This document shows, in pieces, positions 1 to 64,000 of a DNA stretch of 64,000 bases (its first letter is position 1; the number at the start of each line of letters is the position of its first letter). The DNA is from Candidatus Dependentiae bacterium (GTDB lineage Bacteria > Babelota > Babeliae > Babelales > RVW-14), in assembly GCA_018266175.1 (NCBI GenBank), contig JAFEAY010000003.1:356642-420641 (forward strand). Direction: 5' to 3'. The notes below the pieces were generated by a model. The model worked only from the letters and a program-made list of their open reading frames with translations. It was not told the origin of the DNA and did not search any database. A program made the translations under genes and the position numbers.

Positions 1-716
1 TCAAGCAATCGATCAAAATATTGCAATTCAAGCTTCTGAATGTTGGCGTACTCAAAAAATTCAAGCGGTTCAAAATATTCATCATCATAAATAAAAGAAC
101 CTTCGCTATCAATAATAATGAGATCTTGTCCGTAGTAACCAATGGTCGAATTTAAAATTTCATCTTTTTGATAATCTGAAAGGTTGTAAATTTCAAGCTT
201 GAGCAGTGAGGCAATCTTTGATCCGTAACGCTCTTTAAACTCTTCTGGAGTCAAGGTATCTTTAATCGGATGCATCTGCACCGCAAAATAAGAGCTTCTT
301 AAATTGTAAAAGCGCGGCTTTTTAACTGCAGGCAAAATCTTTTTAAAAACTCCTCTGGCATCGATTTCACTTTTTTCATCAAAGGTCTTTTTAATATCGA
401 TCACCTTAAGCTTTAAATCTTCAAATGAATCTTCAAATGGTATGCGATAACAAAAAGAAAGTGCACCAAAGTGGTGTATTTTGCTTGAAATACAGCTTGC
501 ATTTTTGACACCATAATCTTGCAATTCTTCACGTTGATCTTGAAGCCTAAACGACAGTGGTAAATGATAATTTTTAAAATAAGAAGAAAGCGGAACCACG
601 CATGGCTGGAGCAATCCCTTGTTTTTAATAAGATCTAAATCAACATCATCACCAACATCAAAGATATAAAACAATAAAATATTACCGGTAAACATTTCTT
701 TGTGCTGCTCTTCCAT
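1..716 (-). CDS. Unknown conserved protein, C-terminus cut by window edge
   Basis: The frame runs open for about 238 codons from an ATG at 716 to the window edge, so its 3' end is missing. An AGGAG sits 7 bases before the ATG, which supports this start. The protein is soluble-looking with no signal peptide. Its visible C-terminal part reads GYYGQDLIIIDSEG, then EPLEFFEYANIQKLELQYFD. I recall a similar 'LEFAN..LLELR.YD' motif from a family of roughly 400-residue proteins that end in two membrane helices, possibly YagE/RMD1-like. That end is not visible here, so the family is only a suggestion. It starts 29 bases after the GmhB-like gene and is probably transcribed with it. Confidence 0.7.
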   Translation of the reverse strand, partial: MEEQHKEMFTGNILLFYIFDVGDDVDLDLIKNKGLLQPCVVPLSSYFKNYHLPLSFRLQDQREELQDYGVKNASCISSKIHHFGALSFCYRIPFEDSFEDLKLKVIDIKKTFDEKSEIDARGVFKKILPAVKKPRFYNLRSSYFAVQMHPIKDTLTPEEFKERYGSKIASLLKLEIYNLSDYQKDEILNSTIGYYGQDLIIIDSEGSFIYDDEYFEPLEFFEYANIQKLELQYFDRLL

Positions 717-745
717 GGTTTTCTCCTGGGCTATTTGATATTTTT

Positions 746-1264
746 TTAATTTTTTTTAGTTACAAAAACTTTTTCGTCCCACCACCCTGGTGATTTTTCA
801 AGAACCTGGTCGATGATAAACGCATTACACCCGGCTGCTTGTCCCGCATCAACATCAAGCTGCTTATCACCAAACATGAGTGAGGCTTGTAAATTAATTC
901 CATGCTCTTGAGCAGCTTTTAGTAACATCCCAGGACCAGGCTTACGACAATTGCAAGCAATCAGCAATTCGGGAATAACCGCATCGGTTGGGTGATGAGG
1001 ACAATAATAAAATTGCTTAATCACAACACCCCGCTGCTGCAATCGATGATACAGAACCTCATGTGTTTGCTCAACAAATTGAGCTGAAATGTGGCCCCGA
1101 GCAATACCTGACTGGTTAGTCACCACAAACAATGTGTAACCTTTTGCTTGGCACACAGCGGCAAAAGCAACCGCTTGCTCTATTAATTGAATTTGGTGTA
1201 ATGCACTGAGGTAGTGAACATCTTTAATAAGCGTTCCATCGCGATCAAAAAAAGCAGCTTTCAT
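746..1264 (-). CDS. gmhB: D-glycero-beta-D-manno-heptose-1,7-bisphosphate 7-phosphatase (GmhB-type HAD)
   Basis: This 172-residue HAD phosphatase is predicted to remove the 7-phosphate of heptose-1,7-bisphosphate in ADP-heptose synthesis for the lipopolysaccharide core. The N-terminal FFDRDGTL carries the nucleophile pair D7 and D9. VVTNQSG gives motif II, CRKP carries K108, and FGDKQLD carries the acidic motif (D133, D137). The zinc loop typical of GmhB is present: CPH (C88, H90) and CNC (C104, C106). It separates the family from plain histidinol-phosphatases, although substrate cannot be proven from sequence. I chose the ATG at 1264 because the HAD domain begins directly there; an in-frame extension to 1324 adds no recognisable sequence. 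It lies 74 bases downstream of the PBP2 gene on the same strand. Confidence 0.85.
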   Translation of the reverse strand: MKAAFFDRDGTLIKDVHYLSALHQIQLIEQAVAFAAVCQAKGYTLFVVTNQSGIARGHISAQFVEQTHEVLYHRLQQRGVVIKQFYYCPHHPTDAVIPELLIACNCRKPGPGMLLKAAQEHGINLQASLMFGDKQLDVDAGQAAGCNAFIIDQVLEKSPGWWDEKVFVTKKN

Positions 1265-1338
1265 AGTTTCTTTACAATTGTCTGGGAATTTAAAAATTAC
1301 ATTATGCAGGCAAGCATAGCACAAAACACAATTTCTGA

Positions 1339-3102
1339 TCAGGGAGCCTGCGCAGCACGTTGCTCCATAATGCGCTCATACCCTTGCAAAAATTTTTTGG
1401 TTGCAACAATTGCAGGTGCTGATGACCCAACGTTTTCAATTAAAATGACCAATGAAAGCGGCTTGCCTCCTTTGTAAGAAAAGAAGCTAATCAACCAAGC
1501 ATGTTCAAGCTGTCGTGCTGAGGTTACCTGACGAGACAACGCACAAGTCTGAGCGGTTCCAGTTTTGACGTAGGTATCAAAATTTTTGAGTGATCGCAGT
1601 CGCCACCCAGTTCCCGAATCAACGGCTTCTTTCATCGATTCACGTAAAAAAGTACGGGTCGACTCAGCCAAGCGCAATTTTTCCCGCTCAACAGGCTCAG
1701 CTTCAATAAGGCGCGGTTTAACCAGGTAACCGGTACAAATTGAGTTAACCAATCGAGAAATTTGCAGAGGGGTTGCTAACAGATAGCTCTGACCAATGCT
1801 TGCCGAAAGTGTTTCACCCCGCCACCAAGACTCCCCCTTGGCCATTTTTTTCCACGACGTTGTGGGAACAAGGCCACTCTTTTCGGGAAGCAGGAAATTG
1901 GTCTTTTGCCCAAGACCAAAGCAAGCGGCATATGATGCCAGCTTGTCGATCTTTATTTTCTTTGCAATTTCGAAGCACTGGATATTACACGACTTTGCAA
2001 AAGCATCTTTCATACACAACCGTCCATGGCCAGAGTGACGGATACAATAATAGTTTCTCCCGTAAAAGTTAACGTATCCGTTGCAAATGACCTCTGAAGA
2101 TTCTTGGATGAGCCCTTCTTCAAGCCCTGCTGCAAAAGTTACTATTTTAAAGACCGATGCGGGAGGATATTCTGCTGAGCAAACGCGGTTAAGCAGCGGG
2201 TTATTGGTAACCATTTCCTCTTGCCAACGGGCAGGAGTAATAGAGCTCAGAAAAAAATTGGGGTCAAATGCTGGAAATGAAGCCATAGCCCGAACAGCAC
2301 CAGTCTCTGGATCTGCTATCACGACACATCCTGCTTGTTGTGGTTCAAGGAGGGTTTCTGCCAGCTGCTGAAGCTGAAAGTCGATAGTCAATTGAATATT
2401 GTCTCCTGCTTTGGCATGCTTAAATTCTTTGCATGCAAGGGGTTTGCCCCGAGAGTTAGTGACCCTTGTTACATGGCCCGACTCACCCTGCAGCTGTTCT
2501 TCAAAGAGCAACTCAAGGCCAGATTTACCACAATTTTCAATTCGGCTCAGATAGCCGAGCACGTGGCTTGCAAACGATTTAAAGGGATACACCCGCTTAA
2601 ACCTATTTTCAACAAAGATATTTGAAACATAGGGGCATTGCTCACTCATCTGGCACAGCGCCTCAAAAGAGATATCCCGAGCAAGCACAACACGGCGCAT
2701 ATTCTGCTCAGCGTAATGAATTGATTGAATTACCTCAGGCCTGAGGAGGTCTGTACCCGCAATAAAACCTACCTTACGTAAAAGCTCATAGTGATAAGGC
2801 TGCAAAGGAGATGAACCCTTTCCCTGCCAGTATAGATCAAAAACAGGGCGGTTAGCAGCCAGCAGAATGTCATTACAATCCAAAAAGCTGCCGCGTAATG
2901 GCGGAACAACTTCGGTTCGTAAAAAGTTATTCTCACCCATCCGACGCAAAAAAGTACTATTTTCTACCTGTAAGTAAAAAAGCCTGAGGGAAATAATAAA
3001 TACGCAGACTAGAAACCCATAGAAAATATGCTTCATTTTTTGGATACGTCTATCGCTCAGTACAGATCGTCCAGATTTTAAGGTTAATTCTTCCACAGTC
3101 AC
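1339..3102 (-). CDS. mrdA: Penicillin-binding protein 2, peptidoglycan DD-transpeptidase
   Basis: This is a class B penicillin-binding protein of 587 residues, predicted to cross-link peptidoglycan during cell elongation. A cytoplasmic tail is followed by one membrane anchor (about residues 24-45), the dimerisation domain (PPLRGSFLDCN near 68) and the transpeptidase domain. The three active-site motifs are all present: SVFK with nucleophile S316, SCN at 371-373, and KTGTAQ in the C-terminal part. The start is a GTG at 3102; a second GTG two codons on has better spacing (9 bases) from the AGGAG and may be the real start. In many bacteria PBP2 works with RodA, MreB and MreC, but none of those genes is in view. 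It heads a minus-strand group with gmhB and the partial gene. Confidence 0.92.
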   Translation of the reverse strand: MTVEELTLKSGRSVLSDRRIQKMKHIFYGFLVCVFIISLRLFYLQVENSTFLRRMGENNFLRTEVVPPLRGSFLDCNDILLAANRPVFDLYWQGKGSSPLQPYHYELLRKVGFIAGTDLLRPEVIQSIHYAEQNMRRVVLARDISFEALCQMSEQCPYVSNIFVENRFKRVYPFKSFASHVLGYLSRIENCGKSGLELLFEEQLQGESGHVTRVTNSRGKPLACKEFKHAKAGDNIQLTIDFQLQQLAETLLEPQQAGCVVIADPETGAVRAMASFPAFDPNFFLSSITPARWQEEMVTNNPLLNRVCSAEYPPASVFKIVTFAAGLEEGLIQESSEVICNGYVNFYGRNYYCIRHSGHGRLCMKDAFAKSCNIQCFEIAKKIKIDKLASYAACFGLGQKTNFLLPEKSGLVPTTSWKKMAKGESWWRGETLSASIGQSYLLATPLQISRLVNSICTGYLVKPRLIEAEPVEREKLRLAESTRTFLRESMKEAVDSGTGWRLRSLKNFDTYVKTGTAQTCALSRQVTSARQLEHAWLISFFSYKGGKPLSLVILIENVGSSAPAIVATKKFLQGYERIMEQRAAQAP

Positions 3103-3397
3103 GCTCTCCTCTTGAGGTGGTACTTTTGAATCTTATGCTCTTGATCAAGCAAAGCTACTATACCATCATTGCCTTCACTTTACCTCTCTTTGCTTTATTT
3201 TGATCAATGTTTTCATTCTGAAACTATTTGCAATAATTACATATATAGAAAAAATAGGGTAATCAGTGCAAACAATGCCCATTTGCACTGTATTTTTTTT
3301 AATGGTAGAGTAAAAACATGTACCTGGAAGAATATGGTTTTCTCAAAGGTGCTTTTTGTTAAGAAATGTTTAACCATATCGTTTTTGGAGGTTTCGT

Positions 3398-4072
3398 ATG
3401 AAAAAGTTTATTATTGTTACCCTTATGGCAGGTTTTTTGACTGCACAGGCGCCTGTTAATGCACGCAATACGCCAAACTGTAAAGCTCTTGCTCAAGCAG
3501 CAAAAGCTCAAAACATTTTAGCAGCGGGTGGGCAGCTTCATAAGACAAGCGGCCTAAGAAAGCTTGCGTACACTGCGCTTTCAGTAGGTGGAATTGCTGG
3601 TTTAACGTACTTGGCATTTACACTTGGATTTACACCTGACTACCTTATGTCACTGATTCCCACTGACTACCTTATGTCATTTATCTACGCAGCACCAGCA
3701 GTAACTGAACCAGTACCATCAGCATTTGACGTTTGCTATAAAGGCTTTGTTAATCTTGGCTCAGGATGCGTAGAAGCAGCAACTAATACCTGCCCCGATG
3801 TACCTACCGTTTTCGAGGGAATTGTTGGCAGACTCACCAATGGAACACTTGATGCAGTCACCGGCGGATGCACCCACTCATATACAAATTTCATTCCAAA
3901 TGATCCGTTCACATGCGCAGAAGGTTTTGTTCAAGGTACCGGCGATGCTATAAATACATGTGTAGAAGTAGTACAAGAAGTAGTACAAGAAGTAGTACAA
4001 GAAGCACCATCGTTGTCTTGGTGGGAAATCCTTAAACAAGGGACTACGGGTGCTTTTGGGGTAAGAAACTAG
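3398..4072 (+). CDS. Small secreted protein of unknown function
   Basis: This 224-residue protein begins with a clear signal peptide (MKKFIIVTLMAGFLTAQAPVNA). A hydrophobic stretch at about 58-78 may be a membrane helix. The mature part has several spaced cysteines (DVCYKG, SGCVEA, NTCPD, GGCTH, FTCAEG, NTCVE), suggesting disulfides outside the cytoplasm. Two short internal duplications are visible: DYLMS occurs twice about 12 residues apart, and VVQE is repeated three times near the C-terminus. A strong GGAGG lies 6 bases before the ATG. The 295-base gap to the divergent PBP2 gene must hold promoters for both, but I see no convincing -35/-10 pair. The gene is monocistronic and ends before a strong terminator. 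I recognise no family. Confidence 0.75.
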   Translation: MKKFIIVTLMAGFLTAQAPVNARNTPNCKALAQAAKAQNILAAGGQLHKTSGLRKLAYTALSVGGIAGLTYLAFTLGFTPDYLMSLIPTDYLMSFIYAAPAVTEPVPSAFDVCYKGFVNLGSGCVEAATNTCPDVPTVFEGIVGRLTNGTLDAVTGGCTHSYTNFIPNDPFTCAEGFVQGTGDAINTCVEVVQEVVQEVVQEAPSLSWWEILKQGTTGAFGVRN

Positions 4073-4121
4073 TAATTGCAAACAGATTCAGCTGTTAAAT
4101 TCAGTGCTTAAAGTAATTACT

Positions 4122-4158
4122 GAGCCGGCCTGACAAAGCGTTAGGCCGGCTCTTTTTT
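4122..4158 (+). terminator. Rho-independent terminator of the small secreted protein gene
   Basis: A perfect 10-base stem (gagccggcct / aggccggctc) with an 11-base loop is followed directly by six T. It lies 50 bases after the stop codon of the upstream plus-strand gene. There is no T run on the other strand, so it acts in the plus direction only. Confidence 0.92.
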
Positions 4159-4233
4159 GCTTGTATCTGTGAATATAAGTTTGTTTATTATTTGAGAAAA
4201 CCTCAAGATATTTTTAGGGATCGGGCTCAAGAG

Positions 4234-4307
<74 letters not shown>

Positions 4308-4350
4308 GAACCTGTCGGCGCCATAATTCGAAGAACGATGGCTGAAATAA

Positions 4351-4426
4351 TGGTCGGGGCGGCCAGACTCGAACTGGCGACCCCTCGCTCCCAAAGCGAG
4401 TGCGCTACCAACTGCGCTACGCCCCG
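4351..4426 (-). tRNA. tRNA-Pro (anticodon TGG)
   Basis: The reverse strand has acceptor stem CGGGGCG/CGCCCCG and anticodon stem-loop CTCGC-TTTGGGA-GCGAG, giving anticodon TGG. The T arm is GCCAG-TTCGAGT-CTGGC and the discriminator is A. CCA is encoded in the genome (4351-4353), unlike in the neighbouring tRNA-Arg. Confidence 0.95.
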
Positions 4427-4518
4427 ACACAACTTTTTAAAATTTCAATATCTAATTTAATGCTTTTACCAAGGTCAAGTTGCCTTAGAGACACCTGATT
4501 TACGCCCTGGATTATTAT

Positions 4519-4595
4519 TGGGGTGAGCGACGGGGCTCGAACCCGCGACATTCAGAACCACAATCTGACGCTCTACCAACTGAGCTACGCCCACC
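4519..4595 (-). tRNA. tRNA-His (anticodon GTG)
   Basis: The reverse strand has acceptor stem GTGGGCG/CGCTCAC with one G.T pair, and anticodon stem-loop TCAGA-TTGTGGT-TCTGA, giving anticodon GTG. The extra 5' G (G-1, base 4595) faces discriminator C73, the identity feature of tRNA-His. CCA is encoded at 4519-4521. It is the first of the three tRNAs, 102 bases downstream of the S41 protease gene, and may share its transcript. Confidence 0.95.
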
Positions 4596-4697
4596 GCGAT
4601 TATCTAAGCTGAAAATTTAATTTCTCACTTCGACGCCCTTAGTATAGATAATTCACATTAAAAATCAAAGAAAATTTCTCACTTTTTAAAACAATAT

Positions 4698-6374
4698 TTA
4701 TTTCACTTTCTCGATTGTGACGCTATCATCAGTTACATAGTTCTCTTTGAGGAACTTAAGTGCTCGTTCATGCGATGAAATTTGATCGGGAATATGCTTG
4801 CGGGCAACAGCAAGTAAGTTGATCATATTGATACTTGCTTGCACTTGCACATCTTGAGAAAGACTCTCTTTTTGCTTCTCTTCCCAGCTCTTTTCCTCTT
4901 CATCTTTTTGTTTCTTTTTCTTATCTTTCTTCTGATCTTTATCTTTTTTTACCGGTGCTTCATCGTCGTCATCAACAGGATCTTTTCGCCCTTTTTGCAC
5001 TTCGTCCACCGTAATATGATTTTTAAGCGAAGCCTCTTTACCATACATTTCAGTTATCCACTTCATCTCTTCGGTAGGAATAAAGCGCGGCTTAATGGTA
5101 AAATCTGGATTAATACCTCGTGCCTGAATAGAAATATCACCTGGAAGGTAGTAGAGCATCGTTGTTAATTTAAGCGCGCAACCATTGCTGATAGGAATCA
5201 CTTCTTGTACCGATCCTTTTCCAAATGTTGGCACACCTACCAAAAAGACCATTATTGGTTGTGTTCCCTCTTCTGTCTGCACAGATTTCTGTGAATAATA
5301 TTGCAACGTTCCTGCCAAAATTTCTGCTGCCGATGCGGTAAAATTATCAATCAAAATAAAAATTGGACGATCACTTTTCAGTAATGGTTCTGAACTTGTG
5401 CGATACTCAGATATCACCTGTTTTTTATTATCCTTAGTTACCACAACAAGCGATTTTTTGGGAACAAAAAGACCCGCAACATCAATAGCAGAATCGAGCG
5501 TTCCACCAGGGTTACGACGCAAATCAAGTACAACTCCTTTGCACTGCCCATCATTTGCTTTTTCAAGCAACTCGCTCACTTGCTGTGCTGAATTTTGTGC
5601 AAATATTTTAAGTGAAAGATAATAAATACCCTGATCTTTGAAGAAAAAACACATAGACGTTTGGTCTTTAATAATGTCGCGCGTAATCGTAAATTCTTTT
5701 GGCTTTTTATCGCGCAATACTTTTACACTCAGCTTACTTCCTGGCTTACCTTTTAACTTAGTCACCACCTCATCAGCTGAAAGACCTTTAAGCTTTTCGC
5801 CTTCAATTTCAACAATTTTATCACCACCCTTAAGACCAGCTTTTGCTGCCGGGCCGCCATCAATCACTTCAAGAATTGCCAATGCTTCATCATCAGTTGC
5901 CTTGGTTAAAACACTCACGCCAATGCCACCAAACTCTCCCGTTGCAGACTCCATGACCTGCTTAAATGAATCGGGTGCAAAAAATGATGAATGGGCATCA
6001 ACCTGTTGGACCGCAGACTTGAGCGAATCTTGAATAAAATTTGAAAAATCAACCGAGCGAAACGCTTTGCGCTCAACAAGACCAATAACTTCGGCATACG
6101 TTTTAAACCAAACAAAAATATCTCGTGCGGGCTTAGGTGCTGGCTTTCCTGAATCTGCAGGATCTTCATTTTTTTTCGAATTTTTTTTCAAGCGCTTCCA
6201 GAATTTAAACATACTCATTTTCTGGTTTTTTGCTCCGGAAGAACCATCACGGGCAAATGATTTTCCAACATTTTTTGATGCCTGCACATCAACAGACTCA
6301 CTCGCTTCAACCGCGGGCACCGCTAAAAATATAATACTTACACACAGTAACGGCCCATAAAAAGAAATTTTCAT
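4698..6374 (-). CDS. C-terminal processing protease, S41 family, exported
   Basis: This 558-residue serine protease carries a signal peptide (MKISFYGPLLCVSIIFLAVP, cleavage near residue 24) and should act in the periplasm. A basic region (about 50-85) precedes the S41 N-terminal helices. A PDZ domain follows (about 147-230, GGIGVSV to the GDKIVEIEGE strand), then the protease core. The catalytic pair is visible as S348 in NFTASAAEIL and K386 in FGKGSVQ. The C-terminus has a Lys/Asp-rich stretch unlike typical CtpA. Family members trim C-termini of exported proteins and take part in peptidoglycan hydrolase control; the substrate here is unknown. The ATG at 6374 has AAGGAGAG just upstream and opens directly into the signal peptide, so it is preferred over an in-frame start at 6452. 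Confidence 0.88.
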   Translation of the reverse strand: MKISFYGPLLCVSIIFLAVPAVEASESVDVQASKNVGKSFARDGSSGAKNQKMSMFKFWKRLKKNSKKNEDPADSGKPAPKPARDIFVWFKTYAEVIGLVERKAFRSVDFSNFIQDSLKSAVQQVDAHSSFFAPDSFKQVMESATGEFGGIGVSVLTKATDDEALAILEVIDGGPAAKAGLKGGDKIVEIEGEKLKGLSADEVVTKLKGKPGSKLSVKVLRDKKPKEFTITRDIIKDQTSMCFFFKDQGIYYLSLKIFAQNSAQQVSELLEKANDGQCKGVVLDLRRNPGGTLDSAIDVAGLFVPKKSLVVVTKDNKKQVISEYRTSSEPLLKSDRPIFILIDNFTASAAEILAGTLQYYSQKSVQTEEGTQPIMVFLVGVPTFGKGSVQEVIPISNGCALKLTTMLYYLPGDISIQARGINPDFTIKPRFIPTEEMKWITEMYGKEASLKNHITVDEVQKGRKDPVDDDDEAPVKKDKDQKKDKKKKQKDEEEKSWEEKQKESLSQDVQVQASINMINLLAVARKHIPDQISSHERALKFLKENYVTDDSVTIEKVK

Positions 6375-6505
6375 GCCTCTCTCCTTTCTTGTCATAAGTT
6401 CTATGATTAATCTAACAGAGTTAATCATCACTTTCCAAATAAGCATAAACACTTTAAGATTAATGTACTGAGGGATGATAGTAAATTGCTAAAGCAGGAT
6501 GTCTA

Positions 6506-7423
6506 TTGAGTATGAATACAAGTCCCATTATTGAAAAAATTATAATTCCGCGCAACCAAAAACGCCATGTTTTAATTGTTACCGGTCTTTCAGGAGCCGG
6601 CAAAACAAGTGTCATGCGCGCACTTGAAGATATTGGTTTTTATTGCGTGGACAATCTTCCAGTGCCTCTTTTAAAAACCCTCCTCAATCTTGCATTTCAA
6701 GCACCACTTGAACTGGTGCGCGTTGCTTTGGGTATCGATGCACGTGATGAACAATTTCTCAACACACTCCTTGGAGAAGTCGAACATTTACGACAAGAAA
6801 AGCACATTGATGGCTTTAAGATCGTCTTCTTACACGCGAGCGAAAATACCCTTGTTAAGCGGTTCCAAGAAACTCGACGAAAGCATCCACTCGTTTCAAA
6901 AAAAATTGACCTTATCTCTGCCATTCGTAACGAACGAGCAATGCTGGACTCAATTAAAAAATTAGCTGATATCACACTTGAAACAGACATACTCAACGCC
7001 CATGATTTGCGCAGCTGGGTTCAAAAAACATTCTGCGAAGAAGTTAAACGAGAAGTTCTCGTTAATGTGGTTTCGTTTGGTTTTAAATACGGAATTCCAC
7101 CAGAAAGCAACTTGGTCTGGGATTTACGTTTCTTGCCCAATCCATTCTTTATCGACTCACTCAAAGACCTCAATGGTCGGCACCCGGCAATTCAAGAATA
7201 CCTCTTTGCAGACAACACCGTTAACGACTATTGGGCCCGGCTGACCGACTTTTTACAATTCGCTCTTACTAAATTCTATCAAGAGGGAAGATTTTTTGTC
7301 ACCATTGCTATTGGCTGCACGGGTGGTAAGCATCGCTCTGTTGCTTTTGTAGAAAAATTAGGAACTCAAAAATGGAATCATTGTTCATTTTTAGTTCGTC
7401 ATCGCGATTTGGGAAAGGAATAG
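6506..7423 (+). CDS. rapZ: RapZ/YvcJ-family P-loop nucleotide-binding protein
   Basis: This 305-residue protein matches the RapZ (YvcJ) family along its length. It has the Walker A GLSGAGKT (residues 25-32 counted from the ATG at 6512), then LEDIGFYCVDNLP, the family motif DLRFLPNPF and the C-terminal IAIGCTGGKHRSVA. In E. coli RapZ is an RNA-binding adaptor controlling glmS through small RNAs; in Bacillus YvcJ hydrolyses nucleotides. Which role applies here is unknown, and no glmS or sRNA is in view. Two starts are possible: TTG at 6506, well spaced from AGGA, or ATG at 6512. The gene diverges from the S41 protease and is followed 5 bases later by an ftsB-like gene. Confidence 0.9.
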   Translation: MSMNTSPIIEKIIIPRNQKRHVLIVTGLSGAGKTSVMRALEDIGFYCVDNLPVPLLKTLLNLAFQAPLELVRVALGIDARDEQFLNTLLGEVEHLRQEKHIDGFKIVFLHASENTLVKRFQETRRKHPLVSKKIDLISAIRNERAMLDSIKKLADITLETDILNAHDLRSWVQKTFCEEVKREVLVNVVSFGFKYGIPPESNLVWDLRFLPNPFFIDSLKDLNGRHPAIQEYLFADNTVNDYWARLTDFLQFALTKFYQEGRFFVTIAIGCTGGKHRSVAFVEKLGTQKWNHCSFLVRHRDLGKE

Positions 7424-7428
7424 TTCAG

Positions 7429-7770
7429 ATGAAATATAAACACTCTATTCACAGGGTATTGCTGATGATTTTTGCCGTTGGCGTGGGAAGCTATATTGTT
7501 GTGGGCAAACGCGGCGTGATGCAATATATTTCACTTCAAGAAGAACTTGCAGCTGAAATTGAGTATGTAAAAAAAATGGAACAAACGTGTACGCAGCTCC
7601 AAGCAGATGCGACCACGTGGCAAGAAAATTCATTCGAGTTGGAAAAACTTGCACGTCAAGACTTGCACATGGGGTATACTAACGAAGTAATGTACTACTT
7701 TCCTACTGAATATATTGAAACTCACACAGCTCAAGGACCAACCCAAGATCATGACGAAAGAATCACCTAA
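7429..7770 (+). CDS. FtsB/DivIC-like septum-formation protein
   Basis: This short bitopic membrane protein of 113 residues has a basic N-terminus and a single membrane segment (about residues 9-28, VLLMIFAVGVGSYIVV). A predicted coiled coil follows (LQEELAAEIEYVKKMEQTC) and then a motif resembling the FtsB/DivIC LARxxLxM signature (KLARQDLHMGYTNE). Such proteins bridge FtsL and FtsQ in the divisome. The ATG at 7429 follows an AAAGGAA that lies inside the end of rapZ, so the two are translationally close. The C-terminal 25 residues are polar and unrelated to anything I know. The family assignment rests on architecture and the short motif. Confidence 0.72.
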   Translation: MKYKHSIHRVLLMIFAVGVGSYIVVGKRGVMQYISLQEELAAEIEYVKKMEQTCTQLQADATTWQENSFELEKLARQDLHMGYTNEVMYYFPTEYIETHTAQGPTQDHDERIT

Positions 7771-7881
7771 AATTAATGATTGTATCACCCTAATTTTTGA
7801 CATTTTTTCGGTTTATTATTACCTTTGAGCAGTTGGAAACACCGATCACAAAGACCATAAATCTAAACAGTAGGTACACTC

Positions 7882-9390
7882 ATGACTCATGAAAAAACTC
7901 CCCTGACAGGTCATACAGAACTTAATGAACATGAAATCAGAGTTGCTAAAGTAAAAAAAATGCAAGAAGAGGGTATATCACCCTGGCCTTGCTATAAACC
8001 GGTATCAGCAACTGTTGCTCAAGGCGTTGCACAGTTTCTTGAAACTGACGATCAAGCAGCCCAACCTGAATTTGAACTTGCAGGCAGACTCATGACCAGG
8101 CGTGACCATGGCAAAACATTTTTCTGCCACATGCAAGATCGGTCCGGATCGGTGCAAATGTACCTAAAAAAAGATGAACTTGGTGAGCAAAACTTTGATC
8201 ATTTTAAGCATCATATCGATATTGGCGACATTGTTTGGGTTAAAGGCTACTTCTTTAAAACACGCATGGGGGAAGTGACGGTTCATGTCAAAGAACTTAC
8301 CCTGCTGAGCAAATGTCTTCACCCACTTCCAGAAAAATATCATGGACTCACCGACACTGAACAGCGCTACCGTCAGCGTCATTTAGATTTAATTAGTAAC
8401 CCTGAAAGCCTTGAAAAATTTAAAAAGCGTTCGGGCATTTTGCACGCCGTTCGCCAATTTTTACAAGAAAAAGATTTCATTGAAGTTGAAACTCCAATGC
8501 TTCATCCAATTCCCGGTGGTGCTGCAGCAAAGCCTTTTATCACTCATCACAATGCATACGATATTCAGCTCTTTTTACGCATTGCTCCAGAGCTCTATCT
8601 CAAGCGATTGGTCGTGGGCGGTTTTGAGCGCGTTTTTGAAATCAATCGCAACTTTCGTAACGAAGGCGTTTCTACACGTCACAACCCTGAATTCACCATG
8701 CTTGAATTTTATATGGCTCATGGAGACTATTCGACCGGTATAGCTTTAACTGAACAGCTCATTGCAAACGCGGTACTCAAAAACTTCCCGTCACTCAAAG
8801 TTCAGTTTCAAAGTCATGAACTCGATTTTACCGCGCCATTCAAAAAAATGACGGTCCAGGAATCACTCATTGAAATTGGAGGTCTTACCGCTGAGCAAAT
8901 ATCTGAAGCTGCAATTGATGCTATCATCAAGTCTGACAACGTTGAGCTCAAAGAAAAAAATGCCGATTACGGCGTTAAACTGTTTGCTTTGTTTGAGCAT
9001 TTTGTTGAAGCAAAAATTGTACAACCAACATTTATTATCGGCTATCCGATATCGGTTTCACCTCTTGCAAAACGCGATCCCGAAAACCCTACACAAGCTG
9101 CTCGTTTTGAACTGTTTTGCTGTGGCATGGAACTAGCCAATGGTTTTACAGAGCTCAACGACCCATTCGACCAAGCGCAGCGCTTGCACGATCAAGTAGC
9201 AGTTCGCCAAGATGGAAACGACGAGGCACATCACTACGATGCAGAGTTTATTCATGCACTTGAATTTGGGTTACCACCAACAGTGGGCGTGGGAATTGGC
9301 ATCGATCGTTTAACCATGCTTCTAACCAATACACCATCAATTAAAGATGTAATTTTGTTTCCGACGATGAAACCAAGTCACATACAATAA
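7882..9390 (+). CDS. lysS: Lysyl-tRNA synthetase, class II
   Basis: This class II lysyl-tRNA synthetase of 502 residues charges tRNA-Lys. An N-terminal OB-fold anticodon-binding domain (about 60-150) precedes the catalytic core. Motif 2 is seen as FEINRNFRNEG, the active-site segment as HNPEFTMLEFYMAHGDY, and motif 3 as GVGIGIDRLTMLL near the C-terminus. The length is normal for bacterial LysS. It is separated from the ftsB-like gene by 111 bases. A TTGACA at 7797-7802 could be a -35 box, but I do not see a matching -10. A strong hairpin follows the stop codon. Confidence 0.96.
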   Translation: MTHEKTPLTGHTELNEHEIRVAKVKKMQEEGISPWPCYKPVSATVAQGVAQFLETDDQAAQPEFELAGRLMTRRDHGKTFFCHMQDRSGSVQMYLKKDELGEQNFDHFKHHIDIGDIVWVKGYFFKTRMGEVTVHVKELTLLSKCLHPLPEKYHGLTDTEQRYRQRHLDLISNPESLEKFKKRSGILHAVRQFLQEKDFIEVETPMLHPIPGGAAAKPFITHHNAYDIQLFLRIAPELYLKRLVVGGFERVFEINRNFRNEGVSTRHNPEFTMLEFYMAHGDYSTGIALTEQLIANAVLKNFPSLKVQFQSHELDFTAPFKKMTVQESLIEIGGLTAEQISEAAIDAIIKSDNVELKEKNADYGVKLFALFEHFVEAKIVQPTFIIGYPISVSPLAKRDPENPTQAARFELFCCGMELANGFTELNDPFDQAQRLHDQVAVRQDGNDEAHHYDAEFIHALEFGLPPTVGVGIGIDRLTMLLTNTPSIKDVILFPTMKPSHIQ

Positions 9391-9411
9391 AATTTTTGTA
9401 CCAATAAATTT

Positions 9412-9451
9412 AAATAGGCCATCATGCATATTTATGTATGATGGCCTATTT
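9412..9451. terminator. Bidirectional terminator between lysS and the convergent gene
   Basis: A 19-base inverted repeat (arms 9412-9430 and 9433-9451, one G.T pair) has A-rich and T-rich ends on both sides. It lies between the convergent stop codons of lysS and the gene ending at 9474, so it can stop transcription from either side. Confidence 0.85.
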
Positions 9452-9473
9452 ATTTAACAATCTAAAACATACC

Positions 9474-11075
9474 TTATTCAGCGGGAACAGCACCCCCAGC
9501 ATCACTACTGCTACCAGCATCTATAACTTCAGCTGCTGTTGTTCCAGAATCAGCATCAGGCACCGCTTGAGTATCCGAAGTTTCTGGCGAAACTACAGAT
9601 CCTTCAGTTGATGATGCTTCCATTTCAGTTTGCGCTTGCTCAAGAACTTTAGTTGGATCATGAGTTGGTTGAGCGGCAAGCTTTTTTGCCTCTTGATAGT
9701 TTTTAATATCATCTTCAATTTTGCCCAAAAGTTGCTGTAAGTTTCGAACATAAATTGCAAATTGGGTTTGAGAAACACCATGAAGCGTGCTCCCCAAAGC
9801 TGCTATAGCTACCCCAATAAGCGCAATAGGTACTCCAACGCTCAATCCGAGAGCAGAAAAGCTTAATACTGTTCCTGTTACCGTAACACCTCCACCAGCA
9901 ATCATAGTCAGCGAGCTTAAAAAACTTATTAAAGGAACTGGCATTGCTGGAATATTATAAGCAAGCTTTTCAATTGACTGAGTCATTGGACTTACCATGT
10001 CATTAAGGCTTTTAAATGCAGAATAAACGCTCTTGGCTTGCTTTGTATCTTTAAGCTTCAAGCTAGGTTTTTGTTCTTTTTTTTGCTCTTCTTTCTTTTT
10101 TTTCTCATCCGCTTTTTTCTGTTCAGGTGTTGGCTCTGGAGCTGAAGCCATAGCCACCATTGGGTCAAGATCTACAACTTTAACAGCTCCTTTAAGTTGA
10201 CGCTTTTTAATAGCGTCTAAAGATTCCAGTTTATTTTTCAATGACTCTTCAATAACTCCAGCACGTTGTTGAAGGCTTAAAATATGCAATGCAATCTGTA
10301 CATCGGAAACTGTTGCTAAAAATGGAATTGGTGGTAATGGCTCAAAAAGTTCAGCTACTGCAAGTGATTTTTTTTCAATTGGATGGGTAGCTTTTTTTAC
10401 AAAAAGAAGAAGCTCATCATAAATTTTTTTAAGCAACGGCTTGGGAATGAACTGCATAACATTAATTTTCTTTTTTTGCTCAGGCTCTTTTTTCTTAACT
10501 TCTTGTTGCATTGCAGCCATAAAGTCAACCGGCGCTTCAGGCTTCTTCTCTTTTACTTCCACTGGCTTAGGTTTTCCAGTTAACACTGCAAATTCTGCTT
10601 GTGCTTTCTTAATACGTTTTTGAAGCGAACGAATAATCAATGACCAATGAAGATGAGCAACTGGACCAAAAAGGGAAGATATTGTTGGCGGAATGACATC
10701 ACCAAAATCTTCAAATGGTCCAACAAATAAGTCGATAATTTTTCCAGCACCTTTCAAGCCTTCATCAACTATTCTAAGTTCTTTCATCTGCAAGATGCCA
10801 AGATCTTTATTATCGCTAACAGTTGCTTCATTTTTCTTTTTATTTTTATCAAGTTTACTATCTGCCGTTACCGTCGGCATTCCACCCTGCTGTTGCCCTG
10901 CAACCGTAGAAGCTTGCACTTCTGGCGGCAAAGCAAATGGAGCTGTTGATGCCGGCATTAAAGAGGTATCACTTTGAGAAGCTGGAGGAACTTCAACTGT
11001 TGGCATGCCCAGCAGACAAGATATAAAAAATCCATGCACAATCACTAATGCAAACATAACAGTACTACGTTTCAT
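9474..11075 (-). CDS. Exported protein of unknown function, tandem paralogue A
   Basis: This 533-residue protein starts with a signal peptide (cleavage near GMPTVEV) and a low-complexity Pro/Ser/Gln segment. A conserved block follows (ILQMKELRIVDEGLKGAGKI, then VGPFEDFGD and FGPVAHLHWSL), then Lys/Glu-rich helices. Two long hydrophobic stretches lie at about 395-450 (SFLSSLTMIAGGGVTVTG and VGVPIALIGVAIAALG), and the C-terminus is acidic and Ala/Ser-rich. It is a clear paralogue of the gene immediately upstream: central blocks align almost without gaps while the ends differ. GGGGAG precedes the ATG. I recognise no family; the hydrophobic segments suggest membrane insertion. Confidence 0.8.
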   Translation of the reverse strand: MKRSTVMFALVIVHGFFISCLLGMPTVEVPPASQSDTSLMPASTAPFALPPEVQASTVAGQQQGGMPTVTADSKLDKNKKKNEATVSDNKDLGILQMKELRIVDEGLKGAGKIIDLFVGPFEDFGDVIPPTISSLFGPVAHLHWSLIIRSLQKRIKKAQAEFAVLTGKPKPVEVKEKKPEAPVDFMAAMQQEVKKKEPEQKKKINVMQFIPKPLLKKIYDELLLFVKKATHPIEKKSLAVAELFEPLPPIPFLATVSDVQIALHILSLQQRAGVIEESLKNKLESLDAIKKRQLKGAVKVVDLDPMVAMASAPEPTPEQKKADEKKKKEEQKKEQKPSLKLKDTKQAKSVYSAFKSLNDMVSPMTQSIEKLAYNIPAMPVPLISFLSSLTMIAGGGVTVTGTVLSFSALGLSVGVPIALIGVAIAALGSTLHGVSQTQFAIYVRNLQQLLGKIEDDIKNYQEAKKLAAQPTHDPTKVLEQAQTEMEASSTEGSVVSPETSDTQAVPDADSGTTAAEVIDAGSSSDAGGAVPAE

Positions 11076-11133
11076 AATCGAACTCCCCTCAAAAACGCCT
11101 TTAATTCAAAATTATTAAAAATCATTAAACATT

Positions 11134-12714
11134 TTACTCTGCAGGTGCAGCAGTTTCAGCATTACCACCGATACTTGGATGACCTAATGGAATTGCTCCA
11201 ACACCAGACATATCCGGCAACGCCGCAGCTTGGTCAATACCACTAACGTTTGGCATGCCTGCACCATCTTGTATTGCCGTATTGTTGTCTTGCTGCCCTA
11301 TCTGCTCCTGACCTTGAGCGAGCACTTTGCTTGGGTCATTTTCAGACGTTCCTGCTTGCTTCTTTGCTTCTTGAAAATTTTTTATATCGCCTTCAATTTT
11401 GCCAAGAAGCTGCTGTAAGTTGCGAATATAAATTGAGAATTGCGTTTGAGAAACGCCGTACAAAGAACTAGCAAAAGCAAGCATAGGAAGACCATAAATA
11501 GCCAAAATACCCGTTGCCGTAAACCCAGCACCCATCATGGCAAGATACGATGCAACAAAACTCACTAACGGAACTGGCATTGGAGAAATATCTTTGGTAA
11601 GTTTTTGAATGGGCTTTATTAAAAAGCTTGTCATGCTATCAAGCTTTTTGAATGCAGAATAAACACTCTGCACTTGTTTAGTTTCTTTAAGCTTAACGCC
11701 AGACACTTCATTTTTTTTACGTTCTTCTTTTTTCTTTTTTTCATCAGCTTTTTTCTTTTGCTCAGGAGTTAATTCTGGAGCAACAGCCATAGCCACCATA
11801 GGATCAAGATCTTGAACTTTTATTGCATCTTTAAGCGCCCGTTTTTTAACATCTTCTAACGGTTCTAATTTATTTTTTAGCGATTCTTCAATAATTGCCA
11901 AACGTTGTTGTAGACCTAAAATATGCAATGCGAGCTGAATGTCTGAAACGGTTACGAGAAATGGAATTGGTGGTAATGGCTCAAAGAGCTCGGCAACGGC
12001 AAGTGACTTTTTCTCAAGCGGCTTAGTCGCTTTTTTTACAAAAACAAGAAGCTCATCGTAAATTTTTTTAATTACTTTTTTAGGCATAAACTTTGTAATA
12101 CTGATACGCTTTTTTTGCTCAGGCTCTTTCTTCAGAATCTCTTGTTGCATTGCAGCCATAAAATCAACCGGCACTTCCGGCTTGGCTATTTTTACTTCAA
12201 CAGATTTAGGTTTTCCTGTTAGGCCCTCAAACTCTTCGCGTGCTTTTTTTATACGCTTTTGCATCGAGCGAATAATTAACGACCAATGAATATGAGCGAA
12301 AGGTCCAAAAAGGGAAGAAACGGTTGGAGGAATAGCATCACCAAAGTCTTCAAAGGGCCCAACAAAAAGGTCTATAACTTTCCCAGCACCCTTCAAACCA
12401 TCATCAACAAATTTGAGCTCTTTCATCTGCAAAATACTTGGACCTGCTTTTTTATCGGTCGATGCGCCATCTTTTTTCTGATCTTTTCTATCAGCTTTTT
12501 TATCGGTCATGACAGGTGGCATTCCACCCTGCGGGATCGCCCCTGCTGGCGGTACTCCAACAGGCATTGCTTGCATTGCGCTAGCATCGGGCATTCCCTC
12601 TGCAGCAGAAGCTGAATCTTGCGCGGGAACGTCAACGGTAGGCATACCGAACAACCCTGACATGCTCAACATTACAACGGCTACGAGCCTAAATGTCATA
12701 TTAATAATTTTCAT
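11134..12714 (-). CDS. Exported protein of unknown function, tandem paralogue B
   Basis: This 526-residue paralogue of the downstream gene has the same order of parts. There is a signal peptide ending near LFGMPTVDVP, a Pro/Gly/Met-rich spacer, the VGPFEDFGDAIPPT and FGPFAHIHWSL block, and a long helical Lys/Glu-rich middle. Hydrophobic segments follow at about 385-425 (VPLVSFVASYLAMMGAGF), then a motif near SLYGVSQTQFSIYIRNLQQL and a degenerate tail. GGGAG lies 7 bases before the ATG. The 58-base gap to paralogue A suggests one transcript arising from a local duplication. The 270 bases upstream, shared with divergent recJ, are AT-rich and contain no feature I can name. Confidence 0.8.
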   Translation of the reverse strand: MKIINMTFRLVAVVMLSMSGLFGMPTVDVPAQDSASAAEGMPDASAMQAMPVGVPPAGAIPQGGMPPVMTDKKADRKDQKKDGASTDKKAGPSILQMKELKFVDDGLKGAGKVIDLFVGPFEDFGDAIPPTVSSLFGPFAHIHWSLIIRSMQKRIKKAREEFEGLTGKPKSVEVKIAKPEVPVDFMAAMQQEILKKEPEQKKRISITKFMPKKVIKKIYDELLVFVKKATKPLEKKSLAVAELFEPLPPIPFLVTVSDIQLALHILGLQQRLAIIEESLKNKLEPLEDVKKRALKDAIKVQDLDPMVAMAVAPELTPEQKKKADEKKKKEERKKNEVSGVKLKETKQVQSVYSAFKKLDSMTSFLIKPIQKLTKDISPMPVPLVSFVASYLAMMGAGFTATGILAIYGLPMLAFASSLYGVSQTQFSIYIRNLQQLLGKIEGDIKNFQEAKKQAGTSENDPSKVLAQGQEQIGQQDNNTAIQDGAGMPNVSGIDQAAALPDMSGVGAIPLGHPSIGGNAETAAPAE

Positions 12715-12984
12715 AGCAATACTCCCTCACCCCAATTCAAATTTTTTAATGCTCTTGAGCATAATTCATATTTCTATTATTGATTATATTTATAAAACAA
12801 CATGCAAAACAATAGTTTCAAAATATTCAAATCAACGCACTAATAGTCTAAGGCATTTACTGCACGCTCAATGAACAGCTAAAAGATGACTCCTTATGCT
12901 TTTATTAAGAAAAACCTTCTGCCCAACCAGCAAATGTAGTAAGCTAACTTTTTAATCAGAAAACCATTTAAGCAGCGAGTTGTT

Positions 12985-14772
12985 ATGACCGAGCACCAGA
13001 CATCTTCCATACAGCAGATTCCCTCATCAATCGCCACTCCCCCAACCACGACGTTGCAGGGAATCAAATATCTCTGGAAGGTGTGCGATGTTGACCAAGA
13101 AGCAGTTCGAACACTTGCATACGCTCATAACTTATCATTTCCGATTGCTCATGCACTTTGTGCACGTGGATATACCACGCCAGAGTCAGTTCGCGCATTT
13201 CTCTTTTCGTCCTTTGAGCAAGATGTTGCTTCCGGCAGCCTGCTTAAGGGAGCAGAAATTGCAGCCACTCGCATTATTAAAGCAGTACAGGAGAAAGAAA
13301 AAATTCTCATTTTTGGCGACTACGACGTTGATGGGGCAACATCATCTGCACTCATGCTTGCAGCACTCATTCCGCTCGGTGCACAGATCAATTATCACTT
13401 ACCTCATCGAGAAAAAGAGGGGTATGGCCTTTCGGTAAGCGCAGTTCAAAAAGCCGTACGCTGCGGCTATAAGCTCATTGTCACCGTTGACAACGGCATA
13501 TCGGCACTGGAAGCTGCACAAGAAGCTCATAATTTGGGTATCGATTTAATTATAACCGACCATCACCGCCCTCATGGCGAGCTTCCCAAAGCCCTTGCCA
13601 TCGTCAATCCCAACCAGGACGATTGCACCTATCCTTTTAAAAAGTTTGCCGGCGTTGGTGTTATTTTTAAAATTATCTGTCTCATTTATGAACAGCTTGG
13701 CATAACAACATTGCCTGATAAATTATACGAATTGCTCCTCCTTGGTACCGTTGCAGACGTGGTCCCTCTGACCGGTGAAAACCGCTTTTGGGTCAAATAT
13801 GGTCTAAACAAAATCAATAAACAACGCAGTACTGCAATCAATTCACTCATCGCCAATAGCGGCATGACCAAAGCAAGTCTAGATTCGCTTGATATTGGCT
13901 TTATGATTGCACCTCAAATCAACGCACTTGGTCGACTTGATGACTCACGCGAAGCGGTCAGGTTTTTAATCAGCTCTCAAGAAGATGAAGTATTTCGCAT
14001 TGGCGCCATTCTCAAATCAATGAATGAAGAGCGCAAGCGGATTGATCGTGAAATTTATGAAGAAATTGAAGCTGCTATCGTCAGCAAACAAATTAACCTT
14101 GATGAAGAACATATTATTGTTGCTGCAAGCTCCAAATGGCCTGCCGGAGTTATTGGACTTGTTGCCGGCAAGCTGATGCATACCTACGGACGCCCAGCAA
14201 TTTTGCTCCACTTGGATAAAAAAGGATTGGCAAAAGGATCGTGCCGTTCAATTCCAGAATTTAATATTTTTGATGCATTGAACGCCAACAAAGATTTACT
14301 GATGAGCTTTGGCGGCCACTCCTGTGCTGCAGGACTCAAGCTTTCACGAGACTTGGTTCCAACGCTTAAGAAAAATTTAGAAGATCTCATCAGATCTCAG
14401 ATTCCACTTGACCAGCTTCGTCCCAAGCTTACGCTCGATGCGCCGCTTGAACTGTCTGACATTGATTACAAATTTTCATCAGATCTTGCTCAGCTTGAAC
14501 CTTTTGGTAATCAAAACCCGCAGCCAACTTTTTTGGTCCGAGGCGTTACACAGCTTAAAGCACCTGAGCTTCTTAAGGGGCTGCACCTCAAATGCTCCGT
14601 ATTTGCCGACGGCGTTATTAAACCTGTAATCTTTTTTAATCGCCCTGACTTATACAAAATTTTAAAAGAACACGAAGACAAGCCATTCTCGCTGGCATGC
14701 CATATCATGAAAAATGAGTGGCAAGGTGTTATTAAAACAGAACTTCAAGGCCTGGACATCTTGCTTGATTAA
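12985..14772 (+). CDS. recJ: Single-stranded-DNA-specific exonuclease RecJ
   Basis: This 5'-3' single-strand exonuclease of the DHH phosphoesterase family, 595 residues, is predicted to work in recombination and mismatch or base-excision repair. Motif I is IFGDYDVDG (GDYDVDG at 111-117), followed by VTVDNGIS (168 on) and the DHH signature ITDHHRPHGE (192-194). The DHHA1 domain shows GGHSCAAGLKL, and the OB-fold C-terminus follows. All metal-binding motifs look intact. It diverges from the paralogue pair and converges on the 1040-residue protein gene. The stop codon lies inside a terminator hairpin. Confidence 0.95.
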   Translation: MTEHQTSSIQQIPSSIATPPTTTLQGIKYLWKVCDVDQEAVRTLAYAHNLSFPIAHALCARGYTTPESVRAFLFSSFEQDVASGSLLKGAEIAATRIIKAVQEKEKILIFGDYDVDGATSSALMLAALIPLGAQINYHLPHREKEGYGLSVSAVQKAVRCGYKLIVTVDNGISALEAAQEAHNLGIDLIITDHHRPHGELPKALAIVNPNQDDCTYPFKKFAGVGVIFKIICLIYEQLGITTLPDKLYELLLLGTVADVVPLTGENRFWVKYGLNKINKQRSTAINSLIANSGMTKASLDSLDIGFMIAPQINALGRLDDSREAVRFLISSQEDEVFRIGAILKSMNEERKRIDREIYEEIEAAIVSKQINLDEEHIIVAASSKWPAGVIGLVAGKLMHTYGRPAILLHLDKKGLAKGSCRSIPEFNIFDALNANKDLLMSFGGHSCAAGLKLSRDLVPTLKKNLEDLIRSQIPLDQLRPKLTLDAPLELSDIDYKFSSDLAQLEPFGNQNPQPTFLVRGVTQLKAPELLKGLHLKCSVFADGVIKPVIFFNRPDLYKILKEHEDKPFSLACHIMKNEWQGVIKTELQGLDILLD

Positions 14773-14790
14773 GCAAGATGTCCACTTTTA
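14754..14790 (+). terminator. Terminator overlapping the recJ stop codon
   Basis: A perfect 13-base stem (14754-14766 with 14771-14783) and a GATT loop are followed by ACTTTTA. The hairpin starts inside the last coding codons of recJ, and the TAA is formed at the loop-stem border. The minus strand has no T run, so it is directed at recJ. Confidence 0.8.
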
Positions 14791-14791
14791 A

Positions 14792-17700
14792 TTACTCAAT
14801 AAAGTTTTCTAAAAAATCCCAGTCGGGATAAGGCTCAACATTGCCGTAATCATCAAAGAGCGGCTCTTTAAATAAGATGCCAAAGAAGTAAGGCATCACG
14901 ACACGCTCATACAACTTAAGCGCTGCTTTAAAGTCTTCACGATGTCCAAGCCGAACCACAACATCAGCATCTGGATCTTTAACGACCATCTCAAGCGTTG
15001 CCAGCAAGCGGATAACCACTCGAGCAGCTTGTCGTTGATGCTGTGTAGCAAAATTGATGGCACGCTTAATTGGCTGCGTACTTTTTTGTGGCATTGCAGC
15101 AATAAAACGTTCTGCCCAGCCTAAAGCTTTTCCATCTGCAGTTTTGCGCAAATCGAGAACACGACTATTTTTTTCAGCCTCAGTTTTCCAACCTTGATAG
15201 ACACTCTTCCAATAATTACTCTTTTTCAACTCTTTGAGTAACTTTGAAGTAGGCATAACGTTATTTGTACCAAATTCATTTTGATGTCGCTGGACAATTA
15301 CGGAAAGCGCAAGTACATAAAACCCACGTTTTTTAATTTTTGATAAATCACAGCCAAACCCAAAAAGTCCTCGGTTAGTGACATCGGCACGCCAATCAAG
15401 ACGGTATACATTGTCATCAAATTCTCCGTATCGAAGACGTTGTGCTGGCGGTAAATTGAATAAATCGTACGGAACTTTTGGGAGTGTTCCAACATCTCCA
15501 ACCCACCCTTTCATGTGTGACTGCACAGCATAAAAGTTCCCATCGGTCCCTTGCTTCACAAACATTGGTGGAACAGGAACCACTGCTGTTGGAATAGCAA
15601 ATTGACTGCCCATTTGCTTTTGACCATCAAGGAGATTGCTCAACGCGGCATACCAAAAAACTCGTAGCTCTTTAAAAAATTGTGCGAGCACCGTTTCTGA
15701 TCGACATTCAGGACCAAATTTATGCAACACACGCATCTTGGCACCATCAACTGTCTTCATCACAATATCAAGAGGTCCTTCCTGCAAGCTTGGGTTTGTT
15801 ACATCGAGCATTTGACCATCATCCTGCCATAGAGCATTTATCTGATCATGTGAAATATTTGTTGTAAAAAATTCCTGTAAAATGCGTGAAAATTCTGCTG
15901 CTCGCTCAAATGAAAAGCATTGAACGTTGACAAAATCTTTAGTGAGACCAAAAATATCCTGCAACCGCTTAGTTTCATTTTTAAACTTGCTTGCTGAAAG
16001 CATGCGCAGTTCTGAAAATCCCGCTACTCCAACCTGCTCAATTTTATGCCTAATCAAATCGGTAAGCACCGGCAGCGTTAATCCTTCAATGCCACCACTT
16101 TGTCGCTGAATAATCAACTGATAGAGAGCAAGGCGAACCAGTACCTCATGCTCAAATCCCTGCAAAATAGTCTGGGCTGTTTTTTGCTCAAGCAAATTAT
16201 GCAAGAGCTCGCCACAACTGACAAAATCTTTGTACAAGCTCTTACAAGGACTAAAGTCATTAAACAAATAAGCCATCTGTTGCAAGAGGTAGTTGATACG
16301 AACATTTTCACGCGATGAACGTGGATACATACTCATGAAGTCGACAAAGACAACATTTTGAATGTTTTGCTGCTTGAGCTGACTCACTAAATCATCTAAG
16401 AAATGCTCGTAGGGAAGCGGCAAGCGAATACCCTGAAAAAAGAGCATCTGCTCCGACTCAATATTTTTCAGCCCTTCCGATTTGACATTACTCAGCGGCA
16501 TAAGAACCCGAAGCTCAGTAGGAGTTGAATCTCGAATAATATAGTGCTGACCGCCATAAGAGAACGGAATCCATTTTTTATGCTGTTTTTTCAAAAGCAA
16601 AAGATTTTTAACAAATGCAAGCTCTGGATCATTTTCATCATGAAAATCTGGGGCACAAAAGCCTTCCTCTCTAATCAGCGCTCCTGCTTGCCTCAGCAAG
16701 CTTTGATAATCTTTAATATATCCAGATCTGTTTTTCTTAAACTCGTCAATAATTGCGTTAACGGTAGTATCATCAGATTCGGTACGTGCATCAACATAGA
16801 CAAGTCCATCGGGCTTGTAAGTAAAGTGACTCATCTGTGCAGGCAAGTCAGCAATAAACACATTGTCCTTGCACTGAAAAACTTCAGCTAATTGTGATGA
16901 TGAATTATCAACATGCTCAAACTCTTCAACGTTATTCCCATGTTTCATCGCATTTTTGATGTTACCGAGCGTTGTACTTTTACCGACACCATCAACAAAA
17001 CTACAAAAAACATATGCAGTTGGCTGATCATCAACAGGCTTAAGCTTATCGAACAAACGACCTACAAATGATTGGGCATGACGACTAACAAATTTGTCGT
17101 GCTTTGAAGTTATTTCAATAGGATAGGTGATATCAGGCCCGGTGAAATAACTGAAAAATGGAAGATTTGATGAAAGAAGATGTTGTGCGTATGCAATCGA
17201 AAAAAGAATATCTTGCGTAGCACCAACTTGCTTGTTCCCCACTTTTAACATATTCCCATACATGATCTGCCAAAATTTTACCAAGTCGGCAAAAATATCT
17301 AAAAATTTTCGTTCCTGAAATTTTTTAATAACCGACGCCTGTGCTCGCTGCACCAATGGGTAAGCTTCTCCAAATGCATGCTCATGAAAAACATGAGCGC
17401 GATCATCAAAGATACGAATCTGCTCAGCATCAATATGCTCAAAGACGTGGTCTTGATTTTTGAATACGCTTGCCGCAATTTTATTAAAATCCTTGAATAA
17501 GAAGCCGGTCATAAACCCAAAGCGGTTGTGCAACCGGAGTGACCACCCGGCGTTATTGCGTAGGCTTGCTTCATCGTTGATCCGCGACTGGCGATAGTCT
17601 GTGTAATAAGAAGGAACAGCACTTTCTTCATATCCAACAATAACCACACGTCCTTTGAGCGCAAGCCCTTCGTCTTTAAAACGTTGCTCAAGAGCACCAA

Positions 17701-17914
17701 GGCTACGTGCCGTTCGGTCTAATAAAAATGGGTGATATTCGTGCGTGTAACGCCCTTCTGGATTGAATTCATAATGACGAATGAAGCTATTAAAGAAATC
17801 ACGTACTTCCTTGTGTTCATCATCTTGATCAGCCTTTACACAAGCTCCAAAAAATAAACTCAAAAAAAATATCATTAAAACCGAGTTTAGAAATCTCATG
17901 CTGGAATAATTCAT
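14792..17914 (-). CDS. Large exported protein with a P-loop-like motif, function unknown
   Basis: About 1040 residues starting with a signal peptide. It ends in FFGAC, a weak lipobox, so the protein may be a lipoprotein. A motif resembling Walker A lies at about 306-316 (SFVDGVGKSTT) but has Phe where the first Gly/Ala is expected. Two hydrophobic strands ending in Asp follow, NVFIADLP near 352 and NVVFVDFMSMYPRSS near 521, and either could be a Walker B. The rest matches nothing I know. The ATG at 17914 shares a base with the stop of the upstream gene (TGATG), so translation is coupled; a TTG at 17917 is possible. It is the last gene of a four-gene exported-protein operon. NTP binding outside the cytoplasm would be odd, so the motif may be structural. 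Confidence 0.75.
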   Translation of the reverse strand: MNYSSMRFLNSVLMIFFLSLFFGACVKADQDDEHKEVRDFFNSFIRHYEFNPEGRYTHEYHPFLLDRTARSLGALEQRFKDEGLALKGRVVIVGYEESAVPSYYTDYRQSRINDEASLRNNAGWSLRLHNRFGFMTGFLFKDFNKIAASVFKNQDHVFEHIDAEQIRIFDDRAHVFHEHAFGEAYPLVQRAQASVIKKFQERKFLDIFADLVKFWQIMYGNMLKVGNKQVGATQDILFSIAYAQHLLSSNLPFFSYFTGPDITYPIEITSKHDKFVSRHAQSFVGRLFDKLKPVDDQPTAYVFCSFVDGVGKSTTLGNIKNAMKHGNNVEEFEHVDNSSSQLAEVFQCKDNVFIADLPAQMSHFTYKPDGLVYVDARTESDDTTVNAIIDEFKKNRSGYIKDYQSLLRQAGALIREEGFCAPDFHDENDPELAFVKNLLLLKKQHKKWIPFSYGGQHYIIRDSTPTELRVLMPLSNVKSEGLKNIESEQMLFFQGIRLPLPYEHFLDDLVSQLKQQNIQNVVFVDFMSMYPRSSRENVRINYLLQQMAYLFNDFSPCKSLYKDFVSCGELLHNLLEQKTAQTILQGFEHEVLVRLALYQLIIQRQSGGIEGLTLPVLTDLIRHKIEQVGVAGFSELRMLSASKFKNETKRLQDIFGLTKDFVNVQCFSFERAAEFSRILQEFFTTNISHDQINALWQDDGQMLDVTNPSLQEGPLDIVMKTVDGAKMRVLHKFGPECRSETVLAQFFKELRVFWYAALSNLLDGQKQMGSQFAIPTAVVPVPPMFVKQGTDGNFYAVQSHMKGWVGDVGTLPKVPYDLFNLPPAQRLRYGEFDDNVYRLDWRADVTNRGLFGFGCDLSKIKKRGFYVLALSVIVQRHQNEFGTNNVMPTSKLLKELKKSNYWKSVYQGWKTEAEKNSRVLDLRKTADGKALGWAERFIAAMPQKSTQPIKRAINFATQHQRQAARVVIRLLATLEMVVKDPDADVVVRLGHREDFKAALKLYERVVMPYFFGILFKEPLFDDYGNVEPYPDWDFLENFIE

Positions 17915-18849
17915 CAATACCCCACTCGCATGCCATTTCCGCCAGATCTCATCAATGATTCGTCATCAACATCATCATATTCTTCAACGCCATATTTATG
18001 CTTAAGAATATTCAGGAGCTCTTTGCAGGTCTTTAAAACCTCGTAATAATCGGGCTCAAATTCTGATCCCTGAAGCTTATTCATCACAAACTCAAGATCG
18101 TGCAAAAAGCGGCTTGCAAGGCGCGTATCTTTGAGCAAGATTCCCTCATTAAAAAGTTTAATGAGATAATCAAATGACAAAGCATAAAACTCGTATATCG
18201 ACTTCTTTTGGCGCTCATTAAGAGCGGCAAGCAAGGGCCTTATCGTAGTTCTTTGGGCTTGCGTTAAAAATCTAAATGGGGAACCAAAAAACCCAACTCC
18301 AGGCTGTGGCACCACCACGGTTCCTGCTTTGACATCAGCATACGCTTTGCGCAAAAAGTCACTCACAAAGCTCAGTTGATCAACAATATATTCCCAGTAG
18401 CGAACAACAACAAAATTGTCTTGCTTGTCAACAAAGTAAAACCAGGGCTTTTCGGTAAAAACATCGACAATTTCTTGCAGCGCTGCAGTCATCTGATCCA
18501 GCGTCATATGAGCGAAAAATCGACTTCGTATCACGAAAACTTTAGGATAATATTTTGCTAAATACTCAGCATAAAAGCGCTTACGATCTTGCTCTTCTTG
18601 TAAAGCTTGAGGATCTAAAGGTCGTAACCCTTGATCCGAAACTTTATGAAGCTGCTGGTAATTATCGCTTAAAAATTCTTTAAAATTTGGGTTCTTAAAC
18701 ATCTCAGCCAACTCTGCCGTGAGCTTTTGGTCGATCACCGGTTGAGGGGCTGTCAGCGGCAGTACTTCGTTTTCGCCATACACAAGCATAAATGGCATGA
18801 ACGCAAAGAAGAAAATTAATTTACTGAACAGGGCTAAACGAATCTCCAT
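17914..18849 (-). CDS. Exported protein of unknown function
   Basis: This 311-residue protein has an N-terminal signal sequence or anchor (MEIRLALFSKLIFFFAFMPF, cleavage near VYGEN). The mature part is mixed helical and acidic towards the C-terminus (EEYDDVDDESLM), with no metal or catalytic motif I recognise. I chose the ATG at 18849 because the signal peptide begins there; it overlaps the end of the upstream gene by 29 bases. An in-frame start at 18894 would put 15 unrelated residues before the signal. Its stop overlaps the start of the P-loop-like protein gene. The tight overlaps on both sides suggest the products are made in linked amounts. Confidence 0.75.
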   Translation of the reverse strand: MEIRLALFSKLIFFFAFMPFMLVYGENEVLPLTAPQPVIDQKLTAELAEMFKNPNFKEFLSDNYQQLHKVSDQGLRPLDPQALQEEQDRKRFYAEYLAKYYPKVFVIRSRFFAHMTLDQMTAALQEIVDVFTEKPWFYFVDKQDNFVVVRYWEYIVDQLSFVSDFLRKAYADVKAGTVVVPQPGVGFFGSPFRFLTQAQRTTIRPLLAALNERQKKSIYEFYALSFDYLIKLFNEGILLKDTRLASRFLHDLEFVMNKLQGSEFEPDYYEVLKTCKELLNILKHKYGVEEYDDVDDESLMRSGGNGMRVGY

Positions 18850-19768
18850 AGAGCTCCTCTCCACATGAGCACATGAACTTAGTAGCATAAACATAAATAT
18901 TTTTTAGGTGGCCTGAAACATGACCAAGCGAAGCGTCATCAGCTCGATTAATAACAAGCTCAAGCTCTGTTGCAAGCTCACTAATGAAGCTGTCAATAAT
19001 ATCTGCTCCACAACGAATTTTTTGTATAAAATCTACACCTTTATCAGTTCCATGAGCAAATAGAAATGCAAGCGCCGACTCAAGCGAATATAAAAGCACC
19101 GTGTAATCAACAACAAGTTGTGCACAAAAATGTCCATACAAAACATCTGATTTGATTGAAAGTTCGCCTTCCTGATTTTGCAAGGCAAAGGCGTAGAGCG
19201 ATTCATTAAATCGTAAAAAATTTGATGAAACTTTCTTGTAAAGCATTGAAAAATCTTTGCTATAGCTTGAAAAAAGCATCGGTAAGACGCGCGCTGCTTG
19301 CTCTTGACCTTGCCCAAGTGATGCGTAAATAATCCCGCAAATAAATGATCCGATTGCAATCTCAGTCCCATGCCACGCAGCAGCTTTTAAATGTCCTGAA
19401 AAAGTTTGTCGCTGAGCCAAATCATCGTAATAATTTTTAATTGCTTCTCGTTCAGCATTTCTAAGAGCTTCTACCTGCTCGTTTGTCAACCGAGGAATAT
19501 CGCTTGATCCTGTATTTGAACCTTCTATCGGTGCAAAATATTGATACACCCCGTAAGCAAGTAACCCTGCTCCTGCTGTACCAAGTGTTCCTAGCACAGT
19601 TTTTCGAATAGTAGAACTGCGCTTGCGCGATGCTTCCAGCGCTTGGGATTGCGACATAATGCGCTGTGGGTCAAGACGGGGAAGTAGTGTGGGCTGAAGA
19701 TCAGCCCCTAATTTCATCGTTATACCGAGCATCAGAATAATGCTCAAAATTTTTATTGTAAGCTTCAT
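18821..19768 (-). CDS. Exported or membrane protein of unknown function
   Basis: This 315-residue protein has an N-terminal hydrophobic signal (MKLTIKILSIILMLGITMKL), a second hydrophobic segment at about 57-76 (TVLGTLGTAGAGLLAYGVYQ) and a third at about 130-148 (EIAIGSFICGIIYASLG). It may therefore be a membrane protein with a large soluble C-terminal domain. No family is recognised. It begins 21 bases after the 447-residue protein gene and its 3' end overlaps the next gene. Its place in the operon suggests a membrane partner for its exported neighbours (inference). Confidence 0.72.
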   Translation of the reverse strand: MKLTIKILSIILMLGITMKLGADLQPTLLPRLDPQRIMSQSQALEASRKRSSTIRKTVLGTLGTAGAGLLAYGVYQYFAPIEGSNTGSSDIPRLTNEQVEALRNAEREAIKNYYDDLAQRQTFSGHLKAAAWHGTEIAIGSFICGIIYASLGQGQEQAARVLPMLFSSYSKDFSMLYKKVSSNFLRFNESLYAFALQNQEGELSIKSDVLYGHFCAQLVVDYTVLLYSLESALAFLFAHGTDKGVDFIQKIRCGADIIDSFISELATELELVINRADDASLGHVSGHLKNIYVYATKFMCSCGEELYGDSFSPVQ

Positions 19769-19789
19769 GATTATCTATCGCTCAAAAAC

Positions 19790-21133
19790 TTATCCGCCCC
19801 ATCCGTTTGAAAAACGATTAGGCATGTCGTCATCTAAGCCTGATGGTCTTATTCGAGCGGTTGTATCGGTACGACGCATCGAATCACCATTTCCGCCAAG
19901 ACCGAGTGTGCGTGGCTCAACTTCTTCTGCAAGCCTAATGAAGAGTTGCTCGATGTTTTTACGCATTGCCGGGAGAAGCGATTTGTTTGACTCAATAAAT
20001 TCATCTAACTCTTTCACCGAACCAGCTTTAAGCATGAGGGCGCGATAATCTGATAACCTGTTTTGAATCTGGTCTGCATAAAAACAGATGATGTCATCTT
20101 TTTTGTAATATTGCTTACGTGAATCAAGCACAAAGATAAAGTAATCAAATTGCTCAGCACAGCCAACAACATACATGCGCCATGCATTTAAACTATTGGT
20201 CGCTTCAATTTGCTCTTTTTCATCAATTTCAAATAGATTACGTTGCGTCATATCATGACCACGGAAGCTATCTTTTGGACCATCTTTAACGTTCTTTTCA
20301 ATCTGTTCCATAGCTTCTGAAATTAGCTTTTTCCAACCATTAACTTCTTTAGTTTTGAATGGATCTTTTGAATCGTGAAACAGAACTTTACACATGTCTT
20401 CCCACAAATCTAAGCCGCTTAAAAGCATAAAATCCCAGGTCCCGCCTAAAACAAGCTCAATTGTTGTCTTCAACTTTGAACTAATTGCTTCGCCAAGGGC
20501 TTCAGTAGCACGAATCATAAGCCCTTTTTGTATACCGTCGACAAATCCATCTGCTTGTTGAAATCCAAAAGAATCCCATGTTTTACCACCAATACCTCGA
20601 CCCACAATGCTTCCAATCTGAGCAGAATGTCCATCAGCTCCAAGCAATCGCGCTCGTTGTTTTTTCAGCTGTTCAATCATACGGGCATGGGCTTGCGCAC
20701 TGTCTGCTCCATTATTATCTCGCATACGAAGTAATTTTCGAGCCTGATAGATATCAGCATTAACTTTTCTCAATGCTGCTGCATCGAGTGGTTGATCAGC
20801 AGGATGATTCAAAAGGCGAGCACGCTCAGCTTGGAATGCGTCTAAATCAGCTTGAATCTCTTGTTGTCTTACACGAAAATCAGCAGGAAGAATATTTTCA
20901 GGAGCATTCTGCTCAGCCTGTTCAATCATCTTACTAATGTTATTAGCAGCCTCTAAGTCTTGCATTGCCTTTGAAGGATTCCTTCCCAAACGAAAATATG
21001 AACTTTCAATATCATACATATCTCGACCATATTGAGCTGGTACCGGCATTGATGCCTGAGCATCATTCATGCCACCAACAATCAATCCAATAACAAAAAA
21101 GAAACATACCGATAAACGTTGTCCTAATACCAT
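19790..21133 (-). CDS. Exported helical protein of unknown function, first gene of operon
   Basis: This 447-residue protein has a signal peptide (VCFFFVIGLIVGGMNDAQAS, cleavage after QAS). The N-terminal half is rich in predicted coiled coil (about 50-150). The middle carries GRGIGGKTWDSFGFQQADGF and a hydrophobic patch LGGTWDFMLLSGLDLW. The tail is Arg/Asp/Gly-rich. No family is recognised. It opens the four-gene minus-strand operon, separated from uvrA upstream by a strong terminator, so a promoter must lie in 21134-21270. That stretch is AT-rich, but I cannot pick a clear -35/-10. Confidence 0.75.
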   Translation of the reverse strand: MVLGQRLSVCFFFVIGLIVGGMNDAQASMPVPAQYGRDMYDIESSYFRLGRNPSKAMQDLEAANNISKMIEQAEQNAPENILPADFRVRQQEIQADLDAFQAERARLLNHPADQPLDAAALRKVNADIYQARKLLRMRDNNGADSAQAHARMIEQLKKQRARLLGADGHSAQIGSIVGRGIGGKTWDSFGFQQADGFVDGIQKGLMIRATEALGEAISSKLKTTIELVLGGTWDFMLLSGLDLWEDMCKVLFHDSKDPFKTKEVNGWKKLISEAMEQIEKNVKDGPKDSFRGHDMTQRNLFEIDEKEQIEATNSLNAWRMYVVGCAEQFDYFIFVLDSRKQYYKKDDIICFYADQIQNRLSDYRALMLKAGSVKELDEFIESNKSLLPAMRKNIEQLFIRLAEEVEPRTLGLGGNGDSMRRTDTTARIRPSGLDDDMPNRFSNGWGG

Positions 21134-21270
21134 TGCTTATCACCCCAGTAATACTATTAATTTGAATTTATAAATAAATACCGACTACAATCGATTGATT
21201 GAGGAGTATACCATGCAGTGCTGGTAAGACAAGCGGTATCGCAGTCGCCTTATGACAAAGTGCTTATTTG

Positions 21271-21328
21271 AAATAAAAAACAAAAAATATTGGGTTTATA
21301 GGCGATTTTAAGCCTATAAACCCAATAT
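21271..21328 (-). terminator. Rho-independent terminator of uvrA
   Basis: A perfect 17-base stem (21287-21303 with 21312-21328) and an 8-base loop are followed on the minus strand by a long T-rich tract. It starts 15 bases after the uvrA stop. Confidence 0.92.
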
Positions 21329-21343
21329 AAAAATCATAAGAAT

Positions 21344-23896
21344 TTACTTTTTTAACATCTTTTTCAAGTAGTTACCCGTGATGCTTTCTTTAACGTCAGC
21401 AACCTGATCAGGTGTTCCTTGCGCAACAATGTATCCACCTTGGTCGCCACCATCAGGTCCAACATCAATAACATAATCAACCGATTTTAAAACATCAAGG
21501 TTGTGTTCGATAACCAAGACGCTATTGCCTCGATCAACTAATTTATTCAACACGAGTAAAAGCTTTTCAACGTCGCAGCTGTGAAGGCCCGTCGTCGGTT
21601 CATCCAAAATGTACATCGCATTCTTGTCCCGCTTTGCAAGCTCATTAACAAGTTTGACGCGCTGCGCTTCACCACCAGAAAGTGTGGTTGAAGATTGACC
21701 CAGCTTGAGGTAATCAAGCCCAACTTCACACAACAAATCTAAGCGCTTTTTTAAGCGAGGAAAGTTTGCAAAAAATTCTGCTGCTTCAACAACCGTCATA
21801 TCAAGAATGTCTGAAATATTTTTACTGCGATACAAAATTTCAAGTGTCTGCTTGTTGTAACGTTTTCCTTTGCACGATTTGCAAACCATGAAAACGTCTT
21901 CTAAAAAGTGCATAGAAATTTTTGTTACACCTTCACCATCACATTCAAAGCAACGTCCCTCTGGAACGTTAAAGCTAAAACGACCGCATTTATAGCCACG
22001 CGCATTGCTTTCTGGCAGGCTTGCAAACAGATTTCTAATTTCATCAAAAATTCCAAGATACGTCGCAGGGTTTGACCGAGGAGTTCGACCGATAGGACTC
22101 TGGTCAACCAGTACCACATTTTTCAGGTTTTCAAGCCCTTCAATCTCTTCAAATGAACTTCCAATTGAGTAACCCAATGAAAAATATTGACGCAGTGCAG
22201 GAGCAAGTGTTTGCATAACCAAACTACTTTTACCTGATCCCGAAACTCCGGAAACCGCGCAAAAAATACCGAGTGGAAAATTAACCGTTACATTTTTCAA
22301 ATTATTAACGCGCACATTTTTGAGGGTCAAGAAGCCGGTAGGAACACGTCGTTCTTTGGGCATGACAATTGCACGCTTACCTGAAATATACGCACCTGTC
22401 ATAGAATTAGGGTTTTTTGCAACTTCAGCCGGTGTGCCGCACGCTGTCACTTGTCCACCCAAAACTCCTGCTGCAGGCCCCATATCAATCAGGTAATCTG
22501 CTTCTTGAATGGTATCCATATCGTGCTCAACCACAACTACCGTATTCCCTTGATCACGCAACATTTTAAGCGTGCTAATCAAGCGATCGTTATCACGCTG
22601 GTGTAACCCAATGCTCGGTTCATCAAGAATATAAAGCACCCCGCTGAGTGCAGAACCAATTTGCGTTGCAAGGCGAATGCGCTGTCCTTCACCACCAGAG
22701 AGTGTTCTTGCTGAACGTGAAAGCGTCAGGTACGTTAACCCAACGTTAACCAAAAAGCTCAGGCGACTGATAATTTCACGAAAGAGTGGATCGGTTATTT
22801 CTTTTTTATCACTCTGCTCAGATAACTGTATGCAGAGCTCGAGAAGCTTTGTAACAGAAAGTGTACAAAGGTCATGAATATTTTGATCACCAATAGTTAC
22901 CGCAAGAGCTTCATCGCTCAAGCGCTTGCCTTGGCAGTATTCACACATGCGTTCGCGCGATTCATAATCTAAATAAGGTGAAGAGCTTTGCTCTGAATTT
23001 CCCCAAACCGATGATGAACTTTCGTAGGTAAAGCCAAGTCCGTGGCAGTTTTTACAAGCACCAAGCGGTGAGTTGAAGGAAAAAAATCGTGGCTCAAGTT
23101 CAGGAAATGAGCGTACACAGGTCAAGCAGATACGCTGAGAAGAATAAATTTGTTCATTACCTTGTGCGTCAATAACACTGCACAAGCCACCATTGGTGTT
23201 AAATGCTTTTTCAATCGCTTCTTGCACACGCACAACTTCTTCAGGAATGATGGTAATTTTATCAATTAAAATGTTAATAGTGTGTTTGTAAGTTTTTTCA
23301 AGTTTGACCGCTTCAATTTCCTTGAGTTCTTTAAACCGATAGTCTTTACCGTCAATGGTAAAGCGATGAAATCCACTTTCAAAAAAGCGCTTAAGGTCGC
23401 TTTTGAATTCGCCCTTCTTTTGAATAGCGATGGGAGCAGTAACCGTTACCGTCTGATCTTTAAATTTAGTCAAAAGCATGTGGGTAATATTTTCCGGAGA
23501 TTCAGCGCTAATGACCGCATTACATTCAGGACAATGAGGTGTTCCAACACGAGCAAAAAGAACGCGTAAATAGTCGTAAATTTCGGTGATGGTACCAACG
23601 GTAGAACGAGGGTTGTAGCCAACGGTCTTTTGATCAATCGCAATAGCGGGACAAAGCCCCTCAATTTTTTCAACATCAGGGCGCTTAGAAATACCTAAAA
23701 ATTGACGCGCATATGATGAAAGTGATTCAACATAGCGACGTTGCCCTTCGGCATACAAAGTATCAAGTGCCAGAGAACTCTTGCCTGACCCTGAAGGACC
23801 GGTAATGACCACCAACTGCTCTTTTGGAATTTGAACGTTAACCGACTTGAGATTGTGCTCTTTGGCACCGGTAATTTTTATCATCCCTTTGCTCAT
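21344..23896 (-). CDS. uvrA: UvrABC excision nuclease subunit A, compact form
   Basis: UvrA is the damage-recognising ATPase of nucleotide-excision repair. Both ABC ATPase halves are complete: Walker A ITGPSGSGKSS and SGVSGSGKSS, signatures RTLSGGEGQR and TTLSGGEAQR, and Walker B LYILDEPSIGLH and MYILDEPTTGLH. Zinc motifs CLTC...CKNC and CFEC...CKSC are present. At about 850 residues it is shorter than the usual ~940. The segment between CKNCHG and CEYCQGK is only about 32 residues, where E. coli has roughly 100 (from memory). I favour the ATG at 23896, 9 bases after GAGAAG, over the GTG at 23905. Confidence 0.95.
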   Translation of the reverse strand: MSKGMIKITGAKEHNLKSVNVQIPKEQLVVITGPSGSGKSSLALDTLYAEGQRRYVESLSSYARQFLGISKRPDVEKIEGLCPAIAIDQKTVGYNPRSTVGTITEIYDYLRVLFARVGTPHCPECNAVISAESPENITHMLLTKFKDQTVTVTAPIAIQKKGEFKSDLKRFFESGFHRFTIDGKDYRFKELKEIEAVKLEKTYKHTINILIDKITIIPEEVVRVQEAIEKAFNTNGGLCSVIDAQGNEQIYSSQRICLTCVRSFPELEPRFFSFNSPLGACKNCHGLGFTYESSSSVWGNSEQSSSPYLDYESRERMCEYCQGKRLSDEALAVTIGDQNIHDLCTLSVTKLLELCIQLSEQSDKKEITDPLFREIISRLSFLVNVGLTYLTLSRSARTLSGGEGQRIRLATQIGSALSGVLYILDEPSIGLHQRDNDRLISTLKMLRDQGNTVVVVEHDMDTIQEADYLIDMGPAAGVLGGQVTACGTPAEVAKNPNSMTGAYISGKRAIVMPKERRVPTGFLTLKNVRVNNLKNVTVNFPLGIFCAVSGVSGSGKSSLVMQTLAPALRQYFSLGYSIGSSFEEIEGLENLKNVVLVDQSPIGRTPRSNPATYLGIFDEIRNLFASLPESNARGYKCGRFSFNVPEGRCFECDGEGVTKISMHFLEDVFMVCKSCKGKRYNKQTLEILYRSKNISDILDMTVVEAAEFFANFPRLKKRLDLLCEVGLDYLKLGQSSTTLSGGEAQRVKLVNELAKRDKNAMYILDEPTTGLHSCDVEKLLLVLNKLVDRGNSVLVIEHNLDVLKSVDYVIDVGPDGGDQGGYIVAQGTPDQVADVKESITGNYLKKMLKK

Positions 23897-24018
23897 TATT
23901 CCCACTTCTCTGGTAGCAACTCCAATAATTAATATTCAAACAGCAATTCTAAGCAAGGTACCATGTTTTTGAAAAAATGTCACGAGGGATAAAGAAGGAG
24001 CAATGAATCGGCCTACTT

Positions 24019-24837
24019 TTACTTCCCATAGCGACGCTGCCGACTGGCATAGTCATCCAGGGCCTTTTGCATATCTGTAGGGGTTAGATCTGGAAAAAGC
24101 TTATTAAAGAAAGAAAATTCACTATAGGCGCTCTGCCACAAGAAAAAACCCGAAAGGCGCCTTTCTCCAGAGGTACGAACAATGAGGTCTGGATTTGGGT
24201 GCCGCTGGCCGGCCGTATCAAGAAATTGGGCACAATGCTCGGTTGCCACAGGAGTCCCCAACATATTACGCGTTTGAAGTTTTTCCAACATGCGACAAAT
24301 TTCATCCTGCCCGCCGTAATCGATGCACAAATTCACCGCATGTTTTGAAAACGCTTTGGTCTTTTCAATCGCCGCATCAAGCGCTTGGAGCACATACGAT
24401 GGCAAGCGGTCGCGTCTCCCCAGATGTAGAATCTGAGCCTCCATGCGCAAGCACAAGGGCAAGAGTGCTTGATTAATGCCTTCAACAATCACCTGCATCA
24501 CATCAAAGACCTCTGCAAAATCTCGTTGCCAATTTTCCGTAGAAAAGCACCAAATAGAAACGGTATCTACCCCACCTTTCCACAAAAACTCCGTAATCGT
24601 GGGAACTGTTTCAAGTGATGCCTTACGTAACCCTTCAATGAGAGGAACTTTATGATCTTTTGCCCATCGACGGTTGCCATCTGGAATAATTGCTATGTGG
24701 TTGGGAATTGTTTTTGCCGTTACCAGCTTTGTAAGCTGTTGGATTTGTTGATCTTGATCTGCTGATTCAACGTGAAGAACTGAACATAATGAGAAAAAAG
24801 TTAAAGAAAATGTAAGAAACTTAAAACATCTTTTCAT
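24019..24837 (-). CDS. uppS: Isoprenyl transferase (undecaprenyl diphosphate synthase type) with N-terminal signal sequence
   Basis: This cis-prenyltransferase of 272 residues should build the C55 carrier lipid for peptidoglycan and O-antigen. The family motifs are intact: HIAIIPDGNRRWAK (catalytic D53), WCFSTENWQR and VRTSGERRLSGFFLWQ, then AYSEFSFF. Unusually, the enzyme is preceded by about 40 extra residues that look like a signal peptide or anchor (MKRCFKFLTFSLTFFSLCSV, possible cleavage near VESA). The ATG at 24837 has AAGGAGAGG at ideal distance, so this extension is probably translated. No internal ATG with a ribosome-binding site is seen nearer the catalytic domain. It may be membrane-tethered on the cytoplasmic side rather than exported. 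Confidence 0.9.
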   Translation of the reverse strand: MKRCFKFLTFSLTFFSLCSVLHVESADQDQQIQQLTKLVTAKTIPNHIAIIPDGNRRWAKDHKVPLIEGLRKASLETVPTITEFLWKGGVDTVSIWCFSTENWQRDFAEVFDVMQVIVEGINQALLPLCLRMEAQILHLGRRDRLPSYVLQALDAAIEKTKAFSKHAVNLCIDYGGQDEICRMLEKLQTRNMLGTPVATEHCAQFLDTAGQRHPNPDLIVRTSGERRLSGFFLWQSAYSEFSFFNKLFPDLTPTDMQKALDDYASRQRRYGK

Positions 24838-24923
24838 GAGACCTCTCCTTCTTTTTGTACAGATGTTGTTTTGCTTCAAGCATACTCAACATCTGCAAAA
24901 AAAGAAGGTAATATCATCAGGTT

Positions 24924-25691
24924 TTAAGTGCGAGCACAGATGCGTCGTGCAACGTGATCTCTTGTACTGCTTATAAGACTACGAATCTTCTCTACAGGAT
25001 TTACTCCATCAGTACCTACAATAGTTTTACAATGGAAATGGCAAACCACTCTATCCAAATATTCTAAGGCTTCAAAAAGTTTTACTTTTAAGTCAACTCG
25101 AACTGATCGATCTGCATAGAATCGTTCTGTGTCATACCAATTCATAGTTAAATTATCAGCATGCCACTCTTTAATGTAAATAAACGCATTTAATCCACAA
25201 CGAGCTTCTATTTTCAGAATTTTAATCATCTCTTCGTGCAGGTGCTCAAGCTTTGGATCATTTCTTTTGAATGCGTAAAAGTTAAATTTTCTGATGTAAT
25301 CAAGTGTTTTGATAACATTATTAAAAACCTGGGAGCCTGCTGTTCCCACAAAAAAGTTTAATTGACGAAGCACATTTTCTCTATTTTCATCCACACCTCT
25401 GTGGGAATAGCATACCGATGTAGCGTGTACTTTTTTAAGCAAAGCAGATGAGTGATCAACTATTTCGTTTTCTTGATCATCATCATCACTATCAGAAATA
25501 TCATCGCTGTCACTGCTGTCATCGCTATCCGATTCATCACAATGCATTGATGACTCGTCGCTAACATCACCAATAAATTCAACCAAAAAAGCTGGTGTTT
25601 TTGAACCCGGCTTCATGCAGATAAGATCTGAAGATAAAACTGAAACAAACAGAGAAAGTAAAAGCGCACGCGTAAAAAGAGGTATAATCAT
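24924..25691 (-). CDS. Secreted protein with an acidic Ser/Asp tract, function unknown
   Basis: This 255-residue protein has a signal peptide (MIIPLFTRALLLSLFVSVLS). An acidic low-complexity tract follows at about 50-80 (ESDSDDSSDSDDISDSDDDD) and then a compact helical domain with no recognised motif. AAGGACA precedes the ATG. It lies 86 bases upstream of uppS on the same strand. The Asp/Ser tract could bind calcium or serve as a flexible linker (inference). Confidence 0.72.
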   Translation of the reverse strand: MIIPLFTRALLLSLFVSVLSSDLICMKPGSKTPAFLVEFIGDVSDESSMHCDESDSDDSSDSDDISDSDDDDQENEIVDHSSALLKKVHATSVCYSHRGVDENRENVLRQLNFFVGTAGSQVFNNVIKTLDYIRKFNFYAFKRNDPKLEHLHEEMIKILKIEARCGLNAFIYIKEWHADNLTMNWYDTERFYADRSVRVDLKVKLFEALEYLDRVVCHFHCKTIVGTDGVNPVEKIRSLISSTRDHVARRICART

Positions 25692-25798
25692 CGAATGTCC
25701 TTAAACAGTTACAGAAAAATAATATGAAACAAAGGACCGCGATTATACCCAATAAATAACAAATAATCAAAGTTTTAATAATAATAATTTTTCAAAAA

Positions 25799-26344
25799 TT
25801 ACAAAATTAAACACAAACTTTTCTGCTCATACTTCGCAACAATCTCACGTACACGTTCTTCGGCAATCAGAGCAACGCCTAAAATGCTGGTTTCTATTTG
25901 AGAGACTTCCATGTCTTTGAGATAACTCACAATCTTGGTCTTAAGAGCACTTAGATCATCATTGCTCGGAAAAAAGTTATGAAGTGCATGTAAATCTCTT
26001 TTCTTCGCCACGTATTCAATCAACATTGTTGTCACATAAATATTAAATTCCGTTCTATCTTGATCGCTTGAAATCTCGTCATAAGCTTCAACATAATTTT
26101 TAATAAGATCCTTATGCTTGACGTTAAATTGAAACCAATCCAATTTTTGAGCAACCAGATATTCTTGAGGTACAACTCCAGATTCAACTTCAATATAATG
26201 ATTAATAAGATCTCCAGGTGCTTCATCAAATTGATAATAATCCAATGCTTTCACCTCTTGCACCACTTGTGAATAAGAACCAGCTCCAGCATGCGTCATC
26301 ACAAAACTCAAAAAATTCATACATAAAATTACTATTTTTTTCAC
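25799..26344 (-). CDS. Small secreted protein of unknown function
   Basis: This 181-residue protein starts with a signal peptide (KKIVILCMNFLSFVMTHA). The mature part is helical with repeated 'YQFDEAPGDLINHYIE' and 'FQFNVKHKDLIKNYVE'-like segments about 35 residues apart, suggesting an internal duplication. I chose a GTG start at 26344 because AAGGAAAC sits just upstream; a TTG at 26359 would place that ribosome-binding site inside the gene. No family is recognised. Confidence 0.7.
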   Translation of the reverse strand: MKKIVILCMNFLSFVMTHAGAGSYSQVVQEVKALDYYQFDEAPGDLINHYIEVESGVVPQEYLVAQKLDWFQFNVKHKDLIKNYVEAYDEISSDQDRTEFNIYVTTMLIEYVAKKRDLHALHNFFPSNDDLSALKTKIVSYLKDMEVSQIETSILGVALIAEERVREIVAKYEQKSLCLIL

Positions 26345-26469
26345 AAAAGTTTCCTTCAAAAAAATAACTGTCGCATACTTTTTAACGTATCCGAAGAAAT
26401 TAGACCTTCTTAACCTGTATCATAATTAATTTTTAGAAAAAAAGAGAATCTGTTCGTTCAGGTGAACTT

Positions 26470-26505
26470 CAACCAAAACAAGATGGGCACCGCGGGGTGC
26501 CCATC
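26470..26505 (-). terminator. Terminator of the large outer-membrane protein gene
   Basis: A perfect 10-base GC-rich stem (gatgggcacc / ggtgcccatc, 26482-26505) with a 4-base loop is followed on the minus strand by TTGTTTTGGTT. It lies 35 bases after the stop of the gene ending at 26540. Confidence 0.85.
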
Positions 26506-26539
26506 TCATCACACAAAAGTATTCTGATGATTTACTTTT

Positions 26540-28933
26540 CTAGAATGTGTAACGAATACCTAGGTTAAGACCGTAAGCAATCTGTGTTCCTAAGCTTTCG
26601 TAAACAGCCTCACCTTCACGGCCTGGTGTTACATCAAGGCGGCGGGTGTTGCGGTTTGGTTGACCTTTAAGGTCTTTGTACAATTGGCCTGGCAAGAAGA
26701 TTGCATCAAGGGTGTAGAGGCGGAGGTTTTCAAGCACAAAATATTCGGCGATGAGGTTCAACTCGGTGCCCATGTAGCTGCTTGCACGGTGCGTTGTTTC
26801 CCAGCCTTTGAAGCCGAGTTTCGTGCGAATGCCTTCTATGCCTGCAGCAGGAACACCTGCAATAACTGCATTCTGCAATTTATCATTTACAGCATTCCCA
26901 GTATTGATGTTTGGTGCTGCATTAACATCCCACTTATTAACACGACCTGGTGTCCAGAAACCAAGAACGTTGGTATTGATGCTCATCTTGTCGCGCTTCT
27001 TGAGTGGGAACCAGTTTAAGCCACCACCGATATACGCCAAGTTACTCATATCTTGGAAGTGATTGTATGCGTACATTTTGTTGTACGAAATATTCATTGG
27101 TCGAGGACCGACACGAACAAACAATACTGCTAAGCTGCGTACTTCATGACCAATGTAGTTGTAGTCACGTTGTGTCATAAAGCCTTTGAATTTGCGTGAG
27201 CGCTGTTCGTTATAAGGATATGCATCACCGCTGATGTAGGTACCGGCAAGTGCAATTTTGAGTGGGCACTTTTCGAAGGTGTATGAAATGTCACCTAAGA
27301 ACATGAAGCCACTGTAATCAAGTTTGAATGGCTTACGGAAGCGTTCGTTGCCAACTAAGTTTGAATTCACAACGTTTTGATCAGCTGTAAGATCTGCAAA
27401 TTGTGCATTTGCAACACGGGCAGCAGCAGTAGCTGGAATAGTATTGATGAAACCAACACCAGCAGCATTTGCACCAGTCACACTAACTTCTTTATCACTT
27501 ACACGCAATGTTACCGGAGCACCAGCAGCATTTGCCGTTTGCAGTTGCACACCATTTTTATCAGCAGCGCGATTTATTGATAAATTTTCTACATTAAGAA
27601 GTTGGTGGTTAATCGGAGAAACTACAACAACGCCACCGGCCACTACCGCCGGTGTTTTTAGATTTGTCGTTGCTTTCACAGGAGCATTTTGGTTAGCCAA
27701 AACCGCAATAACATTGTTGTCTGTTGTAGCACCATCAAGAACACCAGCAGCAATTAGTGCTGGTATTCCAGCTGGAGAGTTAAGAGTCGCAGCATCCCCA
27801 TAAAAAATATGGCTGTTAACTTCCTGAACATTTCCGGTAACCTTGTCACGCTTGAGCTGCACAACATTGCGGTCAATACCAAACACATCTTGGTGACCAA
27901 ATTGTCCAGCCGCTTCAAGGTTCACATGAACACGCTTCCAGTTAAACTCAACCATAGCGCCGTATGTCCCAAGTTCTGAGCGCGCATCTGCTTTAACTTC
28001 AATGCTTTGCTCTGGAGCACGGGTGTACATGATGTACGGTTCAAGCAACAAATCCCAATTTTTTTCTTTGAGTTTGTAATCAAGCTTGAATGCCCATGTT
28101 TCTGTGTCTTTGCACGAACCACGTTCTGGACGAGGAGCTTCAAGACGTTGAATACGAGATGGGGCACGTGTGTCACCCAAAAACACGGTGACGCCTTGCC
28201 ATTTGGTGTAGTAAAATGTTGCAGTCAAATTTTTAATGATTTCACCACTCAACACAACACCAGCTGGGGATTGTTCAAGGTTTCGTGCATTACCATCAAG
28301 GTTCCAGCCCATGTGTGGCACGCCGCCATCAACATAGTAACCAAGCGCAACACCGCGACCTATCCAATAGGGAAAGTAACCAATTTGCAAATAGGTTGGG
28401 TGTTTGTGAAATGGACGCAAGAAAGCGTCAAAGTTGATTTTCAAATATGCATCTTCAGCAAACATTGTTGGAACCAATTGACGATGTGTGTGATCGCCAA
28501 TGTGTGCGCCATCAAGACTTTGAATTTGCAAGTCGGTCTCTTCAAGACCTGTGTAACGACCTTCGTTACGCCACATGCTGTAGTTGGTAATTTTCAAGAG
28601 TGCTTCGGTTGCTGGCTTGCCATGACGGCGTGCACCTTGACGCACACCAACCATTAAACTTGCTTTGTGTCTCCACGCATTGATAACGTCTGAAAAGTCA
28701 CTACGCAATGTTTGTGATCGTCCTGAATAAAAATATTCTTCACGAACGCGTCCACCAAGCAACATTTGCATGTCTTTGGTTGCGAAAAAAAGTGATGCGG
28801 GAACAATGTCATCTTTTGTTAGTTTCTTTTCAGACTCAACAAGCGATGAGTCCGCGATAACTATATTTTGCCATGCTGTGCTTGCCAACAGGCATGCAAG
28901 CAAAAGCTTGTGTATACGTAACTTCATGCTCAT
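26540..28933 (-). CDS. Large outer-membrane beta-barrel protein candidate
   Basis: This 797-residue protein has a signal peptide (cleavage near NIVIADS) and many alternating amphipathic strands with aromatic ends. The C-terminus LGIRYTF ends in Phe, as the outer-membrane insertion signal requires. N-terminal strands include LLGGRVREEYFYSG and KASLMVGVRQGARR. The middle (about residues 370-530) is a different, Ala/Val/Asn-rich block (for example AAGVLDGATTDNN and TIPATAAARVANAQF) that interrupts the strand pattern and may be a surface loop or inserted domain. The ATG at 28933 follows GGAGAAGG. I see some resemblance to alginate-export-type barrels in the first third but would not assign it. 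The gene stands alone, with a terminator after it. Confidence 0.78.
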   Translation of the reverse strand: MSMKLRIHKLLLACLLASTAWQNIVIADSSLVESEKKLTKDDIVPASLFFATKDMQMLLGGRVREEYFYSGRSQTLRSDFSDVINAWRHKASLMVGVRQGARRHGKPATEALLKITNYSMWRNEGRYTGLEETDLQIQSLDGAHIGDHTHRQLVPTMFAEDAYLKINFDAFLRPFHKHPTYLQIGYFPYWIGRGVALGYYVDGGVPHMGWNLDGNARNLEQSPAGVVLSGEIIKNLTATFYYTKWQGVTVFLGDTRAPSRIQRLEAPRPERGSCKDTETWAFKLDYKLKEKNWDLLLEPYIMYTRAPEQSIEVKADARSELGTYGAMVEFNWKRVHVNLEAAGQFGHQDVFGIDRNVVQLKRDKVTGNVQEVNSHIFYGDAATLNSPAGIPALIAAGVLDGATTDNNVIAVLANQNAPVKATTNLKTPAVVAGGVVVVSPINHQLLNVENLSINRAADKNGVQLQTANAAGAPVTLRVSDKEVSVTGANAAGVGFINTIPATAAARVANAQFADLTADQNVVNSNLVGNERFRKPFKLDYSGFMFLGDISYTFEKCPLKIALAGTYISGDAYPYNEQRSRKFKGFMTQRDYNYIGHEVRSLAVLFVRVGPRPMNISYNKMYAYNHFQDMSNLAYIGGGLNWFPLKKRDKMSINTNVLGFWTPGRVNKWDVNAAPNINTGNAVNDKLQNAVIAGVPAAGIEGIRTKLGFKGWETTHRASSYMGTELNLIAEYFVLENLRLYTLDAIFLPGQLYKDLKGQPNRNTRRLDVTPGREGEAVYESLGTQIAYGLNLGIRYTF

Positions 28934-29082
28934 AAACCTTCTCCTTTTTTAGTTAGTTTATTCTCGTTTGCGTTGCTGTGTTTGTTGTAAACACTTAAGC
29001 GTCTGGAACCGTACCATACTCCCAAAACAAAATGGAAGCTTTTTCTTGTTTTTTACACATCATAAAATCAGAATATTTCTTT

Positions 29083-30978
29083 CTATTTCACAGGTGCTGC
29101 TTGCGCAGGCTTTTCTGCCGGTGTTTGCACAGGCGTGGTTGCTGGTTGTTTAACTTGGGGTGTTACTGAAGCTTGCGCCGGCTGTACAGGCAGCACTGCT
29201 TGCTGAATTGTAGCAGGAGCTTGTGCTGGTGTTGCGGCAGGCGGTTGCACTGGTGTCGATACAACTGGTTGTGCAACCGATGTTGTTGCTGGCACTTGAG
29301 CTACAGCTGGCCTGTCCGTCGAAGCCTTGGCGGAGTCGGACGCAGGAGCAACCGACTTTTGTTCAACTTGAGGCTGTACTGTTGGCTTGCTTTCAGGAAC
29401 TTGAGCTGCTGGTACTTGCGTTGCAGGTTTTTGAGTAGCTTGAGACGGTGCTGCTTGTGTAGACGCTTGAGTTACAGCTGGCGCTGTAGGTTGTTGCGCT
29501 GGTGCAGGAACGGGAGGCTTTTGTGCAGCCTGCACAGGAGCAGCTACAGGCGTAGACACCGCCGGAGCTGCTTGAGCAGACGCTTGTGCAGCTGGCGCTC
29601 CAGGTTGTGCAGGAGTTTGCGGAGCTGCGGGGACCGCCGGCGCTGGTGCTGCCGCTACAGCTGTTTGTGGAGCTGTCGTTGGCGCAATCGAAGGAGCTGC
29701 AGGTGCAGGCGTATCGCGCCCAGAAGTTAAGAAATATGGTATTGTTTTATAGCCATCTTTTTTACGACGATCCTGATGAAACAACGTAATTCTCCACTGC
29801 TCAATTTGACCTGCAGCTTCGATGATAGCAAACGTGTCGTTATAAAATTTGAAGCCTCGTTCAACTGCAAGTGTTGGCGCTGAAAGCAAGGTCCATGTCG
29901 TTACGCCCATCTCGGGAGCAAGTATACGCAATCCTTCTGATGGCTGATACGTTTCGCGTTTTTTCTCAACACGTAAAATTGCTTTTACATTAATTTCTGG
30001 AGCACTTGCATCGGGTGTAGGTAACGCATTTCCTTGCCATGACAACACTGAAACAGGATCTTTTGAGGGCGTCATTAAAAATTTTGCAAAATGCTTATCG
30101 GGTAACTTGGCACGCGTAACGCGTGAAAAGCGAACAAATGCATTGTTGTCTGGTGCCGGCGCTGCAAGATAAATAATGTTTGGCAGTGAATCGAAAAATT
30201 TTGTCATTTCGGGCTCAAGCGGCGTTGCATCTTTGGTGAGGCCTGCAGCACGAATTTTGAGCTCTGTTTTGAGCGTATGCTCTTGCCAGTATCCGTCAGA
30301 TTCATGACTTCCTTTGGTGTACAACACACGGTCGGGGTTTTGTTGCATCAAACGTAACGTAAGTCCAATAATTTCCATACTAAATGGTGAACGGCTTGGA
30401 ACATTACCTAAAAATATAATGAAGCAATCTGGTGAAACAATTTTTAAATCATCACCTAAAATTCCCAACTCTTTGAGTTTTGCCACATTACGAACCAGCG
30501 AATGAAATGCCGCTTGCATATCACCAAAGACAATAAATTTTGATTGTGGCGTTGCTGTAACTCGAGCAATATTTTGATTTTTAAACCCTTTTTGATCGCG
30601 TGTTTTATTCACATCCTCAAGAACTGTTTTAAAAAAAGAAGCGGTAAATGCGGGAGGTTTTTTGAGACGAAGTTTTTCAAAAAGACCACCCAATTTGTCT
30701 TTGATGGTTCTCATAACTGATGGAGCAAAGCGCTTGTAGTAATTGGTGAAATCGGGCTTAACAGCATTTTCTGACTCAAGCGGAGTAAGTTCGTTGGTTG
30801 ATGCAGCATAGCGCTGCACATCGGCAAGCGTGATGAAACCTTGTGTATAAAATGGCTGAGGTGAAACAAACAAACCAATGATCAATAAAACAAGAAGAAC
30901 ACCCAAGGTGATACCGGAAATTTTTAAGATAGGAATAAGCAGGCTTGATGCACCTGACTGCTTCTTTGTACTCTTCAT
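29083..30978 (-). CDS. Membrane-anchored protein with degenerate PPP-type metallophosphatase domain
   Basis: This 631-residue protein has one N-terminal membrane anchor (about 14-38, SGITLGVLLVLLIIGLF). A domain follows whose layout matches the calcineurin-like PPP phosphatases, but with changed motifs. GDMQAAFHSL (152-161) stands for GDxHG, FLGNVPSRSPFSMEII (189 on) for GDxVDRG, and YTKGSHE (220-226) for RGNHE. Several expected metal ligands are replaced (H to Q, D to N, N to S), so catalysis is doubtful. From about residue 430 the protein is a Pro/Ala/Gln/Val tract. It starts 34 bases downstream of the channel gene and is probably co-transcribed. Inside its tract lies one copy of a palindromic element also found in the binding-protein gene. 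Confidence 0.75.
   Translation of the reverse strand: MKSTKKQSGASSLLIPILKISGITLGVLLVLLIIGLFVSPQPFYTQGFITLADVQRYAASTNELTPLESENAVKPDFTNYYKRFAPSVMRTIKDKLGGLFEKLRLKKPPAFTASFFKTVLEDVNKTRDQKGFKNQNIARVTATPQSKFIVFGDMQAAFHSLVRNVAKLKELGILGDDLKIVSPDCFIIFLGNVPSRSPFSMEIIGLTLRLMQQNPDRVLYTKGSHESDGYWQEHTLKTELKIRAAGLTKDATPLEPEMTKFFDSLPNIIYLAAPAPDNNAFVRFSRVTRAKLPDKHFAKFLMTPSKDPVSVLSWQGNALPTPDASAPEINVKAILRVEKKRETYQPSEGLRILAPEMGVTTWTLLSAPTLAVERGFKFYNDTFAIIEAAGQIEQWRITLFHQDRRKKDGYKTIPYFLTSGRDTPAPAAPSIAPTTAPQTAVAAAPAPAVPAAPQTPAQPGAPAAQASAQAAPAVSTPVAAPVQAAQKPPVPAPAQQPTAPAVTQASTQAAPSQATQKPATQVPAAQVPESKPTVQPQVEQKSVAPASDSAKASTDRPAVAQVPATTSVAQPVVSTPVQPPAATPAQAPATIQQAVLPVQPAQASVTPQVKQPATTPVQTPAEKPAQAAPVK
29315..29340. 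repeat. Palindromic 26-base element, copy A, inserted in frame
   Basis: The 26 bases match copy B at 33565-33590 at 20 of 26 positions and keep the same centre (gccttggc here, gcctcggc there). On the coding (minus) strand it reads SDSAKASTD, inside the Pro/Ala tract of the phosphatase-like protein. The sequence is more GC-rich than its surroundings. Confidence 0.65.
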
Positions 30979-31012
30979 CCTTTTCCCTTTTTTTGTTCAG
31001 TCTCGTTAAGAC

Positions 31013-32122
31013 TTACTTCAAAAGTATATAACTAACAGGTCCCAAAAGCAACGTGACCATGGTGACAAAAATTATGTTATTCAACACTTCAAGAAAGCTC
31101 TTAATCTGTTGCATATCTACTTTTTTATCAGCTCTACTTGCTTCATCCATTGAAGAATAATAACGAGTCATGAGCAATTGGCTCATGAAGCATAAAAATG
31201 CGATGATGAGGAGCACCAAGTAGACTTCATCGGTTGTGGTAAAATACCCAACTTTAGGCATCATCGACTCAATAACAAAGCGATATCCCAAGAGTGCGGT
31301 GACGCCTGCAATAGCCAAATTAAGTCTTCCAACCGTATTGGTAATTCCCATTAAAAATGAGCAGAGCGATAAAAACAGGGCTGCAAGAATTGGTAAGAAA
31401 ATAATGAGAATTTTTCTGAATCCTGCTTTTACAAAATTGATGATAAAAAGCGCTTTAGGCGCTGAGGTGACGGCACTTTTATCGGCCTGATCTATTACCA
31501 AATGCGAATATCCAAAATTTACATTGGTATCATAGATTTTCCAGTTTGATACAAAAAGATTCTTTGCAATGCCAAAAGAGGTTCGGTCAACCAAAAATGC
31601 CATTTCATCAGGGGTTACAAAGTCATTTGAAAGAATAATCGAAAGTCGATGATCATCAAACGGAAAACGATAGTGACGTAAATCGGTCCTGACTTCAAAC
31701 AAGACGTTGTATTTTGCAAAGAGCCGATTGTCTTTGACTTTGATATCAGGTTCTGATTTGTATAAAATTTTTCCGTTATCAATTGAAAATTGCTCGATGG
31801 TTTTGAGCATAAGCTCATCATGGTTAAAATCAAACCAAATAATCGAATCGATGATAAAACTATTTTTGATTTCATCAAAGAGTGGAATATTTTTGATAAA
31901 AAGCCCGGTCCGCACACGCACGGTCGAAAGGCGAGCTTCGCGAACCTTTTCCATTTTTACCCGCAAGTCTGGAATAGGGTCTGCTGTTCCAAAACGTGTT
32001 GCAACATACTGAATAAGAATGCAAAAATAGAGCATTAACATGCTGACCGCTACAACTTTTACACGAACATTGCTCATATCAAAAACTTTTTTAAGCATTG
32101 GGGTAATTGCCATATTATTCAT
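31013..32122 (-). CDS. Pentameric ligand-gated ion channel homologue (pro-loop receptor family)
   Basis: A 369-residue protein with the full layout of a bacterial Cys-loop-type channel. After an N-terminal membrane segment (20-41) comes a beta-rich extracellular domain (about 60-222) with RVRTGLFIKNIPLFDE and IIWFDFNHDE. The pro-loop RHYRFPFDDHRLSI (149-162) matches the FPFDxQ core without the eukaryotic cysteines. Four C-terminal helices follow: M1 (233-258), M2 (263-289, RLNLAIAGVTALLGYRFV), the M2-M3 link MMPKVGYFTTTDEV, M3 (298-318) and M4 (344-368). This resembles GLIC and ELIC. Ion choice cannot be read from M2, which lacks a clear selectivity Glu. The ATG at 32122 overlaps the binding-protein gene by 8 bases; an ATG at 32113 is also possible. 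Confidence 0.85.
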   Translation of the reverse strand: MNNMAITPMLKKVFDMSNVRVKVVAVSMLMLYFCILIQYVATRFGTADPIPDLRVKMEKVREARLSTVRVRTGLFIKNIPLFDEIKNSFIIDSIIWFDFNHDELMLKTIEQFSIDNGKILYKSEPDIKVKDNRLFAKYNVLFEVRTDLRHYRFPFDDHRLSIILSNDFVTPDEMAFLVDRTSFGIAKNLFVSNWKIYDTNVNFGYSHLVIDQADKSAVTSAPKALFIINFVKAGFRKILIIFLPILAALFLSLCSFLMGITNTVGRLNLAIAGVTALLGYRFVIESMMPKVGYFTTTDEVYLVLLIIAFLCFMSQLLMTRYYSSMDEASRADKKVDMQQIKSFLEVLNNIIFVTMVTLLLGPVSYILLK

Positions 32123-33653
32123 CCATCTTAATTTCACTGGCCTGGATAAAGTCTTTTTCTTCACCCTCATTAATCCATACCTGATCAGAAAGTGTTCTGG
32201 TTACTGCATTAAAGGACAATTTTAAACCATGGATATCAACTTCTTTAAACCCTTCGCATGCTGCAACAATTTTTTCTGTTGTTACAGGCGGTTGAATTGT
32301 ATTGAGTACTTTAAGAAAAATAAGAGCGTTAATGTATCCTTCAAAATAGAAGGGACCGACCGCTTGGTTGGGAAGATGCGTTTGCATGGCGGTACGAAAC
32401 TGTTGAGCAATTGGCAAACTGCTGCGCAACGGATCGGGAACAACTGATGAAGTAATCATGCTTGCACCACGAAGTTTGCTTAAAATTTTTTGAACTGCAA
32501 CCAATTCGGAAAACCCCAAAAAGACGGATTTATACAACCCCTTGTTAATTGCTAATCGAACAAAAGTTGATGCTGGACGAGAAGTTGCAATGCAAAAAAC
32601 AACATTCGGTGATTTTTTTGCAATGCGGTCAACAGCATCAGAAACGTTGACCGAACCGTCCGGATAAGCTGCCATTTCAACCGGCTTAAGATCAAAGCGC
32701 TTGAGCACTTCAACTACTTTTTTGCGGCACTCATTTCCCCAATCGCTTTCTTCATAAAAGATAGCAACTTTTTTACGGCGCAGGCGATAAACTGCGTAAG
32801 CGGTTAAAGCTTCAATCTCTTTTTCGTACGGCGGCCTAAAAAAAACAAGGTTGCGATAGCCGGCTTTTCGAAGAGTATCGACACCCGCTATCGGAAAAAG
32901 TCCAAGTAACTGATTACGTAATATTGATGGAAGCGCCGTAAATAAATTTTCATCCCCCAGCATGCTTAAAAATATTGGCGAGTTACTTTTGAGTTGATTG
33001 ATGTTCTCACGGGCACGCAGTATTTCAGATTTATCATCTCCTGAAAAAGTTTGAATGAAGTAATTGCTCGTTGGGTTATCGGTGTTGATGTGGTTAAAAA
33101 CCAGCAACATTCCTTCGTTGACGTGCGTTCCGATAATACCATTCTTTCCGCTTAAAGAGGCTGAAATACTCACGGATATTTCGGTTTTATTGCCAACTGA
33201 TTTTGAAGGAATAGGCAATGCTTGAAATTGTGGAAATGGATTTTTTGGTTCAAGCGTAAAAGATTTCACCAATTTTTTGGCAGTTTTTTTTACTTTCTTC
33301 AAAGCTTGCTGAGCCTTTCTCACATGCTCAGTAATTTTTGCTCCTGCCTTTTGAGAAACCCTTGCGGCGTCGTCATAGGAGTGCTGCGCTGCTGATGCAA
33401 CTTCCGATTGCTCAGGAGCAGATGCAGCTTGAATTGGGGGTGATACCGGAACTGATGCTGACGTTGCAGGTTGTTGTTGGAGCGTCGACTGTGCAGGAGT
33501 AGGTGACACTTGGGTTGGTACAGTTGCCACTTGGACTTGTGGAGCGGGATGAGGCTGTTGCCCGTCCGCCGTAGCCTCGGCAAAGGCGGATGCAATGCAA
33601 CCATTCAAGAAGCTTACAAAAATTATGAATAAAAATTGTGTAACCATAAGCAT
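32115..33653 (-). CDS. Periplasmic solute-binding protein (type I, LivJ/Peripla_BP_6-like), likely lipoprotein
   Basis: This 512-residue protein has a signal peptide ending in FLNGC, a plausible lipobox with C19. A Pro/Gln/Ala-rich linker (about 30-95) and a basic helix (KKVKKTAKKLVKS) lead to a two-lobe binding domain (about 165-505) of the branched-chain amino-acid receptor type. Its marks are SASLSGKNGIIGTHVNEG at the first lobe, KKVAIFYEESDWGN at the second and FYFEGYINALIFLKVL late in the fold. AAGGAT precedes the ATG at 33653. No ABC permease or ATPase is near; the gene instead overlaps the ion-channel gene. That suggests ligand sensing for the channel rather than import (inference). 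A palindromic element lies in frame just after the lipobox. Confidence 0.85.
   Translation of the reverse strand: MLMVTQFLFIIFVSFLNGCIASAFAEATADGQQPHPAPQVQVATVPTQVSPTPAQSTLQQQPATSASVPVSPPIQAASAPEQSEVASAAQHSYDDAARVSQKAGAKITEHVRKAQQALKKVKKTAKKLVKSFTLEPKNPFPQFQALPIPSKSVGNKTEISVSISASLSGKNGIIGTHVNEGMLLVFNHINTDNPTSNYFIQTFSGDDKSEILRARENINQLKSNSPIFLSMLGDENLFTALPSILRNQLLGLFPIAGVDTLRKAGYRNLVFFRPPYEKEIEALTAYAVYRLRRKKVAIFYEESDWGNECRKKVVEVLKRFDLKPVEMAAYPDGSVNVSDAVDRIAKKSPNVVFCIATSRPASTFVRLAINKGLYKSVFLGFSELVAVQKILSKLRGASMITSSVVPDPLRSSLPIAQQFRTAMQTHLPNQAVGPFYFEGYINALIFLKVLNTIQPPVTTEKIVAACEGFKEVDIHGLKLSFNAVTRTLSDQVWINEGEEKDFIQASEIKMDE
33565..33590. repeat. Palindromic 26-base element, copy B, inserted in frame
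   Basis: TCCGCC at the left end pairs with GGCGGA at the right, and GCC/GGC pairs inside, so it can form a hairpin. On the coding strand it reads SAFAEATAD and sits only a few residues after the lipobox cysteine. Copy A lies 4.2 kb away in another gene of the same operon. Confidence 0.65.
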
Positions 33654-33670
33654 TCTATAAATCCTTATAC

Positions 33671-33702
33671 AAAAATCGGGCAGAAGGTTCTGCCCGATTT
33701 TT
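33671..33702. terminator. Bidirectional-looking terminator after the 11-residue-repeat protein gene
   Basis: A perfect 14-base stem (aaaaatcgggcaga / tctgcccgattttt) with an AGGT loop has A/T tails on both sides. It lies between the stop of the repeat-protein gene (33727) and the start of the binding-protein gene (33653), and so separates the two transcripts. Confidence 0.88.
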
Positions 33703-33726
33703 GCCGTTATTTATTTCAATTCTGTT

Positions 33727-36700
33727 TTATGCATCAACGTTTGCATAATCCAAGAAGCCTGTAACTACTTCAAGTGATGCACCTGGCATAATTTGGAGAT
33801 TCAAGTCGTCATCTGAATTTCCATTACCAAACGCAAAGCCTTCAGAAGCTGAAACAGCACCGTTGTTATACAAGAAGTTATTGTGATCGATACACAATGT
33901 TCCACGTGTCAGTCTCATACCCGCTACTGATGAAACAACCGAGCAACCATCAAAGAAGAGTCTCGATGTAGCATTTTGCAATGCAATCAGATCTCTGTCT
34001 GCGCTTGCTGGTGCGTAGCTAAATGTTAAGCCCTTATCAAAGACTAAGGTCGCATTACCATTAACCATTGAGTAACCGGTTGAGGTGTACACAAAGGCAG
34101 AGGTACCTGTGATAATATTCTCTTCAATAAAGCGCATCGATCCAACTGAGAAGATATAATCACTGGATAGATGCAAGGTGCTACCTTTGAATATGAGATG
34201 AGCATTTGGACCAACGCAATCCAAGTTGCTACCACGAAGGTTTGTAAGCGCAAGATCCTGAATAGTGAGATGACCTGGTTGTAGCAGATGAATATTCTTG
34301 TTTGCAAAATTCAAGACGTTGCCATCACCATAAAGCAATGTTTCACCAACAAATGTCCAGGTCTTGGTCAAGTCTTGACACTCACTCAGTTCAACTTTGG
34401 TGCAATTACCAAAGATAATTTGAGCGGTACCAAGCATTGGATCCTGCATGAGGTTTATTGCTTCATCATCAAAGTCACGCAATACCACATTTTCAAGTGT
34501 AACGGTTACGCCTGGCTGAATTCTGAATTGGTTTGATTGTTTACGTGCAAACTTGATTGCATGTCCAGAACCATTGATAGTGGTATCAACCGTCACCAAT
34601 AAGGTATGTGATGATGACAAGAAGATATCAAAGCTTAAGGTGTATGTTGGAGCTGTATCGATTTGAACGCCCCATGGTCCATGGTCGATGGTATCAAGCT
34701 GTGCATCAAGCCACACAATTGCCATACTGTTGTTTTTGCAGCAGTACAATAACGTATTGCTATTGTTCTTGGTTAAGAATAATAATGCATTACTGTTGTT
34801 CTTATTCAAGTACAACAATGTATTACTGTTATTCTTGCAGCATGAGATTAACGCATTACTGTTATTTTTTGCCAAGAATAAGAGTGTGTTACTGTTGTTT
34901 TTACAACATGAAATCAGTGCATTGCTATTGTTCTTGGTCAAGTACAGAAGCGCGTTACTATTATTTGTTGTCAAGAAAAGCAGCGAGTTACTGTTATTCT
35001 TACAACAAGAGATTAATGCGTTACTATTGTTCTTGGTTAAGAATAGAAGCGCATTGCTGTTGTTCGTTATGCCAAACAGCGCAGCGTTACTGTTGTTCTT
35101 GCAGCAGGCAATTAATGCATTACTGTTGTTCTTGGTCAAGTACAATAACGTATTACTGTTGTTTTTATCGCCTGCAAGAATTGCGTTACTGCTATTTTTG
35201 CAACAGAACAAGAGCGCATTACTCAAGTTCTTGGTGAGATACAAGATTGTATTACTGTTGTTCTTATCCCCAGCAAGAATTGCATTGCTGTTGTTGGTTA
35301 TGCCAAACAATGCAGCGTTACTGTTGTTCTTGCAGCAGGCGATTAATGCATTGCTATTATTCTTGGTCAAGAACAAGAGCGCGTTGCTGTTGTTGGTTAT
35401 GCCAAACAGCGCCGCGTTGCTATTGTTTTTGCAGCAGGCGATTAATGCATTGCTGTTATTCTTGGTCAAGAACAAGAGCGCGTTGCTGTTGTTGGTTATG
35501 CCAAACAGCGCCGCGTTACTGTTGTTTTTGCAGCAGGCGATTAATGCATTGCTGTTATTCTTGGTCAAGAACAGAAGCGCGTTGCTGTTGTTTGTTATGC
35601 CAAACAGCGCTGCGTTACTGTTGTTTTTGCAGCAGGCGATGAGTGCATTGCTGTTATTCTTGGTCAAGAACAAGAGCGCGTTGCTGTTGTTGGTTATGCC
35701 AAACAGCGCTGCGTTACTGTTGTTCTTGCAGCAGGCAATGAGTGCGTTGCTGTTATTTTTGGTTAAGAACAGAAGCGCGTTGCTGTTGTTATTAATAGCC
35801 GTAAAAACAGGGCCATTTGTATTTGTTGTTAACCACAACAAAGCATTACTCAAGTTTTTGCAACAATACAATGATGCGTTACTGTTGTTCTTGTCACCGG
35901 CCAGAAGCGCGTTGCTATTATTCTTGGTCAAGTACAAGAGCGCATTGCTATTGTTGTTGCAGCACGATAACAATGCATTACTGTTGTTCTTGTTCAAGGT
36001 TAAGAGCGCATCGCTGTTATTTCTAATAGCTGTGAAAACAGGACCATTTGTGTTGGTCGTTAACCACAAAAGAGCATTACTTATGTTCTTACAACAGAAC
36101 AATGATGCATTACTGTTGTTCTTGTCGCCAGCAAGAATTGCGTTGCTGTTGTTCTTAGTTAAGTACAAGATTGTGTTGCTATTGTTCTTATCACCGGCAA
36201 GCAGTGCGTTACTGTTGTTTTTGCAACATGAAATGAGCGCATTGCTGTTGTTCTTGGTGAGGTACAACATTGCATTGCTATGCGTTGTAAGCACTCGTTC
36301 TGTAACCACTTTGCGAATAACACCATTGTTAACATAAGCAATAAACTTTTGATTTGGATCAGCAGTCTTAATTGGTTGAATGCTATTTTCGTTTCCAAAA
36401 TCAAGCGTATCATACTCAAGCGCAAGATTATCAACGGTCATTGATGCTAAATCTGAAAGAGTTAAGGTCTTGTTCTGAGTAACAATAGTTGTTGGACCTT
36501 CAACATAAACACCACCAGTTGTCCAGGTGATGTCGCCATCCATTTCAACTTCAACTTGAGACAGTCGAAGCTGAGCTGTATCGTCTTCAAAAACAATACG
36601 CCCACTACCAAGTCCCTTGAGTTTTGCATCAGCAAGCGAAAGCGTTGCGCCTGATTTGATCCAAATAGATCCACCATTAGTTAAATCTACAAGATTTCCG

Positions 36701-37383
36701 TTACCGGTAATGCGGGAAACACCTGCAAAATACCAAATTCCAGTTACCGTCATTTTGCTGTTAAGCGCTAAATCATTAGCACCATCCCACAAAATTGTAT
36801 CGGGCCATGAAAGTGGTGCACCACCAAATGTTGTACGATATCCATTAAAGCGTACAGAACCAGAACCGGTAAATTTTACATCATCAGCAAATCCCAGGTC
36901 ATTTTCTAGAATTGCGGTACCGTTTCTCAACTTGATATTTTGATTGAGAGTATTAACAAGTGCAATCGTTAATGTTGTATTAAGATCTTGCAAACAGACA
37001 GCACCATTTAAACGCATAAAGCCAGAAAGACGGTTGTTCTGGTTACTTGCAATAACTCCCGCGTTGACTTCACTTGGATCGCCAAAATATGAGTCATTAC
37101 CATTCAAGAAGATTGTTCCGCCTCCAGAGGTTGTTTCAGTCAAATCAGTACAGTTCGCGTTAACGAAAAGTAGGCTTCCTAAAACGCTTCCTCCGTTACA
37201 CTCAAATATCGAACCGTTGTCGATAACGAGTTGACTTGGAATAATCTTAATCTTGGATGATAAACCAACAACTTTTATTGAACTTGATTTATCACCAAAA
37301 TCTATGGATGTTGCTGCGTATGCAGCAAATCCTTGCAGTATGCATAAAATGAGCGCACCAGCAAATTTGATGCGTATGTTCAT
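33727..37383 (-). CDS. Secreted beta-helix protein with about 48 eleven-residue NNSNALL repeats
   Basis: 1218 residues with a signal peptide (cleavage near AAYAATS). Residues 24-360 form a predicted beta-helix paralogous to the next two large genes (shared blocks such as GNDSYF, FTGSGSV, GGAPLSWPDTILW, TTGGVYVEGPTT). Residues about 367-894 are 48 tandem units of NNSNALLxxxK, 15 of them ending in CCK or CCN. The rest (895-1218) is a second beta-helix-like domain with DFDDEAINL and FVGETLLYGDGNVL. There is no C-terminal barrel, so it is not a classical autotransporter. Regular Asn and Cys positions suggest a solenoid with Asn ladders and disulfides, probably on the surface (inference). AAGGAGATG precedes the ATG. 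Confidence 0.82.
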   Translation of the reverse strand: MNIRIKFAGALILCILQGFAAYAATSIDFGDKSSSIKVVGLSSKIKIIPSQLVIDNGSIFECNGGSVLGSLLFVNANCTDLTETTSGGGTIFLNGNDSYFGDPSEVNAGVIASNQNNRLSGFMRLNGAVCLQDLNTTLTIALVNTLNQNIKLRNGTAILENDLGFADDVKFTGSGSVRFNGYRTTFGGAPLSWPDTILWDGANDLALNSKMTVTGIWYFAGVSRITGNGNLVDLTNGGSIWIKSGATLSLADAKLKGLGSGRIVFEDDTAQLRLSQVEVEMDGDITWTTGGVYVEGPTTIVTQNKTLTLSDLASMTVDNLALEYDTLDFGNENSIQPIKTADPNQKFIAYVNNGVIRKVVTERVLTTHSNAMLYLTKNNSNALISCCKNNSNALLAGDKNNSNTILYLTKNNSNAILAGDKNNSNASLFCCKNISNALLWLTTNTNGPVFTAIRNNSDALLTLNKNNSNALLSCCNNNSNALLYLTKNNSNALLAGDKNNSNASLYCCKNLSNALLWLTTNTNGPVFTAINNNSNALLFLTKNNSNALIACCKNNSNAALFGITNNSNALLFLTKNNSNALIACCKNNSNAALFGITNNSNALLFLTKNNSNALIACCKNNSNAALFGITNNSNALLFLTKNNSNALIACCKNNSNAALFGITNNSNALLFLTKNNSNALIACCKNNSNAALFGITNNSNAILAGDKNNSNTILYLTKNLSNALLFCCKNSSNAILAGDKNNSNTLLYLTKNNSNALIACCKNNSNAALFGITNNSNALLFLTKNNSNALISCCKNNSNSLLFLTTNNSNALLYLTKNNSNALISCCKNNSNTLLFLAKNNSNALISCCKNNSNTLLYLNKNNSNALLFLTKNNSNTLLYCCKNNSMAIVWLDAQLDTIDHGPWGVQIDTAPTYTLSFDIFLSSSHTLLVTVDTTINGSGHAIKFARKQSNQFRIQPGVTVTLENVVLRDFDDEAINLMQDPMLGTAQIIFGNCTKVELSECQDLTKTWTFVGETLLYGDGNVLNFANKNIHLLQPGHLTIQDLALTNLRGSNLDCVGPNAHLIFKGSTLHLSSDYIFSVGSMRFIEENIITGTSAFVYTSTGYSMVNGNATLVFDKGLTFSYAPASADRDLIALQNATSRLFFDGCSVVSSVAGMRLTRGTLCIDHNNFLYNNGAVSASEGFAFGNGNSDDDLNLQIMPGASLEVVTGFLDYANVDA
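34705..36285. repeat. 33-base tandem repeat array with a five-copy 99-base higher-order block
   Basis: The array contains about 48 units of 33 bases, each encoding NNSNALLxxxK or a close variant. Between 35296 and 35790 five near-identical 99-base blocks encode the triad LFLTK/IACCK/FGIT, which points to recent unequal exchange or slippage. All units keep the reading frame. Most variation falls in the last four to five residues of each unit. Confidence 0.93.
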
Positions 37384-37446
37384 AACATCTCCTTCTTCGC
37401 TTCACGATACAATCGTGATTTCTTCACTACTTAACAACCCACCCCA

Positions 37447-39516
37447 TTAATTTACGTTATTGTAAACCAACTTTCCTGAAAGCAACTGTAAGCTTGCTGC
37501 TGGAACAATCTTAATTTGAAGATCGTTGATTGCTACTCCATCACCAAAAACTATTGCTTGCGAATCACTCACTCCACCTGGATTCTGCAAAAAGCTCTTA
37601 CGGTCAACGGTTAACGTTCCCTTACGCAAACGCATGCCAGTTGATGTTGTTGCAAGTGTTGCACCATTTAAAAAGAGCTCTGCTGATGGATCTTGCATAT
37701 CAAATAAGTCCTTACTTGCAATAGATGGTGCGTATCTAAATGTTGTTCCAGGGCGAAGTCTCATACTGCTTTTTCGTTTGAGATTACTTACTTGGCTTGA
37801 TGTGTAATGGAAAGTGAATGTTCCTGATAAGTCTAAGTCGCCATTAATATCAAAACTACCTGTACTAAACGTGAAATCATTATCAAGGAACAAGTTTACT
37901 CGTCCATCAAAAACGATTTTAGACGCATTGGTATCGCAACGAATTTTATTCGAAGCAAGGCCCTTAATGGTGATATCTCGAATGGTTAATTGAGCACCGT
38001 TGGTTACAAAAATTCGACCGTTGGGCCCAAGTGTCAAAGTACGACTAACACCATCAAGAATACTGTCGCCTTTAAACGTCCACGTATAGTTGAGATCGCT
38101 GGTGAAAATTTCCATGGTTACACGATCACCAAACAACATCTTGGAAGCTGAGTTACCAAAGCTTACGTCTGTTGAAGCAAGATCACGCAAGACAATATTT
38201 TTGAATTCCAAAATTTGGTTTGGATCAATAATAACAATCTCACCCTCAATTGCAGGATCAATACGTGTAAAGTAAGCGATATGAGTATTTCCATTCAGAC
38301 ACAAGCTTGAGTTTACGTTCAAGCGATTGTCTGGAGAAATCAGAAGATATCGAGCAAGTGTGAGTGTTACTGATGAATCGAAAGTAACAACACCAAGAAT
38401 ATCAACGCGAGGTCGAACAATCGTGCCGTTGTTTAAAAATTTAATATGAACATTATTCGGATCATCAATAGGTTTTGGTTGAATGTTTGCTTTATCAGCA
38501 AATTCAAGCGGCTCATATGAAAGAGGACAACCATCAACCGTTAGTGAAGCGGCACTATCAAATCTCAAAATCTTATCTTTTACAATAACACGAGATGCAC
38601 CACTCACATAAATGCCACCACGCGTCATGGTCACATCACGATCCATCTCTATTTCACAGGAAGACATGCGTAGCTGTGAGGTATTATTTTCAAAAACAAA
38701 GAACCCAGATCCAAAACCCTTAATCTTTAGACCATTAAGATCGAGTGTTGTATTTTTTCTAATCCAGATTGTTCCACCATGTGAGAAATCAAGCGTGTTA
38801 CCGTGTCCATTGAAGTTTGAGTTTCCTTGAAAAATCCACTGACCTTTAATGCGAATATCACTATTCAACATAATATCGCCTGCATCTTTCCAGAGCAGTG
38901 TATCGGTCCAGGTTAATGACTTTCCACCTAAGATCAGTTGGTTACCATTCAAAACAATGGTTCCGGAACCGGTAAAGGTAACGTCATCACCAAGCTTCAG
39001 CGTATTTGCAAGACCCAACGTTCCTCGATTCAAAATAACGTTTTGATTGAGAGAGCTTTGAATTGCAATTGAAAGTGTTGATGTTTGATCGTGCAAAATA
39101 ATTGCATTTGAACTTTGAAAGGTTGGCTGCCCTTCTAAACGATTGCGAGTACCGCGTACAACAATTCTTTGAGCAACTAAACCGGGCTCAGAACGAAAAA
39201 CGGCATCGTTACCGTTCATCGAAATTTCAGAAACAGCATCAAAGTCGCCATCGGCAGTCAAACCAATTTCAGCAACATCGTTAACGAAAACGCCATCACT
39301 AAAAACAAGTTTATTTCCTTTGATAACACTAACAGGTTCTTTTTTAACCGTTCCTTCTGAAATGCTCATGCTGGTGCCCAACACGTTGAGTGTTGCAGCA
39401 GTTCCAACAATTTCAATAGCAGAGTCTTTTGCACCAAAATTAACTGATGCCTGCGTCATTGGCATCACTAAACAGAAGATTAAAACATGGCTTAGCAGAG
39501 CCCTTCTTATTTTCAT
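37447..39516 (-). CDS. Secreted beta-helix protein, paralogue without repeats
   Basis: This 689-residue protein has a signal peptide (cleavage near TQASVNF) followed by strands predicted to stack as a right-handed beta-helix. The same block order occurs as in the two neighbouring paralogues: GNDAVF, NRLEGQPTF, DVTFTGSGTIVLNGN, GGKSLTWTDTLLW and MTRGGIYVSGASR. It lacks the 11-residue array, as if the repeat protein were this architecture with an insertion. The C-terminal part carries RGT/RKGTLTVDRKSFLQ, as in the repeat protein. AAGGAG is 5 bases before the ATG at 39516; a GTG at 39522 overlaps that site and is unlikely. The role is unknown, possibly surface adhesion or a coat. Confidence 0.8.
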   Translation of the reverse strand: MKIRRALLSHVLIFCLVMPMTQASVNFGAKDSAIEIVGTAATLNVLGTSMSISEGTVKKEPVSVIKGNKLVFSDGVFVNDVAEIGLTADGDFDAVSEISMNGNDAVFRSEPGLVAQRIVVRGTRNRLEGQPTFQSSNAIILHDQTSTLSIAIQSSLNQNVILNRGTLGLANTLKLGDDVTFTGSGTIVLNGNQLILGGKSLTWTDTLLWKDAGDIMLNSDIRIKGQWIFQGNSNFNGHGNTLDFSHGGTIWIRKNTTLDLNGLKIKGFGSGFFVFENNTSQLRMSSCEIEMDRDVTMTRGGIYVSGASRVIVKDKILRFDSAASLTVDGCPLSYEPLEFADKANIQPKPIDDPNNVHIKFLNNGTIVRPRVDILGVVTFDSSVTLTLARYLLISPDNRLNVNSSLCLNGNTHIAYFTRIDPAIEGEIVIIDPNQILEFKNIVLRDLASTDVSFGNSASKMLFGDRVTMEIFTSDLNYTWTFKGDSILDGVSRTLTLGPNGRIFVTNGAQLTIRDITIKGLASNKIRCDTNASKIVFDGRVNLFLDNDFTFSTGSFDINGDLDLSGTFTFHYTSSQVSNLKRKSSMRLRPGTTFRYAPSIASKDLFDMQDPSAELFLNGATLATTSTGMRLRKGTLTVDRKSFLQNPGGVSDSQAIVFGDGVAINDLQIKIVPAASLQLLSGKLVYNNVN

Positions 39517-39622
39517 TCCCACTCCTTTAACAGGTCTTGCTCATTCAAAGCACTTTGTGTACATCAAATTTCCCTTTTTGTGACTCCCTTGCCTTTACCA
39601 AGACCCCCTTCAATAAATGGTT

Positions 39623-41548
39623 CTACTTAAAGGTAAAGCCAAAAGTAACATGCGCGTTAAATGTTTTTGGCACGTTCATGCCAGCAAAGGTGTACAGTAA
39701 TCCTGCAACCAAGCGCGTGTTGCGATCGTATTGATAGCTGTAGTCAAGTCCGGCGGTGTGTTCTATTTGTTGAGTATTTTCAGTAAAGACTAATGGATTC
39801 CATTCTTCTGTGTTGATACCATGAACACTGTCGGAGGATTTAAAGCGGAAGTAGTAGTAAGCGTCTAAGAAGCCGCGCTGAGACAAAAAGCGTTCGATGA
39901 TATTACCGATGCGCATTTGCATTTCAAAACCGGTTGTCAGTTTGAGCGTGGTGACGTTGTCACCGAAGTTTTTGAGCGTGGTATCGAAAGTATTAAAAAC
40001 TTCTCCCTTAGCAGAATTCGCTGCAATTAGAACACGATCATCAAATGCAAAAAGCCCTTTTTCTACATCCGATACTTTTTTATCTCCGCCTGTAATTTCT
40101 GCTGGATTTACTATTCTCTTTGGTACTCGTTTTTCAACATGTGCAGGTGCACCAAAAAGAGCTTGTAAGAAAAGATGTGGATTCAAGAATTGACGATATG
40201 AAAAAAGAACTGAGCTGAAAAATGCAAATTCGGTATGCCCATCGTTGCCCAGTGCAGGGCTCCACAACTTACGCGTTGTACTTTCTTTTGCAAAAGGAAT
40301 TTGAACCTTGGCACCAACCACCATTTTATCAAAATATGATGAGTTGATTTTTGCATGCATGAATAAAGTCACATCTCCAAGACCCATCGCGCTGCCACCA
40401 AGTTCTTCAATGCCCTTGGCTTTAAAAAGATCTTTTATGAAAAGATCGGTATCTTGACCGTAGCGGCGCATGAAAGCGTTGGGGGAAATATCACCAGCAC
40501 CAGCACCAGCATCAACAAGACCCTGTATCAAAAATGGATTAGCATTATCTTTAAATGCTTTCTCAGATAAATCAATATGAGCTCGTAAGCGATTTTTGCG
40601 GTAGACCAAAGGAAGCTGAACGCCAATAGCAAGATCGTTTCTAAACGCATAGCGTGCAAGATCAAAACGCACTGAGTACTCTTCTGCTTTACCCAAAAAT
40701 TGAATTTGTTCATCAGCAAGATATTTCAAATACTGGCTTGGAGCTTGATTTGCTGCATCAGCAAATTCTTTGTGAGTTAATGAACCCTCGCTCACCAACT
40801 TACTTGCAAGCAAGACATCTTTAACTCGAATTGGTTGTTCACCAAATTCAAGAATAGTCAGATCACGATTAACACCTGATGAATCGTAAGCGTCGGTTGC
40901 ATAGTTATAACTGACCGTGGTATTGAAAATGCCGCGGTTTTCAAAAAACGCTGCTGCCACTGGCCAAGCAGGAATTTTGTATAAATCGGCATATTTTCCT
41001 GCAGCGCGGTCATGACCACGTTTTTCAGCTTGCAGATGTTCCCATTGTCCCAAAAGCAGGCGGCGATTGCTGCGCTGCTCTTTTACATTGATCAAATGAT
41101 CTTTGTGTCGTTTTTCTATGGTGTGCTTAATCTTTGCAGTGCGTTCTTGTCGACGCGCACGGCGTGCCTTGCGCTCTTCTTCTTTACGCATACGGCGATC
41201 TTCATGAGCCCATGCGTTGTGCTCTTTTTCTTCAGCTTTCTTAAGCGCTTTTTCTTGACGTGCACGCTCACGATCGCTTCCAAAAGAGTCAACTCCTCGT
41301 CGAGACTTTTGAAAAGCCTCAACATCTTGTTCTATTGCTTTACTCTTTTTTTTCTGAACAGAAGGTCTTGACTCCTGTTGTTGTAAATCACTTACATATT
41401 CCTGCTCTGCTTGCGCAACCAGGGTTATTTCTTCATCAGAGAGCTCTTGCTCAAATGATCCCAATGGCTCGTCATATTCATGGCCGGCAACCAATGTTCC
41501 GCTTATAAGCAGAGCAGCCACGCTGACTTTCAACACGATTCTTTTCAT
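39623..41548 (-). CDS. Outer-membrane beta-barrel candidate with coiled-coil N-terminus
   Basis: This 641-residue protein has a signal peptide (cleavage near TLVAGHE). A highly charged helical region (about 40-165, Lys/Arg/Glu-rich, coiled-coil-like) precedes a C-terminal two thirds of alternating amphipathic strands (for example EFAFFSSVLFSYRQFLNPHL, DAYYYFRFKSSD, TRLVAGLLYTFAGMN). It ends with HVTFGFTFK, close to an outer-membrane insertion signal but with a final Lys. It starts 14 bases after the 1317-residue beta-helix gene and lies between paralogues of that family. A role in anchoring or exporting them is possible but unproven. Confidence 0.75.
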   Translation of the reverse strand: MKRIVLKVSVAALLISGTLVAGHEYDEPLGSFEQELSDEEITLVAQAEQEYVSDLQQQESRPSVQKKKSKAIEQDVEAFQKSRRGVDSFGSDRERARQEKALKKAEEKEHNAWAHEDRRMRKEEERKARRARRQERTAKIKHTIEKRHKDHLINVKEQRSNRRLLLGQWEHLQAEKRGHDRAAGKYADLYKIPAWPVAAAFFENRGIFNTTVSYNYATDAYDSSGVNRDLTILEFGEQPIRVKDVLLASKLVSEGSLTHKEFADAANQAPSQYLKYLADEQIQFLGKAEEYSVRFDLARYAFRNDLAIGVQLPLVYRKNRLRAHIDLSEKAFKDNANPFLIQGLVDAGAGAGDISPNAFMRRYGQDTDLFIKDLFKAKGIEELGGSAMGLGDVTLFMHAKINSSYFDKMVVGAKVQIPFAKESTTRKLWSPALGNDGHTEFAFFSSVLFSYRQFLNPHLFLQALFGAPAHVEKRVPKRIVNPAEITGGDKKVSDVEKGLFAFDDRVLIAANSAKGEVFNTFDTTLKNFGDNVTTLKLTTGFEMQMRIGNIIERFLSQRGFLDAYYYFRFKSSDSVHGINTEEWNPLVFTENTQQIEHTAGLDYSYQYDRNTRLVAGLLYTFAGMNVPKTFNAHVTFGFTFK

Positions 41549-41562
41549 AACATCATCCTCTT

Positions 41563-44500
41563 TTAGCTACGTGTACCATCTGGCTTAATGACAAAACTCT
41601 TGCCGCTAGCATCGCGCCCGCTAACGATAACAGAAGGCACTTGACCAGATTCTCCAAGAATGACATCTCCATCTTTCAGCGGCACACTGATACCAAGAAC
41701 AGTTCTCAATATTTTTGTTGTTCCTGATGCATTAAGAAAGAGTGTACTGTCTTTTAGAGTTGGAGATTGTTGAACAAACAACTCACACAACTCTTCACTG
41801 GTAAGTTGTTTATCATAAGAAAAAACATCTTCAACCGTACGAATATTGAAGCGACCGGTAAAGCCTCTGTAGGTACCACCAGTTTGTGATGCTGGACGTC
41901 CAACAAATTCAACTAAGCCTGATCCTGCAATTTGACCATTAACCGCACGCCATGTAAAAGTATGGCCTGTTCCAACTATAGAAGTTGTAGGGTTTAATAA
42001 ATCAGGGTCAACTGCGTTGAGTCCGAGACGGAACATTCCATCATTAAAGAAGGAACCACCGTTACCAAAACTCAAGATTTGCAAGTTACCACGTTTGAGT
42101 GTCGATTGAGGATTTGGTCCAAGAACAGCAGGGCCTTGAGCATTAATTTCAAGAACACCTTTTCTGCCAATGAATAAGCGACCACAATCTTCAAAGACAA
42201 GTGCTTCGGTTCCACCATGGAAACCAAGTCGTGCGGGACCGCCACCAATCACACCGCTTTCATCATCAATTCGTACTTCGCTGCAACCATTAACACAGAA
42301 CTTGATGTCATCTTGTTTGACATCGTTTCCAATGGCAAGAAGTGATGGCTTATTAAGCACAAGCTTTGATGCATTAAAGAATCCAATAAAGCCAATTCCG
42401 CCTATTTGTGCGGTAGCACCATGTTCAAGTGTTAAAAGAGCGCCATTATCAAAGATGAGCCGTGGTCGCTGAAGAATTGTTTGATCTTGGAATACCCTTG
42501 TAGGAATTACTCCATCATCACCTTTAAGAATTGAGCAGTCTGGTTTTCCGACAGGAATAATCTCTGCTTGCACCGTTCCACCAAAAGTGAAGCCCGCACC
42601 ATCAGCAAAAATTACCTCCCCGGCACCTTCAAAACGCAATTCACATCCCTCAGGCAATCCCAAACTCGCATCTTTAGGAAGATGAATGGTAGGTATTATT
42701 GCTTGGTCACCACTGTTTTCAAACTCAATAGTAAGTTCACTGTTCTTTTCAAAACAGAAGCCCTCACTCAAAACCATGTTATGCGTTACCTTAAGCCTGT
42801 TGTCTTTACCTCGAATATTCATAAAGTGGCTTGGGCCAAACGTAACATTTTGCGTCCCTTGATTAACAAAAGAGTTTCCTTCAAGCGTAATATTTGTAGG
42901 AGCTGTACCAAGGGTAAAGTTAGTTATGCCACCATTGCGAAGGCGCACATTACCAACAACACTCGATGAGGCATCAAATGTTGCATTTTCATACGTTTGA
43001 TCAAAACTTGCTGGAATATTTGGGCAAGCAACAACTGTATTGCGTGGAGTTTGTTTTTGTTGTTTTCCTGCAGGCTTACGAATATCAACATGATCTGCTG
43101 TTTCATGATCATCTGGGAGCTTAAGCGCTTGGTCATCTACATTTGATGCTTCGCTCTTAAGGGTCTGTTCAAGCAACTCATCAAGTTCACGTTTTTTTCG
43201 ACGACCATTTTGTTTCTTTTTACCAAGAGGTCGAAGATTTTCAGCGGTTAACTGATCGAGTATCGCTTGTTCATTTTCCTGGAACATCTCTCGTTCACGT
43301 TCGCGAGCAAGATGAAGAGCTGTTACCGGAACTTTACCATAAAATGCTCTGTTCAGCGGCGAACGAATGAAGCTTGGGTCAATCTTCTGACCAAATAACT
43401 CAATTGCTTCAAGCCTAAATTCGGTCGAAGACTGCTTAATTGGGTTATCCAAAATTTCAAGTCGTTTACAATTGATCAGCGATTGATCATCTACAATAAA
43501 GGCATTTCCATGTATGTTACGCACCGAGATTGATAGATCATCAAAGAAGACGCCTGCAACTCCCAATTCAGAAGTAACAAACAAACCTGGATTTCCAGAT
43601 AAGACCACTAATGGGTTGCCCGAGGTAACACCAGGTCTTTCAACAACTGGATCAGTGAATGCACTCTTAATATGTAACGCATTGCATGGGCAATCGCCAA
43701 AGAGTATTGATCCTGAAATTCTCAAACTATCTTTGAGAAGAACCATGTCGTTATCGACTGTTTCTACAACAAAGTTCATGTCGGTATCAACATCAATATC
43801 AACAGCCGCTTCACCACTTAAAGCTATTGCTCCTGCAATTTCTGAATCAAGATGAGTGATTGCACCAAGACCATTAAGCTCCACTGATTGAAGAAGCAAG
43901 GTATTATCTTGCAAATCAAGCAATGTTGCTAATGCTGGATTAATCGATCTGAAGGAAATTTTCTTACGTCCTGAGAGGCCTCGTAAGGTGAAAATGTTAA
44001 ATCCTGTCTCATCAACTAATTTAATAAAGTTTGTTGAGAAGGTAACGTTTTCACTAAATTCCCAGGCAACAGAGTGTTCAATGTTAACACGAGCACCTGT
44101 TCTGAAATCGAAAGTTGTATCGTTAATGCGAGAGAAATTAATATTTCTCAGACAGAGCGTTACATTTTCTGAAATAATAAATTGTGGTTTCTTGGTATTT
44201 GCAAAGTAAATGGTTTGACCACATCCATCAAGGCAGATGTTTGCATCAATTCTAATAACCTGATTACATGCAACAAATATGCTATTATTTAATGTCACTG
44301 TTGTGGTAATTGGACCAGAGAAAAGACAGCTATCACTACCAAGGACTGCAACTAATGATTTATCTGCGATTTCTTTAATAGTTCCTGTTCCAAGCAACTC
44401 CAATGTTCCACCGGAAATATTGGCAAGAACGTTTGAGTTATTCCAAATATGGCTAATAAATACTGGTAACGGCGGACGTAAAGCACCCAAAGCACCGCAA

Positions 44501-45516
44501 TCCTGATTTGGCACATCAAGCCAAAGCGTTGTGCGGTCAACCGTTAATTTTGCTTGTTGATCAAAAATAAGATCATTTTCTTTAAGAACAAATGTTGTTA
44601 CACCGTCAACGTAAATGCCACCAGTTGTAAAATTATAGGTGGTATCAAATTCAAAGAAAACATTTGAGGTACGAATAGATGCGGTTGGTCCACCAAGAAC
44701 AATTTGACCTAACGAACCATTTCCCAATCCTCTAATATAGAGATCGTTAATATAAAGAAGACTGTCATTTGGAACAACAAGTTGACCACCCTGAGAAAGA
44801 TCAAGAACTGCACCGTTTCCTTGTAAGTTATTCGTTCCAAGGAAAGTCCATCGACCACTAAGTGCAACACTTCCAGTCAAGTTCATATCAGTTGCTGAAT
44901 CAAAGTGAAGTGATGATGACCATGGTTTTGAATAAAAGCCACCAAGACCAAGCGTGCGACGATTGAGCTTTATAGTCCCTGGACCATTAAGCTGTGTATC
45001 ATCCGCTAAATCTAAATCATCATCAAGCTTAAGGATACCACCTGTTAAGTTAATATCATTATTAAGCTTATTTTGAATTGCAATGGTAAGTGTTGTCGTT
45101 GAATCATTAAGATTGATTGGGTTTGCAAAAAGAGGCTGACCCTCTAAGCGATTATCGGCTCCAAACACGGTCAACTGATGAATAACAGTTCCCGGTTCAA
45201 CTTTGAAACGTCCGTTGCCACGAAGCTCGAGGCTGTCATTTCCTGTTGGCACGTACGTTGCAGTCATGATTACTTCAGTGCCATTATTTTCAAGAATCCC
45301 ATCAGAGAAGAGAAAATCATTCCCTTCTACGGATGCTCCTTGCTTGGTTACTAAAGTACCATCAACTTCAAAGTTTGATGACGACACATTAAGGCGACCC
45401 TTGTTCCCTACTTTGAGGGCGGCATCTCGACTGCTAAAATTTATTCGGCAGAATACCGAATCTACTGAACTCAGCAAAGTGCCAAAGAGTACAAGCGTAT
45501 GTAACGCTCTCTTCAT
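41563..45516 (-). CDS. Large secreted protein with two beta-helix domains joined by a charged linker
   Basis: This 1317-residue protein has a signal peptide (cleavage near VDSVFC). A first beta-helix (about 25-700) is paralogous to the 689-residue protein, with NRLEGQPLF and LNDSTTTLTIAIQNKLNND blocks. A charged linker follows (about 740-850, containing RRKKRELDELLEQ), then a second beta-helix (about 860-1300) that reuses short blocks such as FGPSHFMNIRGKDNRLKV. There is no barrel or recognised anchor, and the C-terminus is polar. GGAAGGGAG precedes the ATG. It is the first gene of the locus. The 221 bases upstream, to ldh, are T-rich and hold nothing I can name. Confidence 0.8.
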   Translation of the reverse strand: MKRALHTLVLFGTLLSSVDSVFCRINFSSRDAALKVGNKGRLNVSSSNFEVDGTLVTKQGASVEGNDFLFSDGILENNGTEVIMTATYVPTGNDSLELRGNGRFKVEPGTVIHQLTVFGADNRLEGQPLFANPINLNDSTTTLTIAIQNKLNNDINLTGGILKLDDDLDLADDTQLNGPGTIKLNRRTLGLGGFYSKPWSSSLHFDSATDMNLTGSVALSGRWTFLGTNNLQGNGAVLDLSQGGQLVVPNDSLLYINDLYIRGLGNGSLGQIVLGGPTASIRTSNVFFEFDTTYNFTTGGIYVDGVTTFVLKENDLIFDQQAKLTVDRTTLWLDVPNQDCGALGALRPPLPVFISHIWNNSNVLANISGGTLELLGTGTIKEIADKSLVAVLGSDSCLFSGPITTTVTLNNSIFVACNQVIRIDANICLDGCGQTIYFANTKKPQFIISENVTLCLRNINFSRINDTTFDFRTGARVNIEHSVAWEFSENVTFSTNFIKLVDETGFNIFTLRGLSGRKKISFRSINPALATLLDLQDNTLLLQSVELNGLGAITHLDSEIAGAIALSGEAAVDIDVDTDMNFVVETVDNDMVLLKDSLRISGSILFGDCPCNALHIKSAFTDPVVERPGVTSGNPLVVLSGNPGLFVTSELGVAGVFFDDLSISVRNIHGNAFIVDDQSLINCKRLEILDNPIKQSSTEFRLEAIELFGQKIDPSFIRSPLNRAFYGKVPVTALHLAREREREMFQENEQAILDQLTAENLRPLGKKKQNGRRKKRELDELLEQTLKSEASNVDDQALKLPDDHETADHVDIRKPAGKQQKQTPRNTVVACPNIPASFDQTYENATFDASSSVVGNVRLRNGGITNFTLGTAPTNITLEGNSFVNQGTQNVTFGPSHFMNIRGKDNRLKVTHNMVLSEGFCFEKNSELTIEFENSGDQAIIPTIHLPKDASLGLPEGCELRFEGAGEVIFADGAGFTFGGTVQAEIIPVGKPDCSILKGDDGVIPTRVFQDQTILQRPRLIFDNGALLTLEHGATAQIGGIGFIGFFNASKLVLNKPSLLAIGNDVKQDDIKFCVNGCSEVRIDDESGVIGGGPARLGFHGGTEALVFEDCGRLFIGRKGVLEINAQGPAVLGPNPQSTLKRGNLQILSFGNGGSFFNDGMFRLGLNAVDPDLLNPTTSIVGTGHTFTWRAVNGQIAGSGLVEFVGRPASQTGGTYRGFTGRFNIRTVEDVFSYDKQLTSEELCELFVQQSPTLKDSTLFLNASGTTKILRTVLGISVPLKDGDVILGESGQVPSVIVSGRDASGKSFVIKPDGTRS

Positions 45517-45737
45517 TCTACTCCCTTCCTTTTTTTCAGGCAGTAATTTACTACGTACCTTTACTCTCCTTTATCTTTCAGCACAGGCAGCTTCTTTCCA
45601 AAAAAAGAAGTGCCTTTCTCCTCATAATGCTGAACTTTGATTCTAGTCACCGCTTTTATCTTTGTAAAGATTTACAAAAATTTTATCTAGATTCTGATTG
45701 CTTTTTATCATATTCTTTTTTCTTATATTTTTTTTCT

Positions 45738-46697
45738 TCATTGAATCAGAGCCATGGCTGCATCAATTTCGCTTTTTACTTTATATGCAGAAGCTTTAAA
45801 AAATTTTTGCTCTTGTTCATCCAAGTCAATTTCTAATCGCTGACAAATTCCACCACGACGAACAATAGTCGGAACACTCAAAAAAACATCTTGCACTCCC
45901 GCATAATGGTCTAGATAGGTTGAAACCGTAAAAGCGCGTGATTGATCACGCAAAATTGCTTTAACAATTTTACAAACGACAAGAGCAATAGCGTAACTTG
46001 TCGAACCTTTTTTTGAAATAATTTCATACGCGGCGCTTTTTGTTTTTTCATACAAATTGGTAAGACTTTCTAAAGAATATCCAGGCAATTGGTCAAGCTG
46101 TACGCCTGCAATTTGAGCGCGACTCCACCATACAAATTCTGAATCACCATGCTCACCCAAAATTGAAGCGGTGATATCTTTTGGGCTTATACTAAAATAT
46201 TGCCCCATTAAATATCGTAATCGAGCTGTATCAAGAACTGTTCCTGTGCCAAATACTTGGCATGGTGAAAGTCCTGAAAGTTTCCAAGTAACATAAGTCA
46301 GAACATCCAGAGGATTAGTAACAACCAGCAATATTGCCTGATCATTATACCTAACTATTTCTGGGATGATTTTTTTGAAGAGCTTTGTATTTGCTTCAAG
46401 TAAATCGGTTCGTGTTTGATGAGGTGCTTGCGCCATCCCCGCAGAAATTACAATAACTGCGGCGTCTTTAACAAGCTCAAAAGAATCACTTGCGGTGATA
46501 GTAGTCTGCTGAGTGAACTGCATACAATGAGCAAGATCTAACGCCTCACCTTCAACTTTATTTTTATTGATATCAATGAGTGCAATTTCAGAAGCTACCC
46601 CATCAAGCATAAGCGCATATGCTGTTGTGCTTCCAACAAATCCCGCACCAATAATAGCAACTTTTGTTGATGGCCGACATGGACTTTTACACTGCAT
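45738..46697 (-). CDS. ldh: L-lactate dehydrogenase
   Basis: This NAD-dependent dehydrogenase of the lactate/malate family, 319 residues, interconverts pyruvate and L-lactate. The Rossmann motif is IGAGFVGS (residues 15-22). The substrate loop reads SAGMAQAP: Gln90 stands at the position that is Gln in lactate and Arg in malate dehydrogenases, which favours lactate. Catalytic residues R96, D156, R159 and H183 (GEHGDSE) are present. AGGAGGGAG lies upstream of the ATG. It stands alone between the ribosomal operon terminator and the beta-helix locus. Fermentative NAD regeneration is the likely use. Confidence 0.9.
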   Translation of the reverse strand: MQCKSPCRPSTKVAIIGAGFVGSTTAYALMLDGVASEIALIDINKNKVEGEALDLAHCMQFTQQTTITASDSFELVKDAAVIVISAGMAQAPHQTRTDLLEANTKLFKKIIPEIVRYNDQAILLVVTNPLDVLTYVTWKLSGLSPCQVFGTGTVLDTARLRYLMGQYFSISPKDITASILGEHGDSEFVWWSRAQIAGVQLDQLPGYSLESLTNLYEKTKSAAYEIISKKGSTSYAIALVVCKIVKAILRDQSRAFTVSTYLDHYAGVQDVFLSVPTIVRRGGICQRLEIDLDEQEQKFFKASAYKVKSEIDAAMALIQ

Positions 46698-46900
46698 ACA
46701 GACGCTCCCTCCTACGATACTATTCTTAACAAGTCCCTTTACGCATATTAAACATAAAGAAAATCAAGCGATCTAATATTTTAAGCAATATAATTATCAA
46801 ATCTATTTTTTATAATTAGGAAGAGTCTACTGAATGAAATAAAAAATATTCAACAGAATGAATACGATAGCCCAGAAAAGGCCCAGGGATGAGGCTTATA

Positions 46901-46938
46901 CAAAAAATAAATGCACCACAGTGTAACCTGTGGTGCAT
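46901..46938 (-). terminator. Terminator at the end of the ribosomal super-operon
   Basis: A perfect 11-base stem (atgcaccacag / ctgtggtgcat, 46911-46938) with a 6-base loop is followed on the minus strand by TTATTTTTTG. It lies 38 bases past the rplQ stop and separates the ribosomal genes from ldh. Confidence 0.92.
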
Positions 46939-46976
46939 ACTTTTCACGTTGGAAAAATGATATCTTTATTAAGAGA

Positions 46977-47333
46977 TCAAACCCATTCAAGACGTGCAAT
47001 TGGCGCAGTATCGCTCTCGCGTCTGCCAAGTGGAATTACTCGAGTGTAACCACCTGGGCGGTCGATGTATCGAGGAGCAATTTCCTTGATCATCTTGACT
47101 ACCGCTGTGCTGCTGTAAGGCAACATGCTTTTAACACGACGAATGGTATTGAAATCATATCCCTTACGGGAGATGGTAACAATTTTTTCAACAATTTTTT
47201 GAACTTCTTTAACGCGAGGCTTTGTTGTTTGCAAAGAACCATAGTTAATCAAATGAATAACTTGGTTTCTCAACAAAGCTTTTCGATGAGCTGATTTAAG
47301 ATTTAATTTTTTTCGTCCATTTTGATGCATCAT
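46977..47333 (-). CDS. rplQ: Ribosomal protein L17
   Basis: Large-subunit protein L17, 118 residues, last gene of the operon. It has the family pattern KLNLKSAHRKALLRNQVIHLI, EKIVTISRKG, and the C-terminal GGYTRVIPLGRRESDTAPIA. The ATG at 47333 overlaps the rpoA stop by 4 bases, so translation is coupled. Confidence 0.97.
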   Translation of the reverse strand: MMHQNGRKKLNLKSAHRKALLRNQVIHLINYGSLQTTKPRVKEVQKIVEKIVTISRKGYDFNTIRRVKSMLPYSSTAVVKMIKEIAPRYIDRPGGYTRVIPLGRRESDTAPIARLEWV

Positions 47334-48385
47334 TTGGCACCGCCTTCTTGTTCTTTAATAGCTTTCTTGAGGTCTAATTCTTTTACATTCATACCAAGAT
47401 GTAAACCAAACGCCGACAAAATCTCTTTTACCTCACGCAATGATTTGCGACCAAAGTTTTTAATTTTGAGCACATCTTCATCAGTCAAATTGACTAAGTC
47501 GATAACACGCTTGATTCCTGCTCCAATTAAACAATTGTGAGCACGAACTGAAAATTCAAGCTCATCAATTGGCTTGAGGAAAAGATCAACCGGAAGACCT
47601 CTGGTTGGACCTTCAACATCAACTTTGCTCTCTCCTGCAACGCCCTCTTCTTGGCTTTGTGAAATTTCATTAAATGGAATCTCTTTTGCCTCCAAGAAAT
47701 GCTCAAGCTGCGTTCGAAGCACTGAAGTGCCGTAGTGAATGACATCGCGAGGATCAGCAGCACCATTAGTAAAAACTTTAAATGTTAGCTTATCATAATC
47801 AATTTCTTGACCAACACGTGTTTTTTCAATGCGATATTCAACACGTTTAACCGGTGAAAACATCGCATCCATGTAGATACGTCCATCAGGTTGAAGAGAC
47901 TTGCCATGCGGCCACTGAGCAGCAACATATCCACGCCCCATCTCAACTGAAAACTCAATTTCAAGATCACCATCAACCGCCAAATGAGCGATCACATGAT
48001 CTTTATTAATAAGTTCAAGATGATCATCTGCTGTAATATCTGACACACGAGCAACACCCTCACCCTTAAGGTTGAGGTGCATTTTGCCGGGGAGCCCGGT
48101 TGAATTTTTAATAACGATTTCTTTGATGTTCAGCAATACTTGCAGCGTGTCTTCGATAACACCCTTGATGGTTGAAAATTCGTTGTTTACACCTTTAATA
48201 ATAACAGATGTTACAGATGCACCTTCAATCGAAGACAAAATAACCCGTCGTAATGCGTTACCAAGAGTGATCCCATAGCCTGGTTCAAGTGGCCCAACGA
48301 TCAACTCTCCTTCAGTATCAGACGATACCTTCTTATCCCAACTTAACTTCGGAAGTATCAACGGCTTATAATTCATCTTCTGCAT
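47330..48385 (-). CDS. rpoA: RNA polymerase subunit alpha
   Basis: The alpha subunit of RNA polymerase, 351 residues. The assembly domain has GPLEPGYGITLGNALRRVIL, and the C-terminal domain has NLTDEDVLKIKNFGRKSL, the surface that binds UP elements and activators. Both domains are complete. Two in-frame starts, 48385 and 48376, are equally weakly supported by the sequence upstream. It lies in the usual place between rpsD and rplQ. Confidence 0.97.
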   Translation of the reverse strand: MQKMNYKPLILPKLSWDKKVSSDTEGELIVGPLEPGYGITLGNALRRVILSSIEGASVTSVIIKGVNNEFSTIKGVIEDTLQVLLNIKEIVIKNSTGLPGKMHLNLKGEGVARVSDITADDHLELINKDHVIAHLAVDGDLEIEFSVEMGRGYVAAQWPHGKSLQPDGRIYMDAMFSPVKRVEYRIEKTRVGQEIDYDKLTFKVFTNGAADPRDVIHYGTSVLRTQLEHFLEAKEIPFNEISQSQEEGVAGESKVDVEGPTRGLPVDLFLKPIDELEFSVRAHNCLIGAGIKRVIDLVNLTDEDVLKIKNFGRKSLREVKEILSAFGLHLGMNVKELDLKKAIKEQEGGAK

Positions 48386-48459
48386 CCATCATTAAAAACA
48401 ACAATCATTACCATGTACCACACGAATATGAGCATATAACATTCATATTCATCATGCTG

Positions 48460-49095
48460 TTATTTCGAGTATAACTCAACAATCAAGTGCTCTTCAATCG
48501 GAGCTGTCACATCAGCACGAACAGGCAAACGCAAAAGAATACCCTTACGGTCTTTCTTTTGAAGTTCTAACCATTCAGGAACTTTAATACCTGTGCTTAA
48601 ACGCTTATCAATAACGTTTTCGATGAAACTTGAGTTACTCATTGTTCCTTGTGTAAAGGAAACAACATCGTTAACATTCAATATATATGAAGGTGATGCA
48701 ACACGCTTTCCATTAACTGAAATATGTCCATGTACAATCATTTGACGAGCTTGTACGCGAGAAATTGCCATCTTCAAACGAAATATAACGTTATCAAGAC
48801 GACGCTCAAGTAGAGCAAGCAAGTTTTCACCTGTAACACCACGTTGTTTTGTTGCAACATCAAAAAAACGATGGAATTGTTTTTCAAGCACTCCATACAT
48901 CAGTTTAACTTTTTGCTTCTCTTGCAACTGTTTTCCATACTCAGAAGTTTTTTTTGATCCTGGTTTTTTAGGATGCTGGCCGGGTGTTCCGGTTCTTTTT
49001 TCTAATGTGCATTTTGCAGACCGACACTTAGCACCTTTAAGGTAAAGCTTTTCACCGGCTTGTCTGCATTTGCTGCACGCTGCATTCATTGACAT
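48460..49095 (-). CDS. rpsD: Ribosomal protein S4
   Basis: Small-subunit assembly protein S4, 211 residues. The N-terminal CSKC and CRSAKC pairs make it the zinc-containing type. The S4 RNA-binding domain follows (ERRLDNVIFRLKMAISRVQA, VHGHISVNGKRV). AAAGGGA precedes the ATG. In other bacteria S4 represses translation of the alpha operon; no target structure was examined here. Confidence 0.96.
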   Translation of the reverse strand: MSMNAACSKCRQAGEKLYLKGAKCRSAKCTLEKRTGTPGQHPKKPGSKKTSEYGKQLQEKQKVKLMYGVLEKQFHRFFDVATKQRGVTGENLLALLERRLDNVIFRLKMAISRVQARQMIVHGHISVNGKRVASPSYILNVNDVVSFTQGTMSNSSFIENVIDKRLSTGIKVPEWLELQKKDRKGILLRLPVRADVTAPIEEHLIVELYSK

Positions 49096-49150
49096 AGGTC
49101 CCTTTAATATCTTTCTTCAATGCGAACAAACATTCACGTTTCCAAATAAC

Positions 49151-49534
49151 TTAGACTCTTCGTTTCTTTGGTGCACGGCATCCATTGTGAGGCAATGGTG
49201 TAACGTCACGCAACGTCGTTACATTAAGCCCTGAAGACTGTAACGCGCGAACTACAGAATCTCGTCCTGACCCAGGACCTTGCATGTTAACTTCAATAAG
49301 TTTTACACCCAACCCCACCAATTCTTTAGCCAAGCGGCTAGCAATTTGCGTTGCTGCAAATGGGGTACCTTTTCTGGCACCTTTAAAACCATGTTGTCCA
49401 GCACTTCCACGCATAAGAACGTCACCATCAGTTGTTGTAATAGCCACAAGCGTGTTATTAAACGAAGACTTAACATGAGCAATAACGGTGCTCACGTCGC
49501 GATGGTTCTTCTTTTTACTTTTCTTATATGCCAT
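49151..49534 (-). CDS. rpsK: Ribosomal protein S11
   Basis: Small-subunit platform protein S11, 127 residues. It has HVKSSFNNTLVAITTTDGDV, GFKGARKGTPFAAT and the basic C-terminus PLPHNGCRAPKKRRV. Its order between rpsM and rpsD is the standard one. Confidence 0.97.
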   Translation of the reverse strand: MAYKKSKKKNHRDVSTVIAHVKSSFNNTLVAITTTDGDVLMRGSAGQHGFKGARKGTPFAATQIASRLAKELVGLGVKLIEVNMQGPGSGRDSVVRALQSSGLNVTTLRDVTPLPHNGCRAPKKRRV

Positions 49535-49559
49535 AGTTACCCTTGTTCAACTCAATCTT

Positions 49560-49949
49560 TTATTTTTTTGAAACCAGTTTCTTATTCGGAACAACACTAC
49601 CCGACTTACGTGGTCCCTTGCGTGTTCGCGCATTTGTTTTAGTACGCTGACCACGGCATGGAAGCGACTTTTTATGGCGCAGGCCCCGATAAGAACCGAT
49701 TTCCTGTAACCGCTTAATATTCAGGGTAACTTCTTTACGCAATTCGCCTTCAATTTTTAGGCTTTGCGTAATATACCTTTGAATTGCAGCAACATCTTCA
49801 TGCGACAAATCTTTTACACGCGTGTCCGGACTTACTTTGGTGTGCACAAGAATTTCTCGAGCACGATTTAGACCAATACCATACAAATAGGTTAAACCTA
49901 TCTCAACACGCTTTTCATTTGGAAGGTGAACGCCTTCAATACGAGCCAT
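49560..49949 (-). CDS. rpsM: Ribosomal protein S13
   Basis: Small-subunit head protein S13, 129 residues. It begins [20 protein letters not shown] and shows [20 protein letters not shown]. This motif contacts the 23S rRNA and tRNAs at the subunit interface. Confidence 0.97.
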
Positions 49950-50016
49950 TAAAAACCTCTCTACGATAGATTTGCAAATAGTTCAAACTTGTTATGCAGT
50001 GACATGTAGCTACTAT

Positions 50017-50133
50017 TTAGCCTTGTCGTTGCTTATGCTTAGGACTCTTCTTACAAATAACCCTAATAACACCCTCACGTTTGATAATCTTACAATCACC
50101 ACAAATTTTTTTAACTGATGTTCTTACTTTCAT
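50017..50133 (-). CDS. rpmJ: Ribosomal protein L36
   Basis: A 38-residue L36 read directly from the minus strand. It begins [20 protein letters not shown] and ends [12 protein letters not shown]. The zinc ligands are present as CGDC and a later Cys and His, so it is the zinc-binding form. It sits between infA and rpsM as usual. Confidence 0.95.
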
Positions 50134-50175
50134 GATCATTCCTACAACAACAGATTAAGTACTTTAAATCACCAT

Positions 50176-50403
50176 TTACATCTTGTGTCGCGAAATAATT
50201 CGCCCTTTTGTCAAATCATAAGGAGACAACTCAACAGTTACCTTATCACCTGGCAAAAGCTTTATATAATGCATTCGCATCTTTCCCGATACGTGAGCAA
50301 GGACTACATGGGCACTGTCGATAAGTTTTACCTGAAACATTGCGTTTGGTAATGCTTTTTCGACAATTCCTTCCATGACAATAACGTCGCCCTTCTTTTT
50401 CAT
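50176..50403 (-). CDS. infA: Translation initiation factor IF-1
   Basis: This single OB-fold protein of 75 residues binds the ribosomal A site during initiation. It has [39 protein letters not shown] and [14 protein letters not shown], all typical. AAAAGGGAG lies upstream of the ATG. Confidence 0.97.
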
Positions 50404-50430
50404 AGCTCCCTTTTCATAAATCTATATTCC

Positions 50431-51189
50431 TTATGGCCTTGTTAAAATTTGGGCACCATTTCGTGTTATAAGTATCGTATCCTCAACATGCGCAGCAAGC
50501 CCGCCGTCAACTGTTTTAGCTGTCCAACCATCATCCATAATTCTAACTGCTGGACTATGTTGAGTAATCATGGGCTCAATAGCAAGCGTCATGCCTTCCA
50601 ACAAAACTGGTCCTGTGCCAAATCTTCCATAATTTGGAACATCAGGTGCTTCATGTAGGTTTTTCCCTATGCCATGGCCTGCAAAACTCTTTACAATTCC
50701 AAAGCCATCTTTTTCGACTTCTTGCTGTATTGTTGCAGAAATATCATGTAATTTTCTTCCTGCAACTGCTTGCGCTATGCCTGCATCTAAAGCTCTCTGA
50801 GCAGTAATAGCAAGTTGTTTAACTACCGGTGAAACTTCACCAATGAAAAAAGACCGAGCCATATCTGCACAATAGTCTTTAAAAGAGCCTACGATATCTA
50901 TTTTAACAAAATCTCCAGATTTTAAAATATCTTCTTTGCAAGGAACACCATGAACAATCACATCATTAATTGATATACAAGTAGCATGCTGATAACCTGC
51001 ATATCCCTTACACTCAGGCTTAAGCCCAACTCGCTTCATTTCAGCTTCCATAAGGGCATCAAGCTCAAGAGTACTTACTCCTTCAATAACGAATGGGGTA
51101 ATGTAGGTAACTACTTCGGCTAAAAGAGCTCCAGCAGCTCGCATACGATCAATTGCTATCTTATTTTTTATCAAAATTTTGCTTGTCAT
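50431..51189 (-). CDS. map: Methionine aminopeptidase, type I
   Basis: This metalloprotease removes the initiator methionine; 252 residues. The five metal ligands of the family are visible: Asp in VKIDIVGSF, Asp in DYCADMARSF, His in AGHGIGKNLHEAP, Glu in AIEPMI and Glu in HVEDTILIT. It lies between secY and infA. The adk gene that often stands between secY and map is missing here, and a hairpin with a 268-base gap separates map from secY, so map may have its own promoter. Confidence 0.95.
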   Translation of the reverse strand: MTSKILIKNKIAIDRMRAAGALLAEVVTYITPFVIEGVSTLELDALMEAEMKRVGLKPECKGYAGYQHATCISINDVIVHGVPCKEDILKSGDFVKIDIVGSFKDYCADMARSFFIGEVSPVVKQLAITAQRALDAGIAQAVAGRKLHDISATIQQEVEKDGFGIVKSFAGHGIGKNLHEAPDVPNYGRFGTGPVLLEGMTLAIEPMITQHSPAVRIMDDGWTAKTVDGGLAAHVEDTILITRNGAQILTRP

Positions 51190-51394
51190 ACCGTTTTATC
51201 TTTAAAGAATTGCCTAAAAACGCTTAAATTCTCTTATGATGCAGCTTCACCAAAACTCTTCTGGCAATCCTTATTCATACAAAAAGTGATAGCCTAGCTG
51301 CTATTCACATTTGTATAGACTCATTTCAAATTCAATTACTCTGAATTAGAACAAATTGATCTTGTTTTAAAAACAAATGTCTTCTTCAGATCTT

Positions 51395-51437
51395 AAAGGG
51401 CCTCAAGAAGAAAAATATAATCTTCTTCTTGGGGCCC
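51395..51437 (-). terminator. Possible terminator or attenuator after secY
   Basis: Arms 51398-51410 and 51425-51437 (gggcctcaagaag / cttcttggggccc) pair at 13 positions with one G.T, and the stem can extend into A/T. The minus-strand sequence past it is TTTAAGATC, a short T run. It lies 20 bases after the secY stop, splitting the super-operon at that point. Confidence 0.65.
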
Positions 51438-51457
51438 AAATTTTTACTTTCACACTT

Positions 51458-52777
51458 TTATCGGCTTGTGCGTCCCTTCAATCGACCACTTGCCAAAAAC
51501 TTTTCATACCCGCGTTCAATGAGGTGTGATTCTATTTGTGATGACATATCAAGTGCAACACCAATAACAATCAACAACCCTGTACCACTAAACATAACGG
51601 GAAATGAAAAAAAGTTTTTTATCATGCTTGGCAATATCGTCAACGTCGCAAGATACACTGCGCCTGGAAAGCCAACACGCGTCAAAAGATAGTCAAAGAA
51701 CTCTGCTGTTTTACGCCCTGGACGAATCCCAGGAATAAAGCCACCAGATTTTCTAATATTATCCGCTAATTCAGCTGGATTAAAAATAATTGCGGTATAG
51801 AAAAACGCAAAGAAAATAATCAAGCCAGATTGAACAACGTTATAAAAAAGCTTTTCTTGATAAAACCAATCCATTAACAAGCGATTCAAGGCTGGCCAAT
51901 ATGCTGCAAGAAATCCTGCAATAGTCATTGGCATACCCATCAAAGCTTGTGCAAAAATAACCGGCACAACACCTGCAGGATTAAGTTTTAACGGAATAAA
52001 AGCTGTTTGACCTCCAAAGACTTTACGCCCAACAACACGTTTTGCGTACTGTACAGGAACTTTTCGCTCACCCCGTTCAAGGAAAATGATACATCCAACA
52101 AGAAGAAGTGCAAATATTGCAAGCAATCCCACCATAAGAATATCAGTTTGACCTAAACGTATGTTTTCAAAGATCGTAAACAAAGCCTGTGGCATGCTCG
52201 CAACAATACCGGCAAAAATGATCATGGAACTTCCATTTCCAATCCCATGCGTATTAATTTGCTCACCAAGCCACATCACAAACAGAGAACCAACGCTTAA
52301 AAAAAGCAGCGCTGTTAGGCGAAATCCCCACCCTGGAGTGATAACTAAGCCCGGCTGTCGCTCAATATATACTGCAATACCAAGCGCTTGTACAACTCCG
52401 ACAACAAGTGCTAAATAACGCGTATACTGACCAATAATACGACGACCATACTCACCTTCTTTTGATAGTGCCTCAAGCGTTGGAACCATCACCGTCAAAA
52501 GCTGCATCATAATTGATGCGCTAATATACGGAGACATACCCAGTGCAAAAATTGCAAAATTCTTCAATGCACCGCCTGAAAACAAATCAAGATATGATAG
52601 AAAACCACCTGCTGAGCCTGAGCTAAACAACTGATTCAACGCTATAACGTCAACACCTGGAATTGGAACGTGCGCTCCAAATCTAAAAACAGCGAAAACG
52701 CTTAACGTTACTACCAATTTTTTTCGTAAGTCAGATACGAAAAAAATATTCTTTAAATTATGAAGTAGTGCCACCAC
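51458..52777 (-). CDS. secY: Preprotein translocase subunit SecY
   Basis: This channel subunit of the Sec translocon, 439 residues, has about ten membrane helices. Family marks are RFGAHVPIPGVD at the start, FSGGALKNFAIFALGMSPYI and QLLTVMVPTLEALSKEG. The start is one of two adjacent GTG codons (52777 or 52774), with GGGGAGAACGG upstream; it overlaps the end of rplO by 20 bases. It should export the many signal-peptide proteins of this window. Confidence 0.96.
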   Translation of the reverse strand: MVALLHNLKNIFFVSDLRKKLVVTLSVFAVFRFGAHVPIPGVDVIALNQLFSSGSAGGFLSYLDLFSGGALKNFAIFALGMSPYISASIMMQLLTVMVPTLEALSKEGEYGRRIIGQYTRYLALVVGVVQALGIAVYIERQPGLVITPGWGFRLTALLFLSVGSLFVMWLGEQINTHGIGNGSSMIIFAGIVASMPQALFTIFENIRLGQTDILMVGLLAIFALLLVGCIIFLERGERKVPVQYAKRVVGRKVFGGQTAFIPLKLNPAGVVPVIFAQALMGMPMTIAGFLAAYWPALNRLLMDWFYQEKLFYNVVQSGLIIFFAFFYTAIIFNPAELADNIRKSGGFIPGIRPGRKTAEFFDYLLTRVGFPGAVYLATLTILPSMIKNFFSFPVMFSGTGLLIVIGVALDMSSQIESHLIERGYEKFLASGRLKGRTSR

Positions 52778-53228
52778 TTCCGTTCTCCCCTATCAGCTGT
52801 ATTGTACCGCCAGCCTTTTGGATAGCTTCTGATGCAGACTTACTGCAAGCATTTACATGCACGATAAGATTCTTATTAAGTAATCCATCACCCAAAATTT
52901 TGATATGGGCTTTGCGATTACCTTTGATAAGATTCTTTTCACGCAAGGATGCTCCATCAACCTTCTCTCCTGATTGATAGCAGGCTTCCAATTGGTCTAA
53001 GTTCACAGTAAAAACTTCTTGCTTTAAAGGATTATTAAATCCTCGGCGAGGAAGTCTTCGAGACAAAGGCATTTGACCGCCTTCAAACCAAGCTTTTATT
53101 TCTGAGTTTGAACCAGAGCGACATCCTTGACCATCTTTACCTCTTCCAGAATGGCCACCGCGTGATCCACCGCGGCCTCTTCGCTTACGTTTTTTCGTAA
53201 TTGGTTCTAATGAATTAAGCTGCAACAT
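52758..53228 (-). CDS. rplO: Ribosomal protein L15
   Basis: Large-subunit protein L15, 156 residues. The basic Gly-rich N-terminus (KKRKRRGRGGSRGGHSGRGK) and FEGGQMPLSRRLPRRGFNN identify it. It overlaps rpsE by 14 bases and secY by 20. The gene for L30 (rpmD), normally between rpsE and rplO, is absent. Confidence 0.96.
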   Translation of the reverse strand: MLQLNSLEPITKKRKRRGRGGSRGGHSGRGKDGQGCRSGSNSEIKAWFEGGQMPLSRRLPRRGFNNPLKQEVFTVNLDQLEACYQSGEKVDGASLREKNLIKGNRKAHIKILGDGLLNKNLIVHVNACSKSASEAIQKAGGTIQLIGENGSGGTTS

Positions 53229-53766
53229 TCTTCTTTACCTCAAACAAATCATTCAGTGTTTTTCCGCGCATATTCGCTATCTGCTGAGCGGACTTCAATT
53301 TCTTCAGACCATCAATAGTCGCTTTAACTACGTTTTGTGGATTTGAAGCACCAAACGCTTTTGCAAGTACATCACGTACTCCAAGAGATTCCATAATGGA
53401 TCGAACAGCACCACCAGCAATTACGCCGGTACCTTTTGATGCTGATCTAATAAGAACTGTACTTGCACCATGGCGACCAACAACAGTAAACGGCACTGTT
53501 GTTTTGTACAATGGAACAGCAAACATATTTTTTCTTGCACGTCGTAATGCTTTTGAAATTGCAGATGCAACTTCTCTGCTTTTTCCAAGCGCTACACCAA
53601 TGCTGCCTTTTTTATCACCAACAACTACGAGTGCTGAGAATGCAAATCGTCGTCCGCCTTTAATAACTTTTGCAACGCGGCGAACACTCAAAACAGATTC
53701 AGAAAATTCTTCTGTCTGAGGCGCTTTTGCTTGGCCCATTGATCGTTTATTTTTTTCTTCTGCCAT
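53215..53766 (-). CDS. rpsE: Ribosomal protein S5
   Basis: Small-subunit protein S5, about 183 residues. It has VRRVAKVIKGGRRFAFSALV and the C-terminal VVKATIDGLKKLKS. The ATG at 53766 is preferred because GGAAT sits 6 to 8 bases upstream; one at 53772 is also in frame. It is followed by rplO with an overlap instead of rpmD. Confidence 0.96.
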   Translation of the reverse strand: MAEEKNKRSMGQAKAPQTEEFSESVLSVRRVAKVIKGGRRFAFSALVVVGDKKGSIGVALGKSREVASAISKALRRARKNMFAVPLYKTTVPFTVVGRHGASTVLIRSASKGTGVIAGGAVRSIMESLGVRDVLAKAFGASNPQNVVKATIDGLKKLKSAQQIANMRGKTLNDLFEVKKNVAA

Positions 53767-53793
53767 AATCATTCCAAATAATCAAAATAATTG

Positions 53794-54150
53794 TTAAAAA
53801 CTCAACCCGCCTTCTCTCAGGCCATCAGCCAGGGCCTTAACCCTGCCATGATATAAATAGCTGCCACGGTCAAAGAAAACATCTTTGATCTCTTTTGCTA
53901 CAGCTAATTTTCCAAGCTCGACACCAACTTGTTTTGCGACAAGTTTTTTGTCACCAGTTGGTTCATTCAAACTCAAAGAGGAAAAGCTCAACAATGTTGA
54001 GTGCGTTGCATCATCGATAATTTGAGCATAAATATGTTGCAAGCTTCTGAATACAGTTATGCGTGGCTTAAGGCCTTTGCTTGCAAGTTTATTTCGAACC
54101 CTAAATGCTCGACGTTTTTTTCTTAATTTAATATCTCGTTCAATGCTCAT
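53794..54150 (-). CDS. rplR: Ribosomal protein L18
   Basis: Large-subunit protein L18, 118 residues, which binds 5S rRNA. It has LRKKRRAFRVRNKL, RITVFRSLQHIYAQIID and the end YHGRVKALADGLREGGL. GGAAGG lies 7 bases before the ATG at 54150; a TTG 15 bases upstream would put that site inside the gene. Confidence 0.96.
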   Translation of the reverse strand: MSIERDIKLRKKRRAFRVRNKLASKGLKPRITVFRSLQHIYAQIIDDATHSTLLSFSSLSLNEPTGDKKLVAKQVGVELGKLAVAKEIKDVFFDRGSYLYHGRVKALADGLREGGLSF

Positions 54151-54187
54151 ATAAAAACCTTCCAAAGCCTCTTGAATATACCAACCA

Positions 54188-54730
54188 TTATGAAGACTTA
54201 GTTTTTCCAGCCTTACGTCTTACAACTTCACCATCTCTAACGATACCGGTACCTTTGTAAGGCTCAGGAGGTCTAAATGATCGAATAGCATCGCATACGT
54301 TACCAAGTATAAATTTATCAGCCGATTTAAAGATCAAATTTTGACCAGATTTATCAACTTCTAAGGTAACTTCTGCAGGCAAAATATATTCAATTTTATT
54401 CGTATAACCGAGCGAAAGAACAACTTTATTCCCAGTAACCAATGCTTTAAAACCAAGGCCAACAATGGTCATTTTTTGCTCAAAACCTGTTTCTACACCC
54501 TTAACTTTGTTCGCTAGTAAAGCTCGATTAAGCCCCATAAGCATACGGTTTTGACGAGTGTTTTCTAACATTTCCAGCTGCAATACTTTACCTTCAAGAC
54601 TTATTTTAAGACTTGCTGCAGGTATTTCATGCAAAAATTTTCCTTTAGGGCCAGCGATAGAAACCTGATTGCCACTGAATTCAACTTTTGCTGTAGTAAT
54701 AGCAATTGGCTTTCTTCCAATCTTTGACAT
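54188..54730 (-). CDS. rplF: Ribosomal protein L6
   Basis: Large-subunit protein L6, 180 residues. It starts MSKIGRKPIAI and contains the C-terminal PPEPYKGTGIVRDGEVV next to the sarcin-ricin loop. AAAGGGCGG precedes the ATG at 54730, which decides this start over one 27 bases upstream. Confidence 0.96.
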   Translation of the reverse strand: MSKIGRKPIAITTAKVEFSGNQVSIAGPKGKFLHEIPAASLKISLEGKVLQLEMLENTRQNRMLMGLNRALLANKVKGVETGFEQKMTIVGLGFKALVTGNKVVLSLGYTNKIEYILPAEVTLEVDKSGQNLIFKSADKFILGNVCDAIRSFRPPEPYKGTGIVRDGEVVRRKAGKTKSS

Positions 54731-54741
54731 AGACCGCCCTT

Positions 54742-55134
54742 TTACCAAACGTGGCAAATAACTTCGCCACCAACAGACTGCTTGCGAGCTTGAGCATCAG
54801 TTATAACACCAATACTGGTTGTTACAATTGAAATCCCCAAACCACCGATAACGCGCTCAAGATTATTTGAACGTTCGTAATGACGACGCCCTGGTGTACT
54901 CACACGAGTAATCTCATGAATTACAGACTCACCCTTAACATACTTAAGATGAACTGTAAGTACTGGTTTGCCATCATTATCATTCACTTGAAAATCTTTT
55001 ACGTACCCCTCAGCCTTTAACACGCTTGCTATGTTCACCTTCAAACCTGAAGATGGCATGGTTACTGAGCGTTTCTTAACCATGAGCCCATTTCGAATGA
55101 TCGTTAAAAAATCTCCGATAGAATCTACTGACAT
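54742..55134 (-). CDS. rpsH: Ribosomal protein S8
   Basis: Small-subunit protein S8, 130 residues, with SIGDFLTIIRNGL at the start and RVIGGLGISIVTTSIGVITD at the end. The ATG at 55134 has GGAG about 9 bases upstream; the longer in-frame reading begins with a TTG. In E. coli S8 represses the spc operon; whether it does so here is unknown. Confidence 0.95.
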   Translation of the reverse strand: MSVDSIGDFLTIIRNGLMVKKRSVTMPSSGLKVNIASVLKAEGYVKDFQVNDNDGKPVLTVHLKYVKGESVIHEITRVSTPGRRHYERSNNLERVIGGLGISIVTTSIGVITDAQARKQSVGGEVICHVW

Positions 55135-55151
55135 CGTCGTATTCTCCGCAT

Positions 55152-55337
55152 TTACCAACTAGCTTTTTTCACACCAGGCAACAAACCTTCAAGTGCATAT
55201 TTTCTAAAACATAATCTGCACATCATAAACATGCGCATATATCCACGAGGTCTACCACATAGTCTGCAACGGTTTCTCAACCGAGTTGAAAACTTAGGTG
55301 GTTTGTTTGCTTTTTCAATTAACGCTTTTCGTGCCAT
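55152..55337 (-). CDS. rpsN: Ribosomal protein S14, zinc-binding type
   Basis: A short 61-residue S14 with two CxxC pairs ([10 protein letters not shown] and CRLCFRKYA), the zinc form. FSTRLRNRC and the C-terminal GVKKASW are typical. Confidence 0.96.
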
Positions 55338-55357
55338 ACAAAATCCTTAAGCAAGCC

Positions 55358-55903
55358 TTATCGCCCTTTTTGAAAAGGCATCCCAAATTTTTTCAACAAA
55401 GCGAACGCGTGGGCATCTGAAGAAGTTGAAGTTTGAATTGTGACATTTATACCACGACTCTTACCAACTTTATCGTAATCAACTTCTGGAAATACCAACC
55501 AATCTTTTATACCCAAATTGTAACCACCACGACCGTCCAGCTTAGTTTTTACACCTTGGAAGTCTCTCACTGCAGGAAGTACAACACTAATAAGTTTATC
55601 TAAAAAATGATACATGCGTTCACCACGCAGAGTTACCATAATACCAATGGGCATACCCTCGCGAAGCTTAAAGCTTGCAATGGATTTTTTTGCAATTGTT
55701 CGCACTGCTGATTGACCAGCAATTTGACTGATAACATTTTTAACTTCTGTAAGTACCTTGCTATCACTCACTGCATCTTTTGCGCCCACGTTAATTACTA
55801 TTTTTGTAACCTGAGGAACTTGCATAACATTTTCTAGGTTCAATTCTTTTTGCAGCTCAGCACGCAATTGATTTTTATATAAATCTTGCAAACGTGATTT
55901 CAT
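55358..55903 (-). CDS. rplE: Ribosomal protein L5
   Basis: Large-subunit protein L5, 181 residues, which binds 5S rRNA. It has KIVINVGAKDAVSD, TIAKKSIASFKLREGMPIG and the late INVTIQTSTSSDAHAFALL. The order rplX-rplE-rpsN is standard. Confidence 0.97.
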   Translation of the reverse strand: MKSRLQDLYKNQLRAELQKELNLENVMQVPQVTKIVINVGAKDAVSDSKVLTEVKNVISQIAGQSAVRTIAKKSIASFKLREGMPIGIMVTLRGERMYHFLDKLISVVLPAVRDFQGVKTKLDGRGGYNLGIKDWLVFPEVDYDKVGKSRGINVTIQTSTSSDAHAFALLKKFGMPFQKGR

Positions 55904-55920
55904 AAACCTTACCTACTTAT

Positions 55921-56235
55921 CTAAAAAGCTTCTTTGCAACGGTGACAAATTCTTACTTTTTCACTATCTTCTAAAAATCTGACTTGAACACGGCAAGCTT
56001 TTTTACAAGAAGAGCACACAGGCATCACTTTACACAAAGGTATAAAGCTTTCTTCTTTAACAATTTTGCTTTTATCCCCCGCTTTTCTGGCCTTAACGTG
56101 ACGCGTTACTATGCCTACATCTTTTATCAAGACTCGATCATTTTTATGATCTACGGCAATCACAACGCCATGTTTTCCTTTGTCCTTTCCAGCCAGAACA
56201 TATACGGTGTCATCTTTTTTAACACGGCTTAACAT
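55921..56235 (-). CDS. rplX: Ribosomal protein L24
   Basis: Large-subunit assembly initiator L24, 104 residues. The KOW motif is KKDDTVYVLAGKDKGKHGVV. The C-terminal part has CSSCKKACRV and ICHRCKEAF, two CxxC pairs that may bind zinc. Confidence 0.96.
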   Translation of the reverse strand: MLSRVKKDDTVYVLAGKDKGKHGVVIAVDHKNDRVLIKDVGIVTRHVKARKAGDKSKIVKEESFIPLCKVMPVCSSCKKACRVQVRFLEDSEKVRICHRCKEAF

Positions 56236-56249
56236 TTCAACCTCGTACC

Positions 56250-56618
56250 TTACAATACCTCTGGAGCCAAAGAAATAATTTTTGCATAGCCCTCAGCACG
56301 AAGCTCACGTGCAACAGGACCAAAAATTCGTGTGCCTACTGGTTGCTTTTCTTTATCAATAATAACTGCAGCGTTATCATCAAATCTAATATAGCTTCCA
56401 TCTATGCGTCGTACTTCTTTTCTCGTACGAACAATAACAGCGTCCATGACAGCACTTTTTTTAACAGTTCCACCTGGGATTGCTTTTTTTACAGCAACTT
56501 TAACAATATCTCCCAAGTAGGCATATCGCTTACCAGTGCTTCCGCAGACACGGATTACTTCGGCTTCTTTAGCGCCAGAATTATCGGCAATCTTTAATCT
56601 TGTGCGTTCTTGTACCAT
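56250..56618 (-). CDS. rplN: Ribosomal protein L14
   Basis: Large-subunit protein L14, 122 residues. It has [28 protein letters not shown]-type basic strands and the end [13 protein letters not shown]. The protein is of normal length. Confidence 0.97.
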
Positions 56619-56630
56619 AGTAATCCCCCT

Positions 56631-56903
56631 CTACTGAGAAACAATTCGACTCAACATCATATGTTTAGTCTTAGACAAAGGCCGACACTCAACGATCTCA
56701 ACAACATCGCCAACCTTTGCTTGATTGCTTTCATCATGTACTTTGTAATTTTTTGCTCGTCGCACAACTTTGTCAAATGACGGATGTTTAAATGTTCGCG
56801 TCACTTTTACAACCACTGTTTTCTGCATTTTATCAGAAACAACTTCACCCTGGTACACTTTGCCCTGAGGTTTGGTCTGCATATTTTTTGCATTATCTGC
56901 CAT
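56631..56903 (-). CDS. rpsQ: Ribosomal protein S17
   Basis: Small-subunit protein S17, 90 residues. It has [34 protein letters not shown] and [13 protein letters not shown]. The ATG at 56903 is used; a GTG two codons upstream is closer to the AGAGG site and could also serve. Confidence 0.96.
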
Positions 56904-56929
56904 TGTCACATTACCTCTTTAACACGTCA

Positions 56930-57142
56930 TTAAGCATTGGACTTATTAGCATTCTTGAGCTCTTTTTGCTGCAAGAAAGTCAACGCTTGTGCAACTTTTT
57001 TCTTCAATTTTTTGAATTGAGAAACATCTTTAACTTGACCAGATATTTTAGCAAAGCTTAGATTAAAAAGCTCTTTTCTTAACATCTCAACTTCAGTCTT
57101 TAATGTCACCGCATCCAACTGTTTCAATTCAGTCTTATCCAT
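56930..57142 (-). CDS. rpmC: Ribosomal protein L29
   Basis: Large-subunit protein L29, 70 residues, two helices with VEMLRKELFNLSFAKISGQ. Its start shares a base with the stop of rplP. It lies near the exit tunnel, where in other bacteria the signal-recognition particle docks. Confidence 0.95.
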   Translation of the reverse strand: MDKTELKQLDAVTLKTEVEMLRKELFNLSFAKISGQVKDVSQFKKLKKKVAQALTFLQQKELKNANKSNA

Positions 57143-57606
57143 TATTCACCTACCTGCACTTTTGGCTCCAATTGAGCCTGCACAGTTGCTAACAACTCTT
57201 CCTTTGTAACAAACTTAGTTTTCATAGGAAGCTTATATGTAACACTTTTTAAAATTTCTTGAGCTTCTTCTTTACGAAGTCCACCACCAAGTTCAACTAA
57301 AACGCGTCCACGTTTAACAACAGCAACCCAAAATTCTGGACTTCCTTTACCTTTACCCATTCGGGTTTCAGCAGGTTTTTTGGTAACTGGTTTGTCTGGA
57401 AAAAGTCTTAAAAAAAGCTTTCCAACTTTCTTTAATTTTCTGTTTGCAGTTACACGAATCGCTTCGATTTGTCGAGCTGTAACCCAGCAGTTATCAAGAG
57501 AAACAAGGCCATAGTCGCCAAATTGAAGCGTTGTTGCTCCCTTAGCTCGACCAGTGCGACGTCCTCGTTGAACTTTTCTAAATTTTACTTTTTTGGGCAT
57601 TAACAC
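57142..57606 (-). CDS. rplP: Ribosomal protein L16
   Basis: Large-subunit protein L16, 154 residues. It has [40 protein letters not shown] and [23 protein letters not shown] at 57606 has AAGGAT at suitable distance; an ATG two codons later is the alternative. Confidence 0.96.
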
Positions 57607-57618
57607 GGCTATATCCTT

Positions 57619-58239
57619 CTAGTATTCGCCTTTGCAAATCCAAACTTTTACTCCGATAATACCATACGTGGTTAATGCTTCAGCCAGAGCAAAGTCAATA
57701 TTTGCACGCAATGTGTGCAATGGAACAGAGCCAAGTCGCAACCATTCTGAACGTGCAATTTCTGCACCACCAAGTCTTCCAGAGCAGCAAATTTTAATCC
57801 CTTTTGCGCCACTCTTCATCGCTGTAAATCCAACTTTCTTCATAACGCGCTTAAAGCTCGCTCGTTTTTGAAGTTGTTCTGCAATGCTTTTAGCGACAAG
57901 TTGCGCATTCAATTCATACGCACGTACTTCTTGAACAGAGATATCAATATTTTTCTTAAATTTTTTGTAAAGATCATATTTAATTTGCTCAATACCCTGC
58001 CCCTTTTTCCCAATAATCATACCAGGACGGGATGCATGAATGGTAATGCGAATATTGCCAACTGCTTTTTCAATAACAATTTTTGCAATATCCAGATTAT
58101 TCAAGCGATCTTTCAGATATCTGCGAATTTGAATATCTTCAATAAGCTCATCACCGTATGATTTTTTTGCAAACCATCGGCTGTGCCAATCTTCGAAAAT
58201 TCCAAGTCTAAATCCTAATGGATGAACTTTCTGTCCCAC
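57619..58239 (-). CDS. rpsC: Ribosomal protein S3
   Basis: Small-subunit protein S3, 206 residues, at the mRNA entry channel. It has [20 protein letters not shown] at the start and the KH domain [18 protein letters not shown]. The GTG at 58239 gives the family N-terminus and lies 8 bases after GAGGT; a TTG at 58251 would add four residues. Confidence 0.95.
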
Positions 58240-58247
58240 ACAACACC

Positions 58248-58610
58248 TCAATTAACGGCTATGTTTTTACTAACTTTTCTGTCTAATATAATTTCAATGT
58301 GGCTCAAGCGCTTACGCTGAGGATTTGCTCGTCCTTGTGCACCAGGCTTGAAGTACCGAATAATCGGCCCCTGATCAACGCGAATTTCTTTAATAAAAAC
58401 AGAAGCCATTGAATCAATGTCTGAATTCTTATTTTTTGCATTCGCATAAGCCGATTCAAGCGCCTTAGTGATAGGACGCGCACGCTGCATCCCACAAGTC
58501 TTTAACCACGAGAAAGCTTTATCAACCGTCGTACCACGGATTACATCCGCAAGCAAACGAAGCTTATATGGAGAAATTCGTATGTATCGACTCTTTGCTT
58601 TGGAAACCAT
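58248..58610 (-). CDS. rplV: Ribosomal protein L22
   Basis: Large-subunit protein L22, 120 residues. Marks are [19 protein letters not shown] and [20 protein letters not shown], the loop lining the exit tunnel. Length and order are normal. Confidence 0.96.
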
Positions 58611-58643
58611 AATTACTATACCCTATTTTAATCAAAAAGCCTA

Positions 58644-59000
58644 CTATTTAGCACCGGGTTTAGCACCCGCTCCTGGCTTGCCACCAGCGCCGGGTTTAGC
58701 ACCCGCTCCTGGCTTACCACCAGCTTTACCACCAGCTTGTCGCTGACCACTATGCATACGAAACGTTCTTGTTGGTGAGAACTCACCCAAAACGTGTCCA
58801 ACCATATTTTCTGTCACAAATACTGATGTAAATTTGCGACCATCATGAACTGCAATTGTCAAGCCTACAAAATCTGGTGTAATCATGCTTGCGCGCTTGT
58901 AAGTCTTTATGACTTCTCGCTTGCCAGAGCCGTGGGCTTTTTCAATCTTTGCAAGCAACGATGGGTCTACGTAAGGACCTTTTCGAATAGATCTTGCCAT
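58644..59000 (-). CDS. rpsS: Ribosomal protein S19 with a Gly/Lys/Pro/Ala repeat tail
   Basis: Small-subunit protein S19, 118 residues; about 90 is usual. The core is typical ([31 protein letters not shown]-like [27 protein letters not shown]). It is followed by about 30 extra residues built from [12 protein letters not shown] units that are absent in the usual protein. The tail lies in the same frame with no start or RBS of its own, so it belongs to S19. Confidence 0.94.
58651..58722. repeat. 36-base tandem repeat (two copies) encoding the S19 tail
   Basis: Bases 58651-58686 and 58687-58722 are near-identical 36-base units, each coding 12 residues of Gly/Lys/Pro/Ala on the minus strand. A partial third unit follows. 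The GC-rich composition contrasts with the AT-leaning ribosomal genes around it. Confidence 0.88.
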
Positions 59001-59026
59001 ATTTTTTCCTAACCTTTGCTAAGCGC

Positions 59027-59842
59027 TTATTTTCTTCTCTTCAAAATCGCAGAACTCTTGCGACGTCGTGTGCGAACACCTTTGCAGTTCTTGCCCCATG
59101 GAGTTGTTGGGTGAGATCCTGATTTAGAACGCCCTTCACCACCACCATGTGGGTGATCAACAGGGTTCATAGCCATACCTCGAACTGTTGGTCGAATGCC
59201 CATTCTTCTTGATCGACCAGCTTTTCCAATGACCATATTGTGATAGTCGGCATTGGAAAGAGTTCCAATAGTCGCCCAGCTTGCATGGTTAACGGTGCGA
59301 AGCTCGCCTGATGGCATCTTCAACACAGCAAGATTATTCTCTTTTGCTACTAGTTGAACTGCGCATCCTGCACTGCGAGCAATTTTGCCGCCTCGGCCAG
59401 GAGTAAGTTCAACGTTGTGTACAAAAAATCCAACGGGAATGTTGCGTAATGGTATACAATTTCCAATTTTTGCTTCGGCTTTTTCACTTGAAACAACACG
59501 CGCTCCAACCTCTAAGCCTTCCGGTTTCAAAATAAAACCATATGAGCCATTGAAATATTTAATCAAGGCAATAGGAAGATTTCGATTTGGATCGTATTGC
59601 AGTGAAACAACTTCGCCCTCAACATCATGCTGGCTTCGCTTAAAGTCGATGATTCGGTATGTTTTTTTCGCACCACCACCACGATGTCGTGAAGTAATAC
59701 GACCATACGCGTTACGTCCACCCGTTTTTTTTAACGGCGCAGTCAAACATTTAGGCGGTTTATCTGCTGACAAATCTTTATCAACAATATATTGCTGTGT
59801 ACGTAAAGACGGGTTTCGTGGTTTTCTGTTTACAATCGGCAT
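59027..59842 (-). CDS. rplB: Ribosomal protein L2
   Basis: Large-subunit protein L2, 271 residues, at the peptidyl-transferase centre. Marks are GRITSRHRGGGAKKTYRIID, VHNVELTPGRGGKIARSAG and MNPVDHPHGGGEGR with the conserved His. Full length. Confidence 0.97.
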   Translation of the reverse strand: MPIVNRKPRNPSLRTQQYIVDKDLSADKPPKCLTAPLKKTGGRNAYGRITSRHRGGGAKKTYRIIDFKRSQHDVEGEVVSLQYDPNRNLPIALIKYFNGSYGFILKPEGLEVGARVVSSEKAEAKIGNCIPLRNIPVGFFVHNVELTPGRGGKIARSAGCAVQLVAKENNLAVLKMPSGELRTVNHASWATIGTLSNADYHNMVIGKAGRSRRMGIRPTVRGMAMNPVDHPHGGGEGRSKSGSHPTTPWGKNCKGVRTRRRKSSAILKRRK

Positions 59843-59843
59843 A

Positions 59844-60185
59844 TTATTTTCCTTCAGATTCTGTTACTGGAGCTTCAGAAGGCATAATGCCCTCGAATAG
59901 TCCAGGAAGGTCAATTTTGTAACCAGGCTTCAATTTTACAATGGCTTTTTTTACGCCTAATGTTGTAAATTCCCGGCGTGCAAATATTTTCTTTTTTCCT
60001 GGGGTTCGAGATGTACGGACATCAGCAACCTTAACACCCCAAATAGATTCAACCGCTCGTCGTATATCAATCTTATTAGCAGAGAGAAGTACTTCGAAGG
60101 TAATCTTTCCGAATTTTTGGTATAATTCAGCACTTTTACTCGTCACCACTGGTCGCTTGATGACATCATATTTACTTAATTCCAT
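59844..60185 (-). CDS. rplW: Ribosomal protein L23
   Basis: Large-subunit protein L23, 113 residues, at the tunnel exit, where in other bacteria trigger factor and SRP bind. It has VIKRPVVTSKSAELYQKFGK and VESIWGVKVADVRTSRTPGK. The start overlaps rplD by 10 bases. A short acidic tail (SEAPVTESEGK) extends the usual core. Confidence 0.95.
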   Translation of the reverse strand: MELSKYDVIKRPVVTSKSAELYQKFGKITFEVLLSANKIDIRRAVESIWGVKVADVRTSRTPGKKKIFARREFTTLGVKKAIVKLKPGYKIDLPGLFEGIMPSEAPVTESEGK

Positions 60186-60814
60186 CGCGCAATCATTTCT
60201 TTAAAGAGGTCAATGTCTTTCTTCAGAAACACCCAATGAGAAGCTCTACTTAAATCATAAGCATTTGGTTCATCGAATGATAAAATACGTACATTTGGGA
60301 TATTACAAAATGACAGAAAGGTCACTTCATCACCAAATGGCACAAAGAGCACAATGTTTTTATCAGCCAAGCTTAATTTTTTAAGCATTTGTACTGCATT
60401 TTTGGTGCTTGCCTTTTCGCCTTGTGGAAGATCAAAGCAATAGATACTATCGCGTTCAATCGCCGTAAAAAGCAAATTGTTAAAAACCAACAAACGCTGT
60501 CCAGCATTCACGCTGAGTGTTCTTGTACGAGGTTGCGGGCCAAATGTGACACCACCACCACGCCACAAAGGTGAGCGCGGGGTTCCAGCTCGTGCTCGGC
60601 CTGTCCCTTTTTGTTTCCATGGCTTTTTATTGGATCGTGATGTTACATCGCCACGTCCCTTGCAGCCAACAGTTCCCTGTCTCCAGTTCTGCAACAATAC
60701 TCTAATTGCTTGAGCAAATGTCTTAGGACTTGTATCTTTTTTAGTTACCGCTACAGCAACATCCAATGATTCAATTGCACTGCCACTGTTATCAAATATA
60801 CGAATAGCTGCCAT
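60176..60814 (-). CDS. rplD: Ribosomal protein L4
   Basis: Large-subunit protein L4, 212 residues. It has GRGDVTSRSNKKPWKQKGTG and RARAGTPRSPLWRGGGVTFG, the loop reaching into the exit tunnel. In E. coli L4 represses the S10 operon. The upstream leader is outside a simple reading of this window. Confidence 0.96.
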   Translation of the reverse strand: MAAIRIFDNSGSAIESLDVAVAVTKKDTSPKTFAQAIRVLLQNWRQGTVGCKGRGDVTSRSNKKPWKQKGTGRARAGTPRSPLWRGGGVTFGPQPRTRTLSVNAGQRLLVFNNLLFTAIERDSIYCFDLPQGEKASTKNAVQMLKKLSLADKNIVLFVPFGDEVTFLSFCNIPNVRILSFDEPNAYDLSRASHWVFLKKDIDLFKEMIARWN

Positions 60815-60816
60815 AA

Positions 60817-61449
60817 TTATTTCCCTTGTGTTTTAATCAAGACAAGTGAGTCTTTTTTACCAGGAATTGCACCTTTGATAAATAAGCAACCATTCTCTTT
60901 ATCAATACGGATAACCTTAAGACCTTCTACCGTAACACGATCAACACCCATGTGCCCTGGAAATTTCTTTCCTTTTAAAACTTCACCTTGGCGTCTCATG
61001 TTACCAGATGAACCTGGTTTTCTATGAAACTTTGAACCGTGGCTTTTTGGACCACCGGCAAATCCCCAGCGCTTAACAACACCCTGAAAACCTAATCCTC
61101 TGCTTGTTCCAACAACAGTAACCTTGTTTCCTTCTTGCAATGAAGAAAGAAGATCAAATGTTACCGCTTGTCCAAGAGCGCAATCTTTTGCAGCATCAGA
61201 AACAGGGATTTCTTTAATATGAACAAAGTAATTTTTCTTTGCTTTTAACCATATTTCTGAAAAAGGTTTACCTTGGTATCGCTTCCTGAGCAACCCAACT
61301 TGAAGAGATGTATAACCATCTTTTTCAGGTGTCTTTATTTGCGTAACGAATTGATTTGATACATCAACTACCGTTACAGGTACAACTATACCCTGTGCAT
61401 CAAACACCTGAGTCATTCCTATTTTCTTACCTAAAACACCATTTAACAT
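60817..61449 (-). CDS. rplC: Ribosomal protein L3
   Basis: Large-subunit protein L3, 210 residues. It begins [16 protein letters not shown] and has [20 protein letters not shown] and [17 protein letters not shown]. Full length, second gene of the S10 group. Confidence 0.97.
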
Positions 61450-61472
61450 AGCAGCCTCGTTGTGCCGATTCC

Positions 61473-61778
61473 TTACTTAATCTCTACATCTACGCCAGCG
61501 GAAATATTCAATTTCATGAGCGCATCCATCGTCTGTTCTGCAGGAGACACAATATCTAAAATTCGTTTATGGGTCGTTAATTCAAACTGCTCTCGAGATT
61601 TCTTGTCAATATGAGGCGACCTTAAAACTGTAAAGTACTGTTTTCTACTTGGCAGAGGAACAGGTCCCAAAACCTGGGATCCTGTTCTTTTTACCGTCAT
61701 TACAATTTGCTTAACTGCATTATCAAGCAATTGGTGATCGTATGACTTTAATGTTAAGCGTATCTTTTGTTTTTTCAT
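61473..61778 (-). CDS. rpsJ: Ribosomal protein S10
   Basis: Small-subunit head protein S10, 101 residues. It has [20 protein letters not shown] and the loop [19 protein letters not shown]. The ATG at 61778 gives the usual N-terminus and lies 9 to 10 bases after GGAA; a GTG 15 bases upstream is also in frame. Confidence 0.95.
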
Positions 61779-61802
61779 CTTTGCTTTTTCCACGTTAAGA
61801 AA

Positions 61803-62993
61803 TTATTCAATAATTTCTGTTACAACGCCAGCTCCGATGGTTCGACCACCTTCACGCACTGCAAACTTCAACCCTTTGTCCATAGCTACTTTACTTACAA
61901 GTTCTACAGAAACTTCAACGTCATCACCAGGCATAACCATCTCACGACCAGCTGGCAATGTGATGCTTCCTGTAACGTCAGTTGTTCTAAAATAGAACTG
62001 TGGGCGATATCCACTAAAGAACGGACTGTGGCGACCACCTTCTTCTTTTTTAAGAACAAGGATTTGACACTTAAATTTCTTATGAGGCTTAATAGAACCA
62101 GGAGCGCAAAGAACTTGTCCTCGTTCAACGTCTTCTTTTTTAAGACCGCGAATCAAAAGACCTACGTTGTCTCCAGCCTGTCCCTCTTTCATTTCCTTAT
62201 TGAACATTTCAACGCCGGTTACCGTTGATTTGAAGGTGTCTTTAAACCCAACAATTTCAACTTCGCCACCAACTTTAACAATTCCAGTCTCAATTCGACC
62301 TGTTACTACAGTTCCACGACCTGAAATTGAGAAAACGTCTTCGACAGGCATCAAAAATGGCTTGTCCGTTTCTCGTGCAGGTGTTGGAATGTAGCTATCA
62401 ACTGCTTCCATCAATTTGAAAATTGCAGGTTTTCCAATTGCGCTTTCATCGCCGCTCAAAGCTTTAGTAGCAGAACCACGAACGATTGGAATTTCTGTTC
62501 CAGGGAACCCATACTTACTAAGAAGTTCTCTAATTTCTTCTTCAACAAGTTCAATCATTCCCTCATCATCAACCATGTCGACTTTGTTTAAGAAAACGAC
62601 AAGTGAAGGAACACCAACTTGGTGAGCAAGCAAGATATGCTCTCTTGTTTGAGGCATAGCACCATCAGCTGCAGATACAACCAAAATTGCGCCGTCCATT
62701 TGAGCAGCACCGGTGATCATGTTTTTAACATAGTCAGCGTGACCAGGACAGTCAACGTGAGCATAATGTCGATTTTTTGTTTCATACTCAACGTGAGTTG
62801 CTGCAATGGTAATACCACGAGCACGCTCCTCAGGAGATTTATCAATTTGATCATAACTCTTGAATTGAGCCATTCCCATCTCTGAGAGTGTTTTGGTGAT
62901 TGCCGCAGTCAATGTCGTTTTACCATGGTCAACGTGACCAATTGTTCCTACGTTACAATGCGGCTTAGTTCGCTCAAATACGCCTTTTGCCAT
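61803..62993 (-). CDS. tuf: Elongation factor Tu
   Basis: This GTPase delivers aminoacyl-tRNA to the ribosome; 396 residues, with all three domains. G1 is [10 protein letters not shown]3 is [13 protein letters not shown]4 is [10 protein letters not shown], and switch I has [24 protein letters not shown] precedes the ATG. It lies between fusA and rpsJ, the order in which str and S10 groups are joined. Confidence 0.98.
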
Positions 62994-63029
62994 TCCCGTA
63001 TCCTTTCAGACACTAAATTCACTATACTA

Positions 63030-64000
63030 TTATTTTTTACCAACAATATTTTCTTCGATATTTTTCGGCACTTCTCTGTACACTTCAAACTGCATAGAGT
63101 AGCTTGCTCGGCCTTTGGTCATTGAACGCAATTGAGTTGAATAACCAAACATTTCTCCAAGCGGGACTTCTGCTGTAACAATTTGAGCCCCCTTGCTCGC
63201 TTCCATACCTAAAATACGGCCTCGACGGGAATTCAAGTCACCCATTACATCTCCCATATTTTCATCAGGAGTTGTAACTTCAACCTTCATAATCGGCTCA
63301 AGTAATACAGGAGAAGCTTTTGCCATACCATCTTTAAATGCCATTGAAGCTGCAATTTTAAATGCTAATTCGGACGAGTCAACATCATGAAAAGAACCAT
63401 CGAATACCGAAGCCTTGATATCAACTACTGGATAACTACCCAAAACACCACTACTTAAGGCTTCTGCAATACCTTTTTCGATGCCAGGAACAAATTCCTT
63501 AGGAATAGTACCACCCTTAATATCGTTGCCAAATTCAAAGCCTTTGCCTCGTTCAAGAGGTTCAAGCGTTAACCAAACGTGACCATATTGACCATGACCA
63601 CCAGATTGACGAATGAATTTTCCTTCAGACTCAACCTTGCGTTGAATAGTTTCTTTGTAAGCAACTTGCGCCTTACCAACACTTGCTTCAATTTTATATT
63701 CGCGCAATAGTCGATCTACAATAATTTCCAAATGCAATTCACCCATACCGGAAATAATTGTTTGATTAGTTTCGGTATTATAAGTAAATCTGAATGAAGG
63801 ATCTTCTTGCATTAACTTACGCAACGCAATGACCATTTTTTCATAATCGCCTTTGCCCTTAGGCTCAATTGCAACGTGAATAACTGGATCTGGAAGATTT
63901 ATTGATTCAAGAAGAACATCGTAATCTTCAGCACAAAGCGTATCACCAGTTACAGCGTCTTTTAGACCAACAACTGCAGCAATATCACCAGCGCTTACAC
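63030..64000 (-). CDS. fusA: Elongation factor G, C-terminal part
   Basis: The frame is open from the stop at 63030 to the right window edge, so the N-terminal GTPase domain lies outside. Visible are the end of domain II ([20 protein letters not shown]), then [20 protein letters not shown], domain [19 protein letters not shown] and domain [21 protein letters not shown]. It drives translocation on the ribosome. It is followed 36 bases later by tuf. Confidence 0.97.

Follow-up and report, generated by a model that had tools for sequence, protein, structure and literature searches.

Does a solute-binding protein (SBP) whose gene overlaps that of a pentameric ligand-gated ion channel (pLGIC) serve the channel as a separate ligand-binding subunit? 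The question was raised by a locus in a window of 64,000 nucleotides, the whole stretch of DNA that was analysed, from a Candidatus Dependentiae genome of 1.83 Mb in 30 contigs, whose relatives form one order with many small genomes of about 0.5 to 2.4 Mb. To our knowledge, no activator has been identified for most prokaryotic pLGICs, and what these channels do for the cell is a long-standing question. The initial annotation of the window proposed a two-part split receptor in which a lipoprotein-like SBP presents a small molecule, perhaps a host amino acid, to the channel, and it noted that some prokaryotic channels carry extra periplasmic ligand domains. The latter point has already been published: Tasneem et al. 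(PMC549065) described type I periplasmic binding proteins (PBP-I) fused N-terminally to prokaryotic pLGICs in alphaproteobacteria, found PBP-II or Cache as separate genes within the operons of channels, and suggested a function in chemoreception.

Both genes were present on the minus strand (Table 1), and their overlap was found as annotated. The SBP stop codon TAA lies at 32117-32115 within ATGAATAATATGG, a channel start at ATG 32122 overlaps the SBP stop by 8 bases (ATGAATAA), and an alternative ATG at 32113 lies one base past TAA. The channel reading frame given earlier (32170-31013) started too early; judging from the sequence, the true start is likely ATG 32122 or ATG 32113, and the translation of the SBP and the channel is likely to be coupled. 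The channel gene is followed after 34 bases by the phosphatase-like gene, which is followed after 149 bases by the gene of the outer-membrane protein. Because hairpins lie on both sides of this set, the four genes look like one operon, and by the overlap and the bracketing hairpins the SBP gene is a stand-alone periplasmic sensor gene within the operon of the channel. Elsewhere in the window, positions 33727-45516 encode several large exported proteins in a row, one of which weakly matches a beta-helix. A 1218-aa exported protein (33727-37383) contains a 33/99-bp repeat array encoding NNSNALL variants, with long open frames on the opposite strand too.

Table 1. Features of the SBP-channel locus (positions in the window).
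Feature	Position	Strand	Length	Parts and properties
SBP gene	33653-32115	-	512 aa	signal/hydrophobic N-terminus; linker rich in Pro/Ala (residues 30-155, approximately); type I solute-binding domain (159-494)
pLGIC gene	31013-32122	-	369 aa (ATG 32122) or 366 aa (ATG 32113)	one membrane helix at the N-terminus, then a beta-sandwich ligand-binding domain (pro-loop FPFDDH) and four helices at the C-terminus
PPP-like phosphoesterase gene	29083-30978	-	631 aa	N-terminal membrane anchor; degenerate metal site; long Pro/Ala-rich tail
Outer-membrane beta-barrel-like protein gene	26540-28933	-	797 aa	
Terminator-like hairpin	33670-33703	.		15-bp palindrome just upstream of the SBP gene; -26.2 kcal/mol, z -7.9
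Terminator-like hairpin	26482-26505	-		10-bp core stem then TTGTTTT, just downstream of the outer-membrane protein gene; -24.5 kcal/mol, z -5.1

Profile searches and fold both show the window channel to be a true homologue of pLGICs. It matched GLIC at E=8.9e-7 in a single-sequence phmmer search and at 2e-16 in a PDB profile search with the family profile of 82 relatives. The AlphaFold2 monomer model had a mean pLDDT of 94.5, and Foldseek matched it to GLIC (2.3e-17, probability 1.00) and to GABA-A, glycine and GluCl receptors (about 1e-17 to 1e-16); the model has the fold of the superfamily, a beta-sandwich ligand-binding domain with four C-terminal helices. The Pfam profiles that the initial annotation had suggested for its identification (Neur_chan_LBD and Neur_chan_memb) gave no match for the window channel, and just 3-4 of the 82 relatives match them, weakly (0.005). 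NCBIfam LGIC_1 was matched at E=1.6e-16, yet with 60.6 bits against a cut-off of 500 bits; such missed cut-offs of curated profiles are a database threshold and not a biological criterion. A scan of genome contigs with the single channel protein found one relative, at the same locus as G006, and a search of plasmids with the channel gave no match.

The annotated pro-loop FPFDDH and the GLIC-like M2-M3 pattern were present in the channel, and in 87 channel sequences the prolines of the pro-loop (P154) and the M2-M3 loop (P289) are invariant (87/87 each), while the M1 proline P244 is found in 85/87. The four terminal helices described earlier were also found, but the membrane helices number five in total, one of which precedes the ligand-binding domain. 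In family f17 further hydrophobic segments stand before this N-terminal helix, which makes a cleaved signal peptide improbable. GLIC, the proton-gated channel of Gloeobacter, is the closest solved relative by sequence and fold and has the pro-loop, the M1 proline and the M2-M3 proline in common with the window channel, which differs in its extra N-terminal helix, its SBP partner and its M2. Here the acidic ring at -2' (glutamate in GLIC) is absent, T/S stands at 9', R is found at 15' in 70/87 sequences, and E at 19' in 60/87. Because the GLIC ring at -2' is missing and T/S replaces a hydrophobic gate at 9', ion conduction by the channel is putative. Within the ligand-binding domain, the aromatics F97, F112 and W194 are strongly conserved.

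The overlapping gene encodes, by its sequence, a type I SBP. The Pfam match that had been expected was obtained, with Peripla_BP_6 at E=2.7e-26 over residues 159-494 (93.5 bits; cut-off 31.7), and the nearest solved chains were 3lop (phmmer 6.4e-22), 4kv7 (phmmer 3e-18) and 4n0q. At the positions of the LivJ sequence that we take to be its amino-acid contacts (S79, T102, Y202 and E226), the window SBP has D, G, T and S, respectively. Because these contacts are lost, an amino-acid ligand is unsupported, and we rejected it for the window SBP on these residues. Most members of the SBP family retain G-(T/S) in the S79 region and an aromatic at Y150. Only 2 of the 39 free SBPs of the family have a lipobox-like motif, so that FLNGC in the window SBP points only weakly to a lipoprotein. 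A GC-rich segment of the SBP, SAFAEATADG, was considered as a repeat element dispersed among genes and rejected, as the genome has a single copy when up to 3 mismatches are allowed.

The SBPs of LIV importers, such as LivJ and LivK, have the same fold and belong to the same Pfam family, but the window SBP differs from them in having neither a LivHMGF partner nor the LivJ ligand contacts. The initial annotation was right that no ABC permease lies near the locus, and no LivH/LivM-type permease partner was found in either the operon or the genome assembly. Both Peripla_BP_6 proteins of the window genome adjoin a channel (C3:302983 with channel C3:304141, and the window pair). The sole BPD_transp_2 permease of this genome adjoins an ATPase on a different contig, and the one TrpX-type SBP of the genome (PF04392) is a likelier partner for it than the channel-linked SBPs. 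No ABC transporter pairing with the window SBP was found elsewhere in the assembly. In the relatives G001 and G017, paired LIV-type permeases each have a strong Peripla_BP_6 gene alongside. The sequence upstream of the G000 permease is partly masked.

Among the 101 phylum genomes, 65 encode the channel, often with two to four copies each. Among 90 channel genes in the fetched loci, 70 have an SBP gene on the same strand within 1.2 kb, with a gap mostly <40 bp, and 65 have a phosphatase-like gene nearby; the pair is therefore conserved as neighbours across the phylum, as the initial annotation had proposed to check, and the pairing is far beyond chance. A strong Peripla_BP_6 protein is encoded by 56 of the 65 channel-bearing genomes vs 3 of the 36 channel-less genomes. 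The channel tree has three clades. Clade A, which includes the window, has the order SBP-channel-phosphatase-like; clade B has SBP-channel, often at a conserved site near RodA-like and WaaA-like genes (names from sequence reading); in clade C the channel is followed by a fused phosphatase-like-SBP protein. Clade-B pairs have no pseudophosphatase, so this protein is not essential in all systems. Channels without a nearby SBP comprise all of family f19 and some of f3, f6, f14 and f17.

We also considered that the neighbourhood might be due to chance or history, with the SBP serving an ABC importer elsewhere and being unrelated to the channel. The housekeeping neighbourhood of clade B is conserved, and synteny alone could hold genes together there, but the linkage survives rearrangement and fusion: when clade-C loci of different genera were compared pairwise, only 9% of the pairs had any flanking gene in common within 5 kb, and because these flanks differ while the linkage stays, the association is not just frozen synteny. 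In addition, the only BPD_transp_2 permease of the genome has a TrpX-type SBP available, and the two relatives with paired LIV-type permeases have a separate SBP beside the permease. We consider this explanation extremely improbable. Channel and SBP distances correlate with r=0.70, and when SBPs were swapped among paralogues within genomes the mean was 0.38, with 0/2000 swaps reaching 0.70. Paralogous channel-SBP pairs do not swap partners, although this fidelity is dominated by the three-clade split and can follow from tight linkage alone.

The phosphatase-like protein, which the initial annotation had missed, is a third conserved member of the system, and in one clade it is fused to the SBP; the unit therefore has more than the two parts first proposed. 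Its homologues match Metallophos (L001, 5.3e-9; L047, 2.6e-8), and phmmer related the phosphatase-like domain to BSU1 (3.2e-7) and PP5 (2.9e-6). The GDxxG / GDxxxR / GxHE-like motif frame is that of the PPP Ser/Thr phosphatases, the motifs of the window copy being DMQA / GNVPSR / GSHE. In contrast to these phosphatases, the proteins described here are periplasmic and SBP-fused, and their metal site has decayed. The five metal ligands (DxH, GD, GNH) are not kept in the window copy (DMQ / GN / GSH); among 74 phosphatase-like domains all five were found in 3 (L049 and L047:10971-12851 being members of this kind) and decay in 71, and at most one is left in 24 of 45 fused domains. We infer that the protein is a periplasmic pseudophosphatase adaptor.

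In clade C, a single polypeptide beside the channel joins a phosphatase-like domain to between one and five SBP domains. The AlphaFold2 model of one such fused protein (L047) had a pLDDT of 89, and Foldseek confirmed its SBP fold (1.8e-22). The G098 array consists of a channel and four fused proteins with seven SBP domains in all. In the G099 array, the channel is followed by a free phosphatase-like gene, by giant periplasmic proteins of 2381 and 2317 aa (L111:3521-17725), each made of a phosphatase-like domain and five SBP domains, and by one more fused protein.

These arrays bear on how the SBP could act. It might concentrate a small molecule near the membrane and release it to the channel's own orthosteric site, without gating by the SBP itself, as Tasneem et al. 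proposed for PBP/Cache partners of other prokaryotic pLGICs (PMC549065). The conserved F97, F112 and W194 leave room for such a site in the channel. However, up to five tandem SBPs per polypeptide by one channel would be odd if they fed one site, and the fusion of SBPs to a membrane-tethered pseudophosphatase points to a fixed complex, so we regard this hand-off as unlikely. A further possibility is that the domains of the SBP and of the phosphatase-like protein have degenerated into scaffold or adhesion structures that bind no small molecule and modulate the channel, or just the envelope, by structural means. The decayed metal site, the loss of LivJ-type contacts in the window SBP (S79, T102 and E226 replaced by D, G and S) and the likeness of the repeat arrays to structural repeats would fit this. 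Yet many Peripla_BP_6 proteins bind ligands other than amino acids through other residues, the fold is intact and most members keep the residues in the S79 region and at Y150; we hold this explanation to be quite improbable.

Conserved downstream in operons of this kind within one genome family, the outer-membrane protein has 9 homologues, all in family-f1 clade-A operons, and the one in L001 is weakly like Alginate_exp, below the cut-off (1.1e-4). With this protein, the four genes between the two hairpins of the window operon cover the outer membrane, the periplasm (phosphatase-like protein and SBP) and the inner membrane (channel), and their products could be a route of passive or gated import of a host solute, with the pLGIC as the inner-membrane pore. 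Chromulinavorax, a possibly related isolate, reportedly cannot make most of its amino acids and nucleotides and relies on import (PMC6561590). We give this explanation little credence, since the outer-membrane gene is confined to the operons of one family and nearly all members have lost the phosphoesterase metal ligands (all five in 3/74). Moreover, the pores of pLGICs are known as ion pores.

In our opinion, the best reading of the locus, which we hold with slightly more confidence than doubt, is a split receptor channel gated by the SBP, which is tethered by the pseudophosphatase. From the initial annotation, this reading retains the channel homology, the SBP without a LIV-type partner and the conserved neighbourhood, and gives up the two-part make-up, the lipoprotein and the amino acids. 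By homology, five pLGIC subunits would assemble into an inner-membrane homopentamer whose ligand-binding domains face the periplasm. The type I SBP would be secreted to the periplasm and bind a small molecule there, and the anchored PPP-like pseudophosphatase, covalently joined to it in related systems, would hold it near the membrane. The SBP may then dock on the extracellular ring of the channel and change its gating, with a putative ion flux and a presumed physiological role in sensing. Recognition would thus rest mainly with the SBP in place of the orthosteric site, and which signals a channel reads would depend on how many SBP modules it has and of what kind.

A separate ligand-binding subunit is the best reading because a true pLGIC homologue stands beside an SBP without a LIV-type partner, and the pair is conserved phylum-wide. 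The split receptor is supported by the Rosetta-stone fusion of the pseudophosphatase with 1-5 SBP domains beside the channel, by the linkage kept amid changing flanks, the distance correlation and the co-occurrence across genomes, by the position of both Peripla_BP_6 genes of the window genome next to channels, and by distant channels that carry or adjoin Cache domains, as expected for exchangeable sensor modules. It is weakened by the channels without a nearby SBP, by clade B without a pseudophosphatase and by an M2 without the acidic ring and the hydrophobic 9' gate. These results suggest that recognition of the chemical signal lies with the sensor and not with the channel. More tentatively, and with rather more doubt than confidence, we speculate that a class of multi-component receptor channels exists throughout the phylum. 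Each would combine a single pLGIC with exchangeable SBP arrays (one to about ten modules), which sit on pseudophosphatase adaptors and read it out as a chemical antenna. If true, this would be a family of ligand-gated channels that delegates recognition to dedicated separate SBP subunits.

Each channel is assigned a dedicated binding protein by its genome context, so that its ligand can be sought with a routine SBP screen and then a gating test. This is of fairly high interest, for it makes the discovery of pLGIC ligands in prokaryotes directly testable, and it may reveal how small-genome bacteria that are thought to live inside protists sense their surroundings. If the split receptor is true, the neurotransmitter-receptor fold and the SBP fold, which is also that of the N-terminal domain of glutamate receptors, work as separate, recombinable parts, and this bears on the origin of fused neuronal receptors.

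Studies have described related arrangements. The ART-LGICs of Tasneem et al. (PMC549065) likewise tie a periplasmic binding domain to a pLGIC or place a stand-alone binding-protein gene in a predicted channel operon. In contrast, the PBP-I here is a separate gene that overlaps the channel gene instead of being fused to the channel polypeptide, a PPP-like pseudophosphatase is added and fused to PBP-I in one clade, and PBP-I is repeated up to five times, with several paralogues through most of a phylum. Given this precedent, the Dependentiae system is a new, elaborate variant of a known theme. According to PMC12664993, no pLGIC other than DeCLIC has an N-terminal domain that is partly characterised. 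In DeCLIC, too, a periplasmic accessory domain modulates a prokaryotic pLGIC, but this large domain is covalent and has no SBP fold, whereas the sensor here is a separate protein. The type I binding-protein fold is a receptor module in ionotropic and metabotropic glutamate receptors, which differ in belonging to another channel superfamily or to the GPCRs and in having fused domains. This use of the fold is also noted in PMC549065. A search of the openly accessible literature found no report of a three-part SBP-channel-pseudophosphatase system, and the term 'ion channel' is absent from the Babela and Chromulinavorax genome papers.

Other sensors were found with more distant channels of the phylum. 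A second pLGIC group (L119 in G020; L120 and L121 in G099 and G098) has a dCache sensor, fused or in an adjacent upstream gene. For example, a protein of 704 aa at L119:4971-7085 has a dCache domain (3.5e-13) fused in front of a distant channel homologue, and in L121 a dCache-like gene (8.9e-7, below cut-off) lies directly upstream of another. That the sensor type changes while the channel core stays supports the coupling of sensor and channel. In G011 (L123:3959-8332), a membrane-anchored urea-type SBP (Peripla_BP_5, 3e-117) lies 9 bases upstream of a 1029-aa dCache protein. The C-terminus of the latter reads weakly like a pLGIC by sequence: it was found at 8.8e-6 in the whole-genome search, with a marginal re-score and no match to a solved structure.

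Some channels have long hydrophobic N-terminal extensions of about 200 to 1180 aa (L094:7118-11671, L090, L032 and L034), and those scanned had no Pfam match. An output domain in the extensions of f17 and f5 was considered but found no support, since they are N-terminal and hydrophobic, with no Pfam match in the two scanned. Several pLGIC genes have neither an SBP nor a phosphatase-like neighbour (L063:803-3975 in G041; L046, L061, L099 and L103 of family f19), three in tandem among them. In G026, a divergent channel (L101:7434-9745) lies between two genes that read as peroxiredoxin-like.
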